DNA of 64,000 nt from Campylobacter sputorum subsp. sputorum (GTDB taxonomy: Bacteria > Campylobacterota > Campylobacteria > Campylobacterales > Campylobacteraceae), in assembly GCF_008245005.1 (NCBI RefSeq), contig NZ_CP043427.1, forward strand, positions 1 to 64,000, in the 5' to 3' direction. The position numbers were made by a program, and so were the translations under genes. Shown here piece after piece: positions 1-64,000 of the stretch (position 1 is its first letter; every line of letters starts with the position of its first letter). Below the pieces are notes generated by a model. The model was not told the origin of the DNA. It did not search any database and saw only the letters and a program-made list of their open reading frames with translations.

Positions 1-1317
1 TTGTTAGAAAATGAAATTCTTGAATTACTAGGTAAAGAAATTCTACCATCAGAATATGAATCATACATAAAACAACTTAAATTTAGTGAAAAACTATCAG
101 TAGATGGCAATGTTGTTTATTTGGCACCAAATGCATTAGTTTCAAAATATATACAGACAAAATATACAGATAAAATTTCTTATCTTTTTGAGTTAAAAAC
201 AGGTAAAAAACCTAAAATTATCATCTCAACACCAAATAAAAATTTAGTAACAAAAACCCAAAGAGTTGAAATTAAAAATGTAAAAAAACAGAGCTCACCG
301 CTAAATCCAAACTTTACATTTGATAACTTCATCATCGGCAATTCAAATCAATATGCATATTTTAGTGCAATTGCAGCTTCTAAAAATCCTGGAGATTCAA
401 ACTGCAATCCTTTGTTTATTTATGGTCCAACTGGACTTGGTAAAACTCATCTTTTACAATCCATCGGTAATCATTGTTTAAAAAATAATAAAATAGTGAT
501 ATATGTAACAAGTGAAAATTTTATAACAGATTTTGTTTATAACCTTCATAACAAAACTATGAATAAATTTCGCGATAAATATAGAAATTGCAATGTTTTA
601 CTCATAGATGATGTTCAATTTTTAGGAAGAACAGATCAAATTCAAGATGAATTTTTTCACACTTTTAACGAACTTCACTCTAAAAATGGTCAAATCGCAA
701 TGACTTCAGATAGACCACCAAAAATGCTTAAAAATTTTACTGATAGATTAAAATCAAGATTTGAATCTCGTTTAATAGCAGATATTACACCGCCCGAACT
801 TGATACAAAAATCGCCATAATAAAGAAAAAATGTGAATTTGATGGAATTTCTTTAAACAATGATGTAATAAATTATATCGCAACAAATATGGGTGATAAT
901 ATAAGAGAGATAGAAAGTGCTATAATAAATTTAAACGCATATGCAAAAATGCTTCATCAAGATATAAATTTAGAGTTTGCAAAAAACCTTATGCGTGATC
1001 AAATAAAAGAAAAACAAGAAAACATAACTCTTGAAAATATTATAAATTTAATATCAAAAGAATTAAACATAAAACCAAGCGATATTAAAAGCAAAAGCAG
1101 ACAAAAAAATATAGTCGAAGCAAGAAGAATAGGCATATATCTAGCAAAAAAACATACACAAAATTCTATGCCACAACTTGCAAGTTTTTTTGGAATGAAA
1201 GATCACAGTGCAGTTAGTCATAACATTAAAAAGATAAATGAGATAATACAAAATGATGAGTATTTTAAAATAATACTAAATGAACTAGAAAATAGACTAC
1301 TAACTAAAGAAAACTAA
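1..1317 (+). CDS. dnaA: Chromosomal replication initiator protein DnaA
   Basis: DnaA binds origin DnaA boxes and, as an ATP-bound oligomer, melts the origin. The 438-residue protein has an N-terminal domain I, an AAA+ core with Walker A GPTGLGKTHLL near residue 142 and Walker B VLLIDDVQFL near residue 200, and a C-terminal helix-turn-helix ending in the DnaA signature DHSAVSHNI near residue 401. The start is TTG at the first base of the window, so its ribosome binding site lies outside. Length and domain order are normal. It is followed by a non-coding origin-like stretch and then dnaN. Confidence 0.97.
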   Translation: MLENEILELLGKEILPSEYESYIKQLKFSEKLSVDGNVVYLAPNALVSKYIQTKYTDKISYLFELKTGKKPKIIISTPNKNLVTKTQRVEIKNVKKQSSPLNPNFTFDNFIIGNSNQYAYFSAIAASKNPGDSNCNPLFIYGPTGLGKTHLLQSIGNHCLKNNKIVIYVTSENFITDFVYNLHNKTMNKFRDKYRNCNVLLIDDVQFLGRTDQIQDEFFHTFNELHSKNGQIAMTSDRPPKMLKNFTDRLKSRFESRLIADITPPELDTKIAIIKKKCEFDGISLNNDVINYIATNMGDNIREIESAIINLNAYAKMLHQDINLEFAKNLMRDQIKEKQENITLENIINLISKELNIKPSDIKSKSRQKNIVEARRIGIYLAKKHTQNSMPQLASFFGMKDHSAVSHNIKKINEIIQNDEYFKIILNELENRLLTKEN

Positions 1318-1457
1318 ATGAAATTTGTGAAAAGATGTGAAAATAAAATATTTTTAATTCAACAAAAAAACAACGTAAATTTGGATAGTTTTTTAACTAT
1401 TCACTTTTTCAACAATACTAATACTAATACTAATAAACATATAAAAAAGGGGAAAAG
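1318..1457. other. Candidate oriC element between dnaA and dnaN
   Basis: This non-coding stretch contains CTATTCACT at 1397-1405, matching the epsilonproteobacterial DnaA box (core TTCAC). The same core occurs twice on the minus strand as GTGAA at 1327-1331 and 1337-1341. A 6-bp hairpin arm pair ATAGTT/AACTAT (1385-1400) abuts the box. Immediately downstream are three perfect tandem copies of AATACT (1414-1431) followed by AT-only sequence, which resembles a DnaA-trio/unwinding element. Known epsilonproteobacterial origins flank dnaA, so this is a plausible origin or one half of a bipartite origin; the upstream side of dnaA is outside the window. Confidence 0.6.
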
Positions 1458-4841
<3,384 letters not shown>

Positions 4842-4842
<1 letters not shown>

Positions 4843-6218
4843 TGCTTTATAGCCAAAAAAAAGAAAGGGCAAATTTATTTTTTTCAGCATTAAAAATTGC
4901 CCTTCCATTTATAATTCTTATTATATTTTGGATTAAATTTATATCAAATGCTGAACAAAGCGATATATTTTTACTTACCATTTTGACTTTTTTTTATGTT
5001 TATTATTCTGCATATTTAATATATTTAAGTCTAAAAACAACACTTTTAGATCCCATAACAAATGTTTTTAATAGAAAAAAAATTTATGAGCTTATATCTA
5101 AAAATTTGAATAAAGATATGAAAGTTGTAATGTTTGATATCAAAAATTATAGTTATATAACTCAAACTTATGGTATAGAAAATTATGAAAAAATAGCAAA
5201 TAAATTTATTATAAAATTAAATATTTTTCTTGAAAAAAATGGATATAAAAATGTAGTTATTGGGGCTTATAATTTTTCATATTTTTTAATGATAATAAAT
5301 GAAAAAGATACTATATTGGCACATAATCTAAGAATTTTTGAAAAAAAAATCACAAACTATGGTATAGAAAATATTGAGATAAAATTTGAATTTTCGGTAT
5401 TAAATTTATTAAATTTTAATAATCTAAAAAGTGTGATAAATCATCTTAGTTATGATTTAAATAATAACAAAGAAGAAAATTTAATCGTATATGATGAAAA
5501 TATCAATGTTATAATTCAAAGTATTAATAATTTGAAATTTAATTTCAAATTTCAAGAAACTAAAAACAATGATAAAAATTTAAAAGATGTAGTAACAATC
5601 ATACCAAGACTTTTTGTTGAAAATTATGGAATGTATTCTAAAAATAAAATTTCAAATTTGTTAAATAAATATAATTATGAGATAAATTATGATAAAAATA
5701 TGATAAAAGCTTTATCAGATTGTATAAATTATGATTTAGATTTTGATTATATAGTTGAAATTTCAGTAATGAGTATAAGAAATTTAGAGTTTAAAAATTA
5801 TATTTTTGAACTTGTAAATCAAAAAATTATAAATCCCAAAAATATAATTTTTGAGTTTTTTGAAGATAATTTTTATAGTGAAAAAAATCGTTTTAATGAG
5901 ATTATAAATGATTATAGAAAAATGGGTATTAGATTTTGTTTAAGCCATTTTGGCGGCGATAATGCAAGTTATTTTTATCTAAAATATTTGAATATAGATT
6001 TTTTGATATTTGATATTGAGTTTTTAAAAAATTTAAATGATAAAAAATATCTGGTAATTTTAGAAAATTATATAAATATGGCAAAAAGTTTAGATATAAA
6101 AACTATATTTAAATTTATAGATAAAAAAGAGAGTTTTGATATACTTATAAATCAAAATATTGATTATTTACAAGGTTTTTATATAAAAAAACCACAAATG
6201 ATTGAAAATTTAAAATAG
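4842..6218 (+). CDS. Membrane protein with degenerate GGDEF and EAL domains
   Basis: The 458-residue protein has two hydrophobic segments in the first ~65 residues, then a GGDEF-like domain opening with DPITNVFNRKKIYELI. The GG(D/E)EF active loop is replaced by AYNFSYF. An EAL-like C-terminal domain follows, in which the usual DDFG motif reads LSHFGGDN and the EAL metal-binding glutamate motif is not recognisable; the terminal QGFYIKKPQ is retained. I infer it neither makes nor cleaves cyclic di-GMP and may be a receptor or scaffold. Its ATG overlaps the gyrB stop (TAATG), implying translational coupling. Lysine and asparagine content is very high. Confidence 0.75.
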
Positions 6219-6227
6219 AGGTAAAAA

Positions 6228-6659
6228 ATGAGATATGGTGAGAAAATTATAAAAGAATTTGATATAGATAAAGATATGGAAATTTGGCCAAATAAATGGG
6301 AAAATGACTATGTTATAAGGATAACTTTACCTGAGTTTGTTTGTCTTTGTCCTCGTTCTGGTTATCCTGATTTTGCTAAGATTTTTCTTATTTATGTTCC
6401 AGATAAAAAAGTTATCGAACTAAAAGCGATAAAACTTTATATAAATAGTTTTATGAATAAAAATATGAGCCATGAAGATAGTATAAATGAGATTTATCAC
6501 ACTCTTGATAAATTATTAGAGCCAAAATATATAAGAGTTGTTGGGGATTTTAATCCAAGAGGAAATGTTCATACTGTTATAGAACTTGATTCAAATTTAG
6601 TTAGAAAAGAGAAATTTGATATATCTGCTATTTCAAAAGAAGAATTAAGAGAGTTTTAG
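6228..6659 (+). CDS. queF: NADPH-dependent 7-cyano-7-deazaguanine reductase QueF
   Basis: QueF reduces preQ0 to preQ1 in queuosine biosynthesis. The 143-residue protein is the short, single-domain type. It carries the thioimide-forming cysteine in CLCPRSGYPDFA (Cys41) with the general-acid Asp48, the family segment KKVIELKAIKLYINSF, and the C-terminal GDFNPRGNVHTVIE. A GAGG ribosome binding site precedes the ATG, 9 bases after the previous stop, and the next gene begins on the base after its stop codon. No other queuosine genes are in the window. Confidence 0.93.
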   Translation: MRYGEKIIKEFDIDKDMEIWPNKWENDYVIRITLPEFVCLCPRSGYPDFAKIFLIYVPDKKVIELKAIKLYINSFMNKNMSHEDSINEIYHTLDKLLEPKYIRVVGDFNPRGNVHTVIELDSNLVRKEKFDISAISKEELREF

Positions 6660-7904
6660 ATGTTAAAAATTGAGTTAATAGAACACATTTTTAAGGCTGC
6701 ATCTATATCAAGATGGAATGATTATCCAAGAATGACAAATTTAGTTGAACTTGATAAACAGGCTCATAAATTTATAATAGCTTATTTTATAGCAAAAATG
6801 GAAAAAAATGTTGATATGAATTATATCATAGAAGCAGGTATTTTCGAGTTTTTTTCACGAGTTGTAGTTACTGATATACGCCCTGATGTTTTCCATCAAA
6901 TTTGGCGTTCTAAAAAAGATGAAGTCAATAGTTGGATACTAAAAAAACTTGAACCGCTTATAGGCGATATAGACAATGGTAAATTTTTTCAAAGATTTAA
7001 AGAATACACAAAACACTCAAATACGAAAGAAATGCTTATATTAAGGGCTGCATCATACATAGCAACAAGGTGGGAGTTTGGCATAGTTTATCAAACAAGT
7101 CAGTTTTTAAGCGGTATTGATGAAGTTAAAAGAAAAATTGATGAAGAACTTGAGGATTATTATTATGAATTTATAGGTGTCCAAAAAATTGCAATGAATC
7201 AAAAATTAGCCAAAATTATAGATTTAAGCGGTAGGCTTCGTTTTCAAAAGCGTTGGGCACAAACACCGCGTATCCCAGAAACTGCTGTTCTTGGGCATAT
7301 GCTTATAGTTGCAATTTTAAGTTATTTTTATTCACTTAAAGTTGGAGCTTGTAGAAAAAGACTTGAAAATAACTTTTATTGTGCTTTATTTCATGATTTG
7401 CCAGAAAGTCTTACAAGAGATATTATAAGTCCTGTTAAATACGGCGTTGAAGGGCTAAATGATATAATTTGCGAGTATGAAATAAGGCTTATTGATGAAC
7501 AAATTTTGCCATTTGTTCCACAAATTTGTAAAGATGAATTTTCTTATATTTTAGGTCTTAGAAATGAAAATTCTAAGCAGATAAAAAATGAATTTGAAAA
7601 TAGAATAAATGAAAAATATCCAACACATTTTGATGGAACTATGGATAATGTCAATGAAGATAAATTTAGTGCAATCGATGGAAAAGCTTTAAAATATTGT
7701 GATAAATTTTCAGCATTTATGGAAGCTGGAATTTCTATAAGTTATGGTGTAAAAAGCAAAGAACTTGTAGATGGATTTTATAATATGTATAAGTATTTTA
7801 AAGAAAAACCAAAGATAGAAGGTGTAAATTTCTTAGAACTTTGTGATAATTTTTGTAGATATTTTAAATTAGACCTTCCCTCAGATGGCTGCGGCACATA
7901 TTAA
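6660..7904 (+). CDS. HD-domain metal-dependent phosphohydrolase
   Basis: This 414-residue protein has an HD-superfamily metal site in its second half: a histidine in LGHMLIV, the HD pair in FHDLPESLTRDIISPVK near residue 243, and a later aspartate in KYCDKFSAFMEAG. Such proteins are often nucleotide phosphohydrolases; the substrate cannot be read from sequence. The N-terminal ~180 residues are unassigned. The gene abuts queF without a gap. Its last ~11 codons overlap the 3' end of the SRP RNA gene on the opposite strand, so the C-terminal tail is shaped by RNA sequence. Confidence 0.8.
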   Translation: MLKIELIEHIFKAASISRWNDYPRMTNLVELDKQAHKFIIAYFIAKMEKNVDMNYIIEAGIFEFFSRVVVTDIRPDVFHQIWRSKKDEVNSWILKKLEPLIGDIDNGKFFQRFKEYTKHSNTKEMLILRAASYIATRWEFGIVYQTSQFLSGIDEVKRKIDEELEDYYYEFIGVQKIAMNQKLAKIIDLSGRLRFQKRWAQTPRIPETAVLGHMLIVAILSYFYSLKVGACRKRLENNFYCALFHDLPESLTRDIISPVKYGVEGLNDIICEYEIRLIDEQILPFVPQICKDEFSYILGLRNENSKQIKNEFENRINEKYPTHFDGTMDNVNEDKFSAIDGKALKYCDKFSAFMEAGISISYGVKSKELVDGFYNMYKYFKEKPKIEGVNFLELCDNFCRYFKLDLPSDGCGTY

Positions 7905-7978
7905 GTTTAGCTGCTCTGCTGTATTCCTACCCTGAAGCGGTTTCCAAAAATAACATTGCACAGGTCTAAGGAAAGGCG
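7869..7978 (-). ncRNA. ffs: Signal recognition particle RNA (small, 4.5S type)
   Basis: Read on the minus strand, 7912-7938 gives the universal SRP domain IV: GCU, the asymmetric-loop strand UCAGG, GUA, tetraloop GGAA, UAC, AGCAG, AGC. Residue order and spacing are as in E. coli 4.5S RNA (CAGG-UCC-GGAA-GGA-AGCAG). The termini pair through a perfect 8-bp helix, TTAGACCT (7969-7962) with AGGTCTAA (7876-7869). A TATAAT box lies just upstream at 7991-7986. Exact ends are approximate. The 3' part overlaps the end of the HD-domain gene in antisense. It partners with Ffh in membrane-protein targeting. Confidence 0.88.
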
Positions 7979-7985
7979 AATGGTC

Positions 7986-7991
7986 ATTATA
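7986..7991 (-). promoter_or_regulatory. -10 box of the ffs promoter
   Basis: On the minus strand the sequence reads TTTTTGATATAATG. This is a perfect TATAAT with the T-rich stretch and TG-like extension typical of Campylobacter sigma-70 promoters. It places the RNA start near 7978, just before the 5' strand of the terminal SRP helix. It lies in the short gap before the next plus-strand gene. Confidence 0.6.
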
Positions 7992-8019
7992 TCAAAAATT
8001 TCTTTAAATAGGATTAATA

Positions 8020-8439
8020 ATGTTTTTAAAATTTAAATTTATAACATTTTTTCGTAATCTCTTAGTATATCATCCACACTCTTTGGAATTTCGTGCAAAA
8101 ATTTTTACGGCTATGTTATATTTTAAAAAAGAGATAACTCAAAATGATATGCATACATTAAATGATATAGCTACTCAAATTTATAGTGAAAAAAATCCCA
8201 GGATAGAGATATTGAAAAATGTTATAAAAGAGTATTTAACAAAAATAAAAAACGATAAATCTTTTGTTATAGACAGTTTGCTTTTGGATATAGACAAAGA
8301 GCTGAAAAATCATAAAAGATATGCAAAAAAGATAGATTTTTCACATCTTAGAATGCTTATAAGTATGGATGAAGATGAAGCTTTACTACAACAAAGAGTG
8401 TATGAATTTTTGTTAAGTGAGGTTAAAATTTATATCTAG
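8020..8439 (+). CDS. Hypothetical protein
   Basis: A 139-residue predicted cytosolic, mostly helical protein beginning MFLKFKFITFFRNLLVYHPH. No catalytic motif or family was recognised. The ATG follows TAGGATTAATA, a weak ribosome binding site. It stands alone between the divergently oriented SRP RNA and a convergent EAL-domain gene, whose stop overlaps its own by three bases. The charged, lysine-rich composition and a continuous frame with Campylobacter codon use suggest a real gene. Confidence 0.6.
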   Translation: MFLKFKFITFFRNLLVYHPHSLEFRAKIFTAMLYFKKEITQNDMHTLNDIATQIYSEKNPRIEILKNVIKEYLTKIKNDKSFVIDSLLLDIDKELKNHKRYAKKIDFSHLRMLISMDEDEALLQQRVYEFLLSEVKIYI

Positions 8440-10847
8440 TTAAATAGTATAAAATCAGGGGAAATTGGCTTACCAAGATAAAATCCTTGAGCATAATCAA
8501 CATCGTATTTTTTAACTTCATTTAGTATATTTTCATCACTTACAAACTCAGCTACTATTTCATAGTTCATTTTTTTAGCAAAGCTTACTATTGTTTCCAT
8601 AACTATTCTTGAGTTTTTATCAAAAGGAAGTCTTTTGACTATAGAGCCATCTATTTTTAAAACATCAATATCAAACTCAAGCATTCTATAATAGTTTGAA
8701 TATCCACTTCCAAAATCATCAATAGAAAGCTTACATCCGAGTTCTTTTATGTGTTTTATAAAAGGATTTATAACATCATAATTATCAATACTTTCGCTTT
8801 CAAGTATCTCAACAAATAAATTTGATGGATTTTTACAAATTTTAAGATTTTTTATGAATATTTGACGAATGCTTAAATTAACCATATCAGAACTAGAAAG
8901 ATTTATAGAAAACTGCTTATTTGGGTATTTGTCTAAAAGATTAAATGCTATATCTATGACTTTGCTTGTTAGTGCATTATAAAGTAAAATTTGTTTTGCA
9001 ACATTTAAAAATTCACCAGGATAATGAATTTTACCTTCATCATCTAATATTCTTATTAAAATTTCATATTTATTTGCTATTTTGCTATTTGTTTTTATAT
9101 TAAATATAGGCTGACATTCAACTATAACTTTATCGTTTTTTAGTGCATTTTGTATAAGTTTTATAACATCTAAATTTTTAAAATATTGTTGTTCTATAGG
9201 ATCATTATCTTTATAAAAATAGATTTTTTCATCTATTTTTTTAGCTTCTTTATATGACCATATAGCTTGAGTAAGTCTGTTTATATTTGAGTCTATATTT
9301 GAACTAACACCAAATATAAGCTCTATATTTATTTTTGTGCCTTCATTACTTTGTATATTTATATTACTTGTTTTAAAATAACTTTTTATGCGAAGTATGT
9401 CTGTAGATAAGTCGTTTCCATGATAAATAATACAAAACTCATCAAACTGAAATCTAAATAGTTCACAATCAATATTATAAGTTTTTATACAAAGTTTTAT
9501 AGTATCTACAAAAAATATTATAAAATCATCTATAAATTTTGGTTTATAAAAATAGCTTAAATTTAAAAAATTATTTATACGCATATATATAATTACGCCT
9601 TGCTCATTGTTTTCTAATTTGTCTCTTAATGCTACATAACTTCCTATGCCAGTAAGATGATCTTTATAAATTTGTCTTTTTAATGCTTCGTTTTTGATAT
9701 TTAGTTCTTTTGTTTTATCAAGTTTTATACCAACAAAACCCTCTAAGTTATCTTTATTTATATTTGGTATTATGATTACATCTTCTATTATTATTGTATT
9801 ATCTGATCTTTTGCTTATAAAGTTATCTTTTTTCCATGGAATTTTTTTATCGATTGCATTTTTAAAATTCTTGTAATAATCCTTATTTTGAGTGTAATAT
9901 TTTAAGAAAGATGGATTTTTACCGATGATATCTTTTAATTTGTAACCGCTTATTTGCTCAAAAGCTGCATTTGCATAAGTTATATCTAAGTTATTGTTTG
10001 TAAACATAATGGAATTAAACGAATTATCAGCAGCAAGTTTAAGAAAACTTATATCTTTGTTTTTATTTTTTATATTATTTAGTAGTTTTATATTCCAAAA
10101 AATAAACATTAAGGACATTATAATCATTGTAATAAATATTTTTACTAGATTATCTACTATATCTTTATGTTGTTGTGTTATATAGTCGAGAAAATTTAGT
10201 AAATTTTTTTCTAAATCACTATTTAAAATGAAAAATTTATAGTCGTTTGCTTCTATTAGGTTATAAATAGAATCATCCATTCTATTTATAAATTTTAGTT
10301 CTTTTTTATCAAGATTTTGTTTGTTTATGCTAACTAAATAGTCTAAAAAAGTATCAATATCTGCATATGAGTCAAAATTTAAGTTTAAAAATCTTGAATA
10401 TATGGAATTTAAATCAGGCGATAGAGTATTTTTTTGTGTGTAGTTTTGCATATCTTGTATTACTGAGTAAATAAGAGCCATTTTGCCGTTGTAATATCTA
10501 ATTGTCTCTTTTTTATCTAAAAAATTTTCCTTGATTTTATTATAAATTTCTACTTGTTTATCTGTTTGAGTATTTTTGTTTTCTACTATATTTTTAATTA
10601 CTAATAAATTAGTATCGAAATTAAAAATCAGTCTTTCTATATCATCATATTTCTTATGAAAATTTATAGTTTTTACTGTTATATCTATATTTTGATTTGT
10701 GTATACTAAATTTTGTATATTAGATAAAAAATCATTTATGGATTTTAGTTTTTTGTATTCTTTTATAGTATTTGAAGCTAAAAAAGTGATAGCTAGTATA
10801 AATAAAAACATTATTAGATATTGTAATTTTACTCTATTATTCTGCAT
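8436..10847 (-). CDS. Membrane PAS-GGDEF-EAL protein, probable cyclic-di-GMP phosphodiesterase
   Basis: About 803 residues. One membrane span lies near the N-terminus and another near residue 240, bracketing a periplasmic helical sensor region. A PAS domain follows (AAFEQISGYKLKDIIGKNPSFLK), then a GGDEF domain whose signature is degenerate (RFQFDEF). The EAL domain keeps YEILIR, NLSSSDM, EILES, DDFGSGYS, KIDGS and the terminal QGFYLGKP. The EAL residues look competent for cyclic di-GMP hydrolysis; the GGDEF part looks inactive. A GTG at 10853 is possible, but the ATG at 10847 is better spaced from AAAGAG. It overlaps the end of the upstream di-haem cytochrome gene, so the two are probably coupled. 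Confidence 0.85.
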   Translation of the reverse strand: MQNNRVKLQYLIMFLFILAITFLASNTIKEYKKLKSINDFLSNIQNLVYTNQNIDITVKTINFHKKYDDIERLIFNFDTNLLVIKNIVENKNTQTDKQVEIYNKIKENFLDKKETIRYYNGKMALIYSVIQDMQNYTQKNTLSPDLNSIYSRFLNLNFDSYADIDTFLDYLVSINKQNLDKKELKFINRMDDSIYNLIEANDYKFFILNSDLEKNLLNFLDYITQQHKDIVDNLVKIFITMIIMSLMFIFWNIKLLNNIKNKNKDISFLKLAADNSFNSIMFTNNNLDITYANAAFEQISGYKLKDIIGKNPSFLKYYTQNKDYYKNFKNAIDKKIPWKKDNFISKRSDNTIIIEDVIIIPNINKDNLEGFVGIKLDKTKELNIKNEALKRQIYKDHLTGIGSYVALRDKLENNEQGVIIYMRINNFLNLSYFYKPKFIDDFIIFFVDTIKLCIKTYNIDCELFRFQFDEFCIIYHGNDLSTDILRIKSYFKTSNINIQSNEGTKINIELIFGVSSNIDSNINRLTQAIWSYKEAKKIDEKIYFYKDNDPIEQQYFKNLDVIKLIQNALKNDKVIVECQPIFNIKTNSKIANKYEILIRILDDEGKIHYPGEFLNVAKQILLYNALTSKVIDIAFNLLDKYPNKQFSINLSSSDMVNLSIRQIFIKNLKICKNPSNLFVEILESESIDNYDVINPFIKHIKELGCKLSIDDFGSGYSNYYRMLEFDIDVLKIDGSIVKRLPFDKNSRIVMETIVSFAKKMNYEIVAEFVSDENILNEVKKYDVDYAQGFYLGKPISPDFILFN

Positions 10848-11670
10848 TATCACTCTTTATATATGTTGTTTGCCCATCTAAAGTTAGTAAAAAATCGTAT
10901 AAATTATCTAATTCTTCGTCACTAAGATCACTTATTAGTTTGTCATTTTTTATACGCAAAACTTCTTTTAAATCACTTGTTCTTTTATCATAAAAATATG
11001 GTGAAGTTTTTGATATATTTCTAAGCATTGGAACTTTTTTAAATCCATCTGGGCTTTGAACTATCAAATTTCCGCCTAAATTTATACCATCATGACATGA
11101 AATACATCCAACTAAACTAAATATTTCATAACCTTTTTTTTCACTTGCACTGAAAATTTCACTACTTCCACTAATATAATTATCATATTTGCTATTTGGA
11201 GTTATTAAACTTTTTTCAAAATTTACAAGAGCATCAACTATGGTTTCATAGTCTAATTTTTGATAAATTTTATGAAATAGAGCGTTATATTTTGGATTGC
11301 TAAGTATTTTGTTAACTAAAATATCTTTTTGTGTATTTAACTCTTTTTTGCTAGTTAAAGATATTTCTACTTGTTTATATATATTATCAACTTTTCCATC
11401 TTTGAAAAACAGAAAGTTAAGTGCTGAGTTTAAAATGGTTGGAGTGTCCATTTTTGTTAAATCTGTATTTGTTCCGCTAAAATTCCAATATAAATTATGA
11501 CAAGTTTCGCAAGATATATTTTTATCCTTACTTAGCGTTTTATCAAAAAATAGCATTTTTCCAAGCTCAGCTTTTTGCCTATCATACTCTTGTGGTGTTA
11601 TTATATTTAAAGATGAGTTAGCAAAAATAAAATTTAAAAATATGGTTAAAAATAAAAAAAGTTTTGCCAC
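10837..11670 (-). CDS. Periplasmic di-haem cytochrome c, CCP/MauG-like
   Basis: A 277-residue protein with a signal peptide (MAKLFLFLTIFLNFIFA) and two CxxCH haem sites, CETCH near residue 55 and CISCH near residue 190, in the layout of di-haem cytochrome c peroxidases. MDTPTILNSALN and KVPMLRNISKTSPYFYD are typical of the family. It is shorter than classical CcpA (~330). It may act on hydrogen peroxide or be an electron-transfer or modification enzyme. Its gene overlaps the following EAL-domain sensor gene, raising the possibility that the sensor reports on periplasmic redox state. Confidence 0.82.
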   Translation of the reverse strand: MAKLFLFLTIFLNFIFANSSLNIITPQEYDRQKAELGKMLFFDKTLSKDKNISCETCHNLYWNFSGTNTDLTKMDTPTILNSALNFLFFKDGKVDNIYKQVEISLTSKKELNTQKDILVNKILSNPKYNALFHKIYQKLDYETIVDALVNFEKSLITPNSKYDNYISGSSEIFSASEKKGYEIFSLVGCISCHDGINLGGNLIVQSPDGFKKVPMLRNISKTSPYFYDKRTSDLKEVLRIKNDKLISDLSDEELDNLYDFLLTLDGQTTYIKSDNAE

Positions 11671-11687
11671 TACATCCCCTTTTTTGA

Positions 11688-12407
11688 TTAAAAAACTAAT
11701 AGCTTCATTTTAGAGATAATTGTTTCTATAATTATATCATCTTTATAAGTTTTTTGTAGATTTTGTTTTATTGTAAGTTCATCAATATTAATTTTATTTA
11801 TTTGCAAATGCCATAAAATATTTTCATAAGCATCATTAAAATCTCTTTTAACTTCTCTTTTTTCATCAAAAATGTGTGTTTTATAACTAATATTTTTATT
11901 TTTTAGATAAGCTTCAAGTTCATTTGCCGTTGTTGCGTAGTTAGGAATTTTTCTATCTTTTAAAAATGGTTCTATCAAAGATGAGTATCTTGGTATTTGC
12001 CAGTTTAGATATATTTTTTCTTTTCCTAGGCTTATAAATTTATCAAAATCTTTTTCATTTTTTAGAGATGGACTCATTGTCAAAAATGCTATATCAAATT
12101 TTTTATCATTATAAAACTCATCAAAAGGTAAATTTATGATTTTTATGTTTTTGATATTAAATTTATTTGCATCATCTTTAAGACATTTTAACATCTCATT
12201 AGAGCTATCAAGACAAGTTACAAATTTACAAATACCGCCTAAATACAGCGAATACACACCAGTTCCACATCCAATATCTAAAATATTTTTGTCGTTAAAA
12301 TTTATTTTAAACTCATCAAGTTTATCAAATAACACTTTTCCAAATTTGCTTAATTTTCCATCAAATCTATTATAAGTTTTTGCTTTTTTGTCCCATAAAT
12401 TTTGCAT
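11688..12407 (-). CDS. SAM-dependent class I methyltransferase
   Basis: A 239-residue protein with the class I AdoMet-binding motif ILDIGCGTGVYSLYL near residue 42, a motif II acidic residue in FVTCLDSSNEMLKCL, and the post-motif DIAFLTMSPSLKN. The substrate cannot be determined. The ATG directly abuts the recO stop (TAAATG), so it is part of the same minus-strand operon. Confidence 0.82.
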   Translation of the reverse strand: MQNLWDKKAKTYNRFDGKLSKFGKVLFDKLDEFKINFNDKNILDIGCGTGVYSLYLGGICKFVTCLDSSNEMLKCLKDDANKFNIKNIKIINLPFDEFYNDKKFDIAFLTMSPSLKNEKDFDKFISLGKEKIYLNWQIPRYSSLIEPFLKDRKIPNYATTANELEAYLKNKNISYKTHIFDEKREVKRDFNDAYENILWHLQINKINIDELTIKQNLQKTYKDDIIIETIISKMKLLVF

Positions 12408-13022
12408 TTATAATCCTTGTAAAATTATATCATAAAGTCTATTTATGTCATTATCATCTATAAATGATGAATTTTTTGTATCAAAGAGCCTTTTTATGTA
12501 ATTTGCATTAAAATCATCAGCGTGTGAGCACATTTTGTGAGATGGTAAAAATCCTCTAACCAAAGCCACATTTTCTTCTATTTTTTCATCACAAATAAAA
12601 CAAATCATATCATTATGTAACCTTCCTTCGTTAGCTAAAATTTCTAAATAAGCTTCTATTACTATGCGTTTTGGATTTGTTTTATCAAATTTAAGTGCCA
12701 TATTTTCTAATGTTTGAAAATAAATTTCATCTAAATCCTCAGTATCTTTTAAATGTTTGTAGAGTAAATTTATAAATTGCTGCCAGATTATGAGCCTATT
12801 TCTATCATAAAGCCATTTAAATCCAAGGTGCATAACGCTTCTAAGTTGCGGCAAAAATTTGATATTTGATATAAGTTCAAAATCTATTTTATATCCAAGC
12901 ATGATATTTGAGTGTCTTGCACCATAAAAACGATATGATTTAACTAGTAAGTCTTTGGTTAAAATATCAACTATCAAATCTTCATCGCGTAATTTTTGCG
13001 TATGAATTATGTAGCCTTGCAT
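12408..13022 (-). CDS. recO: Recombination mediator RecO
   Basis: RecO helps load RecA onto SSB-coated single strands. The 204-residue protein begins MQGYIIHTQKLRDEDLIVDILT, the RecO OB-fold start. It has a C-terminal CxxC-H-C-like segment (FICDEKIEENVALVRGFLP...HKMCSH) reminiscent of the RecO zinc region, with one CxxC cysteine pair reduced. The short length is usual for Campylobacter. It lies 4 bases after dusB and abuts the methyltransferase gene. Confidence 0.85.
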   Translation of the reverse strand: MQGYIIHTQKLRDEDLIVDILTKDLLVKSYRFYGARHSNIMLGYKIDFELISNIKFLPQLRSVMHLGFKWLYDRNRLIIWQQFINLLYKHLKDTEDLDEIYFQTLENMALKFDKTNPKRIVIEAYLEILANEGRLHNDMICFICDEKIEENVALVRGFLPSHKMCSHADDFNANYIKRLFDTKNSSFIDDNDINRLYDIILQGL

Positions 13023-13026
13023 GTTA

Positions 13027-13944
13027 TTAGAAAAATTCCATTATTAGTTTTTGCATATCTTTTGAATTATTAGTAAAATTTACATCATTTCTAAAATTTG
13101 ATGCACCATCTAATCCTTTTGAGTATTCGTGTAAATGTTTTCTAAAAAGCCCTACTCCACGCTCACTAAAGTGCTCTAACATCTGCTCAAAATGATATAA
13201 GATAATCTCTTTTTTAAGTTTATTGTCTATATTTTTTCCGGTTTTTATCTCGTGAAATATCCAAGGCTTTCCTATGCTTGCTCTTCCTATCATAAGTGCG
13301 TCGCATTGTGTGGTTTTTAGTATTTCATTAGCGTTATTTTCATCTATATTTCCGTTTGCAACTAGTGGTATTTTTATGCTATTTTTTGCTTCTTTTATGG
13401 CTTCATAATCAACTCTAGATGAAAATCCGCCAGTTTTTGTTCTACCATGCATTGTTATAAAATCAGCCCCTGCTTCCTCGCAAGCTTTTGCTATGATTAC
13501 TGGAATTTTCTCATCAAAACCGATTCTTACTTTTACACTTAGATATGTTTTGTTTGATAATTTTTTTATTGTTTGTATTAAGCTTTGCATTAAAGATATA
13601 TCTTTTAAAAGAGCAGAACCAGCATTTTGCTTTACAACTTTTGGTGCAGGACAACCGCAATTTAAATCAATTCCATCAATATCATCAAATTTATTTAAAA
13701 CACAAACAGCATTTTTTACACTATCAACATTTGATGCTTCTATTTGGACTATGAAAGGCTTTTCTAAATGCGAATGTGTCAGCATTTTAAGAGTTTTTTC
13801 ATTTTCATAAGCTAACGCATTTGCACTTATCATCTCACTAACTGTTACATCACACCCGAAACGTTTTACAACGTTTCTTAAAGGCGGATCTGAATAACCG
13901 GCAAGAGGAGCTAAGAAAAGCGGTAATTTATTAAAATCTATCAT
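13027..13944 (-). CDS. dusB: tRNA-dihydrouridine synthase (DusB-like)
   Basis: An FMN enzyme that reduces specific uridines in the tRNA D-loop. The 305-residue TIM barrel shows PLAGYSDPPLRNVVKRFG, the substrate-contact segment GIDLNCGCPAPKVVKQNAGS with the catalytic cysteine, VKVRIGF, ITMHGRTKTGGFS, PLVANGNI and DALMIGRASIGKPWIF. It overlaps the upstream membrane-protein gene by 14 bases, which implies coupling. Confidence 0.92.
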   Translation of the reverse strand: MIDFNKLPLFLAPLAGYSDPPLRNVVKRFGCDVTVSEMISANALAYENEKTLKMLTHSHLEKPFIVQIEASNVDSVKNAVCVLNKFDDIDGIDLNCGCPAPKVVKQNAGSALLKDISLMQSLIQTIKKLSNKTYLSVKVRIGFDEKIPVIIAKACEEAGADFITMHGRTKTGGFSSRVDYEAIKEAKNSIKIPLVANGNIDENNANEILKTTQCDALMIGRASIGKPWIFHEIKTGKNIDNKLKKEIILYHFEQMLEHFSERGVGLFRKHLHEYSKGLDGASNFRNDVNFTNNSKDMQKLIMEFF

Positions 13945-14950
13945 TAAAAAATAGTTTTAATGGTGCTTTTTGTCCATTATCTCTTAAAAAGAGCATAGTT
14001 TTAAACTCTAAGTAATCATCATCCTCTGAGCTTGATACAATTTCTCTAATCTCATCAAGCATTTGCAAGTCATATAATATATATAGATAAGCTTTTTGTG
14101 CTTTTTGATTATATGAAGATAGATTTTTAAATGTTTGCATGATAGCTTCTGGTGGTATTTTGTTTTGAAAAGTTTGTGCAATTATGATAAATCCGTTTTC
14201 ACTTAAATCACATTTTTTAAGTAAATTTAAAAGCTCACCTTGTTTTATTTCAAATTTATCATCTTTATTTATGTGTCTGTTTATCAAAATTAGAGTTTGT
14301 GCTTCTGTAAAGCTATCATTAAATTTCATAATATTTTCATAATTTCCAGTAGAAATAAGTTTTTCTTTTGCTTTTGTGATGAAAAGCGGATTTATATTTT
14401 CACTATTTGATTTTAAAATATCTAAATAATAATCTGCTAAAGTGGCTATTTTGTTTAATTCATTTTGTATATAAAGTGGATTTTCTTTTGGTAATTTGTA
14501 TTTTTTTATATCAACAGGAATACCATTTTTTGCGTCTTTTACTATATTGAAAATTTCTTTTAAATCCTCATTTTTAGAGTTTATATGATCTATATTTTTC
14601 CAAGGAGATAAAGATTTTAAAACCTCACTTGCATTATCAAAAGCTTTTGTTTTAAATTCCTTATTGCTATCAAATCCGAGCATAATTTCACTAATCATCT
14701 CATCATAAATTTTTGTATCTCGTTTTAATGCCCTATTTTGTAAGTAAATTTCAAAGTTTTGGTAAGCCATGTGAAATATTGATAAAAGTATAAAAAATGC
14801 TAAAGGCACGACAAACCATGTAGCTATTAATAAATTTATATTAAAGCCCATCAAGCTTAATGTGTATTCGCCGTTGTTAAGCGTATAAACTAATACAAAA
14901 ACAATGGTTGCGTATAAAATAGAATATATTATATATTTTCTCGCTTTCAT
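13931..14950 (-). CDS. Conserved two-span membrane protein of unknown function
   Basis: The 339-residue product has two strongly hydrophobic helices in the first ~65 residues (YIIYSILYATIVFVLVYTL and LLIATWFVVPLAFFILLSIF), then a long helical cytosolic domain without recognisable catalytic motifs. It sits between dksA and dusB, as does a similar membrane-protein gene in other Campylobacter genomes, so the position is conserved though the function is unknown. Spacing to dksA is 2 bases. Confidence 0.75.
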   Translation of the reverse strand: MKARKYIIYSILYATIVFVLVYTLNNGEYTLSLMGFNINLLIATWFVVPLAFFILLSIFHMAYQNFEIYLQNRALKRDTKIYDEMISEIMLGFDSNKEFKTKAFDNASEVLKSLSPWKNIDHINSKNEDLKEIFNIVKDAKNGIPVDIKKYKLPKENPLYIQNELNKIATLADYYLDILKSNSENINPLFITKAKEKLISTGNYENIMKFNDSFTEAQTLILINRHINKDDKFEIKQGELLNLLKKCDLSENGFIIIAQTFQNKIPPEAIMQTFKNLSSYNQKAQKAYLYILYDLQMLDEIREIVSSSEDDDYLEFKTMLFLRDNGQKAPLKLFFNDRF

Positions 14951-14952
14951 TT

Positions 14953-15315
14953 TTATCCTTTTCGTTTTGGCATTTTTTCTAGCATTTCACTACATACTAT
15001 ACAAAATCTAGCATGTGGCTTAATCTTTAATCTCTCAATACTTATCTCATCATCGCACATTTCACAAATTCCGTATTTTCCATTATCTATTTTGCTAAGA
15101 GCCCAGTTTATCTCGCCTAAATTTTTAGCTTGTTGTTCATTGATGGCTTGAGATATTATTTGATCTGTATTTATAGATGCTACATCTAACTCATCACTGG
15201 CACCGCTATCTCTAAGTCCGCTTAACTCTTCAGTTGATTTGTTTATGCTTTCTATGATTTTTTCTTTCTCATCGGTAAGCATTTTTTTAAAAGTAGCTAA
15301 ATCTTTTTTGTTCAT
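14953..15315 (-). CDS. dksA: RNA polymerase-binding transcription factor DksA
   Basis: DksA binds the RNA polymerase secondary channel and, with ppGpp, tunes rRNA and amino-acid promoters. The 120-residue protein has the long coiled coil, an acidic tip (SGASDELDVAS), and a complete C-terminal zinc finger with Cys84, Cys87, Cys105 and Cys108 in the ICEMCDDEISIERLKI / ARFCIVC segments. It is shorter than E. coli DksA, as usual for Campylobacter. Confidence 0.93.
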   Translation of the reverse strand: MNKKDLATFKKMLTDEKEKIIESINKSTEELSGLRDSGASDELDVASINTDQIISQAINEQQAKNLGEINWALSKIDNGKYGICEMCDDEISIERLKIKPHARFCIVCSEMLEKMPKRKG

Positions 15316-15324
15316 TTTTTACCT

Positions 15325-15774
15325 TTATTTATGATATGGATGCCCTGCATTTATGCAAAGAGCTCTAAAAATTTGTTCAAATAACATAAGTTTTGCAATG
15401 CCATGCGATGTAGTTAATCTGCTTAAACTAATTAGTTTTTGCGCTTTTTTCTTAAATTCATCGCTAAATCCATAAGCTCCACCTATAAAAAAAGATACTT
15501 TGGTACAATTTTTTATCATTTGAGCAAATTCTAAACTATCTAACATTTTGCCATTTTCATCTAAAACGACATTGAAATTTGACACATATGGCTGATAAGC
15601 TTCATCATAGGCAATCCTAGCTTTTTTAACACCATCTGATTGTGCTTTTGAGATTTTATCATTAAAAATATTATTTTGGGAAATTTTTGCATATTTTGAT
15701 GACATTTTTATATATCTTTTTATATTATCTTCAAAATCGTTACTTTTAGAAATACAATTAACTAAAATTTCCAC
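15325..15774 (-). CDS. rlmH: 23S rRNA pseudouridine-1915 N3-methyltransferase RlmH
   Basis: A SPOUT methyltransferase acting on assembled 70S ribosomes. The 149-residue protein contains the SPOUT knot signature [14 protein letters not shown] and the C-terminal [26 protein letters not shown] that ends nearly all RlmH proteins. It is 9 bases downstream of accD and 9 bases upstream of dksA, in a gene order conserved in Campylobacter. Confidence 0.93.
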
Positions 15775-15783
15775 TTTTAACTC

Positions 15784-16626
15784 TTAATTATTCATTAATA
15801 TTTTTAACATATCACTTACAAATTTTTTATGGTCATTTCTTTGAACTATAGCATCTATAAGACCATGTTCTAGTAAAAACTCAGCTGTTTGAAAACCCTC
15901 CGGTAAATCAGTACCTATAGTTTGTTTTATAACTCTTCCACCAGCAAAACCTATAAGTGCTTCTGGTTCAGCAATTATAATATCGCCAAGCCAAGCAAAT
16001 GATGCACTAACTCCGCCCATAGTTGGATCTGTAAGTATTGAAATGTATGGCAACTTCTCTTTATCAAGTAGTTTTAATGCTGCACTTGTTTTACTCATTT
16101 GCATAAGGGCAAATGTGCTTTCTTGCATTCTTGCTCCACCACTTGCTGAGATTATGATAAGTGGTTGCCTTTTATCTATACAGCGTTTTATAGCCCTTGT
16201 TATCTTTTCTCCTTCGACTGATCCTAAAGATCCTCCCATAAAAGAAAAATCAAAAACAACTATTTGTGCGGCTATATCATTAATCTTGCATTCTCCGCTT
16301 ATAACAGAACTATTAAGACCTGTTTTTTCGTTATTTTCTATAATTCTTTTTTTATATGACTTTTTATCTACAAATTTAAGTGGATCAGTTGGCGAGAGAT
16401 CTTTGTCATATTCCACAAAACTATCTTCATCGCACATAAGTTTTATGCGATCTTTTGCTTTTAATCTCATATGATGTCCGCATTTTGGACAAACATTAAA
16501 TTTGTTTTCAACCTCTTTGTAATACATCAAAGAGTGGCATTTATCACATTTTACCCAATGGCTCGGAGCATCACTTGGAGCTGCTTGTTTTCTTCTTATC
16601 TTAGAAAATATTTCAATAAAATCCAT
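15784..16626 (-). CDS. accD: Acetyl-CoA carboxylase carboxyltransferase subunit beta
   Basis: AccD is half of the carboxyltransferase that makes malonyl-CoA. The N-terminal zinc ribbon (CDKCHSLMYYKE / CPKCGHH, residues ~30-55) is complete. The crotonase-fold core shows GGSLGSVEGEKITRA, SASGGARMQES and DPTMGGVSASFAWLGDI. A GTG at 16635 is in frame, but the ATG at 16626 is spaced correctly from GGTGAT and gives the canonical MDFIEIFSKIRRKQ start. It heads the nine-gene minus-strand run. Confidence 0.93.
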   Translation of the reverse strand: MDFIEIFSKIRRKQAAPSDAPSHWVKCDKCHSLMYYKEVENKFNVCPKCGHHMRLKAKDRIKLMCDEDSFVEYDKDLSPTDPLKFVDKKSYKKRIIENNEKTGLNSSVISGECKINDIAAQIVVFDFSFMGGSLGSVEGEKITRAIKRCIDKRQPLIIISASGGARMQESTFALMQMSKTSAALKLLDKEKLPYISILTDPTMGGVSASFAWLGDIIIAEPEALIGFAGGRVIKQTIGTDLPEGFQTAEFLLEHGLIDAIVQRNDHKKFVSDMLKILMNN

Positions 16627-16732
16627 AATTATCACCAGTAATTTTTAAATTTTTTCATTATATCAAAAAAATTCTTATATCAAGTTATAAAGATATATTA
16701 TAGTTTTTAATATTATTAAAGTCAAAATATGA

Positions 16733-16738
16733 TAAAAT
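16733..16738 (+). promoter_or_regulatory. Candidate -10 box for the lipid-transport operon
   Basis: TAAAAT in the context ATATGATAAAATTGGCAC, about 40 bases before the permease start, in the divergent gap between accD and the ABC permease. It follows a T/A-rich stretch as in Campylobacter vegetative promoters. Confidence 0.4.
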
Positions 16739-16778
16739 TGGCACTTAGTAAACCTCAAATAAGGCATCTGTTTTTACA

Positions 16779-17885
16779 ATGAACGATTTTATATCTTATA
16801 AAAAAAGTAGTGAAGGCACCATCATATTTTTAAATGGAAATTGGACTTACAATATAAATAAAAAAGTTTTTTCGATTTTTGAAAATATTGTAAAAAAAAG
16901 TAAAAATATAATCCTAGATTTGCAGAATTTACAAAATATAGATTATTCTATGGCAATTTTTTTAAAATCTTTTCAAGAAAAAAATGGATTAAAATTTAAG
17001 ATTATAAACTCAAATGATAAATTTAATAAAATTTTTAATCTTACAAATGATGATAAGATAGATTTTAAGTATATTCCAAGAGTTATAAAAGAAAATGTAT
17101 TTGAAAAACTTGGAAAAAAACTTATAGATTTTTATTATGATTTTATGATGGTTTGTTCGTTTTTAGGCGAATTTTTTATAAAATTTATAAAAGCTTTTTT
17201 TCGTATAAAAAATTTTAGATCAGCAGAAATTTCAAATCATATCAAAACAGCCGGTATAAATTCGGTTTTTATTGTTTGTCTTACTAGCTTTTTAATAGGC
17301 ATAGTTTTGGTTTATCTTGGCTCAACTATGCTTTCAACTTTTGGTGCAACTATACTTATAGTTGAAATTATGGGAATGCTTACTTTAAGAGAAATCGGTC
17401 CAATGATTGCTGCTATTGTTATAGCTGGTCGTAGTGCGTCTAGCTTTACAGCACAAATTGGAGTTATGAAAATAACAGAAGAAATTGATGCTATGAAAAC
17501 GATGGGCTTTGATTCATTTTATTTTTTAACACTTCCAAGAGTTATTGCAATGATAATAGCTACGCCTCTTGTTATTTTTCTTGCTGATGCTGTTAGTATT
17601 TTTGGTCAAATGCTTGTTTGTAATATTTTGTTAGATATACCTATAGCAAGTTATATAGACAGATTTAAAGAAATGGTTGAGATAAAACATTTTCTAGTAG
17701 GTATGATAAAAGCACCATTTTTTGGTGCGGCTATATCCATAATAGGATGTTTAAGGGGTTTTGAAATAAGTGGAAGCACAGAAAGTGTAGGTAAATTTAC
17801 AACAATAAGTGTTGTAAATGCTATATTTTGGGTAATTGCCATAGATGCACTTTTTGCCGTTATTTTCATGGAGCTTGGAATTTGA
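16779..17885 (+). CDS. MlaE-family lipid ABC transporter permease with N-terminal STAS domain (IamB-like)
   Basis: The 368-residue protein has a STAS-like N-terminal domain (~1-110; DLQNLQNIDYSMAIFLKSFQ) fused to an MlaE/YrbE permease with about five membrane spans. The family core is LREIGPMIAAIVIAGRSASSFTAQIGVMKITEEIDAMKTMG (shown here as one known block, residues ~205-245). It is the inner-membrane part of a phospholipid trafficking system. In C. jejuni the equivalent pair is called iamA/iamB. It overlaps the ATPase gene by four bases (TTGA). Confidence 0.88.
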   Translation: MNDFISYKKSSEGTIIFLNGNWTYNINKKVFSIFENIVKKSKNIILDLQNLQNIDYSMAIFLKSFQEKNGLKFKIINSNDKFNKIFNLTNDDKIDFKYIPRVIKENVFEKLGKKLIDFYYDFMMVCSFLGEFFIKFIKAFFRIKNFRSAEISNHIKTAGINSVFIVCLTSFLIGIVLVYLGSTMLSTFGATILIVEIMGMLTLREIGPMIAAIVIAGRSASSFTAQIGVMKITEEIDAMKTMGFDSFYFLTLPRVIAMIIATPLVIFLADAVSIFGQMLVCNILLDIPIASYIDRFKEMVEIKHFLVGMIKAPFFGAAISIIGCLRGFEISGSTESVGKFTTISVVNAIFWVIAIDALFAVIFMELGI

Positions 17886-18637
17886 GTGAAAATATCATAG
17901 AAGCAAAAAATCTTACCGTTGCTTATGGTGAAAGAATAATGCAAGATAGCGTAAATTTCAGTGTAAAAAAAGCTGAAATTTATGGTTTTTTAGGCGGAAG
18001 TGGAAGTGGTAAAACAACTCTTATGAAAACCCTTTTTTATTTAAAAGAGCCAAAAAGTGGCGTTGTAAAGATTTTTGATAAAGACATATGGGCGTTAGAT
18101 GATAATGATAGGATGGAGCTAAAACTAAAATGTGGTGTAATGTTTCAGTTTGGTGCACTTTATTCATCTATGAATATACTAGATAATATCGGTGTTTTGC
18201 TTAGAGAACATAGTAAAATTCCAAATAAAATTATAGATGAAATTTCTATGTTTTGGCTTCAAAAAGTTGGACTTGATAAACAAACAGCTACTCTTTATCC
18301 AAGCCAGTTAAGTGGCGGTATGAAAAAAAGAGCGTCTCTTGCAAGAGCTTTGGTTCTTAGCCCACAAATACTATTTTTAGACGAGCCAAATAGCGGACTT
18401 GATCCAATGAGCGCAAGAGGTTTTGATAGATTGATATGTGATCTTAGGGATAGTCTTGGTATTACCGTTGTTATGGTTACACACGATATTGATAGTATTT
18501 TTGGTATATTAGATCGCTTTTTGATAATAGAAAATAAAAAAATAATTTTTGAAGGTAATGTAGAAGAAGTTAAAGATTTAAAAAACAATCCTCTTGAGGA
18601 TTTATTTAGCATGAGGGATAAAAATTATGGAAAATAA
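17882..18637 (+). CDS. MlaF-family ABC transporter ATP-binding protein (IamA-like)
   Basis: This is the cytosolic ATPase of the lipid transporter: Walker A GGSGSGKTTLMKTL near residue 40, signature LSGGMKKRASLARAL, Walker B ILFLDEPNSGLDP and switch THDID. The frame stays open to 17828, but that region overlaps the permease. The TTG at 17882, overlapping the permease stop and preceded by GGAG, gives LSENIIEAKNLTVAYGE and the family length of ~251 residues. It overlaps the next gene by 11 bases. Confidence 0.9.
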   Translation: MSENIIEAKNLTVAYGERIMQDSVNFSVKKAEIYGFLGGSGSGKTTLMKTLFYLKEPKSGVVKIFDKDIWALDDNDRMELKLKCGVMFQFGALYSSMNILDNIGVLLREHSKIPNKIIDEISMFWLQKVGLDKQTATLYPSQLSGGMKKRASLARALVLSPQILFLDEPNSGLDPMSARGFDRLICDLRDSLGITVVMVTHDIDSIFGILDRFLIIENKKIIFEGNVEEVKDLKNNPLEDLFSMRDKNYGK

Positions 18638-19556
18638 AAATTCCTATACAATAGTGGGCGTATTTTTTGTTGTTTGTGTTTTTTGCATATCTATGTTTTT
18701 GTTATGGATGAATGCAAGAGGAAATGAAGATGTTTATAGATCATATTATATACAAACACAAGTTTTGCCAAATGGTATAAAAGATGGTAGTGAGGTTAAA
18801 TTTATCGGTGTTCCTGCTGGATTTGTAAAAAGAATATATTTTAGCAATTTACAAAATGCAACGATAGAAATAGAAGTTTTGGTAAATGACGGATTGCCGA
18901 TAAAAAAAGATAGCACAGCAGTCGTGGAATCTCAAGGGATTACTGGAATTTCATACATAAATATAAGTAAAGGCAGTGATGAGGCTGAGAGTTTTAAAGA
19001 AAATGAAAAAGCAGTAATAGCTTTAACACCAGGTCTTATCGATAAAATCACTTCAAGAGCTGATATGTTATATGAAAATTTAATTAACGCATTTAATAGC
19101 ATATCTTTGGTTTTAAATGATGATAATGCTAAAAAAATAAACTCTATTTTGACAACTTTAAATAGCTCTATATCAAATTTAGGAAGTAAAGAGAACATAG
19201 AAAAACTTAATTCTATTATAAATTCCTTAAATATGATTGCAAATAATTTTGAAAATGAAAGCTCTGCTATGAATGGATTTTTTACAAGAGCTACAAAAAC
19301 CGTTGATAGTATTGATAGACTGATTTACAATATAAATCACACTCTAGCACAGTTTAATACAAACCAAATTTTGATTAGGCAGCGTATAGAAAGTGATGAT
19401 TATAATCTTAGAGCCATAGCATTTCCAACTTTAAACCAAACCACAAATACTATGATAGAATTTCAAGATGTATTAAAAGAGATAAAAAGTATGTTGTTTA
19501 GATTAGAAGATGATCCATATAAATTTTTCTTTAAAAATACTCAAAAAGAAGACTAA
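18627..19556 (+). CDS. MlaD/MCE-domain lipid-binding protein
   Basis: The 309-residue protein has an N-terminal membrane anchor (YTIVGVFFVVCVFCISMFLLW) and an MCE domain (residues ~40-120: GSEVKFIGVPAGFVKRIYF, VVESQGITGISYINI). A long helical C-terminal region (LNSSISNL, INSLNMIANNF) probably forms a coiled coil. MCE proteins form periplasmic hexameric rings that carry lipids between the membranes. It is encoded in one operon with the permease and ATPase. Confidence 0.88.
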   Translation: MENKNSYTIVGVFFVVCVFCISMFLLWMNARGNEDVYRSYYIQTQVLPNGIKDGSEVKFIGVPAGFVKRIYFSNLQNATIEIEVLVNDGLPIKKDSTAVVESQGITGISYINISKGSDEAESFKENEKAVIALTPGLIDKITSRADMLYENLINAFNSISLVLNDDNAKKINSILTTLNSSISNLGSKENIEKLNSIINSLNMIANNFENESSAMNGFFTRATKTVDSIDRLIYNINHTLAQFNTNQILIRQRIESDDYNLRAIAFPTLNQTTNTMIEFQDVLKEIKSMLFRLEDDPYKFFFKNTQKED

Positions 19557-19568
19557 AAAGGACGCATT

Positions 19569-20126
19569 ATGAGATATATTATTTTAGCTATTTTATTTTT
19601 TTTATTAAATGGATGTAGTTTAAAACTAAGTGAAAATGCACTAAAAGAGCAGTATTATATATTAGAGTATAGCGGTAAAGAAAAGTGTCAAAATAGTAGT
19701 GATAAGCATTTGCTTTTTATAGATTTAGTTAAAGCTTCTTTAGATGTAGATACTAGATTTATAAATGTAAAAAATGGTTATAAATTTGATAAACTTGATG
19801 GTGCTAAATTTGCGGCTTTACCTACTGAGATGGTTAGAAAAGCTGTATTTAAATCATTTTATTCTAGTTGTAAAATAGAACCAAAAATTGTTATGAAAGA
19901 TGATTCTTATATATTTAAATCAGAAATTTCGGTACTTCAAATAGACAAAAGTAGAAATGTTGCTATTTTTGAAATGATATATTCTGTAGATAAAGAGACA
20001 AAAAGTTTGGTTTCTGATATAAAAAGAGTCGAGGTTAGTGTAAAAAAAGACGAGATAACTGCTATAAATGAAGCTATGAGTTTAGCTTTAGATGCTATTT
20101 TGCATGATATAGAAAATAAACTATAG
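19569..20126 (+). CDS. Lipoprotein component of the MCE lipid transporter
   Basis: The 185-residue protein has a signal peptide ending in the lipobox LLNGCS, so Cys16 should be lipidated. The body matches the ABC-type transport auxiliary lipoprotein (PqiC-like) outline: KEQYYILEYSG near the start and a conserved AALPTEMVRKAVFKSF segment. It lies 12 bases after the MCE gene and probably provides the outer-membrane end of the lipid path. Confidence 0.8.
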   Translation: MRYIILAILFFLLNGCSLKLSENALKEQYYILEYSGKEKCQNSSDKHLLFIDLVKASLDVDTRFINVKNGYKFDKLDGAKFAALPTEMVRKAVFKSFYSSCKIEPKIVMKDDSYIFKSEISVLQIDKSRNVAIFEMIYSVDKETKSLVSDIKRVEVSVKKDEITAINEAMSLALDAILHDIENKL

Positions 20127-20135
20127 GAGGTTATT

Positions 20136-21998
20136 TTGCCAAGCGATAAATTCTTAGATCCTATTACAATAGAGACAAACAATATAAAAAAAGAGTTAGA
20201 AAAACTTAGTTCTAATTATGAAATTGATATAAAAAATATAGACTATGATTTGATTTCTGTTGTATGTGTTTATAAGCTTGGTACTTTAGAGCAAAAAACT
20301 ATAACTGCTGATAAATTTGGTATTTTTGATGATAATAAATTTTTTAGTGACAAAAATTTGATATTAAATCAATCCTATAGAGTCGCTTTTTATGATAAAA
20401 GAAATCATATTTATCCAAAACTTCCAGATATAAAGCTTGCTGTAAATAAAAACTTTACTAAAGTTATATGTATAGTTAAGGCTATGCCTGATTTTATGTA
20501 TTATGATGAATTTGGCGATGAAATGCTTAAATTTATAAATAAAAAGCTACTAACTAGTAGAATTTTAATAGGCATTAGAAAAGAAGAACTTACTCAAAGC
20601 CTAAAAGATATAAGCGATGATTTAAGACAAAATAATGCTCTTGATAAAGATTATAATTTTACTATAACTACAGGCGTTTTACCAGTTTTAAGTGTAGATG
20701 ATGATCTTATTTTTCATTATAAAAATAAAATTGTAAATACAAAAGAAGATGGAAATATTGATTATTCTGAGCGTGGATTTTTATATGGTGTTTCAAAAGA
20801 TGAGGTAATTATAGAGTATATTAAGCCGCGAATGGGTATTTGCGGGAGAGATGTATTTGGTAAAACAATAGAAGTAAAAACACCAAATAGCACATTTGAT
20901 CCAAATTTATCTATTAGTGAAAATATACAAAAACAAGAAGATGATAACTCTATAAAATTTATCGCAAAAAAGTCTGGATATGTCGTTGAAGAAGATAGTA
21001 AATTTGATATAAAAGAAGATTTAGAGGTTTCAAATTTAAGCTTTAAAGATACTGGATCAGTTAGTGTTGGAACTGAAAATAATGTAAAATTAAATGTAAC
21101 TCAAAAAGATATAAATAAAGATGCGATTGGTGCAAATATAAGTATAGAAACAAGCGAAATTATCATTTCTGGTAGTGTTGGACAAGAAGCAAAAATAAAG
21201 GCAAATATTGTAGAAGTTGGCGGAGTTACACACTCTACTTCTTTTATACAGACAAAAAAAGCAAAAATTGCAACTCATATAGGAACTTTAGAGTGTGATG
21301 AGTGTGATATAAATCGCCTTGAAAAAGGTAAAGTTTTTGGCAAAATCATCCATATAGGTTCAGCACTTGGCGGAGAAATAAGCGGAGAGGAAATTTATAT
21401 AGATAATCTTGTTTCAAATGTAACCATAACCGCTTCAAAGCTTATAGAAATTAATCAAAATATAGGAAGTTCAAACAAACTCATAATAGACCCAACTGCC
21501 ATTCATGCTTATTTAGATCAAATTTCTAACTATCAATCAGAAATTAAAGCTCTAAATTTAGATATAGAAAAACTTCTAAAAGAGATAAAAAAGACTAAAA
21601 TAACTATAGATGATTCAAAAGAATCTATTAATACAATAAAAGATCAAATCAAAAAAATGATGGAGAAAAAAATAAAAATTCCTTCAGCTTTCATGATAAA
21701 GTTAAAAGAATACAAAACTTTGATTAAAAATTATAATGATATGATTTCAGAGTATAAAGATAAAAACTATACTTTAGAAACGATTCATTCAAATTTAAAA
21801 AATATTCAAAATAAAATTTTTGATGCACAGATAAAAATTAAAGGAACTTGGGAAGATATGAATGATATAATATTCGTTTTGATAGATCCTCCTAAAAAGT
21901 TAAATTATGTCACTATAAAAAATGACTTTATTAAGCTTTTTAAGGTTGAAGAGAGGATTAATGAAGAATATTATATTTATAAAGGTTTTGAAAAATGA
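20136..21998 (+). CDS. FapA-family (DUF342) polymer-forming protein
   Basis: A 620-residue protein with the DUF342/FapA core in the middle (GRDVFGKTIEV, FIAKKSGYVVEE, SAGGEIS-like GSALGGEISGEEIYI). A beta-helical region of repeated short strands precedes a C-terminal coiled coil (residues ~460-570). The start is TTG at 20136, 5 bases after a strong GGAGG, in preference to any ATG. It overlaps ruvA by four bases. The function is not established; FapA proteins have been linked to flagellar or cell-envelope assembly. Confidence 0.75.
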   Translation: MPSDKFLDPITIETNNIKKELEKLSSNYEIDIKNIDYDLISVVCVYKLGTLEQKTITADKFGIFDDNKFFSDKNLILNQSYRVAFYDKRNHIYPKLPDIKLAVNKNFTKVICIVKAMPDFMYYDEFGDEMLKFINKKLLTSRILIGIRKEELTQSLKDISDDLRQNNALDKDYNFTITTGVLPVLSVDDDLIFHYKNKIVNTKEDGNIDYSERGFLYGVSKDEVIIEYIKPRMGICGRDVFGKTIEVKTPNSTFDPNLSISENIQKQEDDNSIKFIAKKSGYVVEEDSKFDIKEDLEVSNLSFKDTGSVSVGTENNVKLNVTQKDINKDAIGANISIETSEIIISGSVGQEAKIKANIVEVGGVTHSTSFIQTKKAKIATHIGTLECDECDINRLEKGKVFGKIIHIGSALGGEISGEEIYIDNLVSNVTITASKLIEINQNIGSSNKLIIDPTAIHAYLDQISNYQSEIKALNLDIEKLLKEIKKTKITIDDSKESINTIKDQIKKMMEKKIKIPSAFMIKLKEYKTLIKNYNDMISEYKDKNYTLETIHSNLKNIQNKIFDAQIKIKGTWEDMNDIIFVLIDPPKKLNYVTIKNDFIKLFKVEERINEEYYIYKGFEK

Positions 21999-22567
21999 TA
22001 AAAGCCATAGAAGGTATGATAACGAAAAAAGAACCAACTTTTTTAGTTTTAAAAACTGGAAGTGGAGTTAGTTATGGTATTTTTGTTTCGCTATTTACTT
22101 ACGCAAAATTGGAAAAAAATCAAAAAATAGAACTTTTAATCACGCAAATCATTAGAGAAGATGCAAATTTGCTATATGGATTTTTGGATATAAGCGAACA
22201 AAAAATGTTTGAAATGCTAGTTAAACTAAATGGCATAGGTGCCGCAACTGCTATGGCGGTTTGTTCTAGTCTTAATGTTAATGATTTTTCTAATGCGATA
22301 ATTAGTGGAAATGCCGAGGCATTTAGATCTGTTCCTGGCATTGGTCCAAAGACGGCAAGAAGAATTATCGCTGAGCTAAGCGATGCAAAAATAATTTTAG
22401 ATAGTGAGCAAGATAGTAGTAATTCAAGAAACGAAGCTATGCAAGCTCTTGAATCACTTGGATTTAAAAGAGATAAAATTTCAAAAGTGTTAAGTGAGTG
22501 CAAAAGCGAGGAAACAAGCGAGATTATAAAAGAAGCACTACAAATACTTGGAAAAGGCGTAAAATGA
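21995..22567 (+). CDS. ruvA: Holliday junction branch migration protein RuvA
   Basis: RuvA binds four-way junctions and loads the RuvB motor. The 190-residue protein has the N-terminal OB domain (MIKAIEGMITKKEPTFLVL), tandem helix-hairpin-helix motifs (LVKLNGIGAATAMAVCS and FRSVPGIGPKTARRIIAEL) and a C-terminal RuvB-contact domain (NEAMQALESLGFKRDKI). It overlaps the genes on both sides by four bases (ATGA). Confidence 0.95.
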   Translation: MIKAIEGMITKKEPTFLVLKTGSGVSYGIFVSLFTYAKLEKNQKIELLITQIIREDANLLYGFLDISEQKMFEMLVKLNGIGAATAMAVCSSLNVNDFSNAIISGNAEAFRSVPGIGPKTARRIIAELSDAKIILDSEQDSSNSRNEAMQALESLGFKRDKISKVLSECKSEETSEIIKEALQILGKGVK

Positions 22568-23595
22568 GATTAGCTGTGATATTTGGCGGAGTTAGTTACG
22601 AACATGAAATAAGCATAGTTTCAGCTATTGCTTTAAAAAATGTATTGAAAACAGATTTGGATTTTATTTTTTGTGATAAATTTAGAAATTTTTATCTCAT
22701 AGATAAAAAAGATATGAAAGCAAATTTCTTCAGTTCTAAAAAGTATCAAAAGTCAAAACAATTAGAGTTGAAAAATGGTGGATTTTTTACAAAATCTATA
22801 ATGAGTAAAAAGCTTGATATAACTTGTGTTATAAATTTAATTCACGGATGTGATGGAGAAGATGGTAAAATAGCGGCTTTATTTGACTTTTTTGATATAA
22901 ATTACATAGGGCCAAGGCTAGAAGCAAGTGTGCTTAGTTTTAGTAAAGAGCTAACAAAACTTTATGCTAAAAAAGTTGGTGTAAATGTGCTTCCTTATGA
23001 GGTTATAAAAAGAGGCGAAATGCCGACATTTGAGCTACCTATTATCTTAAAACCGCTTAGACTAGGCAGTTCAATAGGTGTAAGTATGGTGCATGATAAA
23101 AGCGATTTAGAGTATGCTTTGGATGTGGCTTTTGAGTTTGATGATGAGGTGTTAGTTGAGCCGCTTATAGAAAATGTAAGAGAGTTTAATCTAGCTGGTT
23201 GTAAAATAGAAGATAAAATCGTTCATTCCATAGTTGAAGAGCCTAAAAAAGAAAAAATGCTTGATTTTGAGCAAAAGTATATGAGTTTTTCAAATGAAAA
23301 TAGAAGCAAAAAAGCAGATATAACATTAGAGCTTGAAAATGAATTTAAAGCTACTTTTGATAAGATTTATAACACAACTTTTGATGGTGCACTCATAAGA
23401 TGTGACTTTTTTTATCACGAGGGTAAAATTTACCTCAATGAGATAAATCCAAACCCCGGAAGTTTGGCAAACTATCTTTTTAATGATTTTGAAAATATTA
23501 TTTTAAAATTGGCAAAAAATACCCCAAAAAGTAAGCAAATAGATATAGATTATAAATTTATAAACTCTATAACATCGGCAAAAGATAAACTTTAA
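22564..23595 (+). CDS. ddl: D-alanine--D-alanine ligase
   Basis: An ATP-grasp enzyme that makes the D-Ala-D-Ala dipeptide for peptidoglycan. It has the start MRLAVIFGGVSYEHEISIVSA, VINLIHGCDGEDGKIAALF, ATP-grasp strand PIILKPLRLGSSIGVSMV and the metal site YLNEINPNPGSLANYLF. The frame extends upstream to 22498, but the ATG at 22564 overlaps the ruvA stop and gives the canonical N-terminus (343 residues). Confidence 0.95.
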   Translation: MRLAVIFGGVSYEHEISIVSAIALKNVLKTDLDFIFCDKFRNFYLIDKKDMKANFFSSKKYQKSKQLELKNGGFFTKSIMSKKLDITCVINLIHGCDGEDGKIAALFDFFDINYIGPRLEASVLSFSKELTKLYAKKVGVNVLPYEVIKRGEMPTFELPIILKPLRLGSSIGVSMVHDKSDLEYALDVAFEFDDEVLVEPLIENVREFNLAGCKIEDKIVHSIVEEPKKEKMLDFEQKYMSFSNENRSKKADITLELENEFKATFDKIYNTTFDGALIRCDFFYHEGKIYLNEINPNPGSLANYLFNDFENIILKLAKNTPKSKQIDIDYKFINSITSAKDKL

Positions 23596-23655
23596 CGATA
23601 AATTAATTAAATTATTGCTAAATTTTACATATTATTTTATGTAAAGGTTTGATTT

Positions 23656-23886
23656 ATGCCATCGTTTAATAAAGATGAAATTTACACAGCAACAGAGGTT
23701 GTGAGGAATTTTGCATCAGTTATGAAAAAAGTTGATACTGGGGAATTAGGGCGAGTAATCATCGTAAAAAATAGCAAATTTGAAGCCGTACTTCTTAGTA
23801 TGAAAGAGTATGAAAGACTGCAAAATGCTGTTACTTTGCTAGAACAAATTTACTCTAATAGAAAAAGGGACGAAATTGGCAGTTAA
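23656..23886 (+). CDS. Phd/YefM-type antitoxin-like protein without a toxin
   Basis: The 76-residue protein matches the Phd/YefM fold: TATEVVRNFASVMKKVDTGE, then VIIVKNSKFEAVLLSMKEYERLQ. Such proteins normally bind DNA and neutralise a RelE/Doc toxin, but the next gene is an alpha/beta hydrolase that overlaps it by 11 bases, and no toxin is adjacent. A small gene occupies the same position, between ddl and the hydrolase, in other Campylobacter, which suggests a domesticated regulator. Confidence 0.75.
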   Translation: MPSFNKDEIYTATEVVRNFASVMKKVDTGELGRVIIVKNSKFEAVLLSMKEYERLQNAVTLLEQIYSNRKRDEIGS

Positions 23887-24607
23887 AGAGATAAAATTTG
23901 GTTTTAAAAAATATAACATAAGCTATGAAATTTTAAATCAAAATAATCAAAAAGATATAGTTTTTTTACACGGCTGGGGTGCTAATAAAGATATAATGAA
24001 AAAAGCCTTTGGCTCTAAATTTAGCGAATTTAGACATATTTATATAGATTTGCCTGGATTTGGAAAAAGCTCTATGAATGGTGCTATAAATACCAAAGAT
24101 TATGCAAAAATCATATCTAGATTTTTAAAAGAGATAAACTCAACCAAAGATATAGTCGTAGGGCATTCTTTTGGTGGAAAAGTCGGCGTTTTGCTAAACC
24201 CAAATACTTTAGTTTTATTAAGCAGTGCTGGTATTGTGGTTAAAAAAAGAATAATCGTAAGACTAAAAATAGCTATTTTTAAGTTTTTTAAGATGTTAGG
24301 ATTTGGATTTTTATACAAACTTTTTGCCACAAAGGATGTTGCTGGTATGAGTAAAGAGATGTATGAGACACTAAAAAAAGTTGTTGATGAGGATTATAGC
24401 CCTTATTTTGGTGCTTATAAGGGTAGGGCGTTTATATTTTGGGGAAAAGAAGATAGAACTACGCCCTTAAAATGCGGCGAAAGGATAAATTCTTTGATTA
24501 AAAATAGCGAACTTTTTGCGTTAAGCGGGGATCATTTTTTCTTTTTGCTTCATGGCGAGTTTATAAATAATGTAGTTTTGAGTGATTGCACACAGAGTCA
24601 TTTTTAG
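23876..24607 (+). CDS. Alpha/beta hydrolase
   Basis: The 243-residue protein has the oxyanion segment VFLHGWGANK, nucleophile elbow VGHSFGGK near residue 95, an acid in FWGKEDRTTP and a histidine in GDHFFFL, so the Ser-Asp-His triad is complete. The start is TTG at 23876, inside the end of the antitoxin-like gene. The substrate is unknown. Its place between ddl and murF is conserved in Campylobacter, hinting at a link to the cell envelope. Confidence 0.8.
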   Translation: MAVKEIKFGFKKYNISYEILNQNNQKDIVFLHGWGANKDIMKKAFGSKFSEFRHIYIDLPGFGKSSMNGAINTKDYAKIISRFLKEINSTKDIVVGHSFGGKVGVLLNPNTLVLLSSAGIVVKKRIIVRLKIAIFKFFKMLGFGFLYKLFATKDVAGMSKEMYETLKKVVDEDYSPYFGAYKGRAFIFWGKEDRTTPLKCGERINSLIKNSELFALSGDHFFFLLHGEFINNVVLSDCTQSHF

Positions 24608-24616
24608 GGTTAAAGT

Positions 24617-26056
24617 ATGGATGTTTTTATATTTATAACAAATTTTCTTTTTACGCTTTTGCTTGGATTTTATCTTATTACAGCACTTCAATGGTTTTCT
24701 TATAAATTTGAAAGAGTAATTTTTCACTTTACAAAACCACTTTGGCACCTTTTCTTTTTGGTAGTTCCCATTTTGCTTTATTATGCTTTAAATTATGTAA
24801 ATTTTATATATTTTGCCGTGTATTTTTACATAATTTTTGTTCCTACTTTGTATTTTTGGCACAAAAAACTAGATAAAAAGCTTGTTTTTACAGCTAGAGT
24901 TAAAAGATTTTTTGTTATTTTAGGTTTAGTAACGCTTTTTATAGATATTTTACTTATTAAAAAAGTCGAGATTTTACCGATATTTTTGCCACTAATAATA
25001 TCTTTTTTGATAAGTTTTATTTTTGAAAGTTTTAACTCAAAGCTTTTTATAAAATCTGCTTCTAAAAAACTAGCTAGTATGCCAAATTTAATTATCATAG
25101 AAATTACTGCAAGTTATGGTAAAACTAGCATTAAAAATTTCTTGTATCAAATTTTAGAGAGCGAGTTTAAGTGCTATAAAACGCCAAGAAGCGTAAATAC
25201 TTTGATGGGTTTGGTAAAAGATATAAATGAAAATTTAAACACGCAAACTCAAATTTACATAGCCGAAGCAGGAGCAAGGAAAAATGGCGATATCGCTGAA
25301 ATCACGCAGTTTTTAAAACCTAGTATCGTTATAGTTGGAGAGATAGGAGAGCAACATATTGAGTATTTTAAAAGTTTAGAAAATATAAGAAAAACTAAGC
25401 TTGAAGCTTTGAATTCGCCAAATTTAAAAGCTGCTTTTGTGCATAGTTCTACGAAAAAAATATCGGATGAAAAAACTCAAATTTATGATGAAAATTTGAG
25501 TAATATTACTTCAAATTTAGATGGGATTAAATTTGAGATGAAGTTAAATTCTGGGGATTATGAGTTTGAAACGAAGCTTTTAGGCGAGTTTAACGCTTCA
25601 AATTTATCAGCTTGTATAAATGTGGCTAATTATCTTAAAGTTGATATTAAAACTATACAAAATAGGGTTTTAAATTTAAAAAGCGTAGAGCATAGGTTGG
25701 AAAAAATCGAAGCTGGGGGCAAATTTATCATTGATGATAGTTTTAATGGAAATTTTGAAGGAATGAGCAAAAGCTATGATTTGGTAAAAAGCTTTGATGG
25801 CAGAAAGGTTGTCATAACGCCAGGTATCGTGGAAGCTACTAAAGAGATAAATGAAAGCTTAGCCAAAAAAATAGATGAAATTTTTGATTTAGTTATCATA
25901 ACAGGCGAGTTAAATGCTGAAATTTTTAAAAGAATTATAGATGAAAACAAGTTTATTTTAGTAAAAGATAAAAGAGATTTAACCCAAATTTTAGGCGAAA
26001 AAACCAAAGCAGGGGATTTGATACTTTTTTCAAACGACGCACCGAGTTTTATATGA
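24617..26056 (+). CDS. murF: UDP-MurNAc-tripeptide--D-Ala-D-Ala ligase MurF with N-terminal membrane segments
   Basis: MurF adds D-Ala-D-Ala to the peptidoglycan precursor. Unlike most MurF, the 479-residue protein starts with several hydrophobic helices (residues ~1-150). The ligase P-loop follows as ITASYGKTSIKNF in place of GTNGKT, then EAGARKNGDIAEI, VGEIGEQHIEYF, EHRLEKIEAGGKFIIDDSFNGN and VVITPGIVE. The D-Ala-D-Ala ligase gene lies in the same operon, giving substrate and consumer together. The membrane-anchored layout is seen in Campylobacter MurF. Confidence 0.85.
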   Translation: MDVFIFITNFLFTLLLGFYLITALQWFSYKFERVIFHFTKPLWHLFFLVVPILLYYALNYVNFIYFAVYFYIIFVPTLYFWHKKLDKKLVFTARVKRFFVILGLVTLFIDILLIKKVEILPIFLPLIISFLISFIFESFNSKLFIKSASKKLASMPNLIIIEITASYGKTSIKNFLYQILESEFKCYKTPRSVNTLMGLVKDINENLNTQTQIYIAEAGARKNGDIAEITQFLKPSIVIVGEIGEQHIEYFKSLENIRKTKLEALNSPNLKAAFVHSSTKKISDEKTQIYDENLSNITSNLDGIKFEMKLNSGDYEFETKLLGEFNASNLSACINVANYLKVDIKTIQNRVLNLKSVEHRLEKIEAGGKFIIDDSFNGNFEGMSKSYDLVKSFDGRKVVITPGIVEATKEINESLAKKIDEIFDLVIITGELNAEIFKRIIDENKFILVKDKRDLTQILGEKTKAGDLILFSNDAPSFI

Positions 26057-26110
26057 AAATGTATGGAAATATATTTTACCTTGATTTTTTTAAATTAAAA
26101 CTGGTTTATA

Positions 26111-26116
26111 TATAAT
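26111..26116 (+). promoter_or_regulatory. Candidate -10 box for the YheO-type regulator
   Basis: TATAAT in the context GGTTTATATATAATTTTATT, about 25 bases before the regulator start codon and following the murF stop. Confidence 0.4.
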
Positions 26117-26139
26117 TTTATTAAAAAGAAAGGTTAATT

Positions 26140-26790
26140 ATGGATAAAAATTTAAAAAATATTTATATCAAATTTGTAAATTTTTTAGCTGAAATTTTAG
26201 GCGAAAATTATGAAATTGTTCTTCACGATATAAGCGAGGAAGGCTCAAAGATTGTAGCTATTAAAAATTCTCATATAAGCGGAAGAAACATTAATTCTCC
26301 TATGACAGGTTTTGCTTTAGAATTAATACAATCAAAAAGATATTTAGAATGTGATTATTTAACTAATTATAAAGCTACCACTAGATTAAATTTAGGAATT
26401 AGTGGTTCTACATTTTTTATAAAAAATGGCGATAAATTAGAAGGTATGCTTTGCATTAATTATGATGGTAGTAAATATGCAAAAATAGTAAATGAAATTT
26501 TATCTCTTGGAAATATAAATCCATTTTTAGATCCAAAAATGTTTATGGAAGATGCCGTAGAGCAGTTAAGTGATAGTATTGATGAGATTATAGAAAATAT
26601 TTTGTCAATCAAATCTAGCGATACTAAAGATTTAAAACCAAAGCAAAAATCACAATGTATTAGCAAGCTTTATGAAAAAGGTATATTTAATATTAAAAAC
26701 GCTATTCCTGCGGTTGCAAAATATTTAAATTTATCAGAACCAAGTGTTTATAGATATTTGCAAAAAATACAAACTTCAAAGAATTTATAA
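26140..26790 (+). CDS. YheO/DauR-type PAS-HTH transcriptional regulator
   Basis: The 216-residue protein has a YheO-type PAS-like N-terminal domain (FVNFLAEILGENYEIVLHDI, KNSHISGRNINSPMTGFAL) and a C-terminal helix-turn-helix (NAIPAVAKYLNLSEPSVYRYL). Relatives sense D-amino-acid catabolism (DauR in Pseudomonas represses D-arginine genes). It lies just upstream and in the same direction as the ridA-dsdX-dsdA genes, so it probably controls them, with D-serine or a product as the signal (inference). Confidence 0.82.
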   Translation: MDKNLKNIYIKFVNFLAEILGENYEIVLHDISEEGSKIVAIKNSHISGRNINSPMTGFALELIQSKRYLECDYLTNYKATTRLNLGISGSTFFIKNGDKLEGMLCINYDGSKYAKIVNEILSLGNINPFLDPKMFMEDAVEQLSDSIDEIIENILSIKSSDTKDLKPKQKSQCISKLYEKGIFNIKNAIPAVAKYLNLSEPSVYRYLQKIQTSKNL

Positions 26791-26873
26791 TAAAATAATA
26801 TTAAAAAATACAAAATTTAAAAAATATTTTATTATTTTTCTAAAAATTCAATAAAAATTTATATTTTTTATGC

Positions 26874-26879
26874 TATATT
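26874..26879 (+). promoter_or_regulatory. Candidate -10 box of the D-serine operon
   Basis: TATATT in TTTTTTATGCTATATTTTC, about 40 bases before ridA in the 129-base gap after the regulator. The gap is almost entirely A/T and would have to hold any operator for the regulator. Confidence 0.3.
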
Positions 26880-26919
26880 TTCTCAAATATAATAATTTTT
26901 TATTAGAAAGGAGAAAAAA

Positions 26920-27264
26920 ATGCATAAGTTGCCTTACAGCTCTTACAGAACTTGCGGTGAGTTTATTTTTATCTCAGGACAACTTCCGGTTGATTTAGAG
27001 AGTGGAGATATATGCGGTGATATTAAAACCCAAACTAGAAATTCTCTTCTTAATATCAAAAAAATACTATCTTCTCTAAATTTAGATATAGGCAGTGTTG
27101 TTAAAACAACTGTGTTTTTGCAAGATATGAAAAATTTTGATGCAATGAACGAAGTATATGCTGATTTTTTTGCTAATCCATATCCTGCCAGAAGTGCTTT
27201 TGTGGTAAAAGAACTTCCAAAAAACGCATTAGTTGAAATAGAAGCTATTGTATACAAAGGATGA
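26920..27264 (+). CDS. ridA: RidA-family reactive enamine/imine deaminase
   Basis: RidA proteins hydrolyse 2-aminoacrylate, the reactive enamine released by PLP serine dehydratases, before it damages other PLP enzymes. The 114-residue protein shows FIFISGQLPVD, VKTTVFLQDM, FDAMNEVYADFF, and the key arginine in YPARSAFVVKELP with the glutamate in LVEIEAI. The ribosome binding site AAAGGAG is strong. It is the first gene of an operon with the D-serine permease and dehydratase, exactly the enzyme whose by-product it would clear. Confidence 0.9.
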   Translation: MHKLPYSSYRTCGEFIFISGQLPVDLESGDICGDIKTQTRNSLLNIKKILSSLNLDIGSVVKTTVFLQDMKNFDAMNEVYADFFANPYPARSAFVVKELPKNALVEIEAIVYKG

Positions 27265-27267
27265 GAG

Positions 27268-28587
27268 ATGAGTGATTTTGGACTGATTTTGACACTTATT
27301 GTGGCGATATTGTTGATTGTGTTTATGATAAGTAAGTTAAAAATTCATGCATTTTTAACACTTAGTTTGGCAAGTGTATTTGTTGCCATAGTTACTGGTG
27401 TAAAACTAGATATAATAACAGCTAGTTTAGAAAAAGGTATCGGCTCTACGTTAGGTTTTTTAGCTATTATTATAGGTTGTGGAACTATTTTGGGTAAAAT
27501 GCTAGAAATTTCAGGCGGTGCTAGAGTAATAGCGGATTTTTTGCTAAATAAACTTGGAAAACAAAGAGTGAATTTAGTAATGGTTTTAGTTGGTTTTATA
27601 GCCGGTATTCCAGTGTTTGTTGAAGTTGGCTTCGTGCTTTTAGTTCCGTTAGTTTTAGTTGTAGCAAAAGAATTAAAAATAAATCCTGCAACCATAGGTA
27701 TCTCACTTGCTACTTCATTGATGACAGTTCATTGTATAGTTCCACCACATCCTGCTGCTACTGCGATAGTTTCTACGCTTAAAGCTGATATGGGTATGGT
27801 AATTATGTTAGGACTTTTCACTGGTTTAATTTGTGCTTTTGTAGGCGGTGTAGTTTTTATGAAATTTGTAAAACTCCCTTTAAATGCTGATATTAAGTTG
27901 GTTAAAACCGATGACATAAAAGATATGCCAAGTTTTGGTATTTCGCTATTTACTATATTGTTGCCACTTATTTTGATGCTTTCTAAAACTATTTTTTTAC
28001 CATTAGTGGAACAAAGTTCAAGTTTATCAATGATTATAAAATTTATAGGCGACCCGATAATAGCACTTTTGATATCTGTTTTTGTGGCTTATTATACTTT
28101 GGGTATAAAAAGAAATTTAAATATGGATAATATATTTGATATCACATCAAGTTCTTTTTCGCCAATTGCGGGTGTATTGCTTATTATAGGTGCAGGTGGA
28201 GCTTTTAATGAGATTTTAGTTATCAGTGGTATAGGAGAAGCACTAAAAAACACACTTTCTACTTTACCTATAAGTCCTATATTTTTAGCTTGGCTTATAG
28301 CTTTGATACTTCACTTGGCTATAGGTTCAGCAACTGTTGCTATGTTAAGTGCGGCTGGCATTGTCTTACCGCTTCTTGGAAGTAGCACTATAAGTCCTGA
28401 GATAATGTGTATAGCAGTAGGTAGTGGTGCAATAGGTGCTACAATTGTTACAGATAGCTTGTTTTGGTTAGTAAAAGAATATCTTGGTATAAGTGTGTCG
28501 CAAATGTTAAGGTATTTTACGACAGCTACTACGATAGCATCCATTACAGGTTTAGCGGTTAGCTTTATTTTATCTTTTGTATTTTAA
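27268..28587 (+). CDS. dsdX: GntP-family permease, probable D-serine transporter (DsdX-like)
   Basis: A 439-residue inner-membrane protein of roughly 12 hydrophobic segments with GntP-family sequence ([58 protein letters not shown]). Family members carry gluconate or D-serine. Placement between ridA and dsdA, 3 and 10 bases away, makes D-serine the likely substrate. Confidence 0.82.
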
Positions 28588-28597
28588 GGAGGATACG

Positions 28598-29866
28598 ATG
28601 CAAGATGTTATGCAAAATTTAAAAAATAAAACAGAGTTTTTGTGGATAAATCCAAAAAATTCAGACCAAGACAATAGTAAATTTAGTATAAGCGATATAG
28701 AGGATGCAAGGGCTAGGCTTGATAGATTTGCACCGCTTTTAGAAAAGCTTTATGCACAAAGTAAAAAAACTAGAGGCATTTTAGAAAGTCCTTTTGTTGC
28801 GGTTAAGGATTTGCAAGATGAGTTAGAAAAAAGATATGGTACAAAACTTTATGGAAAACTATATTTTAAATTAGATAGTCATTTGCCAATTAGTGGATCT
28901 ATAAAAGCTAGGGGTGGAATTTATGAGGTCTTACAACACTGCGAAAATTTACTTTTAAAAGAAGGACTTTTAAAAATTGATGATGATTATTCAAAGATAG
29001 CAAATGATGATATAAAAAACTTTTTATCTAAATTCAAAGTCGCTGTTGGTTCAACTGGAAATTTGGGTCTTAGCATAGGTATAATGAGTGCAAAGCTAGG
29101 ATTTAAGGCTAGTGTTCATATGTCAAGTGATGCAAGAGAATGGAAAAAGGAGATGTTAAGAAGTTATGGGGTTAATGTGGTTGAGTACGAAAGTGATTAC
29201 TCAATAGCAGTAGCAAACGGTAGAAAAGAAGCACAAGGTGATCCACAGAGTTATTTTGTAGATGATGAAAACTCAAAAAGTCTGTTTCTTGGGTATTCAG
29301 TAGCTGCCAAAAGACTTGCTGGGCAACTAAAATCACTGGATATAAAAGTAGATGAAAATCATCCGCTTTTTGTCTATCTGCCTTGTGGTGTTGGTGGTGG
29401 ACCAGGCGGTGTTGCTTATGGTATAAAAAAGGAATTTGGCAAATATGCTCACTGCTTTTTTGCAGAGCCAACGCACAGCCCTTGTATGCTTCTTGGTATG
29501 CACACTCAAAAACACAATGAAATAAGTGTCTTTGATATAGGGCTTGATAACAAAACAGCAGCAGATGGGCTTGCCGTTGGTAGGGCTTCATCGCTAGTTG
29601 GAAAAATAATGGATACCATGTTAGAGGGTATTTATACGATAAGCGATGATGAAATGTATAAACTTTTGTATCTATCTTATGAAAAAGAGGATTTAAAGCT
29701 AGAGCCATCAGCACTCGCTGGTGTAAAAGGAATTTATCACATAAATAAATTATATGATAAAGAAAAGTTAAAAAATGCTACACATATAGCTTGGATTACT
29801 GGTGGTTCTATGGTTCCTGATGATGAAATGCTAAAATACATAAACACTGCAAAAAAGTTAATATAA
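28598..29866 (+). CDS. dsdA: D-serine dehydratase (D-serine ammonia-lyase)
   Basis: A PLP enzyme converting D-serine to pyruvate and ammonia. The PLP lysine is in [14 protein letters not shown] near residue 113, the phosphate loop is [14 protein letters not shown], and [14 protein letters not shown] and [12 protein letters not shown] are typical of DsdA. A start at 28577 is open, but the ATG at 28598 sits 6 bases after AGGAGG and is preferred (422 residues). It supplies pyruvate, a good fuel for a non-glycolytic Campylobacter, and detoxifies D-serine. Confidence 0.93.
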
Positions 29867-29879
29867 CATCCTAATTTTT

Positions 29880-29916
29880 CTCTGTTAGAGTTTAAACTCG
29901 CTCTAACAGAGTTTTA
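29880..29916 (+). terminator. Rho-independent terminator after dsdA
   Basis: Perfect 11-bp stem CTCTGTTAGAG (29880-29890) / CTCTAACAGAG (29901-29911) with a 10-base loop, followed by TTTTAT. Confidence 0.85.
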
Positions 29917-29940
29917 TAAAGTTAATTTTTGATTTTATAA

Positions 29941-30420
29941 ATGCCACTAAGTTTTTTTGGTGTAAAGCCAAAAATGTTCAAACGACGCTTCTTTTTTACT
30001 GCTGTTACCAAAATTATTATACACTTCATCAGTGTTTATATTAATTTAATGCACTAGCTACTTCAATGGTTATTATTTTTTGTGTTAAGTGTGGTAACAT
30101 CATTTACACTTTTGCTCTGCTTGCAAAATAGTTAAAGACACGGAGCTGAAAATTTATTCAGATATTTATCAGTTTTATTAGTTGTATCCATAATACTAGG
30201 TATAAAAGCTAATAAAGTCTTGCCAGTAAAACAACAAGAATTTAACTTTTATTATGCAATTATCGGCTTTGTAATTATGACAGTAGCAAATATCATAGCT
30301 GCTATTACTTTTAATATAAGAATGTCGAAAATAATACCTATGGAGCTTTTGAATTCTTTATATTATATTTTGATATTATGGCTAAGTGTGGTTTTTTTAT
30401 TTATGTATTTTAATTTATAA
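29941..30420 (+). pseudogene. Decayed integral-membrane protein gene
   Basis: A single reading frame from an ATG at 29941 to the stop at 30420 is hydrophobic throughout and interrupted only by TAG at 30055 and TAA at 30133. Without those it would encode ~159 residues with about five membrane spans, ending LLNSLYYILILWLSVVFLFMYFN. The longest open remnant starts at 30220. No family was recognised, and T-rich DNA easily mimics hydrophobic coding, so the call is tentative. It fills most of the gap between dsdA and atpB. Confidence 0.4.
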
Positions 30421-30475
30421 ATTATTAATTTAAAATATCAAATAATATTTAAAACAAATTTAACAAATTTTTAGC

Positions 30476-30481
30476 TACAAT
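30476..30481 (+). promoter_or_regulatory. Candidate -10 box of atpB
   Basis: TACAAT in TTTTTAGCTACAATTAG, 36 bases before the atpB start. The T-run plus this -10 form is the common Campylobacter vegetative promoter. Confidence 0.5.
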
Positions 30482-30517
30482 TAGCCCAAATTTATTATTT
30501 TTATTAAGAGGTTTTTT

Positions 30518-31195
30518 ATGAGAGATTTGTTTTTATTTGCTGGGACTATATCGCACGATCACAATTTTATTTATATATTTCATTTATGTTTAGTAGCTTT
30601 GATTATAGTTTTTCTTGCAAGAATGTCGACAAAATCTATGCATTTAGTTCCTAGAGGATTTCAAAATTTAATGGAAACTTACCTTGGTTTTGTTATCACA
30701 ATGGGAAAAGAAACTCTTGGAAGTGAAGAGTTATCAAGAAAGTATCTACCTCTTGTAGCAACGATAGGCTTGGTTGTATTTTTTAGTAATATGATTGGTA
30801 TAATTCCAGGATTTGAGTCCCCTACAGCAAGTCTTAATCTAACTTTAACTCTTGCTTTATGTGTGTTTGTTTACTATCATTATGAGGGTATAAAGGCAAA
30901 TGGATTTTTTAAATATTTTGGGCATTTTGCCGGTCCTTCAAAATATCTTGCACCGCTTATGTTTCCTATAGAAATAATCTCTCACATTTCACGCGTTATA
31001 TCATTGTCTTTCCGTCTTTTTGGAAATATCAAAGGCGATGATTTGTTTTTACTTGTTATGTTAACACTTGCACCTTGGATTATTCCTATTGTTCCATATA
31101 CACTTCTGTTTCTTATGGGTGCTTTGCAGACATTCATTTTTATGACGCTTACTCATGTTTATTTAGCAAGTGCGGTAATCATAGACGAACATTAA
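30518..31195 (+). CDS. atpB: ATP synthase F0 subunit a
   Basis: Subunit a forms the proton half-channels next to the c-ring. The 225-residue membrane protein has the essential arginine in [22 protein letters not shown] and the C-terminal [21 protein letters not shown]. As in other epsilonproteobacteria, it is encoded apart from the other ATP synthase genes. A promoter of its own is visible. Confidence 0.95.
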
Positions 31196-31249
31196 TATAA
31201 TTTTACATAAAACCTTTAGTAGTTTATAAAATTTAAAAGAAATTTTAGG

Positions 31250-31255
31250 TAAAAT
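31250..31255 (+). promoter_or_regulatory. Candidate -10 box of gatB
   Basis: TAAAAT in AATTTTAGGTAAAATCACAC, 36 bases before the gatB start, in the 96-base gap after atpB. Confidence 0.5.
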
Positions 31256-31291
31256 CACACTTACTTTATAAATTTACAAAGGTTTATCATT

Positions 31292-32710
31292 ATGTTTGAA
31301 ACAGTTATTGGACTAGAAGTTCATTGTCAGCTAAATACAAAAACAAAAATTTTCTGCTCATGCTCTACGAGTTTTGGAGATGAGGCAAATACTCATGTTT
31401 GTCCAGTTTGTTTAGGGCTTCCTGGTGCATTGCCTGTTTTAAATAAAGAAGCTGTAAAAAAAGCTATAAGTTTTGGTGCGGCTATAAACGCAACTATAAA
31501 TAAGCGTTCAATGTTTGATAGAAAGAACTATTTTTATCCAGATCTTCCAAAAGCTTATCAAATTTCACAATTTAACATTCCTATAGTAGAAAAAGGAGAA
31601 CTTTTTATAAATGTTAATAACGAAACAAAGAAAATAGGCATAACAAGGGCACATCTCGAAGAGGACGCTGGTAAAAATACGCACGAAGATTCTAGGAGTT
31701 TGGTTGATTTAAATAGAGCTGGAACACCACTTCTTGAGATAGTAAGTGAGCCTGATATGAGAAGTAGTGATGAGGCTGTTGCGTATCTTAAAAAACTGCA
31801 CTCTATTTTAAGGTTTTTAAATATAAGTGATGCAAATATGCAAGAAGGTAGTTTTAGGTGCGATGTAAATGTTAGCATTAGACCAAAAGGCGATGAAAAA
31901 TTCTACACTAGAGTTGAGATAAAAAACTTAAATTCGTTTAGATTTATACAAAAAGCAATTGAATTTGAAGTTGAACGCCAGATAGCAGCTTGGGAAGATG
32001 GCGTTTATGATAAAGAAGTTGTTCAAGAAACTAGGCTTTTTGATACCATAAATTTAACTACAAGATCAATGCGTTCAAAAGAAGATAGTGCAGAGTATCG
32101 ATATTTTCCAGATCCTGACTTGCTACCACTTATAATACCTGATGAAGTTTTAGAAGAGTGTAAGAAAATACCAGAGCTTCCTGATGAGAAAAAACAAAGA
32201 TATATTAATGAGCTTGGCATAAAAGAAAGTGATGCCGAGGTTCTTATAAGTGAATATGAAATGGCTCTTTATTTTGAAGATCTTATCGGAGCAGGGCATG
32301 AACCAAAATTATGTGTTACTTGGCTTACAGTTGAACTTCTTGGTAGGCTTAAAAATGGTGCTACAATTGCTACAAGTCCGGTTAATAGTGCAAAAATGAG
32401 TGAGTTATTATCTAAAATAGAAGATAACACAATATCTCAAAAAGCCGCAAAAGAGATACTAGATGAACTTATGCAAAATGGCGGAAATGTAGATGATATC
32501 ATAGATAGACTTGGATTAAAACAAGTTAGTGATGATAGTTCGATTTTAGCTGCTATAGATGAAGTTTTGGCGCAAAATGGCGATAAAGTTAATGAGTATA
32601 AAAGTGGTAAAGATAAGCTTTTTGGCTTCTTTGTAGGGCAAGTTATGAAAGCTGGAAAAGGTGCATTTAATCCAGCTAAAGTAAATGAGCTTTTAAAACA
32701 AAGACTATGA
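31292..32710 (+). CDS. gatB: Asp/Glu-tRNA(Asn/Gln) amidotransferase subunit B
   Basis: GatB is the kinase/tRNA-binding subunit that helps convert mischarged Glu-tRNA(Gln) or Asp-tRNA(Asn). The 472-residue protein begins [21 protein letters not shown] with the zinc-site cysteines CSCSTSFGD and CPVCLGLPG. It contains [20 protein letters not shown] and RTRLF-like TRLFDTIN, and ends in a C-terminal GatB/YqeY helical domain ([20 protein letters not shown]). It overlaps gpsA by four bases. Confidence 0.96.
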
Positions 32711-33600
32711 AAATAGCAGTTATTGGTGCCGGAAAGTGGGGAAGTGCACTTTTTAACGCACTTAGCAAGAAAAATGATTGTGTTATAACTTCAAGAACCA
32801 CTAGAGATATTGCAAATTTTGTTAGTATAGATGAGGCATTAAATGCTGAAATTCTTGTTTTTGCACTTTCTAGCCAACACACAAGAGAATTTTTACAAAC
32901 TCATTTTGTAAATAAAAATCAAAAAATTTTAGTAGCTTCAAAGGGCATAGAAGCAGTTAGTGGAATGTTTTTAAATGAAATTTTTGAAAATTTTATGGAT
33001 GCTAAAAATTTAGCATATCTTTCCGGTCCTAGTTTTGCTACTGAGGTTTTAGCTGAGCTTCCTTGTGCTTTGGTGATTAGTTCGCAAAATTTAAGTTTGT
33101 GCGATGAACTTGGCGAGTTATTTCCAGGCAAATATATGAAAATTTACTCATCAAATGATGTAATAGGAGCTGAAATTTGCGGAGCCTATAAAAATGTATT
33201 AGCTATAGCAAGTGGGGTTTGTGATGGCTTAAAACTTGGTAATAACGCAAGAGCTAGTCTTATATCAAGGGGTTTAATAGAAATGTCAAGATTTGGCAAA
33301 TTCTTTGGTGCAAAAGATGAAACATTTATGGGTTTAAGCGGAGCTGGAGATCTGTTTTTAACTGCTTCAAGTGTGCTTTCAAGGAATTATAGAGTAGGTA
33401 TGGGTTTAGCTTGTAAAAAAGACATAAAAACTATTTTAAATGAGATAAATGAAGTTGCAGAAGGAGTTGAAACTGCTAAAGCTATACAAAATATCGCTCA
33501 AAAACATTGTATTTACACACCTATAGTAAACGAAGTGGTTTCAATGATAAACGGTAAAAGTCCAACAGAATGTCTTTGTGATTTGTTAAGAAAAAAATGA
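32707..33600 (+). CDS. gpsA: Glycerol-3-phosphate dehydrogenase [NAD(P)+]
   Basis: GpsA makes sn-glycerol-3-phosphate for phospholipid synthesis. The 297-residue protein has the dinucleotide motif [25 protein letters not shown], the catalytic lysine region [27 protein letters not shown] and [14 protein letters not shown]. It overlaps both neighbouring genes by four bases. Confidence 0.95.
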
Positions 33601-34562
33601 GAATAGTTTTTATATTTTTGCTTATTTTATCGGTTGCTTTTTGTGATCAAAATAATACAAAACCATCATTAAAACGAATGATCGGACAAATGATTGTCGC
33701 AGGTTTTGACTCTACAAGCGTGGATTCCAAAGAGTTTAAACAGCTTTTAAAAGATTTATCTTATGGGCGAATTGGCGGGATAATTTTACTTGAAAAAAAT
33801 TTTCAAGACAAAGAGCAGTTATTAACTTTAATAGACAAAATTAGACATATTTCAACAACTCTTCCGCCATTTTTAGGCATAGATGAAAAAACTATTTATA
33901 AACTAAATTCAAGCTATATTGATTATGATATGCTAGAAAATATGGCGATAAACTCAAAACCAGTAAAAACTCTATATACAAATATTGCTGATGATATAAA
34001 AAGCTATAGTATAAATTTAAATTTGGCACCAAATGTTAATACAAAAAATAAAATTTTAAAAAACAATCAAATTAGTGCATATGCAAATGAGTTTATAGAT
34101 ATTTTTACTCAAAAAAATGTAATTCCTGTTATGAAATATTTTCCTAGCAATGATAGTGCAAAAATTTATGATTATAGTGATTTAAAAGTCTATTTTGATA
34201 TGATTGGCAAAATAGACATCATAATGAGTTCAAGTGCTAAATTTTCAAATTTAGATCCAAATAATGAAGCTTATTTTTCAAATATCATTTTATATAGCAT
34301 TTTAAGAAAGGAACTTGGGTTTAATGGCGTTATAATGAGTGATGATTTGCTAAAAACTGGCAATATTATTCAAAATGCCATAAAAGCTATAATAGCCGGA
34401 AATGATATAGTATTTGTAAGCTCAAATTTACACAATAATAAAAGCTTAGCAAATGAGATGGTAAATGCTATAAATAAAGCTGTGATTGATGGCAAAATTT
34501 CAAGCAAACAGATAGAAAGTTCGTATTTGCGTATAAAAAAATTAAAAGAAAAATTGAGATAA
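33597..34562 (+). CDS. Secreted GH3 (NagZ-like) protein lacking the catalytic His loop
   Basis: The 321-residue protein has a signal peptide ([16 protein letters not shown]) and a GH3 N-terminal barrel: MIGQMIVAGFDS, GRIGGIILLEKNF, PPFLGIDEK and the nucleophile segment GFNGVIMSDDLLKTGNI. In active NagZ the loop reads KHFPGHG with a general acid/base His; here it is MKYFPSND, so that His is missing. Activity is therefore doubtful, or the mechanism differs. Export is also unusual, because NagZ is normally cytosolic. A lipobox is not clear. It overlaps gpsA by four bases. Confidence 0.75.
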   Translation: MRIVFIFLLILSVAFCDQNNTKPSLKRMIGQMIVAGFDSTSVDSKEFKQLLKDLSYGRIGGIILLEKNFQDKEQLLTLIDKIRHISTTLPPFLGIDEKTIYKLNSSYIDYDMLENMAINSKPVKTLYTNIADDIKSYSINLNLAPNVNTKNKILKNNQISAYANEFIDIFTQKNVIPVMKYFPSNDSAKIYDYSDLKVYFDMIGKIDIIMSSSAKFSNLDPNNEAYFSNIILYSILRKELGFNGVIMSDDLLKTGNIIQNAIKAIIAGNDIVFVSSNLHNNKSLANEMVNAINKAVIDGKISSKQIESSYLRIKKLKEKLR

Positions 34563-34575
34563 ATTTTATCCTTTT

Positions 34576-34992
34576 CTACATCTCTTTTTTGTAAGTTAGC
34601 ATTAGATTGTTTCGTAATCTATCGGCATTTTCTTCGCCATTTTTCGTATTAGTGTTTATAAATTTATCAATCTTATCTAAAAAAGTAAAAAGCGAGTTTT
34701 CCCAAATTTTGCTATCTTTGCGATTTGCATTCATAGTCTGTATAAATTTTAGCTCTTTTATAAAATCATCTATTTTGCTATCAAATTCACTTTTGCTTAT
34801 CAAATTTAAACTCTCGTCATTTAAAAACTGCTCTTTAAAACCCATAAGCTCGTTATTTATAGCTTCACAGAATTTATTATACACGCTAGTATCGTTTGGA
34901 TCTTCATCTATCTTTTTTGTTAATTTATTTATTTGTATATACATAACTATGGCAACCATCGCCGCTATTGTTATCATTAAACCTAAATTCAC
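34576..34992 (-). CDS. Small membrane-anchored protein of unknown function
   Basis: The 138-residue protein has one N-terminal membrane helix (MNLGLMITIAAMVAIVMYIQI) and a helical, charged C-terminal domain. No family recognised. It is convergent with the GH3-like gene and overlaps the rarD stop by four bases, so it is co-transcribed with rarD. Confidence 0.6.
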   Translation of the reverse strand: MNLGLMITIAAMVAIVMYIQINKLTKKIDEDPNDTSVYNKFCEAINNELMGFKEQFLNDESLNLISKSEFDSKIDDFIKELKFIQTMNANRKDSKIWENSLFTFLDKIDKFINTNTKNGEENADRLRNNLMLTYKKEM

Positions 34993-35867
34993 TGCTTTTT
35001 CCTTTTTATACTATCAAAACTTATTATGAAAAGTCCAAGCCAAATAAGGCTAAAACTTATGATTTTACTAATTCCAAGTTCCTCATTATACAAAAAAACT
35101 GCTATAAGCATACTGAGTGTTGGTGAAATGTATTGCATATATCCAATTGTTGAGAGTTTTAGTCTAATTGCGGCTGAGTTAAATGTAATAAGCGGCACAA
35201 TCGTAACTAAACCGCATATTATTAACAAAATTCCGTTTAAATTTAAATCAAAAGAGCCATCGCCTTTTATCCCTAGATATGTTAGATATGCAAGTCCTAT
35301 TGGAAATATAAGCATTGTTTCTACAAAAAGTCCTTCTAACGACGGGACATTTATTTTTTTGTGAAGCAAACCATAAATCGCAAATGAAAGCGGTAAAATG
35401 ATAGAAATCAAAGGCAATTCGCCCATGGAAATAACTTGTATGCAAATTGCAATAAATACTAAAAATACCGAAAATTTAGCAGCCAATGAGAACTTTTCTT
35501 TTAAAAAAATAGCACCAAGGAGTATAGACAAAAGTGGATTTATAAAATACCCTAAACTTGTTTGTAAAATTCTATCCGTTTCTATTGCATAGATAAAAGT
35601 TCCCCAATTCGTTGCTATTAGTAATCCGCACAAAAATAGCATTAAAACTATTTTTTTATCACGAAGTATAATTTTTAAATTTGAAAGTCTATTTTTTACT
35701 CTAAGAAGAATTATTAAAATAATAAAAGACCATATTATCCTATGAGCCAAAATTTCAACAGCACCGACATTTTCAAGTAGTTTAAAATATATAGGAAAAA
35801 CTCCCCACATTATAAATGTGGAAAGTCCGTATATAAGACCTTTTGTAGTTTCTTTTTTTATTTTCAT
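34989..35867 (-). CDS. rarD: EamA-family transporter RarD
   Basis: A 292-residue protein with about ten membrane spans and RarD sequence: GLIYGLSTFIMWGVFPIYFKLL, EILAHRIIWSF, NWGTFIYAIE, LQTSLGYFINPLLSILLGAIFLKE and GYMQYISPTLSMLIAV. Members of this DMT family export metabolites; the substrate is unknown. Confidence 0.88.
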   Translation of the reverse strand: MKIKKETTKGLIYGLSTFIMWGVFPIYFKLLENVGAVEILAHRIIWSFIILIILLRVKNRLSNLKIILRDKKIVLMLFLCGLLIATNWGTFIYAIETDRILQTSLGYFINPLLSILLGAIFLKEKFSLAAKFSVFLVFIAICIQVISMGELPLISIILPLSFAIYGLLHKKINVPSLEGLFVETMLIFPIGLAYLTYLGIKGDGSFDLNLNGILLIICGLVTIVPLITFNSAAIRLKLSTIGYMQYISPTLSMLIAVFLYNEELGISKIISFSLIWLGLFIISFDSIKRKKQ

Positions 35868-35898
35868 TTTTGAATTTTAAACTAAATTTATAAATATT

Positions 35899-36891
35899 TT
35901 ATCTGCTTATAATTCTATTTCTACCTTTATTTTTAGCCTCATAAAGCAATTCATCTACCCTTATTAAACATTGATCTATATTATCATTTTTTCTATAACT
36001 TGTTAATCCTATGCTAGTAGTTATTGGTTTATTGTCTGGTAAAAGGAGTTGTTTTTCAGTATTTTTAAGAATTCTATCTGCTACTTTTTGTGCTTTTTCT
36101 AAAGTAATTTTAGGAAATATTATTAGAAATTCTTCTCCCCCGTATCTTATACAAATATCATTTTTACGACAAGAATCATTTAAAATTTTTGCAAATTTTA
36201 TAAGTATCTCATCGCCAACTTTATGACCATATGTATCATTTACTTTTTTAAAAAAGTCTAAATCAGCCATCAATACGCAAAATTCTATATTTTGTTCTTC
36301 AAAAAGATTTGCAAATAATTGCATTCTGTCAATTAATATCGAGCGATTATAAAGTCCGGTAAGAGCGCCTAGTTTAGAGTTTTCTTCTATCGTTTTATTT
36401 GCGATTTCTAGCTTTTTTATGGTTTGGATTAATTCTATTTCTACTTGTTTTTCTCTGGTTACATCCATAATTTCTCCTATCAATCCTTTTTGATAAGAAT
36501 TATTTATATGAAAACCCTTACTCCAATAAAGTGAAATTTTTGACTCACCTGTTTTCATTTTAAATGTTGAGCAGTAGTGATTAATATCTGCGTTTTCTAT
36601 AAGCTGTAAATCTTCTTTTTGATAAGCTTCTTTTGCACTAGGTGCTAAATAATCAAGTTCTAAAACGCTTTTTGATATAAAATTTTCTTTTTTTATACCA
36701 AAAAATTGTTCATACGCTTTGTTGAAAAACATAAATTTAGCATTTTTATCTTTAATAAAAATTGGATTTGGCAGATAATCAATTGCGTGTCGATAAAATT
36801 CCAATTCTTCTTTAGCTTTGATTAAATCTTGTGAAATTTTCTCAAATTCATTTTTTATAGGTTGTAAAATTTCTAAAATATCTTTATCCAA
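35899..36891 (-). CDS. PAS-GGDEF diguanylate cyclase
   Basis: The 330-residue soluble protein has a PAS domain (residues ~30-150; YLPNPIFIKDKNAKFMFFNKAYEQFFG) and a GGDEF domain with an intact active loop RYGGEEF. The product-inhibition I-site RKND lies five residues upstream of GGEEF, so it should synthesise cyclic di-GMP and be feedback inhibited. The start is TTG at 36891; no ATG is available before the upstream in-frame stop. No phosphodiesterase is adjacent. Confidence 0.9.
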   Translation of the reverse strand: MDKDILEILQPIKNEFEKISQDLIKAKEELEFYRHAIDYLPNPIFIKDKNAKFMFFNKAYEQFFGIKKENFISKSVLELDYLAPSAKEAYQKEDLQLIENADINHYCSTFKMKTGESKISLYWSKGFHINNSYQKGLIGEIMDVTREKQVEIELIQTIKKLEIANKTIEENSKLGALTGLYNRSILIDRMQLFANLFEEQNIEFCVLMADLDFFKKVNDTYGHKVGDEILIKFAKILNDSCRKNDICIRYGGEEFLIIFPKITLEKAQKVADRILKNTEKQLLLPDNKPITTSIGLTSYRKNDNIDQCLIRVDELLYEAKNKGRNRIISR

Positions 36892-37115
36892 ATCATCCCA
36901 ATTTATACTATTTAGTTTATCTATCTTTTGACACCATAGTTTTAAATTTTTTTAGAGTTTGCAACTTGTCCTCCTCTTTTTGTAAATCATAGATAAATTA
37001 TATACCAACTAATAATATATTTTTACATATTACCGCTTTATATATGATTAATTTGTAGTTGATATAATTTATTTTTTAGTAATATAAATAGAAACATATT
37101 TAAGTATATGTAGTG

Positions 37116-37121
37116 TATAAT
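37116..37121 (+). promoter_or_regulatory. -10 box of the DAHP synthase gene
   Basis: TATAAT with an extended TG (AGTGTATAATAAAA), 25 bases before the start codon. The 255-base gap between the divergent cyclase gene and this gene is otherwise A/T-rich with no other feature seen. Confidence 0.55.
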
Positions 37122-37146
37122 AAAATTATTTTTTAAAAGGAATCGC

Positions 37147-38484
37147 ATGCAATGGACTATGGATAGTTGGAGAAATTTTAGAGCACTTCAACAACCGCAA
37201 TATGACAATATTGATGAGTTAAAATACGCAGAAAAAAAGTTAAGGTTGCTTCCGCCACTTATCTTTGCAGGAGAGGTTAGAAATTTAAAAGATAGTTTAA
37301 AAGATGTGAATGATGGAAATGCTTTCTTGCTCCAAGGCGGTGATTGTGCTGAGAGTTTCGCAAATTTCAGTGCTGTAAATATCAGAGATATGTTTAAAGT
37401 TATTTTGCAAATGGCGATAGTTCTTACTTATAGCGGCGGTAAACCAGTTGTTAAGATAGGTAGAGTTGCTGGACAATTTGCAAAGCCAAGAAGTAGCGAT
37501 TTTGAAGAACAAAACGGTATAAAACTTCCAAGTTACAGAGGTGATATCATAAATGGTTTTGAGTTTGAAGAAAGCTCAAGGATAGCAAATCCAAATAGAA
37601 TGATAGATGCGTATAATCAAAGTGCAGCAACTTTGAACTTACTTAGAGCATTTTCACGCGGTGGTTTGGCAGATTTGCACGAGATACAAAAATGGAATGT
37701 CGGTTTTATAGCAAAAACAGATCTTGATAAAAAATATCATGATTTATGTGAAAATTTATCTCAAACTCTTAAATTTATGGAAGCTTGTGGTATAAACTCA
37801 AAAAATACTCAGTCTATAAACGAAACTATACTCTATACTTCACACGAAGCTCTTTTACTGCCTTATGAAGAAGCACTTACTAGGGTTGATAGTTTAACGG
37901 GGGAAATTTATGACTGCTCTGCACATATGCTTTGGATAGGCGAAAGAACGCGTGGAGTTGATGATGCACATGTGCATTTTTTAAGCGGTGTTAAAAATCC
38001 AATTGGTGTAAAAATAGGACCAGATGGAAGTAGTGATGATATTTTGAAGTTAAGCGATGCTCTAAATCCGCAAAATGAAGCAGGTAAATTTAATGTTATT
38101 ATTAGAATGGGTGCTGATAAAATAAAAGATAAGCTTCCAAATATATTTAAAAATATTTCAAAAGAAAAAAGAAATATTATTTTTAGCATTGATCCAATGC
38201 ACGGAAATACCGTAAAAACATCAAACAATTATAAAACTAGGGAATTTGATAAAATTTTAAGCGAAGTAAAATCATTTTTTGAAATCGCAAAAAGCGAAGG
38301 TATAAATCCAGGCGGAATTCATTTAGAAATGACAGGGCAAGATGTCACAGAATGCACAGGTGGGGCATTTAAACTAACACAAGATGAGCTTGTTAACAGA
38401 TACGAAACTCAATGTGATCCGAGATTAAATGCAAATCAGGCACTAGAACTCGCGTTTTTGATAGCAGATGAGTTAAAAGGATAG
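37147..38484 (+). CDS. aroG: Class II 3-deoxy-7-phosphoheptulonate (DAHP) synthase
   Basis: First step of the shikimate pathway: phosphoenolpyruvate plus erythrose-4-phosphate. The 445-residue protein is the plant-like class II type: MQWTMDSWRNFRALQQPQY, FLLQGGDCAESFANF, VVKIGRVAGQFAKPRS, LPSYRGDIINGFEF, GERTRGVDDAHVHFLSG, and IFSIDPMHGNTVKTSN. aroG is the family symbol; class II enzymes are also annotated aroF or aroA. Confidence 0.93.
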   Translation: MQWTMDSWRNFRALQQPQYDNIDELKYAEKKLRLLPPLIFAGEVRNLKDSLKDVNDGNAFLLQGGDCAESFANFSAVNIRDMFKVILQMAIVLTYSGGKPVVKIGRVAGQFAKPRSSDFEEQNGIKLPSYRGDIINGFEFEESSRIANPNRMIDAYNQSAATLNLLRAFSRGGLADLHEIQKWNVGFIAKTDLDKKYHDLCENLSQTLKFMEACGINSKNTQSINETILYTSHEALLLPYEEALTRVDSLTGEIYDCSAHMLWIGERTRGVDDAHVHFLSGVKNPIGVKIGPDGSSDDILKLSDALNPQNEAGKFNVIIRMGADKIKDKLPNIFKNISKEKRNIIFSIDPMHGNTVKTSNNYKTREFDKILSEVKSFFEIAKSEGINPGGIHLEMTGQDVTECTGGAFKLTQDELVNRYETQCDPRLNANQALELAFLIADELKG

Positions 38485-38509
38485 TTATAAATTTATAGTT
38501 GGGGTAATC

Positions 38510-39064
38510 ATGCTGATAATACATGCAAGTGATATCCATTGCGATAAATTTCTTATGGAAAAAATTCTTGATTTAAAATACGATGCTTTGTGTATAAGCG
38601 GGGATTTACTTGATGAACCATCAAGAATGGCTATAGATACGCAGATAAAAACATTTAAAAAGTTTTTCAAAGAGCTTAAAAAGCCGATTTTAATCTGTAG
38701 CGGTAATCACGATTTGGATACAAAATGGATAAAAGACATAAAAAGAGTCCATTGTGATGATATCAAAGATGTTAAAAAGCTTAAATTTGGTTGTGTTCCT
38801 TTTGGATGTAAAGATTTTGCTAAATATAAAAAATGTGATATTTTGATAACTCATGTTCCACCATTTGGTTCGGCGTGTGCGTTTGATTTGAATAATTGCA
38901 AAGATTTGGGAGATAAATTTCTAACAAATGCATTGGGCGAAGGGATAGTAAAACCTAAATTTATACTTTGTGGGCATATCCATAATCCAAAAGAGAGATA
39001 TGAGAAATTTCTTGGTGTTAAGATTTTAAACTCATCGTGTAATGTTTATGATATTTGTGTATAA
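38510..39064 (+). CDS. Calcineurin-like metallophosphoesterase
   Basis: The 184-residue protein keeps all metal-site motifs of the family in order: HASDIHCDKF, ISGDLLDEP, CSGNHDLD, ITHVPPF and CGHIHNPKE. The substrate is unknown. It follows the DAHP synthase gene after 25 bases with a GGGGT ribosome binding site. Confidence 0.85.
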   Translation: MLIIHASDIHCDKFLMEKILDLKYDALCISGDLLDEPSRMAIDTQIKTFKKFFKELKKPILICSGNHDLDTKWIKDIKRVHCDDIKDVKKLKFGCVPFGCKDFAKYKKCDILITHVPPFGSACAFDLNNCKDLGDKFLTNALGEGIVKPKFILCGHIHNPKERYEKFLGVKILNSSCNVYDICV

Positions 39065-39154
39065 AATTTAGAAATTTTATCATATATTAAATTTAAGTAA
39101 AATTTAATAAACTCTATTTCATAATACCATAATATTTTTTATTAAGGAGGAATA

Positions 39155-39721
39155 GTGAAAAAAGTTTTACTTGTATTGACACTTCTGGCATGTGGTTTAT
39201 TTGCTAGTGAAACGGTGTATTCAAACAAAGTTAAGTCAGTTTATCTTTCGCCAAACGATACAAAAGTTGCAGGAAGACTTCTTCCAACAAATGCAATCAA
39301 TATCTTAGAAGATGGCAAAAAGTTAGTTAAATTTGAGATTAAAGGTTTTGTAAATCCCACTAGTCCAAATATAATTTATCATAGCGATGGGGTTAGAATT
39401 TTAGCCCTTGCTTTTTCTAAAACATCAAAACCTGATATTAAAACCATAAAAACAGGCAAAGATGGTGCTTGGAATGAAGTAAAAGTTGTTGCTTATACTA
39501 CAAAAGGCGATTTCGAAAAAGATTTAAAACCTATGTTTGAAAAAGCATCTAATCTTTATAAAAGTAACTGTTCTATGTGTCATTCGCTTCATGATGTAAA
39601 TCAGTATAATGCAAATCAGTGGCCAGCTCTATTTAGATCTATGGTAAGTAGAACTCCTATAGAAAAAAGCGATCATTGGCTTGTGATTGAGTATTTACAA
39701 AAACACACCACTAAGAAATAA
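39155..39721 (+). CDS. Periplasmic monohaem cytochrome c, partner of the TorA-like reductase
   Basis: The 188-residue protein has a signal peptide (MKKVLLVLTLLACGLFASE), an N-terminal beta-rich region, and one haem site CSMCHSLHD near residue 146. The start is GTG at 39155 after AAGGAGG. It sits 9 bases upstream of the molybdoenzyme gene, as in the Cj0265c-Cj0264c pair of C. jejuni, and probably delivers electrons to it. It is much smaller than the pentahaem TorC of E. coli. Confidence 0.85.
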   Translation: MKKVLLVLTLLACGLFASETVYSNKVKSVYLSPNDTKVAGRLLPTNAINILEDGKKLVKFEIKGFVNPTSPNIIYHSDGVRILALAFSKTSKPDIKTIKTGKDGAWNEVKVVAYTTKGDFEKDLKPMFEKASNLYKSNCSMCHSLHDVNQYNANQWPALFRSMVSRTPIEKSDHWLVIEYLQKHTTKK

Positions 39722-39730
39722 GGAGAAGTT

Positions 39731-42247
39731 ATGGAAAGAAGAAGTTTTTTAAAATTTAGTGCAGCTCTTAGTGGAGCAAGTATGGTGCCTAGTTTTGTTT
39801 TTGCAAAAGATTTAAATAAAAGCTTAGTAAAAACTGGCAAGGTTAAAACAGCTGCTCACTGGGGCGTATTAGAAGTTGAAACCAAAAATGGCAAAATTGT
39901 AAGCTCAAAATCAGCTCTAAATGTAAGTCCATATCCAAATCCACTTCAAAACTATACAAAAGATTTGGTTGAAAATTCTCGCGTAAAACATGTTTATGTT
40001 AGAAAAAGTTATCTAGCAAATCCAGATAGTCCAAAACCTGAACTTAGGGGAACAGAAGAGTTTGTAAAAGTTAAATACGAAGATGCTATTAAGCTAGTTG
40101 CAAAAGAGCTTAAAAAAACTAGAAAAGCTTTTGGCTCGCAAGGTGTTTTTGCTGGAAGTTATGGTTGGAAAAGTAGTGGAAATGTGCATAATTCAAGAAT
40201 TTTACTTCATAGATTTATGAATATGAGTGGAGGATTTGTAGGAAGCACTGGGGATTATTCAACCGGAGCAAGTCAAATCATAATGCCTCATGTTGTAGGA
40301 AGTATAGAAGTTTATGAGCAACAAAGTTCTTGGAATGATGTTTTAGCAAATTCAGAAGTCGTAGTTTTATGGGGTGCAAACCCATATTCAACTCTTAAAA
40401 TTTCTTGGACTTCAAATGAAGAAGAAGCACAAAAATATTTAGAAAGCCTTAAAAATAGTGGCAAACAAATTTATATGATAGATCCATATCTAAATGAAAC
40501 AGGACGCTATTTTGGCGATAAAATAAAATGGATACCAATTCGTCCAAATACTGATGTTTCTATGATGTTAGCAATGTGTTATTATCTTTATACTACAAAT
40601 AACTATGATAAAGATTTTATAGAAAACTATACTTATGGTTTTGATAAATTTGTTCCATATCTTACAGGTAAAGTTGATGGTGTGGTAAAAGATGCTAAAT
40701 GGGCATCTAAGATATGTGGAGTTGATGCAAAAATCATAGAGAGTTTGGCAAAAACTTTTAAAGATCATAAAACAATGTTAATGAGTGGATGGGGTATGCA
40801 AAGGGCTGATCATGGCGAACAACCTCACTGGACTCTTGTAACGCTAGCTTCTATGATAGGACAAATCGGACTTCCAGGTGGTGGCTTTGGATTAAGTTAT
40901 CATTATAGTGGTGGCGGTACTCCTACTGCAAAAGGCGGTATAATAGGTGGAATAAATGCTGGAAGTATTGGAAATTATGATGAAAATGGTAAATTTCTAG
41001 GACTTGCAAAATCAGATTTTGAATCAAAAGGAACCGGTCAAAGTTGGTTGCAAAAAGCTACAAACTATTCTTTTCCTCTTGCTAGGATAGCTGATGCGCT
41101 ATTAAATCCTGGAAAAGTAATTGATCATAATGGTGAAAAAATAACATATCCAAAGATTGATTTTATTTATTGGGTAGGTGGAAACCCTCTTGTACATCAT
41201 CAAGATACAAATACAATGGTAAAAGCGTTTAGAAAGCCTAGAACCATCGTTGTAAATGAATCATATTGGACTCCAACTGCAAAAATGGCAGACATCGTTT
41301 TCCCTGCTACAACTCAGTATGAAAGAAATGATATCACAATGGTAGGAGATTATTCAAATATGTATATAGCTCCTATGAAACAAATTGTTGAAAAAGTAGC
41401 TGACTCAAAAGATGATTATCAAATTTTCACAGATCTTTGCAAGGCTTATGCTGATGGCTTAGCTGAGGTTTATACAGATGGCGGTAAAGATGAGTTTGAT
41501 TTTATAAAAGAGTATTATGATGGAGCTAGAAAACAAGTTCTTGCTATAAGCGATCTTGGTGTTGAAATGAAAGAATTTAACGAGTGGTGGGAAAGCAATG
41601 AACCGGTTAAATTTAATTCTACAATGGAAAGTGATAGCTGGGTTAGATTTGCTGATTTTAGGGAAGATCCTATCTTAAATGCTCTTGGAACCCCAAGCGG
41701 TCTTATAGAAATTTATTCTCAAGATATAGAAAAAATGGCTTATGATGATTGCAAAGCACATCCAACTTGGTTTGAACCTGCCGAATGGCTTGGAATGGCT
41801 AAAAAACCTGCTAAATTTCATATGATGAGCGTTCATCCAAACGATAGACTTCACTCACAGCTCAATCAGACAAGTCTTAGAGATAAATACGCGATAGCTA
41901 ACAGAGAGCCGCTTTTAATAAGAAGCGATGATGCAAAAGAAATTGGTGTAAAAGATGGCGATTTGGTTAGAGTATTTAATGAGAGAGGCGAGGTATTGGC
42001 CGGAGTTAAAATTTATGATAATCTTGCAAAAAATGTCATAGTTTTAAGAGAGGGTGCGTGGTATGATCCTCTTGATCCTACTAAAAAAAGCATTTGTAAA
42101 AATGGTTGTGCGAATGTTTTAACCATCGATAAACCGACCTCAAAACTTGCAAATGGCAATATCTCACACACCGCACTTGTAAATATAGAAAAATATACAC
42201 AAAAAGCACCTAAGCTTACAGCATTTGAAGCTCCAAAAGGTGTGTAA
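39731..42247 (+). CDS. torA: Periplasmic TMAO/DMSO reductase molybdenum subunit (TorA/BisC type)
   Basis: An 838-residue bis-MGD enzyme with a Tat signal peptide (ERRSFLKFSAALSGAS). It is DMSO-reductase type III: SYGWKSSGNVHNSR, the Mo-ligand serine region GDYSTGASQ, WGANPYSTLKISW, SGWGMQRADHGEQPHWTL, GLPGGGFGLSYHYSGGG and the C-terminal RLHSQLNQTS. There is no FeS cysteine motif at the N-terminus, as expected for TorA-like enzymes. It should respire N- or S-oxides using electrons from the adjacent cytochrome. Confidence 0.9.
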   Translation: MERRSFLKFSAALSGASMVPSFVFAKDLNKSLVKTGKVKTAAHWGVLEVETKNGKIVSSKSALNVSPYPNPLQNYTKDLVENSRVKHVYVRKSYLANPDSPKPELRGTEEFVKVKYEDAIKLVAKELKKTRKAFGSQGVFAGSYGWKSSGNVHNSRILLHRFMNMSGGFVGSTGDYSTGASQIIMPHVVGSIEVYEQQSSWNDVLANSEVVVLWGANPYSTLKISWTSNEEEAQKYLESLKNSGKQIYMIDPYLNETGRYFGDKIKWIPIRPNTDVSMMLAMCYYLYTTNNYDKDFIENYTYGFDKFVPYLTGKVDGVVKDAKWASKICGVDAKIIESLAKTFKDHKTMLMSGWGMQRADHGEQPHWTLVTLASMIGQIGLPGGGFGLSYHYSGGGTPTAKGGIIGGINAGSIGNYDENGKFLGLAKSDFESKGTGQSWLQKATNYSFPLARIADALLNPGKVIDHNGEKITYPKIDFIYWVGGNPLVHHQDTNTMVKAFRKPRTIVVNESYWTPTAKMADIVFPATTQYERNDITMVGDYSNMYIAPMKQIVEKVADSKDDYQIFTDLCKAYADGLAEVYTDGGKDEFDFIKEYYDGARKQVLAISDLGVEMKEFNEWWESNEPVKFNSTMESDSWVRFADFREDPILNALGTPSGLIEIYSQDIEKMAYDDCKAHPTWFEPAEWLGMAKKPAKFHMMSVHPNDRLHSQLNQTSLRDKYAIANREPLLIRSDDAKEIGVKDGDLVRVFNERGEVLAGVKIYDNLAKNVIVLREGAWYDPLDPTKKSICKNGCANVLTIDKPTSKLANGNISHTALVNIEKYTQKAPKLTAFEAPKGV

Positions 42248-42256
42248 TTCTACAAA

Positions 42257-42286
42257 TCTACCAAATTAAAATTTGGTAGATTTTAT
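42257..42286 (+). terminator. Rho-independent terminator after torA
   Basis: Perfect 10-bp stem TCTACCAAAT (42257-42266) / ATTTGGTAGA (42271-42280), 4-base loop, then TTTTATT. Confidence 0.85.
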
Positions 42287-42610
42287 TAAATTTCTTTGTA
42301 TCTTTTTTAAACTACTTTTACGCAAATTTGTCATAACTTCATAAATTTACTTTTGGAATGTCGTGCGTATGTTAAATTTAATTTTGCAATATTTCTATAA
42401 AGATTAATAATTTTGTTTTCATATATTTTGCATTTATATAAAAATTTGGCGAAATTATAATGATAAATTTAATAATACTAGCACATATAAAAATAAATCG
42501 TTTTAAATTCTAACCTAAAATATAGCTTATTTTAAATTTAATTTAAGTAAATTTAAATCTTAAATTTTGTAAAATAAAAACTTTCAATAAATTTTATAGA
42601 AAGGGGAATA
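42287..42610 (+). promoter_or_regulatory. Non-coding region upstream of infA with candidate promoter
   Basis: An extremely A/T-rich 324-base gap. TAAAAT at 42570-42575 in AAATTTTGTAAAATAAAA is the best -10, about 36 bases before infA. No tRNA, small gene or hairpin was recognised in the rest. Confidence 0.45.
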
Positions 42611-42829
42611 ATGGCTAAAGATGATGTAATAGAAATAGATGGAAACATCGTAGAAGCATTGCCAAATGCGACATTTAAAGTTGAGCTTGATAATAAGCAT
42701 GTAATTTTATGTCATATTGCTGGCAAGATGAGAATGCACTATATTAAGATTATGCCAGGCGATCGTGTAAAAGTTGAACTTACGCCTTATAGTCTTGATA
42801 AAGGTCGCATAACTTATAGATATAAGTAA
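42611..42829 (+). CDS. infA: Translation initiation factor IF-1
   Basis: The 72-residue OB-fold protein shows [41 protein letters not shown] and SPYSL-like [15 protein letters not shown]. It is the first gene of the alpha-type ribosomal cluster here. The ribosome binding site AAAGGGG is strong. Confidence 0.96.
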
Positions 42830-42848
42830 ATTTAAAGCATTATTTTAG

Positions 42849-42854
42849 TAAAAT
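42849..42854 (+). promoter_or_regulatory. Candidate internal promoter -10 upstream of rpmJ
   Basis: TAAAAT in TATTTTAGTAAAATGATAGC, the same form as the gatB promoter. It would give rpmJ a leader of about 140 bases; the infA-rpmJ gap is 172 bases in an otherwise tight cluster. Within the leader, an imperfect hairpin around ACCACTATTTTG / AAAACAGTTGGT (42900-42925 region) could be regulatory. Confidence 0.4.
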
Positions 42855-43001
42855 GATAGCTTTTGCAACTAAGCTGTAGGAAGAAGTGTTTTTAAAATCA
42901 CCACTATTTTGAAAACAGTTGGTTTGATACTTTCTTAGAAATTTCATTAAACCTAAGTGCAGTTTGCGTAACAAAGTGGAATAATTTTTTAGGAGACTAA
43001 A

Positions 43002-43115
43002 ATGAAAGTTCGTCCTTCTGTAAAGAAGATGTGTGACAAATGCAAGATCATTAAACGCAAAGGCGTGATTCGTGTAATTTGTGAAAATCCAAAACATAAG
43101 CAAAGACAAGGATAA
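43002..43115 (+). CDS. rpmJ: 50S ribosomal protein L36
   Basis: A 37-residue protein, [20 protein letters not shown] followed by [17 protein letters not shown]. The zinc-binding set is Cys11, Cys14, Cys27 and His32, so it is the zinc-containing (C+) form. The AGGAGA ribosome binding site is close upstream, and rpsM starts 3 bases after its stop. Confidence 0.95.
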
Positions 43116-43118
43116 AAG

Positions 43119-43487
43119 ATGGCTCGTATTGCAGGTGTAGATTTACCAAAGAAAAAAAGGGTTGAATATGGGCTTACCTATATTTATGGTATAGGTCTTT
43201 TTTCATCAAGAAAAATTCTTGATGCAGTTGGAATTTCTTATGACAAAAGAGTTGCTGATTTGAGCGAAGATGAAGCTGCTGCTATAAGAAAAGAGATTCA
43301 AGAGCACTATATGGTTGAGGGTGATCTTAGAAAAAGCGTAGCAATGGATATAAAAGCTTTGATGGATTTAGGTAATTATAGAGGTTTAAGACATAGAAAA
43401 GGTCTTCCTGTTCGTGGTCAAAAAACTAAGACAAACGCTAGAACTAGAAAAGGTAAGCGTAAAACTGTCGGTGCAGCAGCTAAATAA
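43119..43487 (+). CDS. rpsM: 30S ribosomal protein S13
   Basis: A 122-residue protein with the typical [20 protein letters not shown] start, the helix-turn-helix region and the basic tail [19 protein letters not shown]. It sits in the canonical order rpmJ-rpsM-rpsK-rpsD-rpoA-rplQ. Confidence 0.97.
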
Positions 43488-43497
43488 GGATTGAAAT

Positions 43498-43890
43498 ATG
43501 GCAAAACAAAAAGTAACTAAGAAAAAAGTTGCAAAGAAAAATATTGCTAAAGGTATAGTTTATATTTCTGCAACTTTTAATAATACAATGGTAACAGTAA
43601 CTGATGAAATGGGAAATGCTATTGCATGGAGTAGTGCTGGCGGTTTAGGTTTTAAAGGTAGTAAAAAATCAACTCCATATGCTGCACAACAAGCAGTTGA
43701 AGATGCCATGAGTAAGGCAAAAGAACACGGTATCAAAGAAGTTGGAATTAAAGTTCAAGGACCTGGTAGCGGAAGAGAAACAGCAGTTAAGAGCGTTGGT
43801 GCTATAGAGGGAATAAAAGTAACATTTTTAAAAGATATTACTCCACTTGCACATAATGGTTGTAGACCACCAAAACGCCGCCGCGTGTAA
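43498..43890 (+). CDS. rpsK: 30S ribosomal protein S11
   Basis: A 130-residue protein with [56 protein letters not shown] and the conserved end [12 protein letters not shown]. Confidence 0.97.
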
Positions 43891-43912
43891 TTAAATAACT
43901 AGGAGAATTATT

Positions 43913-44539
43913 ATGTCAAGATATACAGGACCTGTTGAAAAAATTGAAAGACGATTAGGTGCAAGTTTGTCTATGAAAGGCGAGAGAAGACTTGCTGGAA
44001 AAAGTGCTTTAGAAAAAAGACCATATGCTCCTGGTCAACATGGACAAAGAAGAGCTAAAGTTAGTGAATATGGTTCACAGCTTAGAGAAAAACAAAAAGC
44101 TAAATTTATGTATGGTATCAGCGAAAAACAATTTAGAGGTTTGTTTAAAGAAGCAGCTAGAAGAGAAGGAAATACCGGTTCGTTATTACTTCAACTTTTA
44201 GAGCAAAGACTTGATAATGTGGTTTATAGAATGGGATTTGCAACAACTAGAAGATTTGCTAGACAACTTGTAACTCATGGACATGTATTGGTTAATGGGA
44301 AAAAATTAGATATACCATCTTATAGAGTAATGCCTGGAGAAAAGATAGAGATTGCTGAAAAAACTAAAGATAATGCACAAGTTAATAGAGCGCTTGAACT
44401 TACAAATCAAACAGGCATTGTTGCTTGGGTTGATGTTGAAAAAGATAAAAAATATGGTATTTTTACAAGAATTCCAGAAAGAGAAGAGATAGTTATTCCT
44501 GTTGAGGAAAGATTTATAGTAGAGCTTTACTCTAAATAA
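43913..44539 (+). CDS. rpsD: 30S ribosomal protein S4
   Basis: A 208-residue protein with [16 protein letters not shown], the segment [32 protein letters not shown] and the S4 RNA-binding domain [31 protein letters not shown]. It is the C-minus form, lacking the N-terminal zinc cysteines. S4 is often the autoregulator of this operon. Confidence 0.97.
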
Positions 44540-44554
44540 TAGTGAGGTAAATTC

Positions 44555-45562
44555 ATGAGAAAAATTACCACAACAGCTTATATGCCAACAGAGATAGAGG
44601 TTGTAAATGTAAGTGAAAATGTTGCAAAAATTATTGCTTATCCTTTTGAAAAAGGTTATGCTGTAACTTTGGCACATCCATTAAGAAGACTGCTTTTTAC
44701 AAGCACAGTTGGTTATGCACCAACTGGCATAAAGATAGAAGGTGTAACGCACGAATTTGATAGTATGCGTGGTATGTTAGAGGATGTTGCTCATTTTATT
44801 ATAAATCTCAAAAATTTACGCTTTAAGATTAAAAGTGATGCTCAAAGAATCGTTGTTGAGTATTCTTTTAATGGTCCAAAAGAAATTCTTGGATCTGATT
44901 TGAGCAATGATGAAGTTGAGATTGTAAATCAAGATGAATATCTGGCTACTATCAATGAAGATGCTGAATTAAAATTTAGTGTTATAGTTGAAAAAGGTAT
45001 AGGATATGTTCCAAGTGAGCTTATAAGGGATGATATGCCATCTGACTACATAGCAATAGATGCTTTCTTTACTCCTGTAAAAAAAGCAGTTTATGATATA
45101 GAAAATGTTTTGGTTGAAGATAATCCTGATTTTGAAAAGATTATCTTAACTATAGCAACAGATGGACAAGTAACACCGATAGAAGCATTTAAGAATTCAC
45201 TAGAATCTATGTATAAACAGATGTCTATATTTAATAAAGTTTTAGATTTAAATATATCAGATGTAACTGCTGGTTCACCTTATGGAGGAGAGCATTCAAA
45301 ACTTTTTGAAGGTATAGAAAGTTTAAATTTAAGTGCAAGAAGTTCTAATTGCTTGGAAAGAGCTGAGATAAAATTCATTGGTGAACTTGCTTTAATGAAT
45401 GAAGATGAATTAAAAGATCTTAAAAATTTAGGTAAAAAATCACTTGAAGAAATAAAAGCCGTAATGGCTGAAATAGGCTATGCAATAGGCAGCAATGCTC
45501 TTGATGGAAACAAAGATCAGCTTAAGAAAAAAATTCAAGATTTAAAGAAAAAAGAAGGATAA
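44555..45562 (+). CDS. rpoA: DNA-directed RNA polymerase subunit alpha
   Basis: The 335-residue protein has the N-terminal assembly domain ([30 protein letters not shown] region, residues ~30-60, and [16 protein letters not shown]) and a C-terminal domain with [32 protein letters not shown] that contacts UP elements and activators. Length is normal. Confidence 0.97.
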
Positions 45563-45565
45563 TAC

Positions 45566-45922
45566 ATGAGACATAAACATGGTTATAGAAAGCTTGGAAG
45601 AACATCGTCTCACAGAAAAGCAACTTTAAAAAATTTAGCAATAGCTATAATAAATTGTGAAAAGATAGAGACAACGCTTCCTAAGGCTATGGAACTAAAA
45701 AGTTATATAGAAAAAATGATAACAAGGGCTAGAAAAGGCGATTTTAATGCTGATCGTGCTGTTTTTGCTCTGTTGCAAGATAAAGTAGCTACAAAAAAAT
45801 TAGTTAGCGAAATAGCCCCAAAATATGTAAATAGAGCTGGCGGATATACAAGAGTTGTAAAAACTCGTCTAAGAAGAGGCGATGCTGCACAACTTGCCTA
45901 TATAGAATTAATCAGCGAATAA
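45566..45922 (+). CDS. rplQ: 50S ribosomal protein L17
   Basis: A 118-residue protein beginning [20 protein letters not shown] with [21 protein letters not shown] and the end [20 protein letters not shown]. Last gene of the ribosomal cluster, 3 bases after rpoA, and followed by a terminator. Confidence 0.97.
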
Positions 45923-45928
45923 ACTATA

Positions 45929-45951
45929 AAGTGCCTTTTGGCACTTTTTTA
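45929..45951 (+). terminator. Rho-independent terminator after rplQ
   Basis: Stem AAGTGCC (45929-45935) / GGCACTT (45940-45946), TTTT loop, T-run tail. The remaining gap to 46207 is A/T-rich with no other feature recognised. Confidence 0.88.
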
Positions 45952-46207
45952 CTTAAAACTCTTTTTTAAATTTATATTTTTAATATTTCAATATAAACTC
46001 TTATTTATTTTTTAACCTTTACTAAATACTAAAATTATTGCAGATAATATATAGGCATAAGAAATAATTTAATATTTAATAGATACTTTATAAAAGTTTT
46101 CACAGAGATAATCATGCAAGATAATATTTTTTATTAAATAATTAAGTATATTTTTATTAATTATGTGTTTAAATTTTATAAATTAAAAATTTAAGAGGAA
46201 TTTTTAA

Positions 46208-47953
46208 ATGCTTTCTTTTTATAAACTTTTTCAAAAAGTATTAATTGTTTTATCAATTGTTTCGGTTTTGGTGTTGGGCTATGTATTTTATAGTCTAGTT
46301 GTTGCTTCAAATGAACTTAAAGCTTCTGGCGATATGCAGCTTTTATCGTATAAATTAGCAGATGAGTTAAGGCAAAGTTCGGATGATTTAACAAGATTAG
46401 TAAGAACTTATGCTGTTACTGGCGATAAGTCATATAAAGATCAATATTTTGCAGTGCTTGATATAAGAAATGGTAAAAAACCAAGACCACAAGATTATCA
46501 CAGAGCATATTGGGATTTTGTAGCTGGTGGCAACTCTAAGCCTAGAGCGGATAGCGATTTAACAATCTCTTTAAATGATTTGATGAAGCAAAATGGTTTT
46601 ACTCCACAAGAATTTGAAAAACTAAAACAATCAAATGCAAAATCCGATAGTTTGGTAGTTTTAGAAACAAAAGCAATGAATGCCGCCGAAGGTCTTTTTG
46701 AAGACTCTAGTGGTAAATTTACCATTAAAGGCGAGCCTGATTATAAACTAGCATCAAATTTAGTAAATAGTAAAGATTATCATAATTTTAAAGCAGAAAT
46801 AATGAAGCCACTTGATGATTTTTTTGTGCTTATGGAAAATAGAACAAAAGATGAAGTTAGTAAAGCAAATTCTACTTTAAAAATGTTGCAAGCTATATTT
46901 GTCATCGTTTTAGTTATAACAGTTATTTGTATAGGACTTCTTGTTTTTGTTGGTTCAAAGATAACATATGGAATTTTAGGCGGTAAACCATCTGATCTTG
47001 AAAAAGCAGTTTCCGAACTTGCTAATGGAAATTTGGCCCAAGAAGTGAAAACAAAAAATCCAAATAGTGCTATGGGACTTTTAAAAACAGCTAATGAAAA
47101 TTTAAGAAAATTGATAGATGATGCAAAACATCTATCATCTGAAAACTCATCAATTTCAGAAGAGTTATCTTCAACATCGCTTCAAGCTGGTAAAAGGATA
47201 GAAGATTCTGCTTCTTTTGTGTCTCAAACTACTCAAAAAGTTGATAATATTCATAAAACTGTAACTGCTGGAATGCAAGATGCTAGAGGCGGAAAAGAAG
47301 ATTTAACAAAAGCAAATGAATATATAAATGAAACAAGTAGTTCTATTGTGGCATTAACTGAAAAAATTCAACAAAGTGCAAATACAGAAACAGAACTTGC
47401 GCAAAGAATGGATCAATTGTGTAAAGACGCAGAGCAAGTTAAAATCATTTTAACTACAATAAATGAAATAGCCGATCAGACAAATTTACTTGCATTAAAT
47501 GCAGCTATTGAGGCGGCTAGAGCAGGTGAACATGGTAGAGGATTTGCAGTTGTTGCTGATGAAGTTAGAAAACTTGCTGAAAAAACTCAAAGCAGTTTAA
47601 TAGAAATTAATGCCACAATAAATACCATTGTTCAGTCTATAACAGATTCAAGTGAAAAGATGAATGATAATGCAAAAAGTATGGATAATCTTACAAATAT
47701 CGCAAATCAAGCAAGAGAACAGATGGTAAGTATGAGTGAGGTAATGCAAAAGGCTATCAAAGTATCCGAAAAAACAGTTGCTAGTTATATATCTAATGGA
47801 GAAAATATCGAAGATATAACTAAAAGTATAGATAATATCAATGAGATATCAAACAAAAATGCTAGAAGTATAGAAGAGATAGCAAGCGCTTGCGAACACT
47901 TAAATAAAATGACAGAAACTTTAAATAACAAACTTTATGAATTTAGAACATGA
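46208..47953 (+). CDS. Methyl-accepting chemotaxis protein
   Basis: The 581-residue transducer has a membrane span near residues 10-30, a ~190-residue periplasmic helical sensor ([31 protein letters not shown]), a second span near 235-255, a HAMP segment ([21 protein letters not shown]) and the cytoplasmic signalling tip [20 protein letters not shown] with [19 protein letters not shown]. No C-terminal CheR/CheB tether is seen. The ligand is unknown. It lies immediately upstream of the porin/sulfotransferase locus but is separated by a hairpin. Confidence 0.92.
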
Positions 47954-47955
47954 CA

Positions 47956-47978
47956 CTCTTGGGTTAATTACCCAAGAG
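47956..47978 (+). terminator. Hairpin terminator after the chemoreceptor gene
   Basis: Perfect 9-bp arms CTCTTGGGT (47956-47964) and ACCCAAGAG (47970-47978) with a 5-base loop. The T-tail downstream is weak (CTTACTTTATAT). Confidence 0.6.
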
Positions 47979-48066
47979 CTTACTTTATATAAATAACTTT
48001 CTTAATTATATTCTTAAAATATTTTTAATCTTATATTTTTTATAAATTTTTTTATATATACAGCTT

Positions 48067-48100
48067 TTTGTGAGAATTTTGTTAGATTTATTAATACAAT
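48067..48100 (+). promoter_or_regulatory. Porin promoter with tandem 11-bp direct repeats
   Basis: TTTGTGAGAAT (48067-48077) is immediately followed by TTTGTTAGATT (48078-48088), then 6 bases, then -10 TACAAT (48095-48100). The same arrangement occurs before the second and third sulfotransferase genes. The repeats occupy the -35 position, on one helical face, as expected for an OmpR-family activator site (inference). Confidence 0.65.
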
Positions 48101-48185
48101 ATAAATATTAAAACAACAAAATAAGTATATAGCATAAATAACTAAGATATAAATTTAATTAACATATTTTCATTTAAGGAAATAT

Positions 48186-49502
48186 ATGAAAAAACTAAGT
48201 TTAATAGTTGCTTTGATTGTTTGTGTGAACGCAAATGAAAATTTAAGCGATGCTTTGATTAACGGTAATTTTAGGGGCGAGATTAAGGCATGGTATTGGG
48301 ATAGAACCCAAGAAGCAAATCCATACAATAATGAAAATATCACAAATTTTGGTTTAGAACTTGGTTATAAAACAGGTTCTTTTTATGATTTTTATTTTGG
48401 TACTACTGCACAAATGTCTTTTGCGCCAATTAGCGATAAAAATGCAAAAGATATGTTTGATATCGAACAAAATACAAAAGGCGTTGTTTTTTCTGAGCTT
48501 TATCTTGGTTATAATCTTTCAAAAACTGATATAAAAATCGGTAGGCAATTTATAAATACGCCACTTGTTGCCGGTAATTACGCTAGGTTTTTCAAAGAGA
48601 GTTTTCAAGGTGCTACTATAAAAAGCAGTGATTTAAGCGATACTACTTTATTTGCCGGTTATATAGATAGATTTCAAGGTAGAACAAGCTCTGTTATGGG
48701 TGATAGTTCTGGAAGTGAGCCTATTTTTAGAAAAAGAGTTACAATAGGCGGTTTGATTGCTAAATCATATGAATTTGATGGTGCTGCATATGTTGGATTT
48801 TCAAATAAATCAATAGATAATGTAACACTAACTACCCAGTATGTATTTGCAAATAATGTTAAAATTCCACTTCCCAACATAGGCAATAAAAACGGCGATA
48901 TACATATGTATTTTGGTGAATCAAGCTATGTAATACCTTTTGATAATTTTGATTTCAAAGTTGATATTAGTATAGCTGGATCAGAAGTAGAAGGCAGCTT
49001 AAATGATGGAAATTTAGATGGAAAGATGTTTGGTGCAAAGGCTGGAATTTATAAATTAAAAGGATTTGATTTGTATTCTGCTTTTCATAGCGTCTTGACA
49101 GATAATGATTCTATGCTTTATGGTTTAGGACTTGGTGCAAATACTTACACGGCTGTATTGATAAGAGGACCATATGCTAGTTTTATTGCAGGAATGGATA
49201 CATATAAATTTGGTATAAATTATAATTTTGATAACATAGGTATAAATGGACTAAATGTAGATACTTCATATTTTTTTAGCAATCACGATGCACCAGTTAA
49301 AAATACTGGAATTATACCAGCAAATATGAAATGGGAATATAGTGGATATAATGTAACGATAAATTACAATCTTAAACAAGCAAAAGGCTTTGCTACTCAG
49401 GTAGTTTGGACATCAATCGAAGATGAAAAAACATTTGCTAATGGTAAAAAATTAGATACTGATTTTGACGAGCTTTGGTTAAAACTTAGTTATAAATTTT
49501 AA
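48186..49502 (+). CDS. OprD-type outer-membrane porin
   Basis: The 438-residue protein has a signal peptide (MKKLSLIVALIVCVNANE), then ALINGNFRGEIKAWYWDR, DIKIGRQFINTPLVAGNYARFF and a C-terminal beta-strand ending LWLKLSYKF with terminal Phe, the beta-barrel assembly signal. It belongs to the Campylobacter/OprD-like porins. Only 21 bases separate it from the first sulfotransferase gene, so they are co-transcribed; I infer it admits aryl sulfates or phenols. Confidence 0.85.
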   Translation: MKKLSLIVALIVCVNANENLSDALINGNFRGEIKAWYWDRTQEANPYNNENITNFGLELGYKTGSFYDFYFGTTAQMSFAPISDKNAKDMFDIEQNTKGVVFSELYLGYNLSKTDIKIGRQFINTPLVAGNYARFFKESFQGATIKSSDLSDTTLFAGYIDRFQGRTSSVMGDSSGSEPIFRKRVTIGGLIAKSYEFDGAAYVGFSNKSIDNVTLTTQYVFANNVKIPLPNIGNKNGDIHMYFGESSYVIPFDNFDFKVDISIAGSEVEGSLNDGNLDGKMFGAKAGIYKLKGFDLYSAFHSVLTDNDSMLYGLGLGANTYTAVLIRGPYASFIAGMDTYKFGINYNFDNIGINGLNVDTSYFFSNHDAPVKNTGIIPANMKWEYSGYNVTINYNLKQAKGFATQVVWTSIEDEKTFANGKKLDTDFDELWLKLSYKF

Positions 49503-49523
49503 ATAAATTTTTAAGGAGAAAAA

Positions 49524-51370
49524 ATGAAAAAAGTTTTTAGTTCAGCTATTGTTGCTGCAATGTTGTTAAGCGTAGGTGTAAATTCTGCTTTTGCTATGGG
49601 TGGACCAAGTGGAGCGAAAACAGACTATATAGTTGTAAATAAACTTGGAGAAGTTGTAGTAAATCCATATAAAATTGCTCCATTAACTGCAATTATAAAA
49701 GATGGAGGTTATACTTTAAAAGATGTTAGTGTTACTATAGTTCCAAAAAAGGGCGGACAAACTATAAGCTATAAGATAGCAGACAAAAAACTCAAACAAT
49801 ACGCAGGTATTCCGGTATTTGGTCTTTATGCTGATTATGTAAATAAAGTTGAGGTTAGCTATACAAAAATTTTTAAAGGTGAAAATATAAAAGAAACAGC
49901 TCAGTATGACATTTATGCTCCTGCTGTTTTTGTAGATCCTGATGGTACATATTTGCAAAAAGGTGGATTATTTAGTTCAGTTGATGTTAAAAAAGTTGAT
50001 GGAGAATTTAAAGATAGACTATACTTTTTTAATAATCTAGGAAATAAATCTACAAAATCAGCAAAAGCCATCTGGAATAACCCAACTGGTGGAGCATTAG
50101 AATGGAATCAAACTCCACTAAATTTTATTCTTGATACAAAAGGCGAAGTTAGATGGTATCTTCTTCCTATAAGAGATTTGTATGACATAGATTCAGCTTA
50201 TAAAGCTGGAATAATGATGGGCTTTAAACAAAATGATGATGGTGCTATGAGTTGGGGATTTGGTCAAAGATATGTTAAATATGATTTAATGGGAAGAGAG
50301 ATTTTTGATAGAAGACTTCCATCTTCATATGCCGATTTTTCACACTCGATGGATGATGCTCCAAATGGAAATTTCTTTTTAAGAGCTGCAAGTTTTAATG
50401 TAAAAAGACCAGATGGAAAAAATGTCCATACTGTTCGCGATGTTATCGTTGAAGTTGATGCAAATGGTAATGTTGTAGATGATTGGAGGCTTTATGAAAT
50501 TTTAGATCCATATAGAGATGATGTTTAAAAGTGCTAGATCAAGGTGCAGTTTGTCTAAATATCGATGCAAATTCAGCTGGAAAAACAATGAGTACAGAAG
50601 AGTTAGCAGAGCTTGATAAAAATGATCAATTTGGGGACATTGTAGGAAGTGGTGCTGGTAGAAACTGGGCTCATGTTAATAGTGTTGATTACGATCCAGA
50701 AGATGATAGTATTATAATTTCAAGTCGCCATCAAAACGCTATCATTAAAATAGGTAGAGATAAACAAGTAAAATGGATAATAGGAAATCCAGTTGGTTGG
50801 AAAGATAAATTTAAAGACAAACTTCTAACTCCAGTTGATAGCAAAGGTAAAAAAATATCTTGCGGTGAAGATGGTGCAAAATGCCCTGGATATGAAAATG
50901 AAAAAGGTGGATTTGACTATACTTGGACTCAACACACTGCATTTAAAATAGATGAGAAAAGTAAAGGTAATATCATCTATGTAAGTGCATTTGATAACGG
51001 CGATAGTCGTGGTATGGAGCAACCAGCACTTCCTAGTATGAAATATAGCCGTATGGTTGTCTATAAAATAGATCAAAAGAAAATGACTGTTGAGCAAGTT
51101 TGGGAATGGGGTAAACAAAGAGGGCACGATATTTATTCACCTGTTACATCATTAACAGAGTATCAAGCAGATAAAAACTCAATTGTTGGATATTTTGCAA
51201 CAAGTGGATTAAAAATTGATATTGCAAAAGGTTTGTTGCTTTCAAATCCACATCCTTCGATAGTTGAGTTTAAATGGGGTGCAAAAGAGCCATCAGTTGA
51301 AATTCAACTTCATGATACAATGGGATATCAAGCATTCCCAATTAGTGTAGAAAAAGCATTTAGTAAATAA
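49524..51370 (+). pseudogene. astA: Aryl-sulfate sulfotransferase, first copy, split by a one-base frameshift
   Basis: The first half (49524-50528) has a signal peptide (VFSSAIVAAMLLSVGVNSAFA) and runs to EILDPYRDDV before TAA. The second half (50531-51370) resumes in another frame at VLDQGAVCLNID. The paralogues read through here as NVLKVLDQG. The local sequence GATGTTTAAAAGTGC needs one extra T (GTT TTA AAA GTG) to match; with it, 616 codons would be open. The active residues are divided between halves: HS in DFSHSMDD; then NWAHVN, SSRHQ and the sulfated His in TWTQHTAF. Either a real inactivation or a base-call error. Confidence 0.88.
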
Positions 51371-51372
51371 AT

Positions 51373-51394
51373 TTAAGGTGGTTTTCCACCTTAA
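51373..51394 (+). terminator. Terminator after first astA
   Basis: Perfect 9-bp stem TTAAGGTGG (51373-51381) / CCACCTTAA (51386-51394) with TTTT loop, followed by ATATTTATCTTTT. Confidence 0.75.
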
Positions 51395-51474
51395 ATATTT
51401 ATCTTTTATATAATTTTTGTTTCCAAAATACTCATTTTCTTTACAAAATTTAAATATTTTTTTGATTATATATT

Positions 51475-51508
51475 TTTGTTAGATTTTTGTGAGATTTATA
51501 GATATAAT
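51475..51508 (+). promoter_or_regulatory. astA2 promoter with tandem 11-bp direct repeats
   Basis: TTTGTTAGATT (51475-51485) and TTTGTGAGATT (51486-51496), 6 bases, then -10 TATAAT (51503-51508). Spacing is identical to the porin promoter. Confidence 0.65.
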
Positions 51509-51545
51509 ATAAGGACATATAAATATTTTGTAAAGAGGAGAAAAA

Positions 51546-53375
51546 ATGAGAAAAATTTTAAGTTCAGCACTTGTTGCTGGTATGCTTCTTAGTGTTGGAG
51601 CTACTTCTGCTTTAGCAATTGGTGGTGCAAGTGGTCCAAAGACTGACTATATTGTTCAAGGAAAAATTGGCGAAGTAGTTGTAAATCCATATGATGTAGC
51701 ACCACTTACAGCTGTTATTAAAAATGGCGGATATAATCTAAAAGATGTAACTGTTAGAATTGTGCCTAAAAAAGGCGGTCAAGAGATAAAATATAAAGTT
51801 GCTCCAGGCGAACTTAATACTCATGGTGGAATACCTGTTTTTGGTCTTTATCCTGATTATGTAAATACAGTTGAAGTTGAATATACTAAAATTTATAAAG
51901 GCAAAGATGAAAAAATCAAAGAAGACTATAAAATTTACGCAGCTCCAGTTTTCTTAGATGCGTCTGGGTCACGCGGACAAAAAGGTGTGCTTTTTGATAA
52001 AATAGAGGTTGTAAAAGCACCAACTGCAAAATTTAAAGATAGACTTTACTTTGTAAATAACTTCCAACCAAAAACAGGAAAAGGTACAAAAGTAGTATGG
52101 AATAACCCTATGGGTGGTGCGTTAGAGTGGAACTATAATCCACAAATTTTTATACTTGATACAACTGGCGAAGTTAGATGGTATTTAGAACCAAGCAAAA
52201 TTTACAATCTTAAATCAGCATTTAATGCTGGTGTTATGATGGGCTTTAAACAAAATGATGATGGCGATATTACTTGGGGATATGGTCAAAGATATGCTAA
52301 ATATGACATCATGGGTAGAGAAATTTGGAACAGAGAACTTCCTGCTGGATATGTTGATTTCTCACACTCAATGGATGATAGTCCAAATGGTCACTACTTC
52401 TTAAGAGTTGGTAATGCAAACTTAAAAAGACTTGATGGCAAAAATGTAAGAACCGTTAGAGATGTTATTGTTGAAGTTGATGAAAATGGTCAAGTTGTAG
52501 ATGATTGGAGACTTTATGAAATTTTAGATCCATATAGAGATAATGTCCTAAAAGTGCTTGATCAAGGTGCAGTTTGCTTAAATATAGATGCAAAAGCTGG
52601 TGGACAAACTTTAAGCGAAGATGATTTAGCGGCTATGGATACAAACGATCAGTTTGGTGATATCGTAGGTAGCGGACCTGGTAGAAACTGGGCTCATGTT
52701 AACTCAGTTGATCACGACGCAGAAGATGATAGTATTATCATAAGTTCAAGACACCAAAATGCTATCATTAAAATCGGTAGAGATAAGAAAGTTAAGTGGA
52801 TTTTAGGTGCAAGTGAAGGTTGGAAAGATAAATTTAAAGATAAGCTTTTAACACCTGTTGATAGTAAAGGTAAAAAATTAAAATGTGATGAAAAAGGCGT
52901 TTGCGAAAATACAAATTTTGACTTTACATGGACTCAACACACTGCATTTAAAATAGATGAGAAAAGTAAAGGCAATATCATCTATGTAAGTGCATTTGAT
53001 AATGGCGATAGTCGTGGTATGGATCAGCCTGCAATACCAACAATGAAATATAGTCGTGCTGTAATTTACAAAATAGACCAAAAGAAAATGACTGTTGAGC
53101 AAGTTTGGGAATATGGAAAAGATAGAGGATTTGACTGGTATAGCTCAGTTACAAGTTTAGTTGAGTATCAACCAGATAAAAACTCAGTTATGACTTATTC
53201 AGCTGTTGCTGGTATGCAGTTTGATATAGCTACAGGAAACCCAACAGGACTTCCAAGCCCACATATCAACGAATTTGAATGGGGTGCAAAAGAGCCTAGC
53301 ATAGAGATTAAAATGACAAATGCTATGGGTTATCAAGCATGGCCATTTAGCGTAGAAAAAGCTTTAAGTAAATAA
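51546..53375 (+). CDS. astA: Aryl-sulfate sulfotransferase, second copy
   Basis: A periplasmic PAPS-independent enzyme that moves sulfate from one phenol ester to another phenol. The 609-residue protein has a signal peptide ending TSALA and a beta-propeller body. Active-site segments match the E. coli enzyme: VDFSHSMDDSPNG, GRNWAHVNSVD, IIISSRHQNAIIKIG, and FTWTQHTAF with the histidine that carries the sulfuryl group. The cysteine pair CDEKGVC, just before it, would form the structural disulfide. It is an intact copy with its own promoter. Confidence 0.93.
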   Translation: MRKILSSALVAGMLLSVGATSALAIGGASGPKTDYIVQGKIGEVVVNPYDVAPLTAVIKNGGYNLKDVTVRIVPKKGGQEIKYKVAPGELNTHGGIPVFGLYPDYVNTVEVEYTKIYKGKDEKIKEDYKIYAAPVFLDASGSRGQKGVLFDKIEVVKAPTAKFKDRLYFVNNFQPKTGKGTKVVWNNPMGGALEWNYNPQIFILDTTGEVRWYLEPSKIYNLKSAFNAGVMMGFKQNDDGDITWGYGQRYAKYDIMGREIWNRELPAGYVDFSHSMDDSPNGHYFLRVGNANLKRLDGKNVRTVRDVIVEVDENGQVVDDWRLYEILDPYRDNVLKVLDQGAVCLNIDAKAGGQTLSEDDLAAMDTNDQFGDIVGSGPGRNWAHVNSVDHDAEDDSIIISSRHQNAIIKIGRDKKVKWILGASEGWKDKFKDKLLTPVDSKGKKLKCDEKGVCENTNFDFTWTQHTAFKIDEKSKGNIIYVSAFDNGDSRGMDQPAIPTMKYSRAVIYKIDQKKMTVEQVWEYGKDRGFDWYSSVTSLVEYQPDKNSVMTYSAVAGMQFDIATGNPTGLPSPHINEFEWGAKEPSIEIKMTNAMGYQAWPFSVEKALSK

Positions 53376-53383
53376 GCTTTCAT

Positions 53384-53405
53384 CCCAAGGGAGCTCTCCC
53401 TTGGG
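53384..53405 (+). terminator. Terminator after second astA
   Basis: Arms CCCAAGGGAG (53384-53393) and CTCCCTTGGG (53396-53405). They are perfectly complementary; the tight centre would open to a GCTC-type loop. No immediate T-run, but T-rich sequence follows. Confidence 0.7.
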
Positions 53406-53474
53406 GCATATAAATTTATATATTTTTCATTTAATATCAGTTATCAAAATACGCATTATATTTACTTTAAGTTT

Positions 53475-53509
53475 AATATGAGAATTTTGTAAGAATTTGT
53501 TTATAGAAT
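53475..53509 (+). promoter_or_regulatory. astA3 promoter with tandem 11-bp direct repeats
   Basis: AATATGAGAAT (53475-53485, degenerate at its 5' end) and TTTGTAAGAAT (53486-53496), then 7 bases and -10 TAGAAT (53504-53509). Same layout as the porin and astA2 promoters, with a weaker first repeat. Confidence 0.55.
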
Positions 53510-53583
53510 AATAATTAACAAAATAAAATTATTTAAATTTAAAAAATAATTTTATTTTAAATTTTATTTTAAAAGGAGCAAAT

Positions 53584-55437
53584 ATGAAGAGAATTTTAAG
53601 TTCAGTTTTAGTTGCTGGAATGCTTTTAAGTGTTGGTGCTACGCAAGCTTTAGCAATCGGTGGTCCAAGTGGTCCAAAAATTGACTGGCAAGTTCAAGGA
53701 AAACTAGGAGCTGTTAAGCTAAACCCTTATGGTCTTGCACCACTAACAGCTATTATTATGAACAATGGCTATGTTTTAAGTGATGTTAGTGTTAAAATTT
53801 TACCTAAAAAAAATGGTCAAACTATCAGCTACAAAGTTGATAATCAAACCCTAAAAACTTATGGCGGAATCCCTATTTTTGGGCTTTATCCGGCATATAA
53901 AAACCAAGTTGAAGTAAAATACACTAAATCAGCTGTTGGCTTTAAAAATGAAACCATAACAGAAACTTACCAAATCACAACAGGTCCTGTTGGTTTAACT
54001 CCATCTGGACTTATGACACAAACTGGTATGCCATATGAAAGCGTAAAAGTTACAAAAGTTGATAAAGAGTTTGCCAATAGACTCTATCTTATCAATAACG
54101 CACCTGGGAAAATGCCAGGAAGAGGTTCACAAGCTGTTTGGAACAATCCATCTGGTGGAGCTTTAGAATGGAATGACTCATCAAATGCTTTTATCGTAGA
54201 TACTACAGGTGAGGTTAGATGGTATTTTGATTCTGATAAAATCCTAGATCCAGGCAATATTTATAGAACTGGTATCCAAATGGGATTTAGACAAGATGTG
54301 GATGGTGCTCTTGCGTGGGGCTTTGGTCAAAGATATGTTAAGTATGATTTAATGGGAAGAGAGATTTTTAATCGCCAACTTCCACTTGGATATAATGATT
54401 TTTCACACTCATTAAATAACGCTCAAAATGGAAACTATTTGCTTCGTGTTGGCTCATCAAACACAAAACGCCCTGATGGCAAAAATGTTAGAACAGTTAG
54501 AGATACTATCGTAGAAGTGGATAAAAACGGAAATGTAGTAGATGACTGGAGACTTTATGAAATTTTAGATCCATATAGAAACGATGTTATTTTATCGCTT
54601 GATCAAGGTGCGGTTTGCTTAAATATTGATGCTAGTAAAGCAGGACAAACAATTAGCGAAGAAGAGTTAGCTAAGCTTGATTCATCAGATGCTTTTGGCG
54701 ATATAGCAGGAACTGGAACAGGTAGAAACTGGGCTCATGTAAATTCAGTTGATTATGATCCAAATGACGATAGTATCGTAATTTCATCTCGTCATCAAAG
54801 TGCTATGATAAAAATTGGTCGCGATAAAAAAGTAAAATGGATAGCAGGAGCTCATAAAGGCTGGAGCGATAAATTTAAAGATAAACTACTTCAACCAGTT
54901 GATAGCAAAGGAAATAAAATAGTTTGCGAAGATGGCTATTCAAAATGTCCTGGATATTTAAATGAAAAAGGTGGCTTTGATTGGACTTGGACACAGCACA
55001 CCGCATTTATCATAGATAGTAAAACAAATAAAGATATTCTTTATTTAGCAGCTTTTGATAATGGCGATGGTAGAGGCTTAGAACAACCCGCACTTAGTAG
55101 TATGAAATATAGCCGAGCTGTTGTTTATAAAATAGATCAAAAAAATATGACAATAGAGCAAGTTTGGGAGTATGGAAAAGAGCGTGGCGGAGACTGGTTT
55201 AGTGCTGTTACAAGTTTAACTGAGTATCAAGGTGATAAAGACTCTATCCTTGTTTATTCAGCAACTGCTGGAATGCAATTTGACTTATCAAAAGGTGTGC
55301 CAGTTGGAGATCCTGCACCAGAACTTTTAGAGTTTAAATGGGGCTCAAATAAACCTAGTGTGCAAATGAGATTTACGGGTACAGGAATAGGTTATCAAGC
55401 AATGCCAATTAGCCTAGAAAAAGCTTTTAAAAGATAG
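53584..55437 (+). CDS. astA: Aryl-sulfate sulfotransferase, third copy
   Basis: The 617-residue protein has a signal peptide (ILSSVLVAGMLLSVGATQALA) and the same active-site set: NDFSHSLNNAQNG, GRNWAHVNSVD, IVISSRHQSAMIKIG and WTWTQHTAF. The disulfide pair is CEDGYSKC. It is the most diverged of the three, with a variable middle (GPVGLTPSGLMTQTGMPYE) that may alter acceptor choice. It is intact and has its own promoter and terminator. Confidence 0.93.
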   Translation: MKRILSSVLVAGMLLSVGATQALAIGGPSGPKIDWQVQGKLGAVKLNPYGLAPLTAIIMNNGYVLSDVSVKILPKKNGQTISYKVDNQTLKTYGGIPIFGLYPAYKNQVEVKYTKSAVGFKNETITETYQITTGPVGLTPSGLMTQTGMPYESVKVTKVDKEFANRLYLINNAPGKMPGRGSQAVWNNPSGGALEWNDSSNAFIVDTTGEVRWYFDSDKILDPGNIYRTGIQMGFRQDVDGALAWGFGQRYVKYDLMGREIFNRQLPLGYNDFSHSLNNAQNGNYLLRVGSSNTKRPDGKNVRTVRDTIVEVDKNGNVVDDWRLYEILDPYRNDVILSLDQGAVCLNIDASKAGQTISEEELAKLDSSDAFGDIAGTGTGRNWAHVNSVDYDPNDDSIVISSRHQSAMIKIGRDKKVKWIAGAHKGWSDKFKDKLLQPVDSKGNKIVCEDGYSKCPGYLNEKGGFDWTWTQHTAFIIDSKTNKDILYLAAFDNGDGRGLEQPALSSMKYSRAVVYKIDQKNMTIEQVWEYGKERGGDWFSAVTSLTEYQGDKDSILVYSATAGMQFDLSKGVPVGDPAPELLEFKWGSNKPSVQMRFTGTGIGYQAMPISLEKAFKR

Positions 55438-55440
55438 AAA

Positions 55441-55473
55441 TTTAGTGCCTTTTTGGCACTAAATTATTTTTTT
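55441..55473 (+). terminator. Terminator after third astA
   Basis: Perfect 9-bp stem TTTAGTGCC (55441-55449) / GGCACTAAA (55455-55463), 5-T loop, then TTATTTTTTT. Confidence 0.88.
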
Positions 55474-55620
55474 GTCTTTTGTAACAACTTTCTATTTATA
55501 TTATTGACTAACGCAGTTATAAATTTATTCAAAATTTAATATATTAGATTAAGTTTTATATATTTTAAAATTCCATTAACTATTTTAAAATTTTTGCTAC
55601 AATTTTTCAAGGAGCAAAGT

Positions 55621-57252
55621 TTGAAAAAAAAATACTCATCTATATTTAAAGATTTTGACAATATCAGAATTTATATAATACTCATTGTATTTTCTATACT
55701 TGTATGTGTTATAGGGATTATGAGCTATTATCAGATTAAAAATGAAGTTTCTAAAGTTGGTAGAGATTTTAGAACATCTATATCAAAAGAAATAGCCTTT
55801 AGCGCCAATGATTGGCTGGATTTTAGGATAAAATTTATAAATTTTTTGACAAATAAATATATTAATATCAATAGTGAAAATACTGCTCTTAATTATATAG
55901 ATTTTATGAAAGTAAATGGTATATTTGATCATTCTCAGATGTTTTTAAACTCAAAAGAGATGATTTTTGATGATGAGATTACAGAACTTGATGAAGATTT
56001 TGTAAAAGAGATTAAAACCAGATCTTGGTATAAAAACACGGTTGATGCAAATAAAACTACAATAAGCGTTTTTGATGCCCATCATGTATTAAAAAACAAA
56101 ACTATACATATTTGTTCGCCTATATATAGCAGTAAAGATGTATCTGTTTTTTGTGGCATTATAATTTCAAAAGATTTTTTTAAAAAGATTAGGCCAAAAA
56201 TACACTCATTTGTAGATAATATCTATCTTTTTGATCAAGATGGAGATGTTATTTCTAGTATAGATTATGTAGTAAATTCTAATGAACTTAAAAAATCTTT
56301 CTTAAATTTTATAAAAAATCCTAAAGGAAATATTTTTAAACATAACTCAAAACATATCGAGCTTATAAAATTAAAAAGTGATAATTTATACATAGGCGTT
56401 AGCATTGATGAAAAAATGATCGTTTTAAAGCCTTTGCAAATTTTGCTTAAAAACGGAGTTATTTTACTTATAGCTTTTATGTTTTTAATTGCAATTTCAA
56501 ATTTACTTCATACATTTATCCATGAAAAAATATTAAAAAAACAAAAAGAATATGAGTTTATTTTATCTCATGAGCTTAAAATGTCCGAAACAGGCGAGCT
56601 AATCTCAGTCATAGCACATCAGCTAAAACAGCCTATAAACTCATCAATGCTTATTTTAAGCAATGTATTAAATCTTAAAAAATCAGGAGAGCTTAGTGAT
56701 GACGAGCTTTATGAGAGTATAAATTTATGCATAAAATCAAATCAAATGATGGATAAGACAGTTGAGAGTTTTAGAAAATTTTATAAATTTGATGATGAGA
56801 TAAAAACATTTGATCTTCGCACTAGCATACTTAGTCTAAGCAATATTTTGCATACAACTTTTAGTAGATATAATATAAATTTAAAAATGGATAATTTTGA
56901 TATAGAGTTGCGAAATAATGAGAGTTTTTTGCAGCAAGTTTTACTTGTTTTACTTCAAAACTCAAAAGATGCATTAAAAACCAAAAAATCAGATAAGCTT
57001 ATAGAGATAAAAGCCAATGTTGTTTATAATAATGTTGAAATAATGATTTGTGATAATGGAAGCGGTGTAAAATACCCAAAAAATATATTTTTAAAATACA
57101 AAAAAAGCACTAAAAAAGATGGAAGTGGTATAGGTTTATATTTATCAAAACTTATAGCACAAAATAAACTCAGCGGTGATTTAGAGCTATTTAGCCCAAA
57201 AAATCCTACTATTTTTAAGCTTAGTATAAAACAAAATTTGGATATAGCATGA
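55621..57252 (+). CDS. Sensor histidine kinase with periplasmic sensor domain
   Basis: The 543-residue protein has a membrane span near residues 15-35, a ~230-residue periplasmic sensor of Cache-like outline (TRSWYKNTVDANKTTISVFD, KTIHICSPIYSSKDVSVFCGIII), and a second span near 280-300. The phospho-acceptor box is ISVIAHQLKQPINSSM, and the ATPase motifs are VLLQNSKDAL, ICDNGSGVKYP and GSGIGLYLSKLIA. The frame is open from 55594, but TTG at 55621 follows AAGGAGCAAAG and is preferred. TTTTTGCTACAAT upstream may be its promoter. Overlaps its response regulator by four bases. Confidence 0.88.
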   Translation: MKKKYSSIFKDFDNIRIYIILIVFSILVCVIGIMSYYQIKNEVSKVGRDFRTSISKEIAFSANDWLDFRIKFINFLTNKYININSENTALNYIDFMKVNGIFDHSQMFLNSKEMIFDDEITELDEDFVKEIKTRSWYKNTVDANKTTISVFDAHHVLKNKTIHICSPIYSSKDVSVFCGIIISKDFFKKIRPKIHSFVDNIYLFDQDGDVISSIDYVVNSNELKKSFLNFIKNPKGNIFKHNSKHIELIKLKSDNLYIGVSIDEKMIVLKPLQILLKNGVILLIAFMFLIAISNLLHTFIHEKILKKQKEYEFILSHELKMSETGELISVIAHQLKQPINSSMLILSNVLNLKKSGELSDDELYESINLCIKSNQMMDKTVESFRKFYKFDDEIKTFDLRTSILSLSNILHTTFSRYNINLKMDNFDIELRNNESFLQQVLLVLLQNSKDALKTKKSDKLIEIKANVVYNNVEIMICDNGSGVKYPKNIFLKYKKSTKKDGSGIGLYLSKLIAQNKLSGDLELFSPKNPTIFKLSIKQNLDIA

Positions 57253-57929
57253 ACAATAAATTTGATGTATTAAAAGATCGTAGTATTATGGTTGTAGATG
57301 ATGATGAACTTACAAGGATGGCTGTAAGTGGTGGGTTAAAAAGGTATTGTGAGAATTTTTATACGGCTAGTGATGGTTTGGATGGGCTTGAAAAATTTAA
57401 AAAACATAGAATTGATCTCATAATAACAGACATACATATGCCAAATTTTAATGGTCTTGATATGATGAATGAGATTTTAAAGCTAAAACCTGATCAAACT
57501 TTTATAGTAGTAACTTCATTTGATACTGATGAAAATTTATTTGAAAGCATGAAAAAGGGCGCCATATCTTTTATAAAAAAACCCATAATGATGGAAAATT
57601 TACAAAATGCTGTTGTAATGGCACTTTTTAAGATTGAAGACAAGGTTATAAAGCTAAATGATTGTATTATAGTGAATGTTACAAAGGAAAAAATTTATAA
57701 AAATGGCGAAGAAGTATATCTTTCAAAACTTGAAAATGCTATATTTTGGCTACTTTGTTTTAATATAGAAAATTTAGTTAGTTATGATATGATTGAAGAT
57801 TTTGCTTATGATGGCAATAGTGTAAAAATAGGCACAATCCATACTGTTATAATGCGTATAAAAAAGCAGTTAAATGATATAAATTTAAGCAATATTTCTG
57901 GTAGCGGGTATGTTCTTAAAAAAGCTTAA
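57249..57929 (+). CDS. OmpR-family response regulator
   Basis: The 226-residue protein has a receiver domain with acidic pocket VVDDDE, phosphorylation site LIITDIHMPNFNG (Asp near residue 59), the T/S switch VVTSFD and K in SFIKKPI. The OmpR-type winged helix ends SNISGSGYVLKKA. Partner of the kinase directly upstream. It is the best candidate to bind the tandem repeats before the porin and astA genes (inference from proximity and family: OmpR-type dimers bind direct repeats about one helical turn apart). Confidence 0.9.
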   Translation: MNNKFDVLKDRSIMVVDDDELTRMAVSGGLKRYCENFYTASDGLDGLEKFKKHRIDLIITDIHMPNFNGLDMMNEILKLKPDQTFIVVTSFDTDENLFESMKKGAISFIKKPIMMENLQNAVVMALFKIEDKVIKLNDCIIVNVTKEKIYKNGEEVYLSKLENAIFWLLCFNIENLVSYDMIEDFAYDGNSVKIGTIHTVIMRIKKQLNDINLSNISGSGYVLKKA

Positions 57930-58531
57930 ATTAAAATTTATAATAAAATGATTTTTCTCATCTAAATAAGAATAAAAAAGTTCAAATTTATACATATCTA
58001 AAATTCTTTTTACCAAATTTAAGCCTCTGCCATATCCTTTTGAATTTGCTTCTTGAGAGAAATTTTGGGTGTAAAAATTTAGCGTTTTTGATAGTTTTTC
58101 GCCACTTGTGATAACTTCTAAAGTGTTATAATAAATTTTAATCAAAATTTTACTTTGTTTTGAAAAATCATTATATTTTAGCGCATTTTCTAGTATATTT
58201 TTTATAGCTATACTTAGATAGTTTGCATCGCCTAGAACTTTAAAATTTTGCTTTATTTCTAGATTAAATTTATTTTCATCATTTATTAATTTTTCCATTC
58301 CTAAAAGCAAAAACTCAACTATAAACTTATTTTTTAATTCTATTTTTGTGGTTTGAGTTTAGCTTTTCAACACTTAAAAGCTTATTTGTTAAGCTATCCA
58401 TATGTTTGATAGCATTTTGTAAAATTTCTTTATATTTTGAGTTTTGTATAAAACTTAGTGTTATTAAAGACTTTGAAATCGGCGTTATAAGCTCGTGCTC
58501 ATGTATTTATTTTTCATTGATAATATCGTAA
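57885..58531 (-). pseudogene. Remnant of a second histidine kinase
   Basis: Read on the minus strand, a frame starting near 58531 (SYDIINEK) meets TAA at 58509-58507. It resumes with the His box HEHELITPISKSLITLSF and a helical HisKA segment to HKNRIKK, then stops at 58329-58327. Removing one A from the A6 tract at 58335-58330 restores reading into KFIVEFLLLGMEKL and a HATPase domain (SIAIKNILENALKY; KGYGRGLNLVKRIL). The sensor and N-terminus are gone. The type resembles ArsS-like kinases. The open part runs 45 bases into the response-regulator 3' end. Confidence 0.75.
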
Positions 58532-58662
58532 CTTAAAGCTACTTATTTATAGTTTAAGTTCCACTGAGCCAAATAAATGTAAAATCTTTACAAAATATTT
58601 ACGTTTTAAAATTTTAAAATATTTTTTAATTAAATAATGATAATATTCTTAAAAGTAAGAGT

Positions 58663-58700
58663 AATTTATAAATTTAAATTTATTTTTAAATTTATAAATT
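58663..58700. repeat. Perfect 16-bp A/T inverted repeat upstream of mfrA
   Basis: Left arm AATTTATAAATTTAAA (58663-58678), right arm TTTAAATTTATAAATT (58685-58700), 6-base spacer, 62 bases before mfrA. A second small hairpin, GTGTA/TACAC (58712-58727), follows. They lie in the leader or promoter zone of mfrABE and could be an operator or an mRNA stem. The rest of the gap (58532-58662) shows no gene. Confidence 0.6.
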
Positions 58701-58762
58701 AAACCCGCTTTGTGTAGTTTTATACACCAAATTTTATTTTCTTATAAATTTAGGAGAATTAG

Positions 58763-60595
58763 ATGAAAGAAAATTTTACAAGAAGGGAATTTTTGCAAAC
58801 AGCCTGTATAGGCATAAGTGCACTTAGTGTTGCAAGTGTTCCTACAAATGTTTTTGGATCTAATGAGGATCAAAAAAATAGCTCACTTCCATCTTGTGAT
58901 GTGATTGTTGTTGGTTCTGGCGGTGCTGGTCTTAGAGCAGCTGTTGCAGCTAAGGCCGAAAATCCAAATTTAAGCGTTATTGTTGTTACCAAATCAATGC
59001 CATCAAGAAACGCAACTTCTATGGCAGAAGGCGGAATAAACGGCGTTACTGATACTAGCAATGGCGATTCTTATGAGCTTCACTCTTTTGATACGATAAA
59101 AGGAGGGGCATATTTATCAGATCAAGATAGTGTGATAAAATTTTGTGAATTAGCAGGAAAAGCTATCCATGAGCTTGATTATCTTGGAATGCCTTTTTCA
59201 AGAGGAAAAGATGGCAAGGTTACTAGAAGAATGATGGGTGGAGCATCTAAAAAAAGATGCAATTATTCTGCCGATAAAACCGGTCATATTGTTATGCATA
59301 CCTGTTTGGATGATGCGATAACAAATGGTGTTAAGTTTTTAATGGATTATGAGCTTTTAGATATCGCTACAAAAGATGCAAAAGCAGAAGGTGTAGTTGT
59401 TAGAAATATACGAACAGGCGATATTACGCCTATTTTAGCAAAATCTATAATCATAGCAACAGGTGGCTATGCTCGTATTTTTTGGAATAGAACTTCAAAT
59501 CCATATTCAACAACAGGAGATGGCGTAGCAGCGGCTCTTAGGGCTGGAATTGCTTTTAAAGATGCTGAAATGGTTCAGTTTCACCCAACTGGTGTTGTGC
59601 ATGGTGGAACTTTGATTACAGAAGCCGCAAGAGGTGAGGGTGGTTATCTTATCAACAATCAAGGCGAACGCTTTATGGCAAAATATGCAAAAGAAAAAAT
59701 GGAGTTAGCCCCTAGAGATATAGTTGCAAGAGCCATAGAAACTGAGATTAGAGAAGGAAGAGGTTACGGAGAGGGTATAGAAGCACATGTGTTACTAGAT
59801 GTAAGACATCTTGGAAAAGATAAAATCATCAAAAAACTTCCTCAGATAAGACATACTGGACTTTTGTTTGAAAATTTAGATTTAACAGATAGTCCTATAG
59901 GCATTAGACCTACGGCTCATTACTCTATGGGTGGAATTGATGTTAAAAGTATGGATGATATGGCAACTTATACATCTGGCGTATTTTGTGCTGGCGAGGC
60001 TTCTTGTATATCAATACACGGCGCAAACCGCCTTGGTGGAAACTCTTTAGCTGATGCTGTTGTAACTGGTAAGCTTTCTGGCATTGGAGCAGCTAAATAC
60101 GCAAGCAAGGCTAAATTTACAGATAGTGGCTTGCTTGAAGAGATTGCTAAAAAATGGCGTGAAAAAATAAAAAATGTTGCTAATGGAGAAGGAACACCAA
60201 ATGATTTATACGCTATAAGAGAAGAGCTTGGTAAGCAAAACTGGGATAATATGGGAATTTACAGAACAGGCGATAAGCTTGAGAGTTTGTATAAGAAAAT
60301 TTATGAGCTTCAAAAGCGATATGATACTTTGCATATACAAAATACAAACCCTATTTACAACACAGCTATTACTGATTATATAGAGCTTGGAAATTTGCTT
60401 TTGCTCTCTCGCGCTGTGTGTTTTGCAGCAATAAATCGCAAAGAAAGTCGTGGCGCGCATACAAGAGAAGATTATCCAAAAAGAGATGACGCTAATTTCT
60501 TAAAACATAGTCTTGTAACGCTTGAAAATAATGAGATGAAACTATCTTGGAGAGATGTTAGTATAAGCAAATTTCCAATCAAGGAAGGAAAATAA
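58763..60595 (+). CDS. mfrA: Periplasmic methylmenaquinol:fumarate reductase flavoprotein subunit
   Basis: The 610-residue flavoprotein has a Tat signal (TRREFLQTACIGISALSVAS), which places it in the periplasm. FAD motifs DVIVVGSGGAGLRAAVAA, SMAEGGINGVTD (flavin-linking region), FHPTGV, HYSMGGIDV and GANRLGGNSLADAVV are all present, as is the catalytic region SRGAHTREDYPKRDD. It reduces fumarate with electrons from methylmenaquinol; it was formerly annotated sdhA in C. jejuni (Cj0437). It heads the mfrABE operon. Confidence 0.93.
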   Translation: MKENFTRREFLQTACIGISALSVASVPTNVFGSNEDQKNSSLPSCDVIVVGSGGAGLRAAVAAKAENPNLSVIVVTKSMPSRNATSMAEGGINGVTDTSNGDSYELHSFDTIKGGAYLSDQDSVIKFCELAGKAIHELDYLGMPFSRGKDGKVTRRMMGGASKKRCNYSADKTGHIVMHTCLDDAITNGVKFLMDYELLDIATKDAKAEGVVVRNIRTGDITPILAKSIIIATGGYARIFWNRTSNPYSTTGDGVAAALRAGIAFKDAEMVQFHPTGVVHGGTLITEAARGEGGYLINNQGERFMAKYAKEKMELAPRDIVARAIETEIREGRGYGEGIEAHVLLDVRHLGKDKIIKKLPQIRHTGLLFENLDLTDSPIGIRPTAHYSMGGIDVKSMDDMATYTSGVFCAGEASCISIHGANRLGGNSLADAVVTGKLSGIGAAKYASKAKFTDSGLLEEIAKKWREKIKNVANGEGTPNDLYAIREELGKQNWDNMGIYRTGDKLESLYKKIYELQKRYDTLHIQNTNPIYNTAITDYIELGNLLLLSRAVCFAAINRKESRGAHTREDYPKRDDANFLKHSLVTLENNEMKLSWRDVSISKFPIKEGK

Positions 60596-60597
60596 CT

Positions 60598-61557
60598 ATG
60601 AAGATGATAATAGATCGTTTCGATGGCAAAAAATCATACGCTCAAATCTATGAGTTAACAAACGAAGAGATGGCTGGTAAGACTTTGCTTTCTGTTTTTA
60701 TACATATAAAAGAAACAAAAGATATTACATTAAATTTCACCGCTACTTGTCGTGCTGCTATATGTGGAGCTTGTGGCGTTAGAGTAAATGGTCATGCAGT
60801 GCTTGCTTGTGATACAAAGATGAAAGATTTACTACAAACATATGATAATCCAGATACTTTGCATATCTCTCCTCTTGCGAATTTTAAAGTAATAAGCGAT
60901 TTGGTTGTTGATTGGGAGCCATCTATAGAAAATTTAAGAAAAATAAAGCCAACCATAACGCCAAAAGGTGAATTTTCTAAAGAAAAAGGCTGTATCCAAA
61001 GCGAAGAAGATAATGAAAAAGTACTAAAGCAGTGGGATTGTATTTTATGTGGATGTTGTGCTTCTGAATGCAATAAATTAAGTGCAGATAGAAGCGATTA
61101 TATGGAACCATTTGTATTTACTCATGCTTATAGAGCTGCAAATGATTCAAGAAGCAAAGATCCTATGATACATGTTAAACCTTCTGTAAATGGTGGCTTG
61201 TGGAATTGTGTGCATTGTCAAGAGTGTGCAGATCGCTGTCCTAAGGGCATAAGCTCTGCTGATGATATATCTCATCTTAGCGTTATGGCTTTAAATGGTG
61301 GTCTAAGTTCTGGCGAAGGTCCAGCCCATGCAAAAGCATTTTATACCGATCTTGTAGAGGGAAGTGGAAGATTAAATGAGATATATTTAGGGCTTAGAAC
61401 AGAAGGAATTGGCTCGGTTGCAAGAACTGGTATGGCAATAGATTTGATGCGTTCTGGCAAAATGAATCCAATGGCTATATTTGGCGAAGAAGAAATAAAA
61501 GGTCATGAAGATTTGCAAAAAATGATAAAAGCAGCAAAAGCTGCAAATAAGGAGTAG
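60598..61557 (+). CDS. mfrB: Methylmenaquinol:fumarate reductase iron-sulfur subunit
   Basis: The 319-residue subunit has an N-terminal 2Fe-2S ferredoxin domain (CRAAICGACGVRVNGHAVLAC) and two C-terminal cluster motifs, CILCGCCASECNK and CVHCQECADRCPKG. It relays electrons between the quinol-side subunit and the flavin. The gene starts 2 bases after the mfrA stop. Confidence 0.93.
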   Translation: MKMIIDRFDGKKSYAQIYELTNEEMAGKTLLSVFIHIKETKDITLNFTATCRAAICGACGVRVNGHAVLACDTKMKDLLQTYDNPDTLHISPLANFKVISDLVVDWEPSIENLRKIKPTITPKGEFSKEKGCIQSEEDNEKVLKQWDCILCGCCASECNKLSADRSDYMEPFVFTHAYRAANDSRSKDPMIHVKPSVNGGLWNCVHCQECADRCPKGISSADDISHLSVMALNGGLSSGEGPAHAKAFYTDLVEGSGRLNEIYLGLRTEGIGSVARTGMAIDLMRSGKMNPMAIFGEEEIKGHEDLQKMIKAAKAANKE

Positions 61558-61560
61558 AAA

Positions 61561-62409
61561 ATGGAATTTGCATTTTTCCCAGGATGTGTGCTTTCTCAAG
61601 CTGCAAAAGAATCAAAAATGTCAATAGAAGCAATAGCACCAGTTTTAGGTATGAAACTTAATGAGATAGAAGGCTGGAGTTGTTGTGGGGCATCTCAAGC
61701 GCAAAATGTTGATCCTAAAGCTACTCTTGTTGCAAATGCTAGAAATTTAGCTCTTGCAGAAAAGATGAATATGCCACTTTTAACAACTTGTAGCACCTGT
61801 TTTCTTGTCTTAACTCGTGCAAAAAAAGAACTAGATAGTGGCAAAAAAGATGAAATCAATAAATACTTAGCGGCTGGAAATATGAGTTATAAAGGCAGTA
61901 GTGAAGTTACTAGCTTACTTTGGGTTTTGGCTGAAAATTTAGATTTATTAAAATCAAAAGTAGTTAAACCTCTTTCAAATTTAAAAGTAGCACTTTTTTA
62001 TGGATGTCATAGTTTGCGACCTGAAAAAATCTTTGGCAAGGAAAGTTCTGTAAATCCAAAAAGCTTTGAAGCTGTTGCAACTGCACTTGGTGCAACCATA
62101 GTTCCTTTTGAAAAAAGACTTGATTGTTGCGGTTTTCATGCGTGTTATCCAGCAGAAAACTCAGTTAAGAAAATGACAAGTGGAATTGTAAATAATGCCG
62201 ATACAAACAAAGCTGATTGTATAGTTACTCCTTGTCCGCTTTGTCAAATGCAACTTGATATTTTTCAAGATGGTGCACAAAAATTTACAAACTCAAAAGC
62301 AAGAGTTCCAGTTATACATCTCTCACAGCTTGTTGGATTAGCTCTAGGACTTTCAAAAGAGCAACTTGGTTTAGAACACAACATAATAGACGCTACAAAG
62401 TTAGGCTAA
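61561..62409 (+). CDS. mfrE: Methylmenaquinol:fumarate reductase CCG-domain subunit
   Basis: The 282-residue SdhE-type subunit has two CCG cysteine-rich domains (GWSCCGASQAQ with TTCSTCFLVL; RLDCCGFHACYP with TPCPLCQMQLD), as in heterodisulfide reductase HdrB. It replaces membrane-spanning SdhC/D and probably contacts the quinol. The gene starts 3 bases after mfrB. Confidence 0.92.
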   Translation: MEFAFFPGCVLSQAAKESKMSIEAIAPVLGMKLNEIEGWSCCGASQAQNVDPKATLVANARNLALAEKMNMPLLTTCSTCFLVLTRAKKELDSGKKDEINKYLAAGNMSYKGSSEVTSLLWVLAENLDLLKSKVVKPLSNLKVALFYGCHSLRPEKIFGKESSVNPKSFEAVATALGATIVPFEKRLDCCGFHACYPAENSVKKMTSGIVNNADTNKADCIVTPCPLCQMQLDIFQDGAQKFTNSKARVPVIHLSQLVGLALGLSKEQLGLEHNIIDATKLG

Positions 62410-62414
62410 TCTAC

Positions 62415-62460
62415 TCAACCTACAAAGAAAATTTGTGGGTTGATTTAAATTTTCTTTTTT
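62415..62460 (+). terminator. Terminator after mfrE
   Basis: Near-perfect 12-bp stem TCAACCTACAAA (62415-62426) / TTTGTGGGTTGA (62432-62443) with one T-G pair, followed by TTTAAATTTTCTTTTTT. Confidence 0.8.
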
Positions 62461-62491
62461 AATATAATTTTATATAAAAAAGATTTAATCC

Positions 62492-63286
62492 ATGAATGAA
62501 TTTAAATTTGAAATATCTTTGCTTGATTTCGATAATGAGCAATATAAAAACATTATAGAACAAATAAAAAAAGAAAAATCAGAAAAAACTCTAAATAAAT
62601 CTTATAATTGTTATTATATTGATAAAAAGATTGATGCCTACGATAAATTTGTTATTTTTAATGAGCAGATTTTTGCTTTAAAAAATATTGATTTTCAAGA
62701 TGAAAAATATAGGAAAAATGTATTTTATTTTACTAAAGATATAAATATTTTTAATAATATTGTAAGTAAAAATAAAATAATTGATAAAAATATATATGAT
62801 AGAAAAAATCCAAAATGTGGTTACAAAGTTGGCTTTAATAATAATTTTTTTATTTGTTTTAGTGAAATATCAACAGATACAAATTTAAATTCACAAAATG
62901 TTTTTAAAATTTTATTTTTGCAAATTATTTGCATATCGTATAAAAGTTTACTACAAAACTATAGTTTAGATCTTAAAAATATAAACAATATTTCTACTGA
63001 TTTGGTGTTGGATTTAAGGAGAAAATATTTACAATACAAAATTAATTTAGATATATATAAAAATACAACTGGCGAAGAATTTTATGCAATTTATGATATG
63101 GTGCTTTGTAATTTTAAATTTAAAGATTCATTTAATCAAATTTCTAAAACATTTAATGAATTATTTGAAATAAAAACTTTAGAAGAAAACAAAAAAATGA
63201 GCTCTAGAGTAAATATTTTTACATATATAGTTGGCGTTTCTACTATATTTAGTTTCATTATAGCAATTATTAGTTTTATAAATTAA
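62492..63286 (+). CDS. Hypothetical protein with C-terminal membrane anchor
   Basis: The 264-residue, very Lys/Asn/Ile-rich protein has no recognised domain in its first ~235 residues and one C-terminal hydrophobic helix (YIVGVSTIFSFIIAIISFI), as in a tail-anchored protein. The ribosome binding site is weak. Its stop abuts the convergent pyrF stop. Its composition is more A/T-rich than neighbouring housekeeping genes, compatible with recent gain, though this is not proof. Confidence 0.55.
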   Translation: MNEFKFEISLLDFDNEQYKNIIEQIKKEKSEKTLNKSYNCYYIDKKIDAYDKFVIFNEQIFALKNIDFQDEKYRKNVFYFTKDINIFNNIVSKNKIIDKNIYDRKNPKCGYKVGFNNNFFICFSEISTDTNLNSQNVFKILFLQIICISYKSLLQNYSLDLKNINNISTDLVLDLRRKYLQYKINLDIYKNTTGEEFYAIYDMVLCNFKFKDSFNQISKTFNELFEIKTLEENKKMSSRVNIFTYIVGVSTIFSFIIAIISFIN

Positions 63287-63967
63287 TTAAATCTCTTTTA
63301 AAATTTTCTCAACAACTTCTCTAGGATTTTTTGCCTCATAAATAGGTCTGCCAACTACTATAAAATCGCTTTTCATCTCTTTTGCGGTTTGGATATTTGC
63401 AACTCTTTGTTGATCGTTACTACTTTCGCCAAATGGGCGAATTCCTGGAGTTAGTGTTATAAAATCTCTGCTTGTATTTTCTTTTATGATTTTGCTTTCA
63501 AAAACTGAGCTTACCATTCCATCAAGCCCGGCTTTATATGCGGCTTGTGAAAATTTTATAACTGAGTTTTGTATGTTGTCATTATAAATTTCCATAAATT
63601 CATTTTGATTAAAACTAGTTAATGCAGATACGGCTAAGACAAGAGGGCGATTTTTAATATTTGAAAGTCTATCCATAACCATTTTCATCGCTCTTAAACC
63701 CGCACTTGCGTGAAGGTTTATCATATCCACGCCACTTTTTGCTATGACTTCTGCTGCATCTGCCATTGTATTTGGTATATCGTAGAGTTTTAAATCTAAA
63801 AACACTTTAAAATCGCCGATATTTTTTATCTCATTTATTATTTTAACGCCATCTCTTAGATAGCTTCTAAGTCCAACTTTAAGCCAAATATCAAGCCCTT
63901 TTAACTCTTTTGCTAAATTTATATTATCTTCAAAATTTGCCATATCAAGGGCGACGCAAAGTTTCAT
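63287..63967 (-). CDS. pyrF: Orotidine 5'-phosphate decarboxylase
   Basis: Last step of UMP synthesis. The 226-residue barrel has [14 protein letters not shown], the catalytic [11 protein letters not shown] with its Lys/Asp pairs, [28 protein letters not shown] and the phosphate-binding [11 protein letters not shown]. Its ATG overlaps the stop of the upstream nusB by two bases (ATGA). Confidence 0.95.
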
Positions 63968-64000
63968 TTTTTAATACCATCTAAAACAGCATTTACAAAC
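63964..64000 (-). CDS. nusB: Transcription antitermination protein NusB, C-terminal tip (partial)
   Basis: On the minus strand the last 37 bases read [11 protein letters not shown] followed by TGA, the usual NusB C-terminus (FVNxVLDxI). The rest is outside the window. pyrF-nusB order is known in C. jejuni. Confidence 0.7.

Follow-up and report, generated by a model that had tools for sequence, protein, structure and literature searches.

The first 64,000 nucleotides of the Campylobacter sputorum subsp. sputorum contig NZ_CP043427.1 (hereafter the window) carry a porin gene, a row of arylsulfate sulfotransferase (ASST) genes and a two-component system (TCS). The question raised by this arrangement is whether these parts constitute one regulated system, as the original prediction proposed from the letters alone. 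They do look like one system because a promoter repeat is confined to the locus, the family of the histidine kinase (HK) and response regulator (RR) shows linkage to ASST genes across five genera, and operons elsewhere, some of them divergent, unite the same parts. Comparative sequence evidence makes it likely that a TCS controls the locus as an arylsulfate sulfotransferase module, its periplasmic sensor turning on the porin along with the ASST/Dsb machinery.

Gene content and integrity of the locus

Two transferase genes are intact. ASST2 (51546..53375, + strand, 609 aa) and ASST3 (53584..55437, +, 617 aa) both contain the PF05935 domain and an N-terminal Ig-like domain (PF17425), each far above its cut-off, and cover positions 2-373 and 2-366, respectively, of the 374-position PF05935 profile. 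The motifs DFSH, NWAHVNS, SSRHQ and TQHTA and a Cys pair are present in both proteins. Read against the alignment of ASST2 to PDB 3elq, these motifs keep the catalytic residues in position; in E. coli AssT, H436 is the catalytic His, with H252, H356, N358 and R374 as further site residues. Domains and motifs predict that both proteins are periplasmic, PAPS-independent arylsulfate sulfotransferases of the AssT type. Relatives in other species are 88% identical to ASST2 and 90% identical to ASST3. The notion of diversified transferases is consistent with this pattern of ASST subtypes, each having close relatives in other species.

The count of three tandem transferases did not hold. The first gene, ASST1, is split by a frame disruption near 50526 into an N-terminal piece (49524..50528, +), closed by an in-frame TAA (50526-50528), and a C-terminal piece in a different frame (50531..51370, +), so that its domains are present solely as two pieces. 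In the ASST tree, from which ORFs of up to 470 aa were dropped and where ASST1 is represented by the C-terminal piece only, the nearest row to this piece is an ASST adjoining an HK/RR pair in genome G065. A programmed frameshift is not favoured, because the break is absent from ASST2 and ASST3 and the copy of sister genome G001 contains several interrupting stops. The break could conceivably be a sequencing error.

Upstream lies an OprD-family outer-membrane porin (48186..49502, +, 438 aa), assigned by a profile search with PF03573 (63.7 bits against a cut-off of 25, E 2.1e-17) and partially matching solved OprD-type porins (best E 1.8e-7). It is separated from ASST1 by 21 bp, and the promoter at 48069 could be common to both genes. 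Terminator-like hairpins follow ASST1 (51371..51396, +) and ASST3 (55439..55465, +), and an inverted repeat without assigned strand follows ASST2 (53384..53405). ASST2, ASST3 and HK-RR each appear to form a transcription unit of their own. Among 26 genomes with a relative of the window porin, the porin does not adjoin an ASST in most.

The OmpR-type sensor/regulator pair expected 3' of the ASSTs was recovered. The HK gene (55594..57252, +) more likely starts at TTG 55621, directly 3' of AGGAG, than at 55594. Its sensor domain (55732-56463) scores 23.6 bits with Pfam dCache_1, under the cut-off of 45, and is predicted to adopt a double Cache fold (pLDDT 88; 2 of the 34 sensors, L023 and L039, are absent from the alignment used for this prediction). 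On the strength of the model, the domain is a dCache domain, and the guess of a Cache-like kinase was correct. The 226-aa RR (57249..57929, +) overlaps the 3' end of the HK gene. Response_reg exceeds its Pfam cut-off and Trans_reg_C falls under it (21.3 against 26.2 bits), while its structural model (pLDDT 92) is closest in fold to full-length KdpE and other members of the OmpR/PhoB family. The model identifies an OmpR/PhoB-type regulator with a receiver and a C-terminal winged helix.

Gene breakage is not limited to ASST1. The genome holds three ASST loci, each with its own HK/RR relatives, namely the window locus and two further ones; an ASST copy at 1635-1636 kb is in pieces, as is the HK of the third locus. 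In G001, ASST, HK and RR are all interrupted at the same place, and no porin ORF was found at the corresponding position. These observations would suit a decaying relic in this lineage, in which ASST2 and ASST3 persist and regulation is of little weight. Such decay is improbable, given that the window copies of ASST2, ASST3, HK and RR have open reading frames and retain their key motifs, that the two transferases are so similar to relatives in other species, and that all three promoter elements described below are intact.

A tandem repeat at the promoters

The prediction that three promoters carry a common tandem repeat was borne out. Each element consists of two 11-bp direct repeats on the + strand: element 1 (48069..48090) precedes porin-ASST1, with the -10 hexamer TACAAT at 48095-48100; element 2 (51477..51498) precedes ASST2, with TATAAT at 51503-51508; and element 3 (53477..53498) precedes ASST3, with TAGAAT at 53504-53509. 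In the promoters of the porin, ASST2 and ASST3, the 22-bp element lies over the -35 region, with its second repeat beginning 15, 15 and 16 bp, respectively, before the -10 hexamer. At up to one mismatch, the consensus TRWKAGAWTTTTGTDAGA, derived from these very three sites, matches 48069, 51477 and 53477 only in the whole 1,753,386-bp genome; its reversed control has four matches. At up to two mismatches, the window contains seven matches versus 1.17 expected. No good copy was found upstream of HK-RR, where the score is 4.5 versus 23.7-26.5 at the three elements.

The pho box of PhoB/OmpR regulons likewise places 11-bp direct repeats across the -35 region, and an 11-bp period suits OmpR/PhoB regulators. 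The window shares with these regulons the repeat at -35, a regulator of OmpR/PhoB fold and an activation-type architecture; it differs in repeat sequence, in the dCache sensor of its kinase and in its target genes.

Matches to the repeat extend to related genomes. Exact matches to GTDAGANNNNNGTDAGA number 23 across 11 genomes, versus 11 for the reversed pattern. Eight of the 23 lie upstream of an ASST, porin or dsbA gene, six of them outside this genome; in G029, the repeat precedes a dsbA-dsbB pair that is 0.4 Mb or more from the ASST array. Six of the remaining 15 were inspected (G028 79978, G044 85502, 1440265, 1440276, G001 1247783, 1564965) and look like chance occurrences, being in or beside coding sequence with no fitting -10. 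In G065 and G040, whose RRs are the closest beyond the genus, no exact GTDAGANNNNNGTDAGA stands at an ASST or dsbA promoter among the matches inspected, which cover all but one of those in G065.

Periodicity was assessed in three test versions with different cores and thresholds, and lag 11 ranked first among targets every time. The first version gave 12/126 targets at lag 11, at most 4 at other lags and 6/405 controls; the second, at score 8, gave 15/97, at most 8 and 11/432. When the window letters were left out, lag 11 appeared in 30 of 82 target promoters (at eight other lags, the count was 4 to 16 of 82) and in 29 of 253 control genes; genes below 150 aa and upstream regions that were short or nearly duplicated are excluded from this set, which still includes operon-internal genes lacking their own promoter. 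Between lineages, the letters of the repeat vary while period and place stay constant, as judged by eye and by the lag test, which is as expected of a regulator co-evolving with its sites.

This co-variation, together with the OmpR/PhoB-like period and the linkage of this RR clade to ASST genes, speaks against a different regulator (e.g., Fur- or CosR-like) occupying the 11-bp repeats with HK-RR as a mere neighbour. That arrangement appears very improbable, despite a precedent in C. jejuni, where Fur controls dsbA2-dsbB-astA according to sections of PMC3167755.

Linkage of the kinase-regulator pair to sulfotransferase genes

Across 150 genomes, at least 53 of 84 RR relatives with at least 43% identity have a listed ASST within 8 kb, versus 0 of 18 below 43% (one at 8,002 bp), with the reservation that this cut was chosen after the list was seen and that many of the 84 come from near-identical species. 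Twenty-five of the 84 are on contigs without a listed ASST, among them G056, whose ASST match exists outside the matches listed, and six share a contig with an ASST at 23-50 kb. The second half of a split RR gene (G120) was omitted from the count. A binomial test on 21 hand-picked places was discarded because the places came from contigs fetched earlier.

Gene order in other genomes is informative. A porin-dsbA-dsbB-ASST operon divergent from HK-RR occurs at four loci (L027, L032, L034 and L036) and partly at a fifth (L037), and a Halarcobacter MAG carries ASST-dsbA-dsbB-rhodanese-like-porin-HK-RR with all six parts on one strand. The proposed synteny survey recovers relatives of the locus across several Campylobacterota, many including dsbA-dsbB, and the porin-ASST-TCS combination is not special to this genome. 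Here, dsbA-dsbB sits at another ASST locus, at 1,640 kb; on a chromosome that is circular, this would be a distance of about 0.16 Mb. The ancestral unit probably comprised ASST, dsbA-dsbB, porin and HK-RR; duplication, splitting and partial loss would have followed in this lineage.

The association is incomplete in both directions. Some genomes (e.g., G069, G010, G019 and G025) have HK/RR without an ASST match, 15 of 31 named loci that carry a close RR lack both ASST and dsbA within the flank examined, and the genomes of genus g2 have ASST and no RR match at E 1e-30. Pairs lacking an ASST would fit a kinase that senses a sulfur oxyanion, redox state or a respiratory substrate, within a wider sulfur or anaerobic response that includes the ASSTs. 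Several neighbours point the same way: a gene for a thiosulfate reductase of PhsA type (1057.5 bits, cut-off 694) follows the second HK/RR pair of the genome; a TauE/SafE sulfite exporter adjoins the HK in L034 (by Pfam) and L032 (same cluster); sister kinases adjoin small cytochrome-like proteins and flavoproteins recognised by eye; and a distant RR relative in Sulfurospirillum (26.5% identity) lies between reductive dehalogenase genes. Sister Campylobacterota pairs belong to the same superfamily, have adjacent HK and RR genes and often stand beside periplasmic reductase-like genes; their RRs are 31-39% identical to the window RR, and these are the 18 without a listed ASST within 8 kb. We regard this broader role as unlikely: the neighbours seen most often in the nearest HK/RR clade are ASST and dsbA-dsbB, phsA adjoins one of the three pairs only, and the pocket residues of the HK clade are consistently unlike those of the sister clade.

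Proposed mechanism and the ligand of the kinase

In the preferred reading of a two-component-controlled module, a small periplasmic ligand would bind the dCache domain of the kinase, which, as in its family, would phosphorylate the co-encoded OmpR/PhoB-type regulator. The regulator would then occupy, in head-to-tail arrangement, the pair of 11-bp repeats replacing the -35 box and activate the porin(-ASST1), ASST2 and ASST3 promoters. Judging by their family, the ASSTs would act in the periplasm and pass sulfuryl groups from one phenol to another without PAPS, once a DsbA/DsbB (DsbL/DsbI-like) pair, here encoded at another ASST locus, has made their disulfide. Substrates may enter through the OprD-type porin, and aryl sulfates of host or diet are putative ones.

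The nature of the ligand can be approached through the sensor pocket. In a comparison from which ORFs of up to 490 aa were dropped, position 163 is His in 34/34 kinases of the clade, and Asp in 8/9 sister kinases, with a gap in the ninth. The ligand motif of dCache_1AA domains includes Arg126 and Asp173 in PctA/PctD numbering, as given in portions of PMC10104139; position 163 was equated with Asp173 from the local motif, not by superposition. Compared with the amino-acid sensors of the dCache_1 family (C. jejuni Tlp3, PctA and Mlp37), the motif appears to be altered, with His in place of the Asp of sister kinases. The ligand is probably not an amino acid, and an anionic or sulfated aromatic compound, aryl sulfates included, is plausible.

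Two periplasmic cysteines, C174 and C187 (numbered from 55594), are invariant in 34/34 kinases. A Dsb-linked redox or disulfide sensor was rejected as a specific reading because six of nine sister kinases without ASST linkage keep the pair, and a structural disulfide is likelier.

A more ambitious proposal can be made only tentatively. The HK/RR clade may be a dedicated organosulfate (aryl sulfate) sensor, in which the invariant His re-tools the dCache domain from amino-acid to sulfate-ester recognition, and may control a transferable porin-Dsb-ASST unit in several Campylobacterota families, with sets of ASST subtypes acting on different substrates.

The module is a variant built of parts already known. 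The astA(assT)-dsbL-dsbI genes of E. coli CFT073 and Salmonella and dsbA2-dsbB-astA of C. jejuni likewise encode a PAPS-independent periplasmic ASST with an active-site His and a Cys pair, and include a dedicated DsbA/DsbB partner, as do relatives of the module; in the window cluster, by contrast, dsbA-dsbB is not inside. Those gene sets are described without a porin or a TCS in excerpts of PMC4152235, PMC4460558 and PMC3167755. Among the matches listed from open-licence PMC text, there was no description of an ASST-linked TCS or of the porin-ASST-TCS combination. An ASST of C. fetus is active, and the physiological role of bacterial PAPS-independent sulfotransferases is called poorly understood and their natural substrates not identified, according to parts of a 2026 review (PMC13426309).

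The repeat yields predicted target genes, including dsbA-dsbB, across several species. Sulfated phenols, such as drugs, polyphenols and hormone conjugates, are common in animal hosts. The sensor kinase, being genetically tied to the ASSTs, would offer a direct route to the natural substrates of these enzymes: any compound that binds its periplasmic domain becomes a strong candidate for one of these, or for a product.

A porin, three transferase units and a sensor-regulator pair

The genome that holds the window is a single 1.75-Mb contig, of which the window is the start. Open reading frames and profile searches place an OprD-family porin (48186-49502), three reading units of PAPS-independent arylsulfate sulfotransferases (ASST1-ASST3), a sensor histidine kinase (HK, 55594-57252) and an OmpR-type response regulator (RR, 57249-57929) together on the + strand. 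The locus is flanked by an MCP gene and ribosomal/rpoA-type genes on one side, the latter identified by eye, and by the mfrA gene set on the other. The MCP (chemoreceptor) gene (46208-47953) lies immediately 5' of the porin, and a relative occupies the matching place in the sister genome G001. Directly 3' of RR, on the minus strand, 57885-58310 carries the remnant of a second histidine kinase, reduced to HATPase_c.

Three tandem transferases had been proposed here. Three ASST units do stand beside the porin and HK/RR on one strand, but ASST1 is a broken gene, its two pieces read as separate ORFs (49524-50528, 50531-51370) that differ in frame. In ASST2 and ASST3, both intact, alignment with a motif check recovered a Cys pair and the motifs bearing the AssT catalytic residues. 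The counterpart of the locus in G001 (L014, G001:C1:44000-57000) is decayed: its ASST contains internal stops, its HK is in two pieces, an early stop interrupts its RR, and a porin ORF is absent. Syntenic stretches of these two genomes, which make up the database genus of the window, are mostly 94-96% identical, and 85-91% identical around the ASST loci. One study gives an ANI of 94.5-95.5% between C. sputorum lineages (PMC12453555).

Promoter repeat and sensor domain

The tandem repeat noted at three promoters takes the form of two 11-bp direct repeats 5' of the porin (48069-48090), ASST2 (51477-51498) and ASST3 (53477-53498), with a -10 hexamer 15, 15 and 16 bp, respectively, after the start of the second half-repeat. 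An 18-base pattern, derived from these three sites themselves, has three matches in the whole genome with at most one mismatch, all at the locus, against four for the reversed pattern; because of this derivation, further repeat tests were needed. The looser GTDAGANNNNNGTDAGA, with no mismatch, matched 23 times across 11 genomes versus 11 for its reverse. Two of the 23 are window sites, and six in other genomes lie 5' of an ASST (G001, G029, G060) or of dsbA (G028, G044, G029); six of the other 15 were inspected and look like chance. At ASST or dsbA, no exact GTDAGANNNNNGTDAGA match occurs in G065 or G040, the two genomes whose RRs are the closest among those from other genera. In G029, the site at dsbA-dsbB (1,620,867 on a 1,655,616-base contig) lies 1.2 Mb along the contig from the ASST array and HK/RR (387-396 kb), or about 0.42 Mb if the contig is circular. 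Such distance points to a regulator that acts in trans.

A letter-free test scored any direct repeat placed at a set spacing from a -10 hexamer, at lags of 7-15 with a cut-off score of 7. Among target promoters, 30/82 reached the cut-off at lag 11, compared with 4-16/82 at other lags and 29/253 control promoters at lag 11. The mean paired difference was 0.75 (SE 0.18) for targets and 0.05 (SE 0.10) for controls, and lag 11 likewise came top in two earlier versions of the test. By eye, the repeat letters vary between lineages while period and place stay constant. A separate stretch of G044 (L134, G044:C1:1438000-1443000) carries at 2266, in a non-ASST place, three tandem 11-bp repeats, GTTAGATTTTA, at which no -10 was seen.

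The Cache-like character ascribed to the kinase agrees with the predicted structure, in which the periplasmic domain of HK is a dCache. For dCache domains that sense amino acids, PMC10104139 counts Arg126 and Asp173 among the key residues. All 34 kinases of the HK clade have His where 8/9 sister kinases have Asp, a residue equated with Asp173 from local motif rather than superposition, and Gln in 32/34 where 8/9 sisters have Tyr115. These substitutions argue against an amino-acid ligand and would fit an anion as a candidate ligand. An invariant Cys pair in HK was also considered as a clade-specific feature and ruled out, since the sister kinases share it.

Linkage to ASST and Dsb genes across genomes

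Among 150 genomes of the family, ASST occurs in 91, relatives of RR in 71, of HK in 72 and of the window porin in 26. With an identity cut-off of 43%, chosen after the list had been viewed, at least 53 of 84 RR places, spread over five genera, have a listed ASST gene no more than 8 kb away; below it this holds for none of 18, one of which lies 2 bp beyond the limit. In genus g2, which we take to be the C. jejuni group, ASST is present and the RR search at E 1e-30 gave no match.

Three stretches of the window genome carry ASST genes (48-58 kb, 472-476 kb and 1633-1639 kb), and every one of these loci has HK/RR relatives of its own. At the second (L012, G000:C1:466000-482000), positions 10128-13948, directly after the pair, encode a PhsA-type thiosulfate reductase and, after it, Fe-S and membrane subunits. 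The third (L013, G000:C1:1628000-1646000) comprises one intact ASST and one in pieces, an HK likewise fragmented, an intact RR, and dsbA with dsbB, this dsbA being the only one of its type found in the genome. Sister HK/RR pairs (L140-L144, L148) adjoin two small cytochrome-like proteins (6/6, by eye), with a flavoprotein-like gene alongside in L140, L143, L144 and L148 (by eye; the remaining loci were displayed less far). The sister pairs appear to form a regulator family that accompanies periplasmic reductases.

Protein clustering placed DsbA at 22/40 and DsbB at 25/40 fetched loci, one member of each cluster being confirmed by Pfam. L027, L032, L034 and L036 each have a single operon of OprD porin, dsbA, dsbB and ASST, with genes at most 14 bp apart, that is divergent from HK-RR; L037 resembles them except for a gap of 131 bp. 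G028 and G044 have the order HK-RR-dsbA-dsbB-TonB-type barrel-ASST, the barrel scoring under the Pfam cut-off, and G003 has a porin 5' of HK-RR. In genomes of other families, the order is ASST-dsbA-dsbB-rhodanese-like-porin-HK-RR, on a single strand, in a Halarcobacter MAG (L058) and ASST-dsbA-dsbB-MCP-rhodanese-like-HK-RR in a Sulfurospirillum MAG (L055). In a Helicobacter (L083), about 0.8 kb separates dsbA-dsbB-ASST from an HK/RR that is a more distant relative. The small rhodanese-like proteins (L055 7850-8278, L058 6524-6949) were judged by eye. A close RR is present at 31 named loci (L052-L082): 11 have ASST, 16 have dsbA, and for 15 neither gene is in the flank that was fetched, which in some cases is short; the remaining 49 loci of the same scan include one with ASST.

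In a tree of 54 rows, with ASST1 entered as its C-terminal piece only, ASST1-ASST3 and the genome's two other intact ASSTs fall in separate clades, and all of these clades also hold relatives from elsewhere. Among these rows, the closest to ASST2 is 88% identical (G040) and the closest to ASST3 90% (G045). In C. portucalensis (G040; L021, G040:C34:61000-80000), dsbB-dsbA follows a tandem run of five ASST genes, and the five group with the five kinds of the window genome, the ASST1 kind more loosely. The long retention of these paralogues suggests that they may act on different substrates.

Proposed regulation and its precedents

ASST with DsbL/DsbI and the C. jejuni dsbA2-dsbB-astA genes under Fur are described in earlier work (PMC4152235, PMC4460558, PMC3167755). 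For C. fetus and C. curvus, PMC4460558 also places astA close to dsbA2-dsbB; the term 'two-component' is absent from its main text. None of the literature matches listed describes a two-component system linked to ASST or, as originally anticipated, the porin-AstA-TCS combination. The parts are of known kinds; within the literature searched, their combination under regulation appears to be new, as does its spread.

The gene anatomy of the module is directly observed, and from it we infer a course of phosphorylation, binding, ligand sensing and activity. A ligand in the periplasm would stimulate the kinase, which would phosphorylate RR, of predicted OmpR/PhoB-type fold. Phosphorylated RR would then bind head-to-tail on the 11-bp repeats and activate the porin and the ASSTs, whose enzymes would be finished by Dsb partners encoded at the third locus. 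Given the MCP beside the porin and that within the ASST-HK-RR array of L055, chemotaxis may be part of the same theme.
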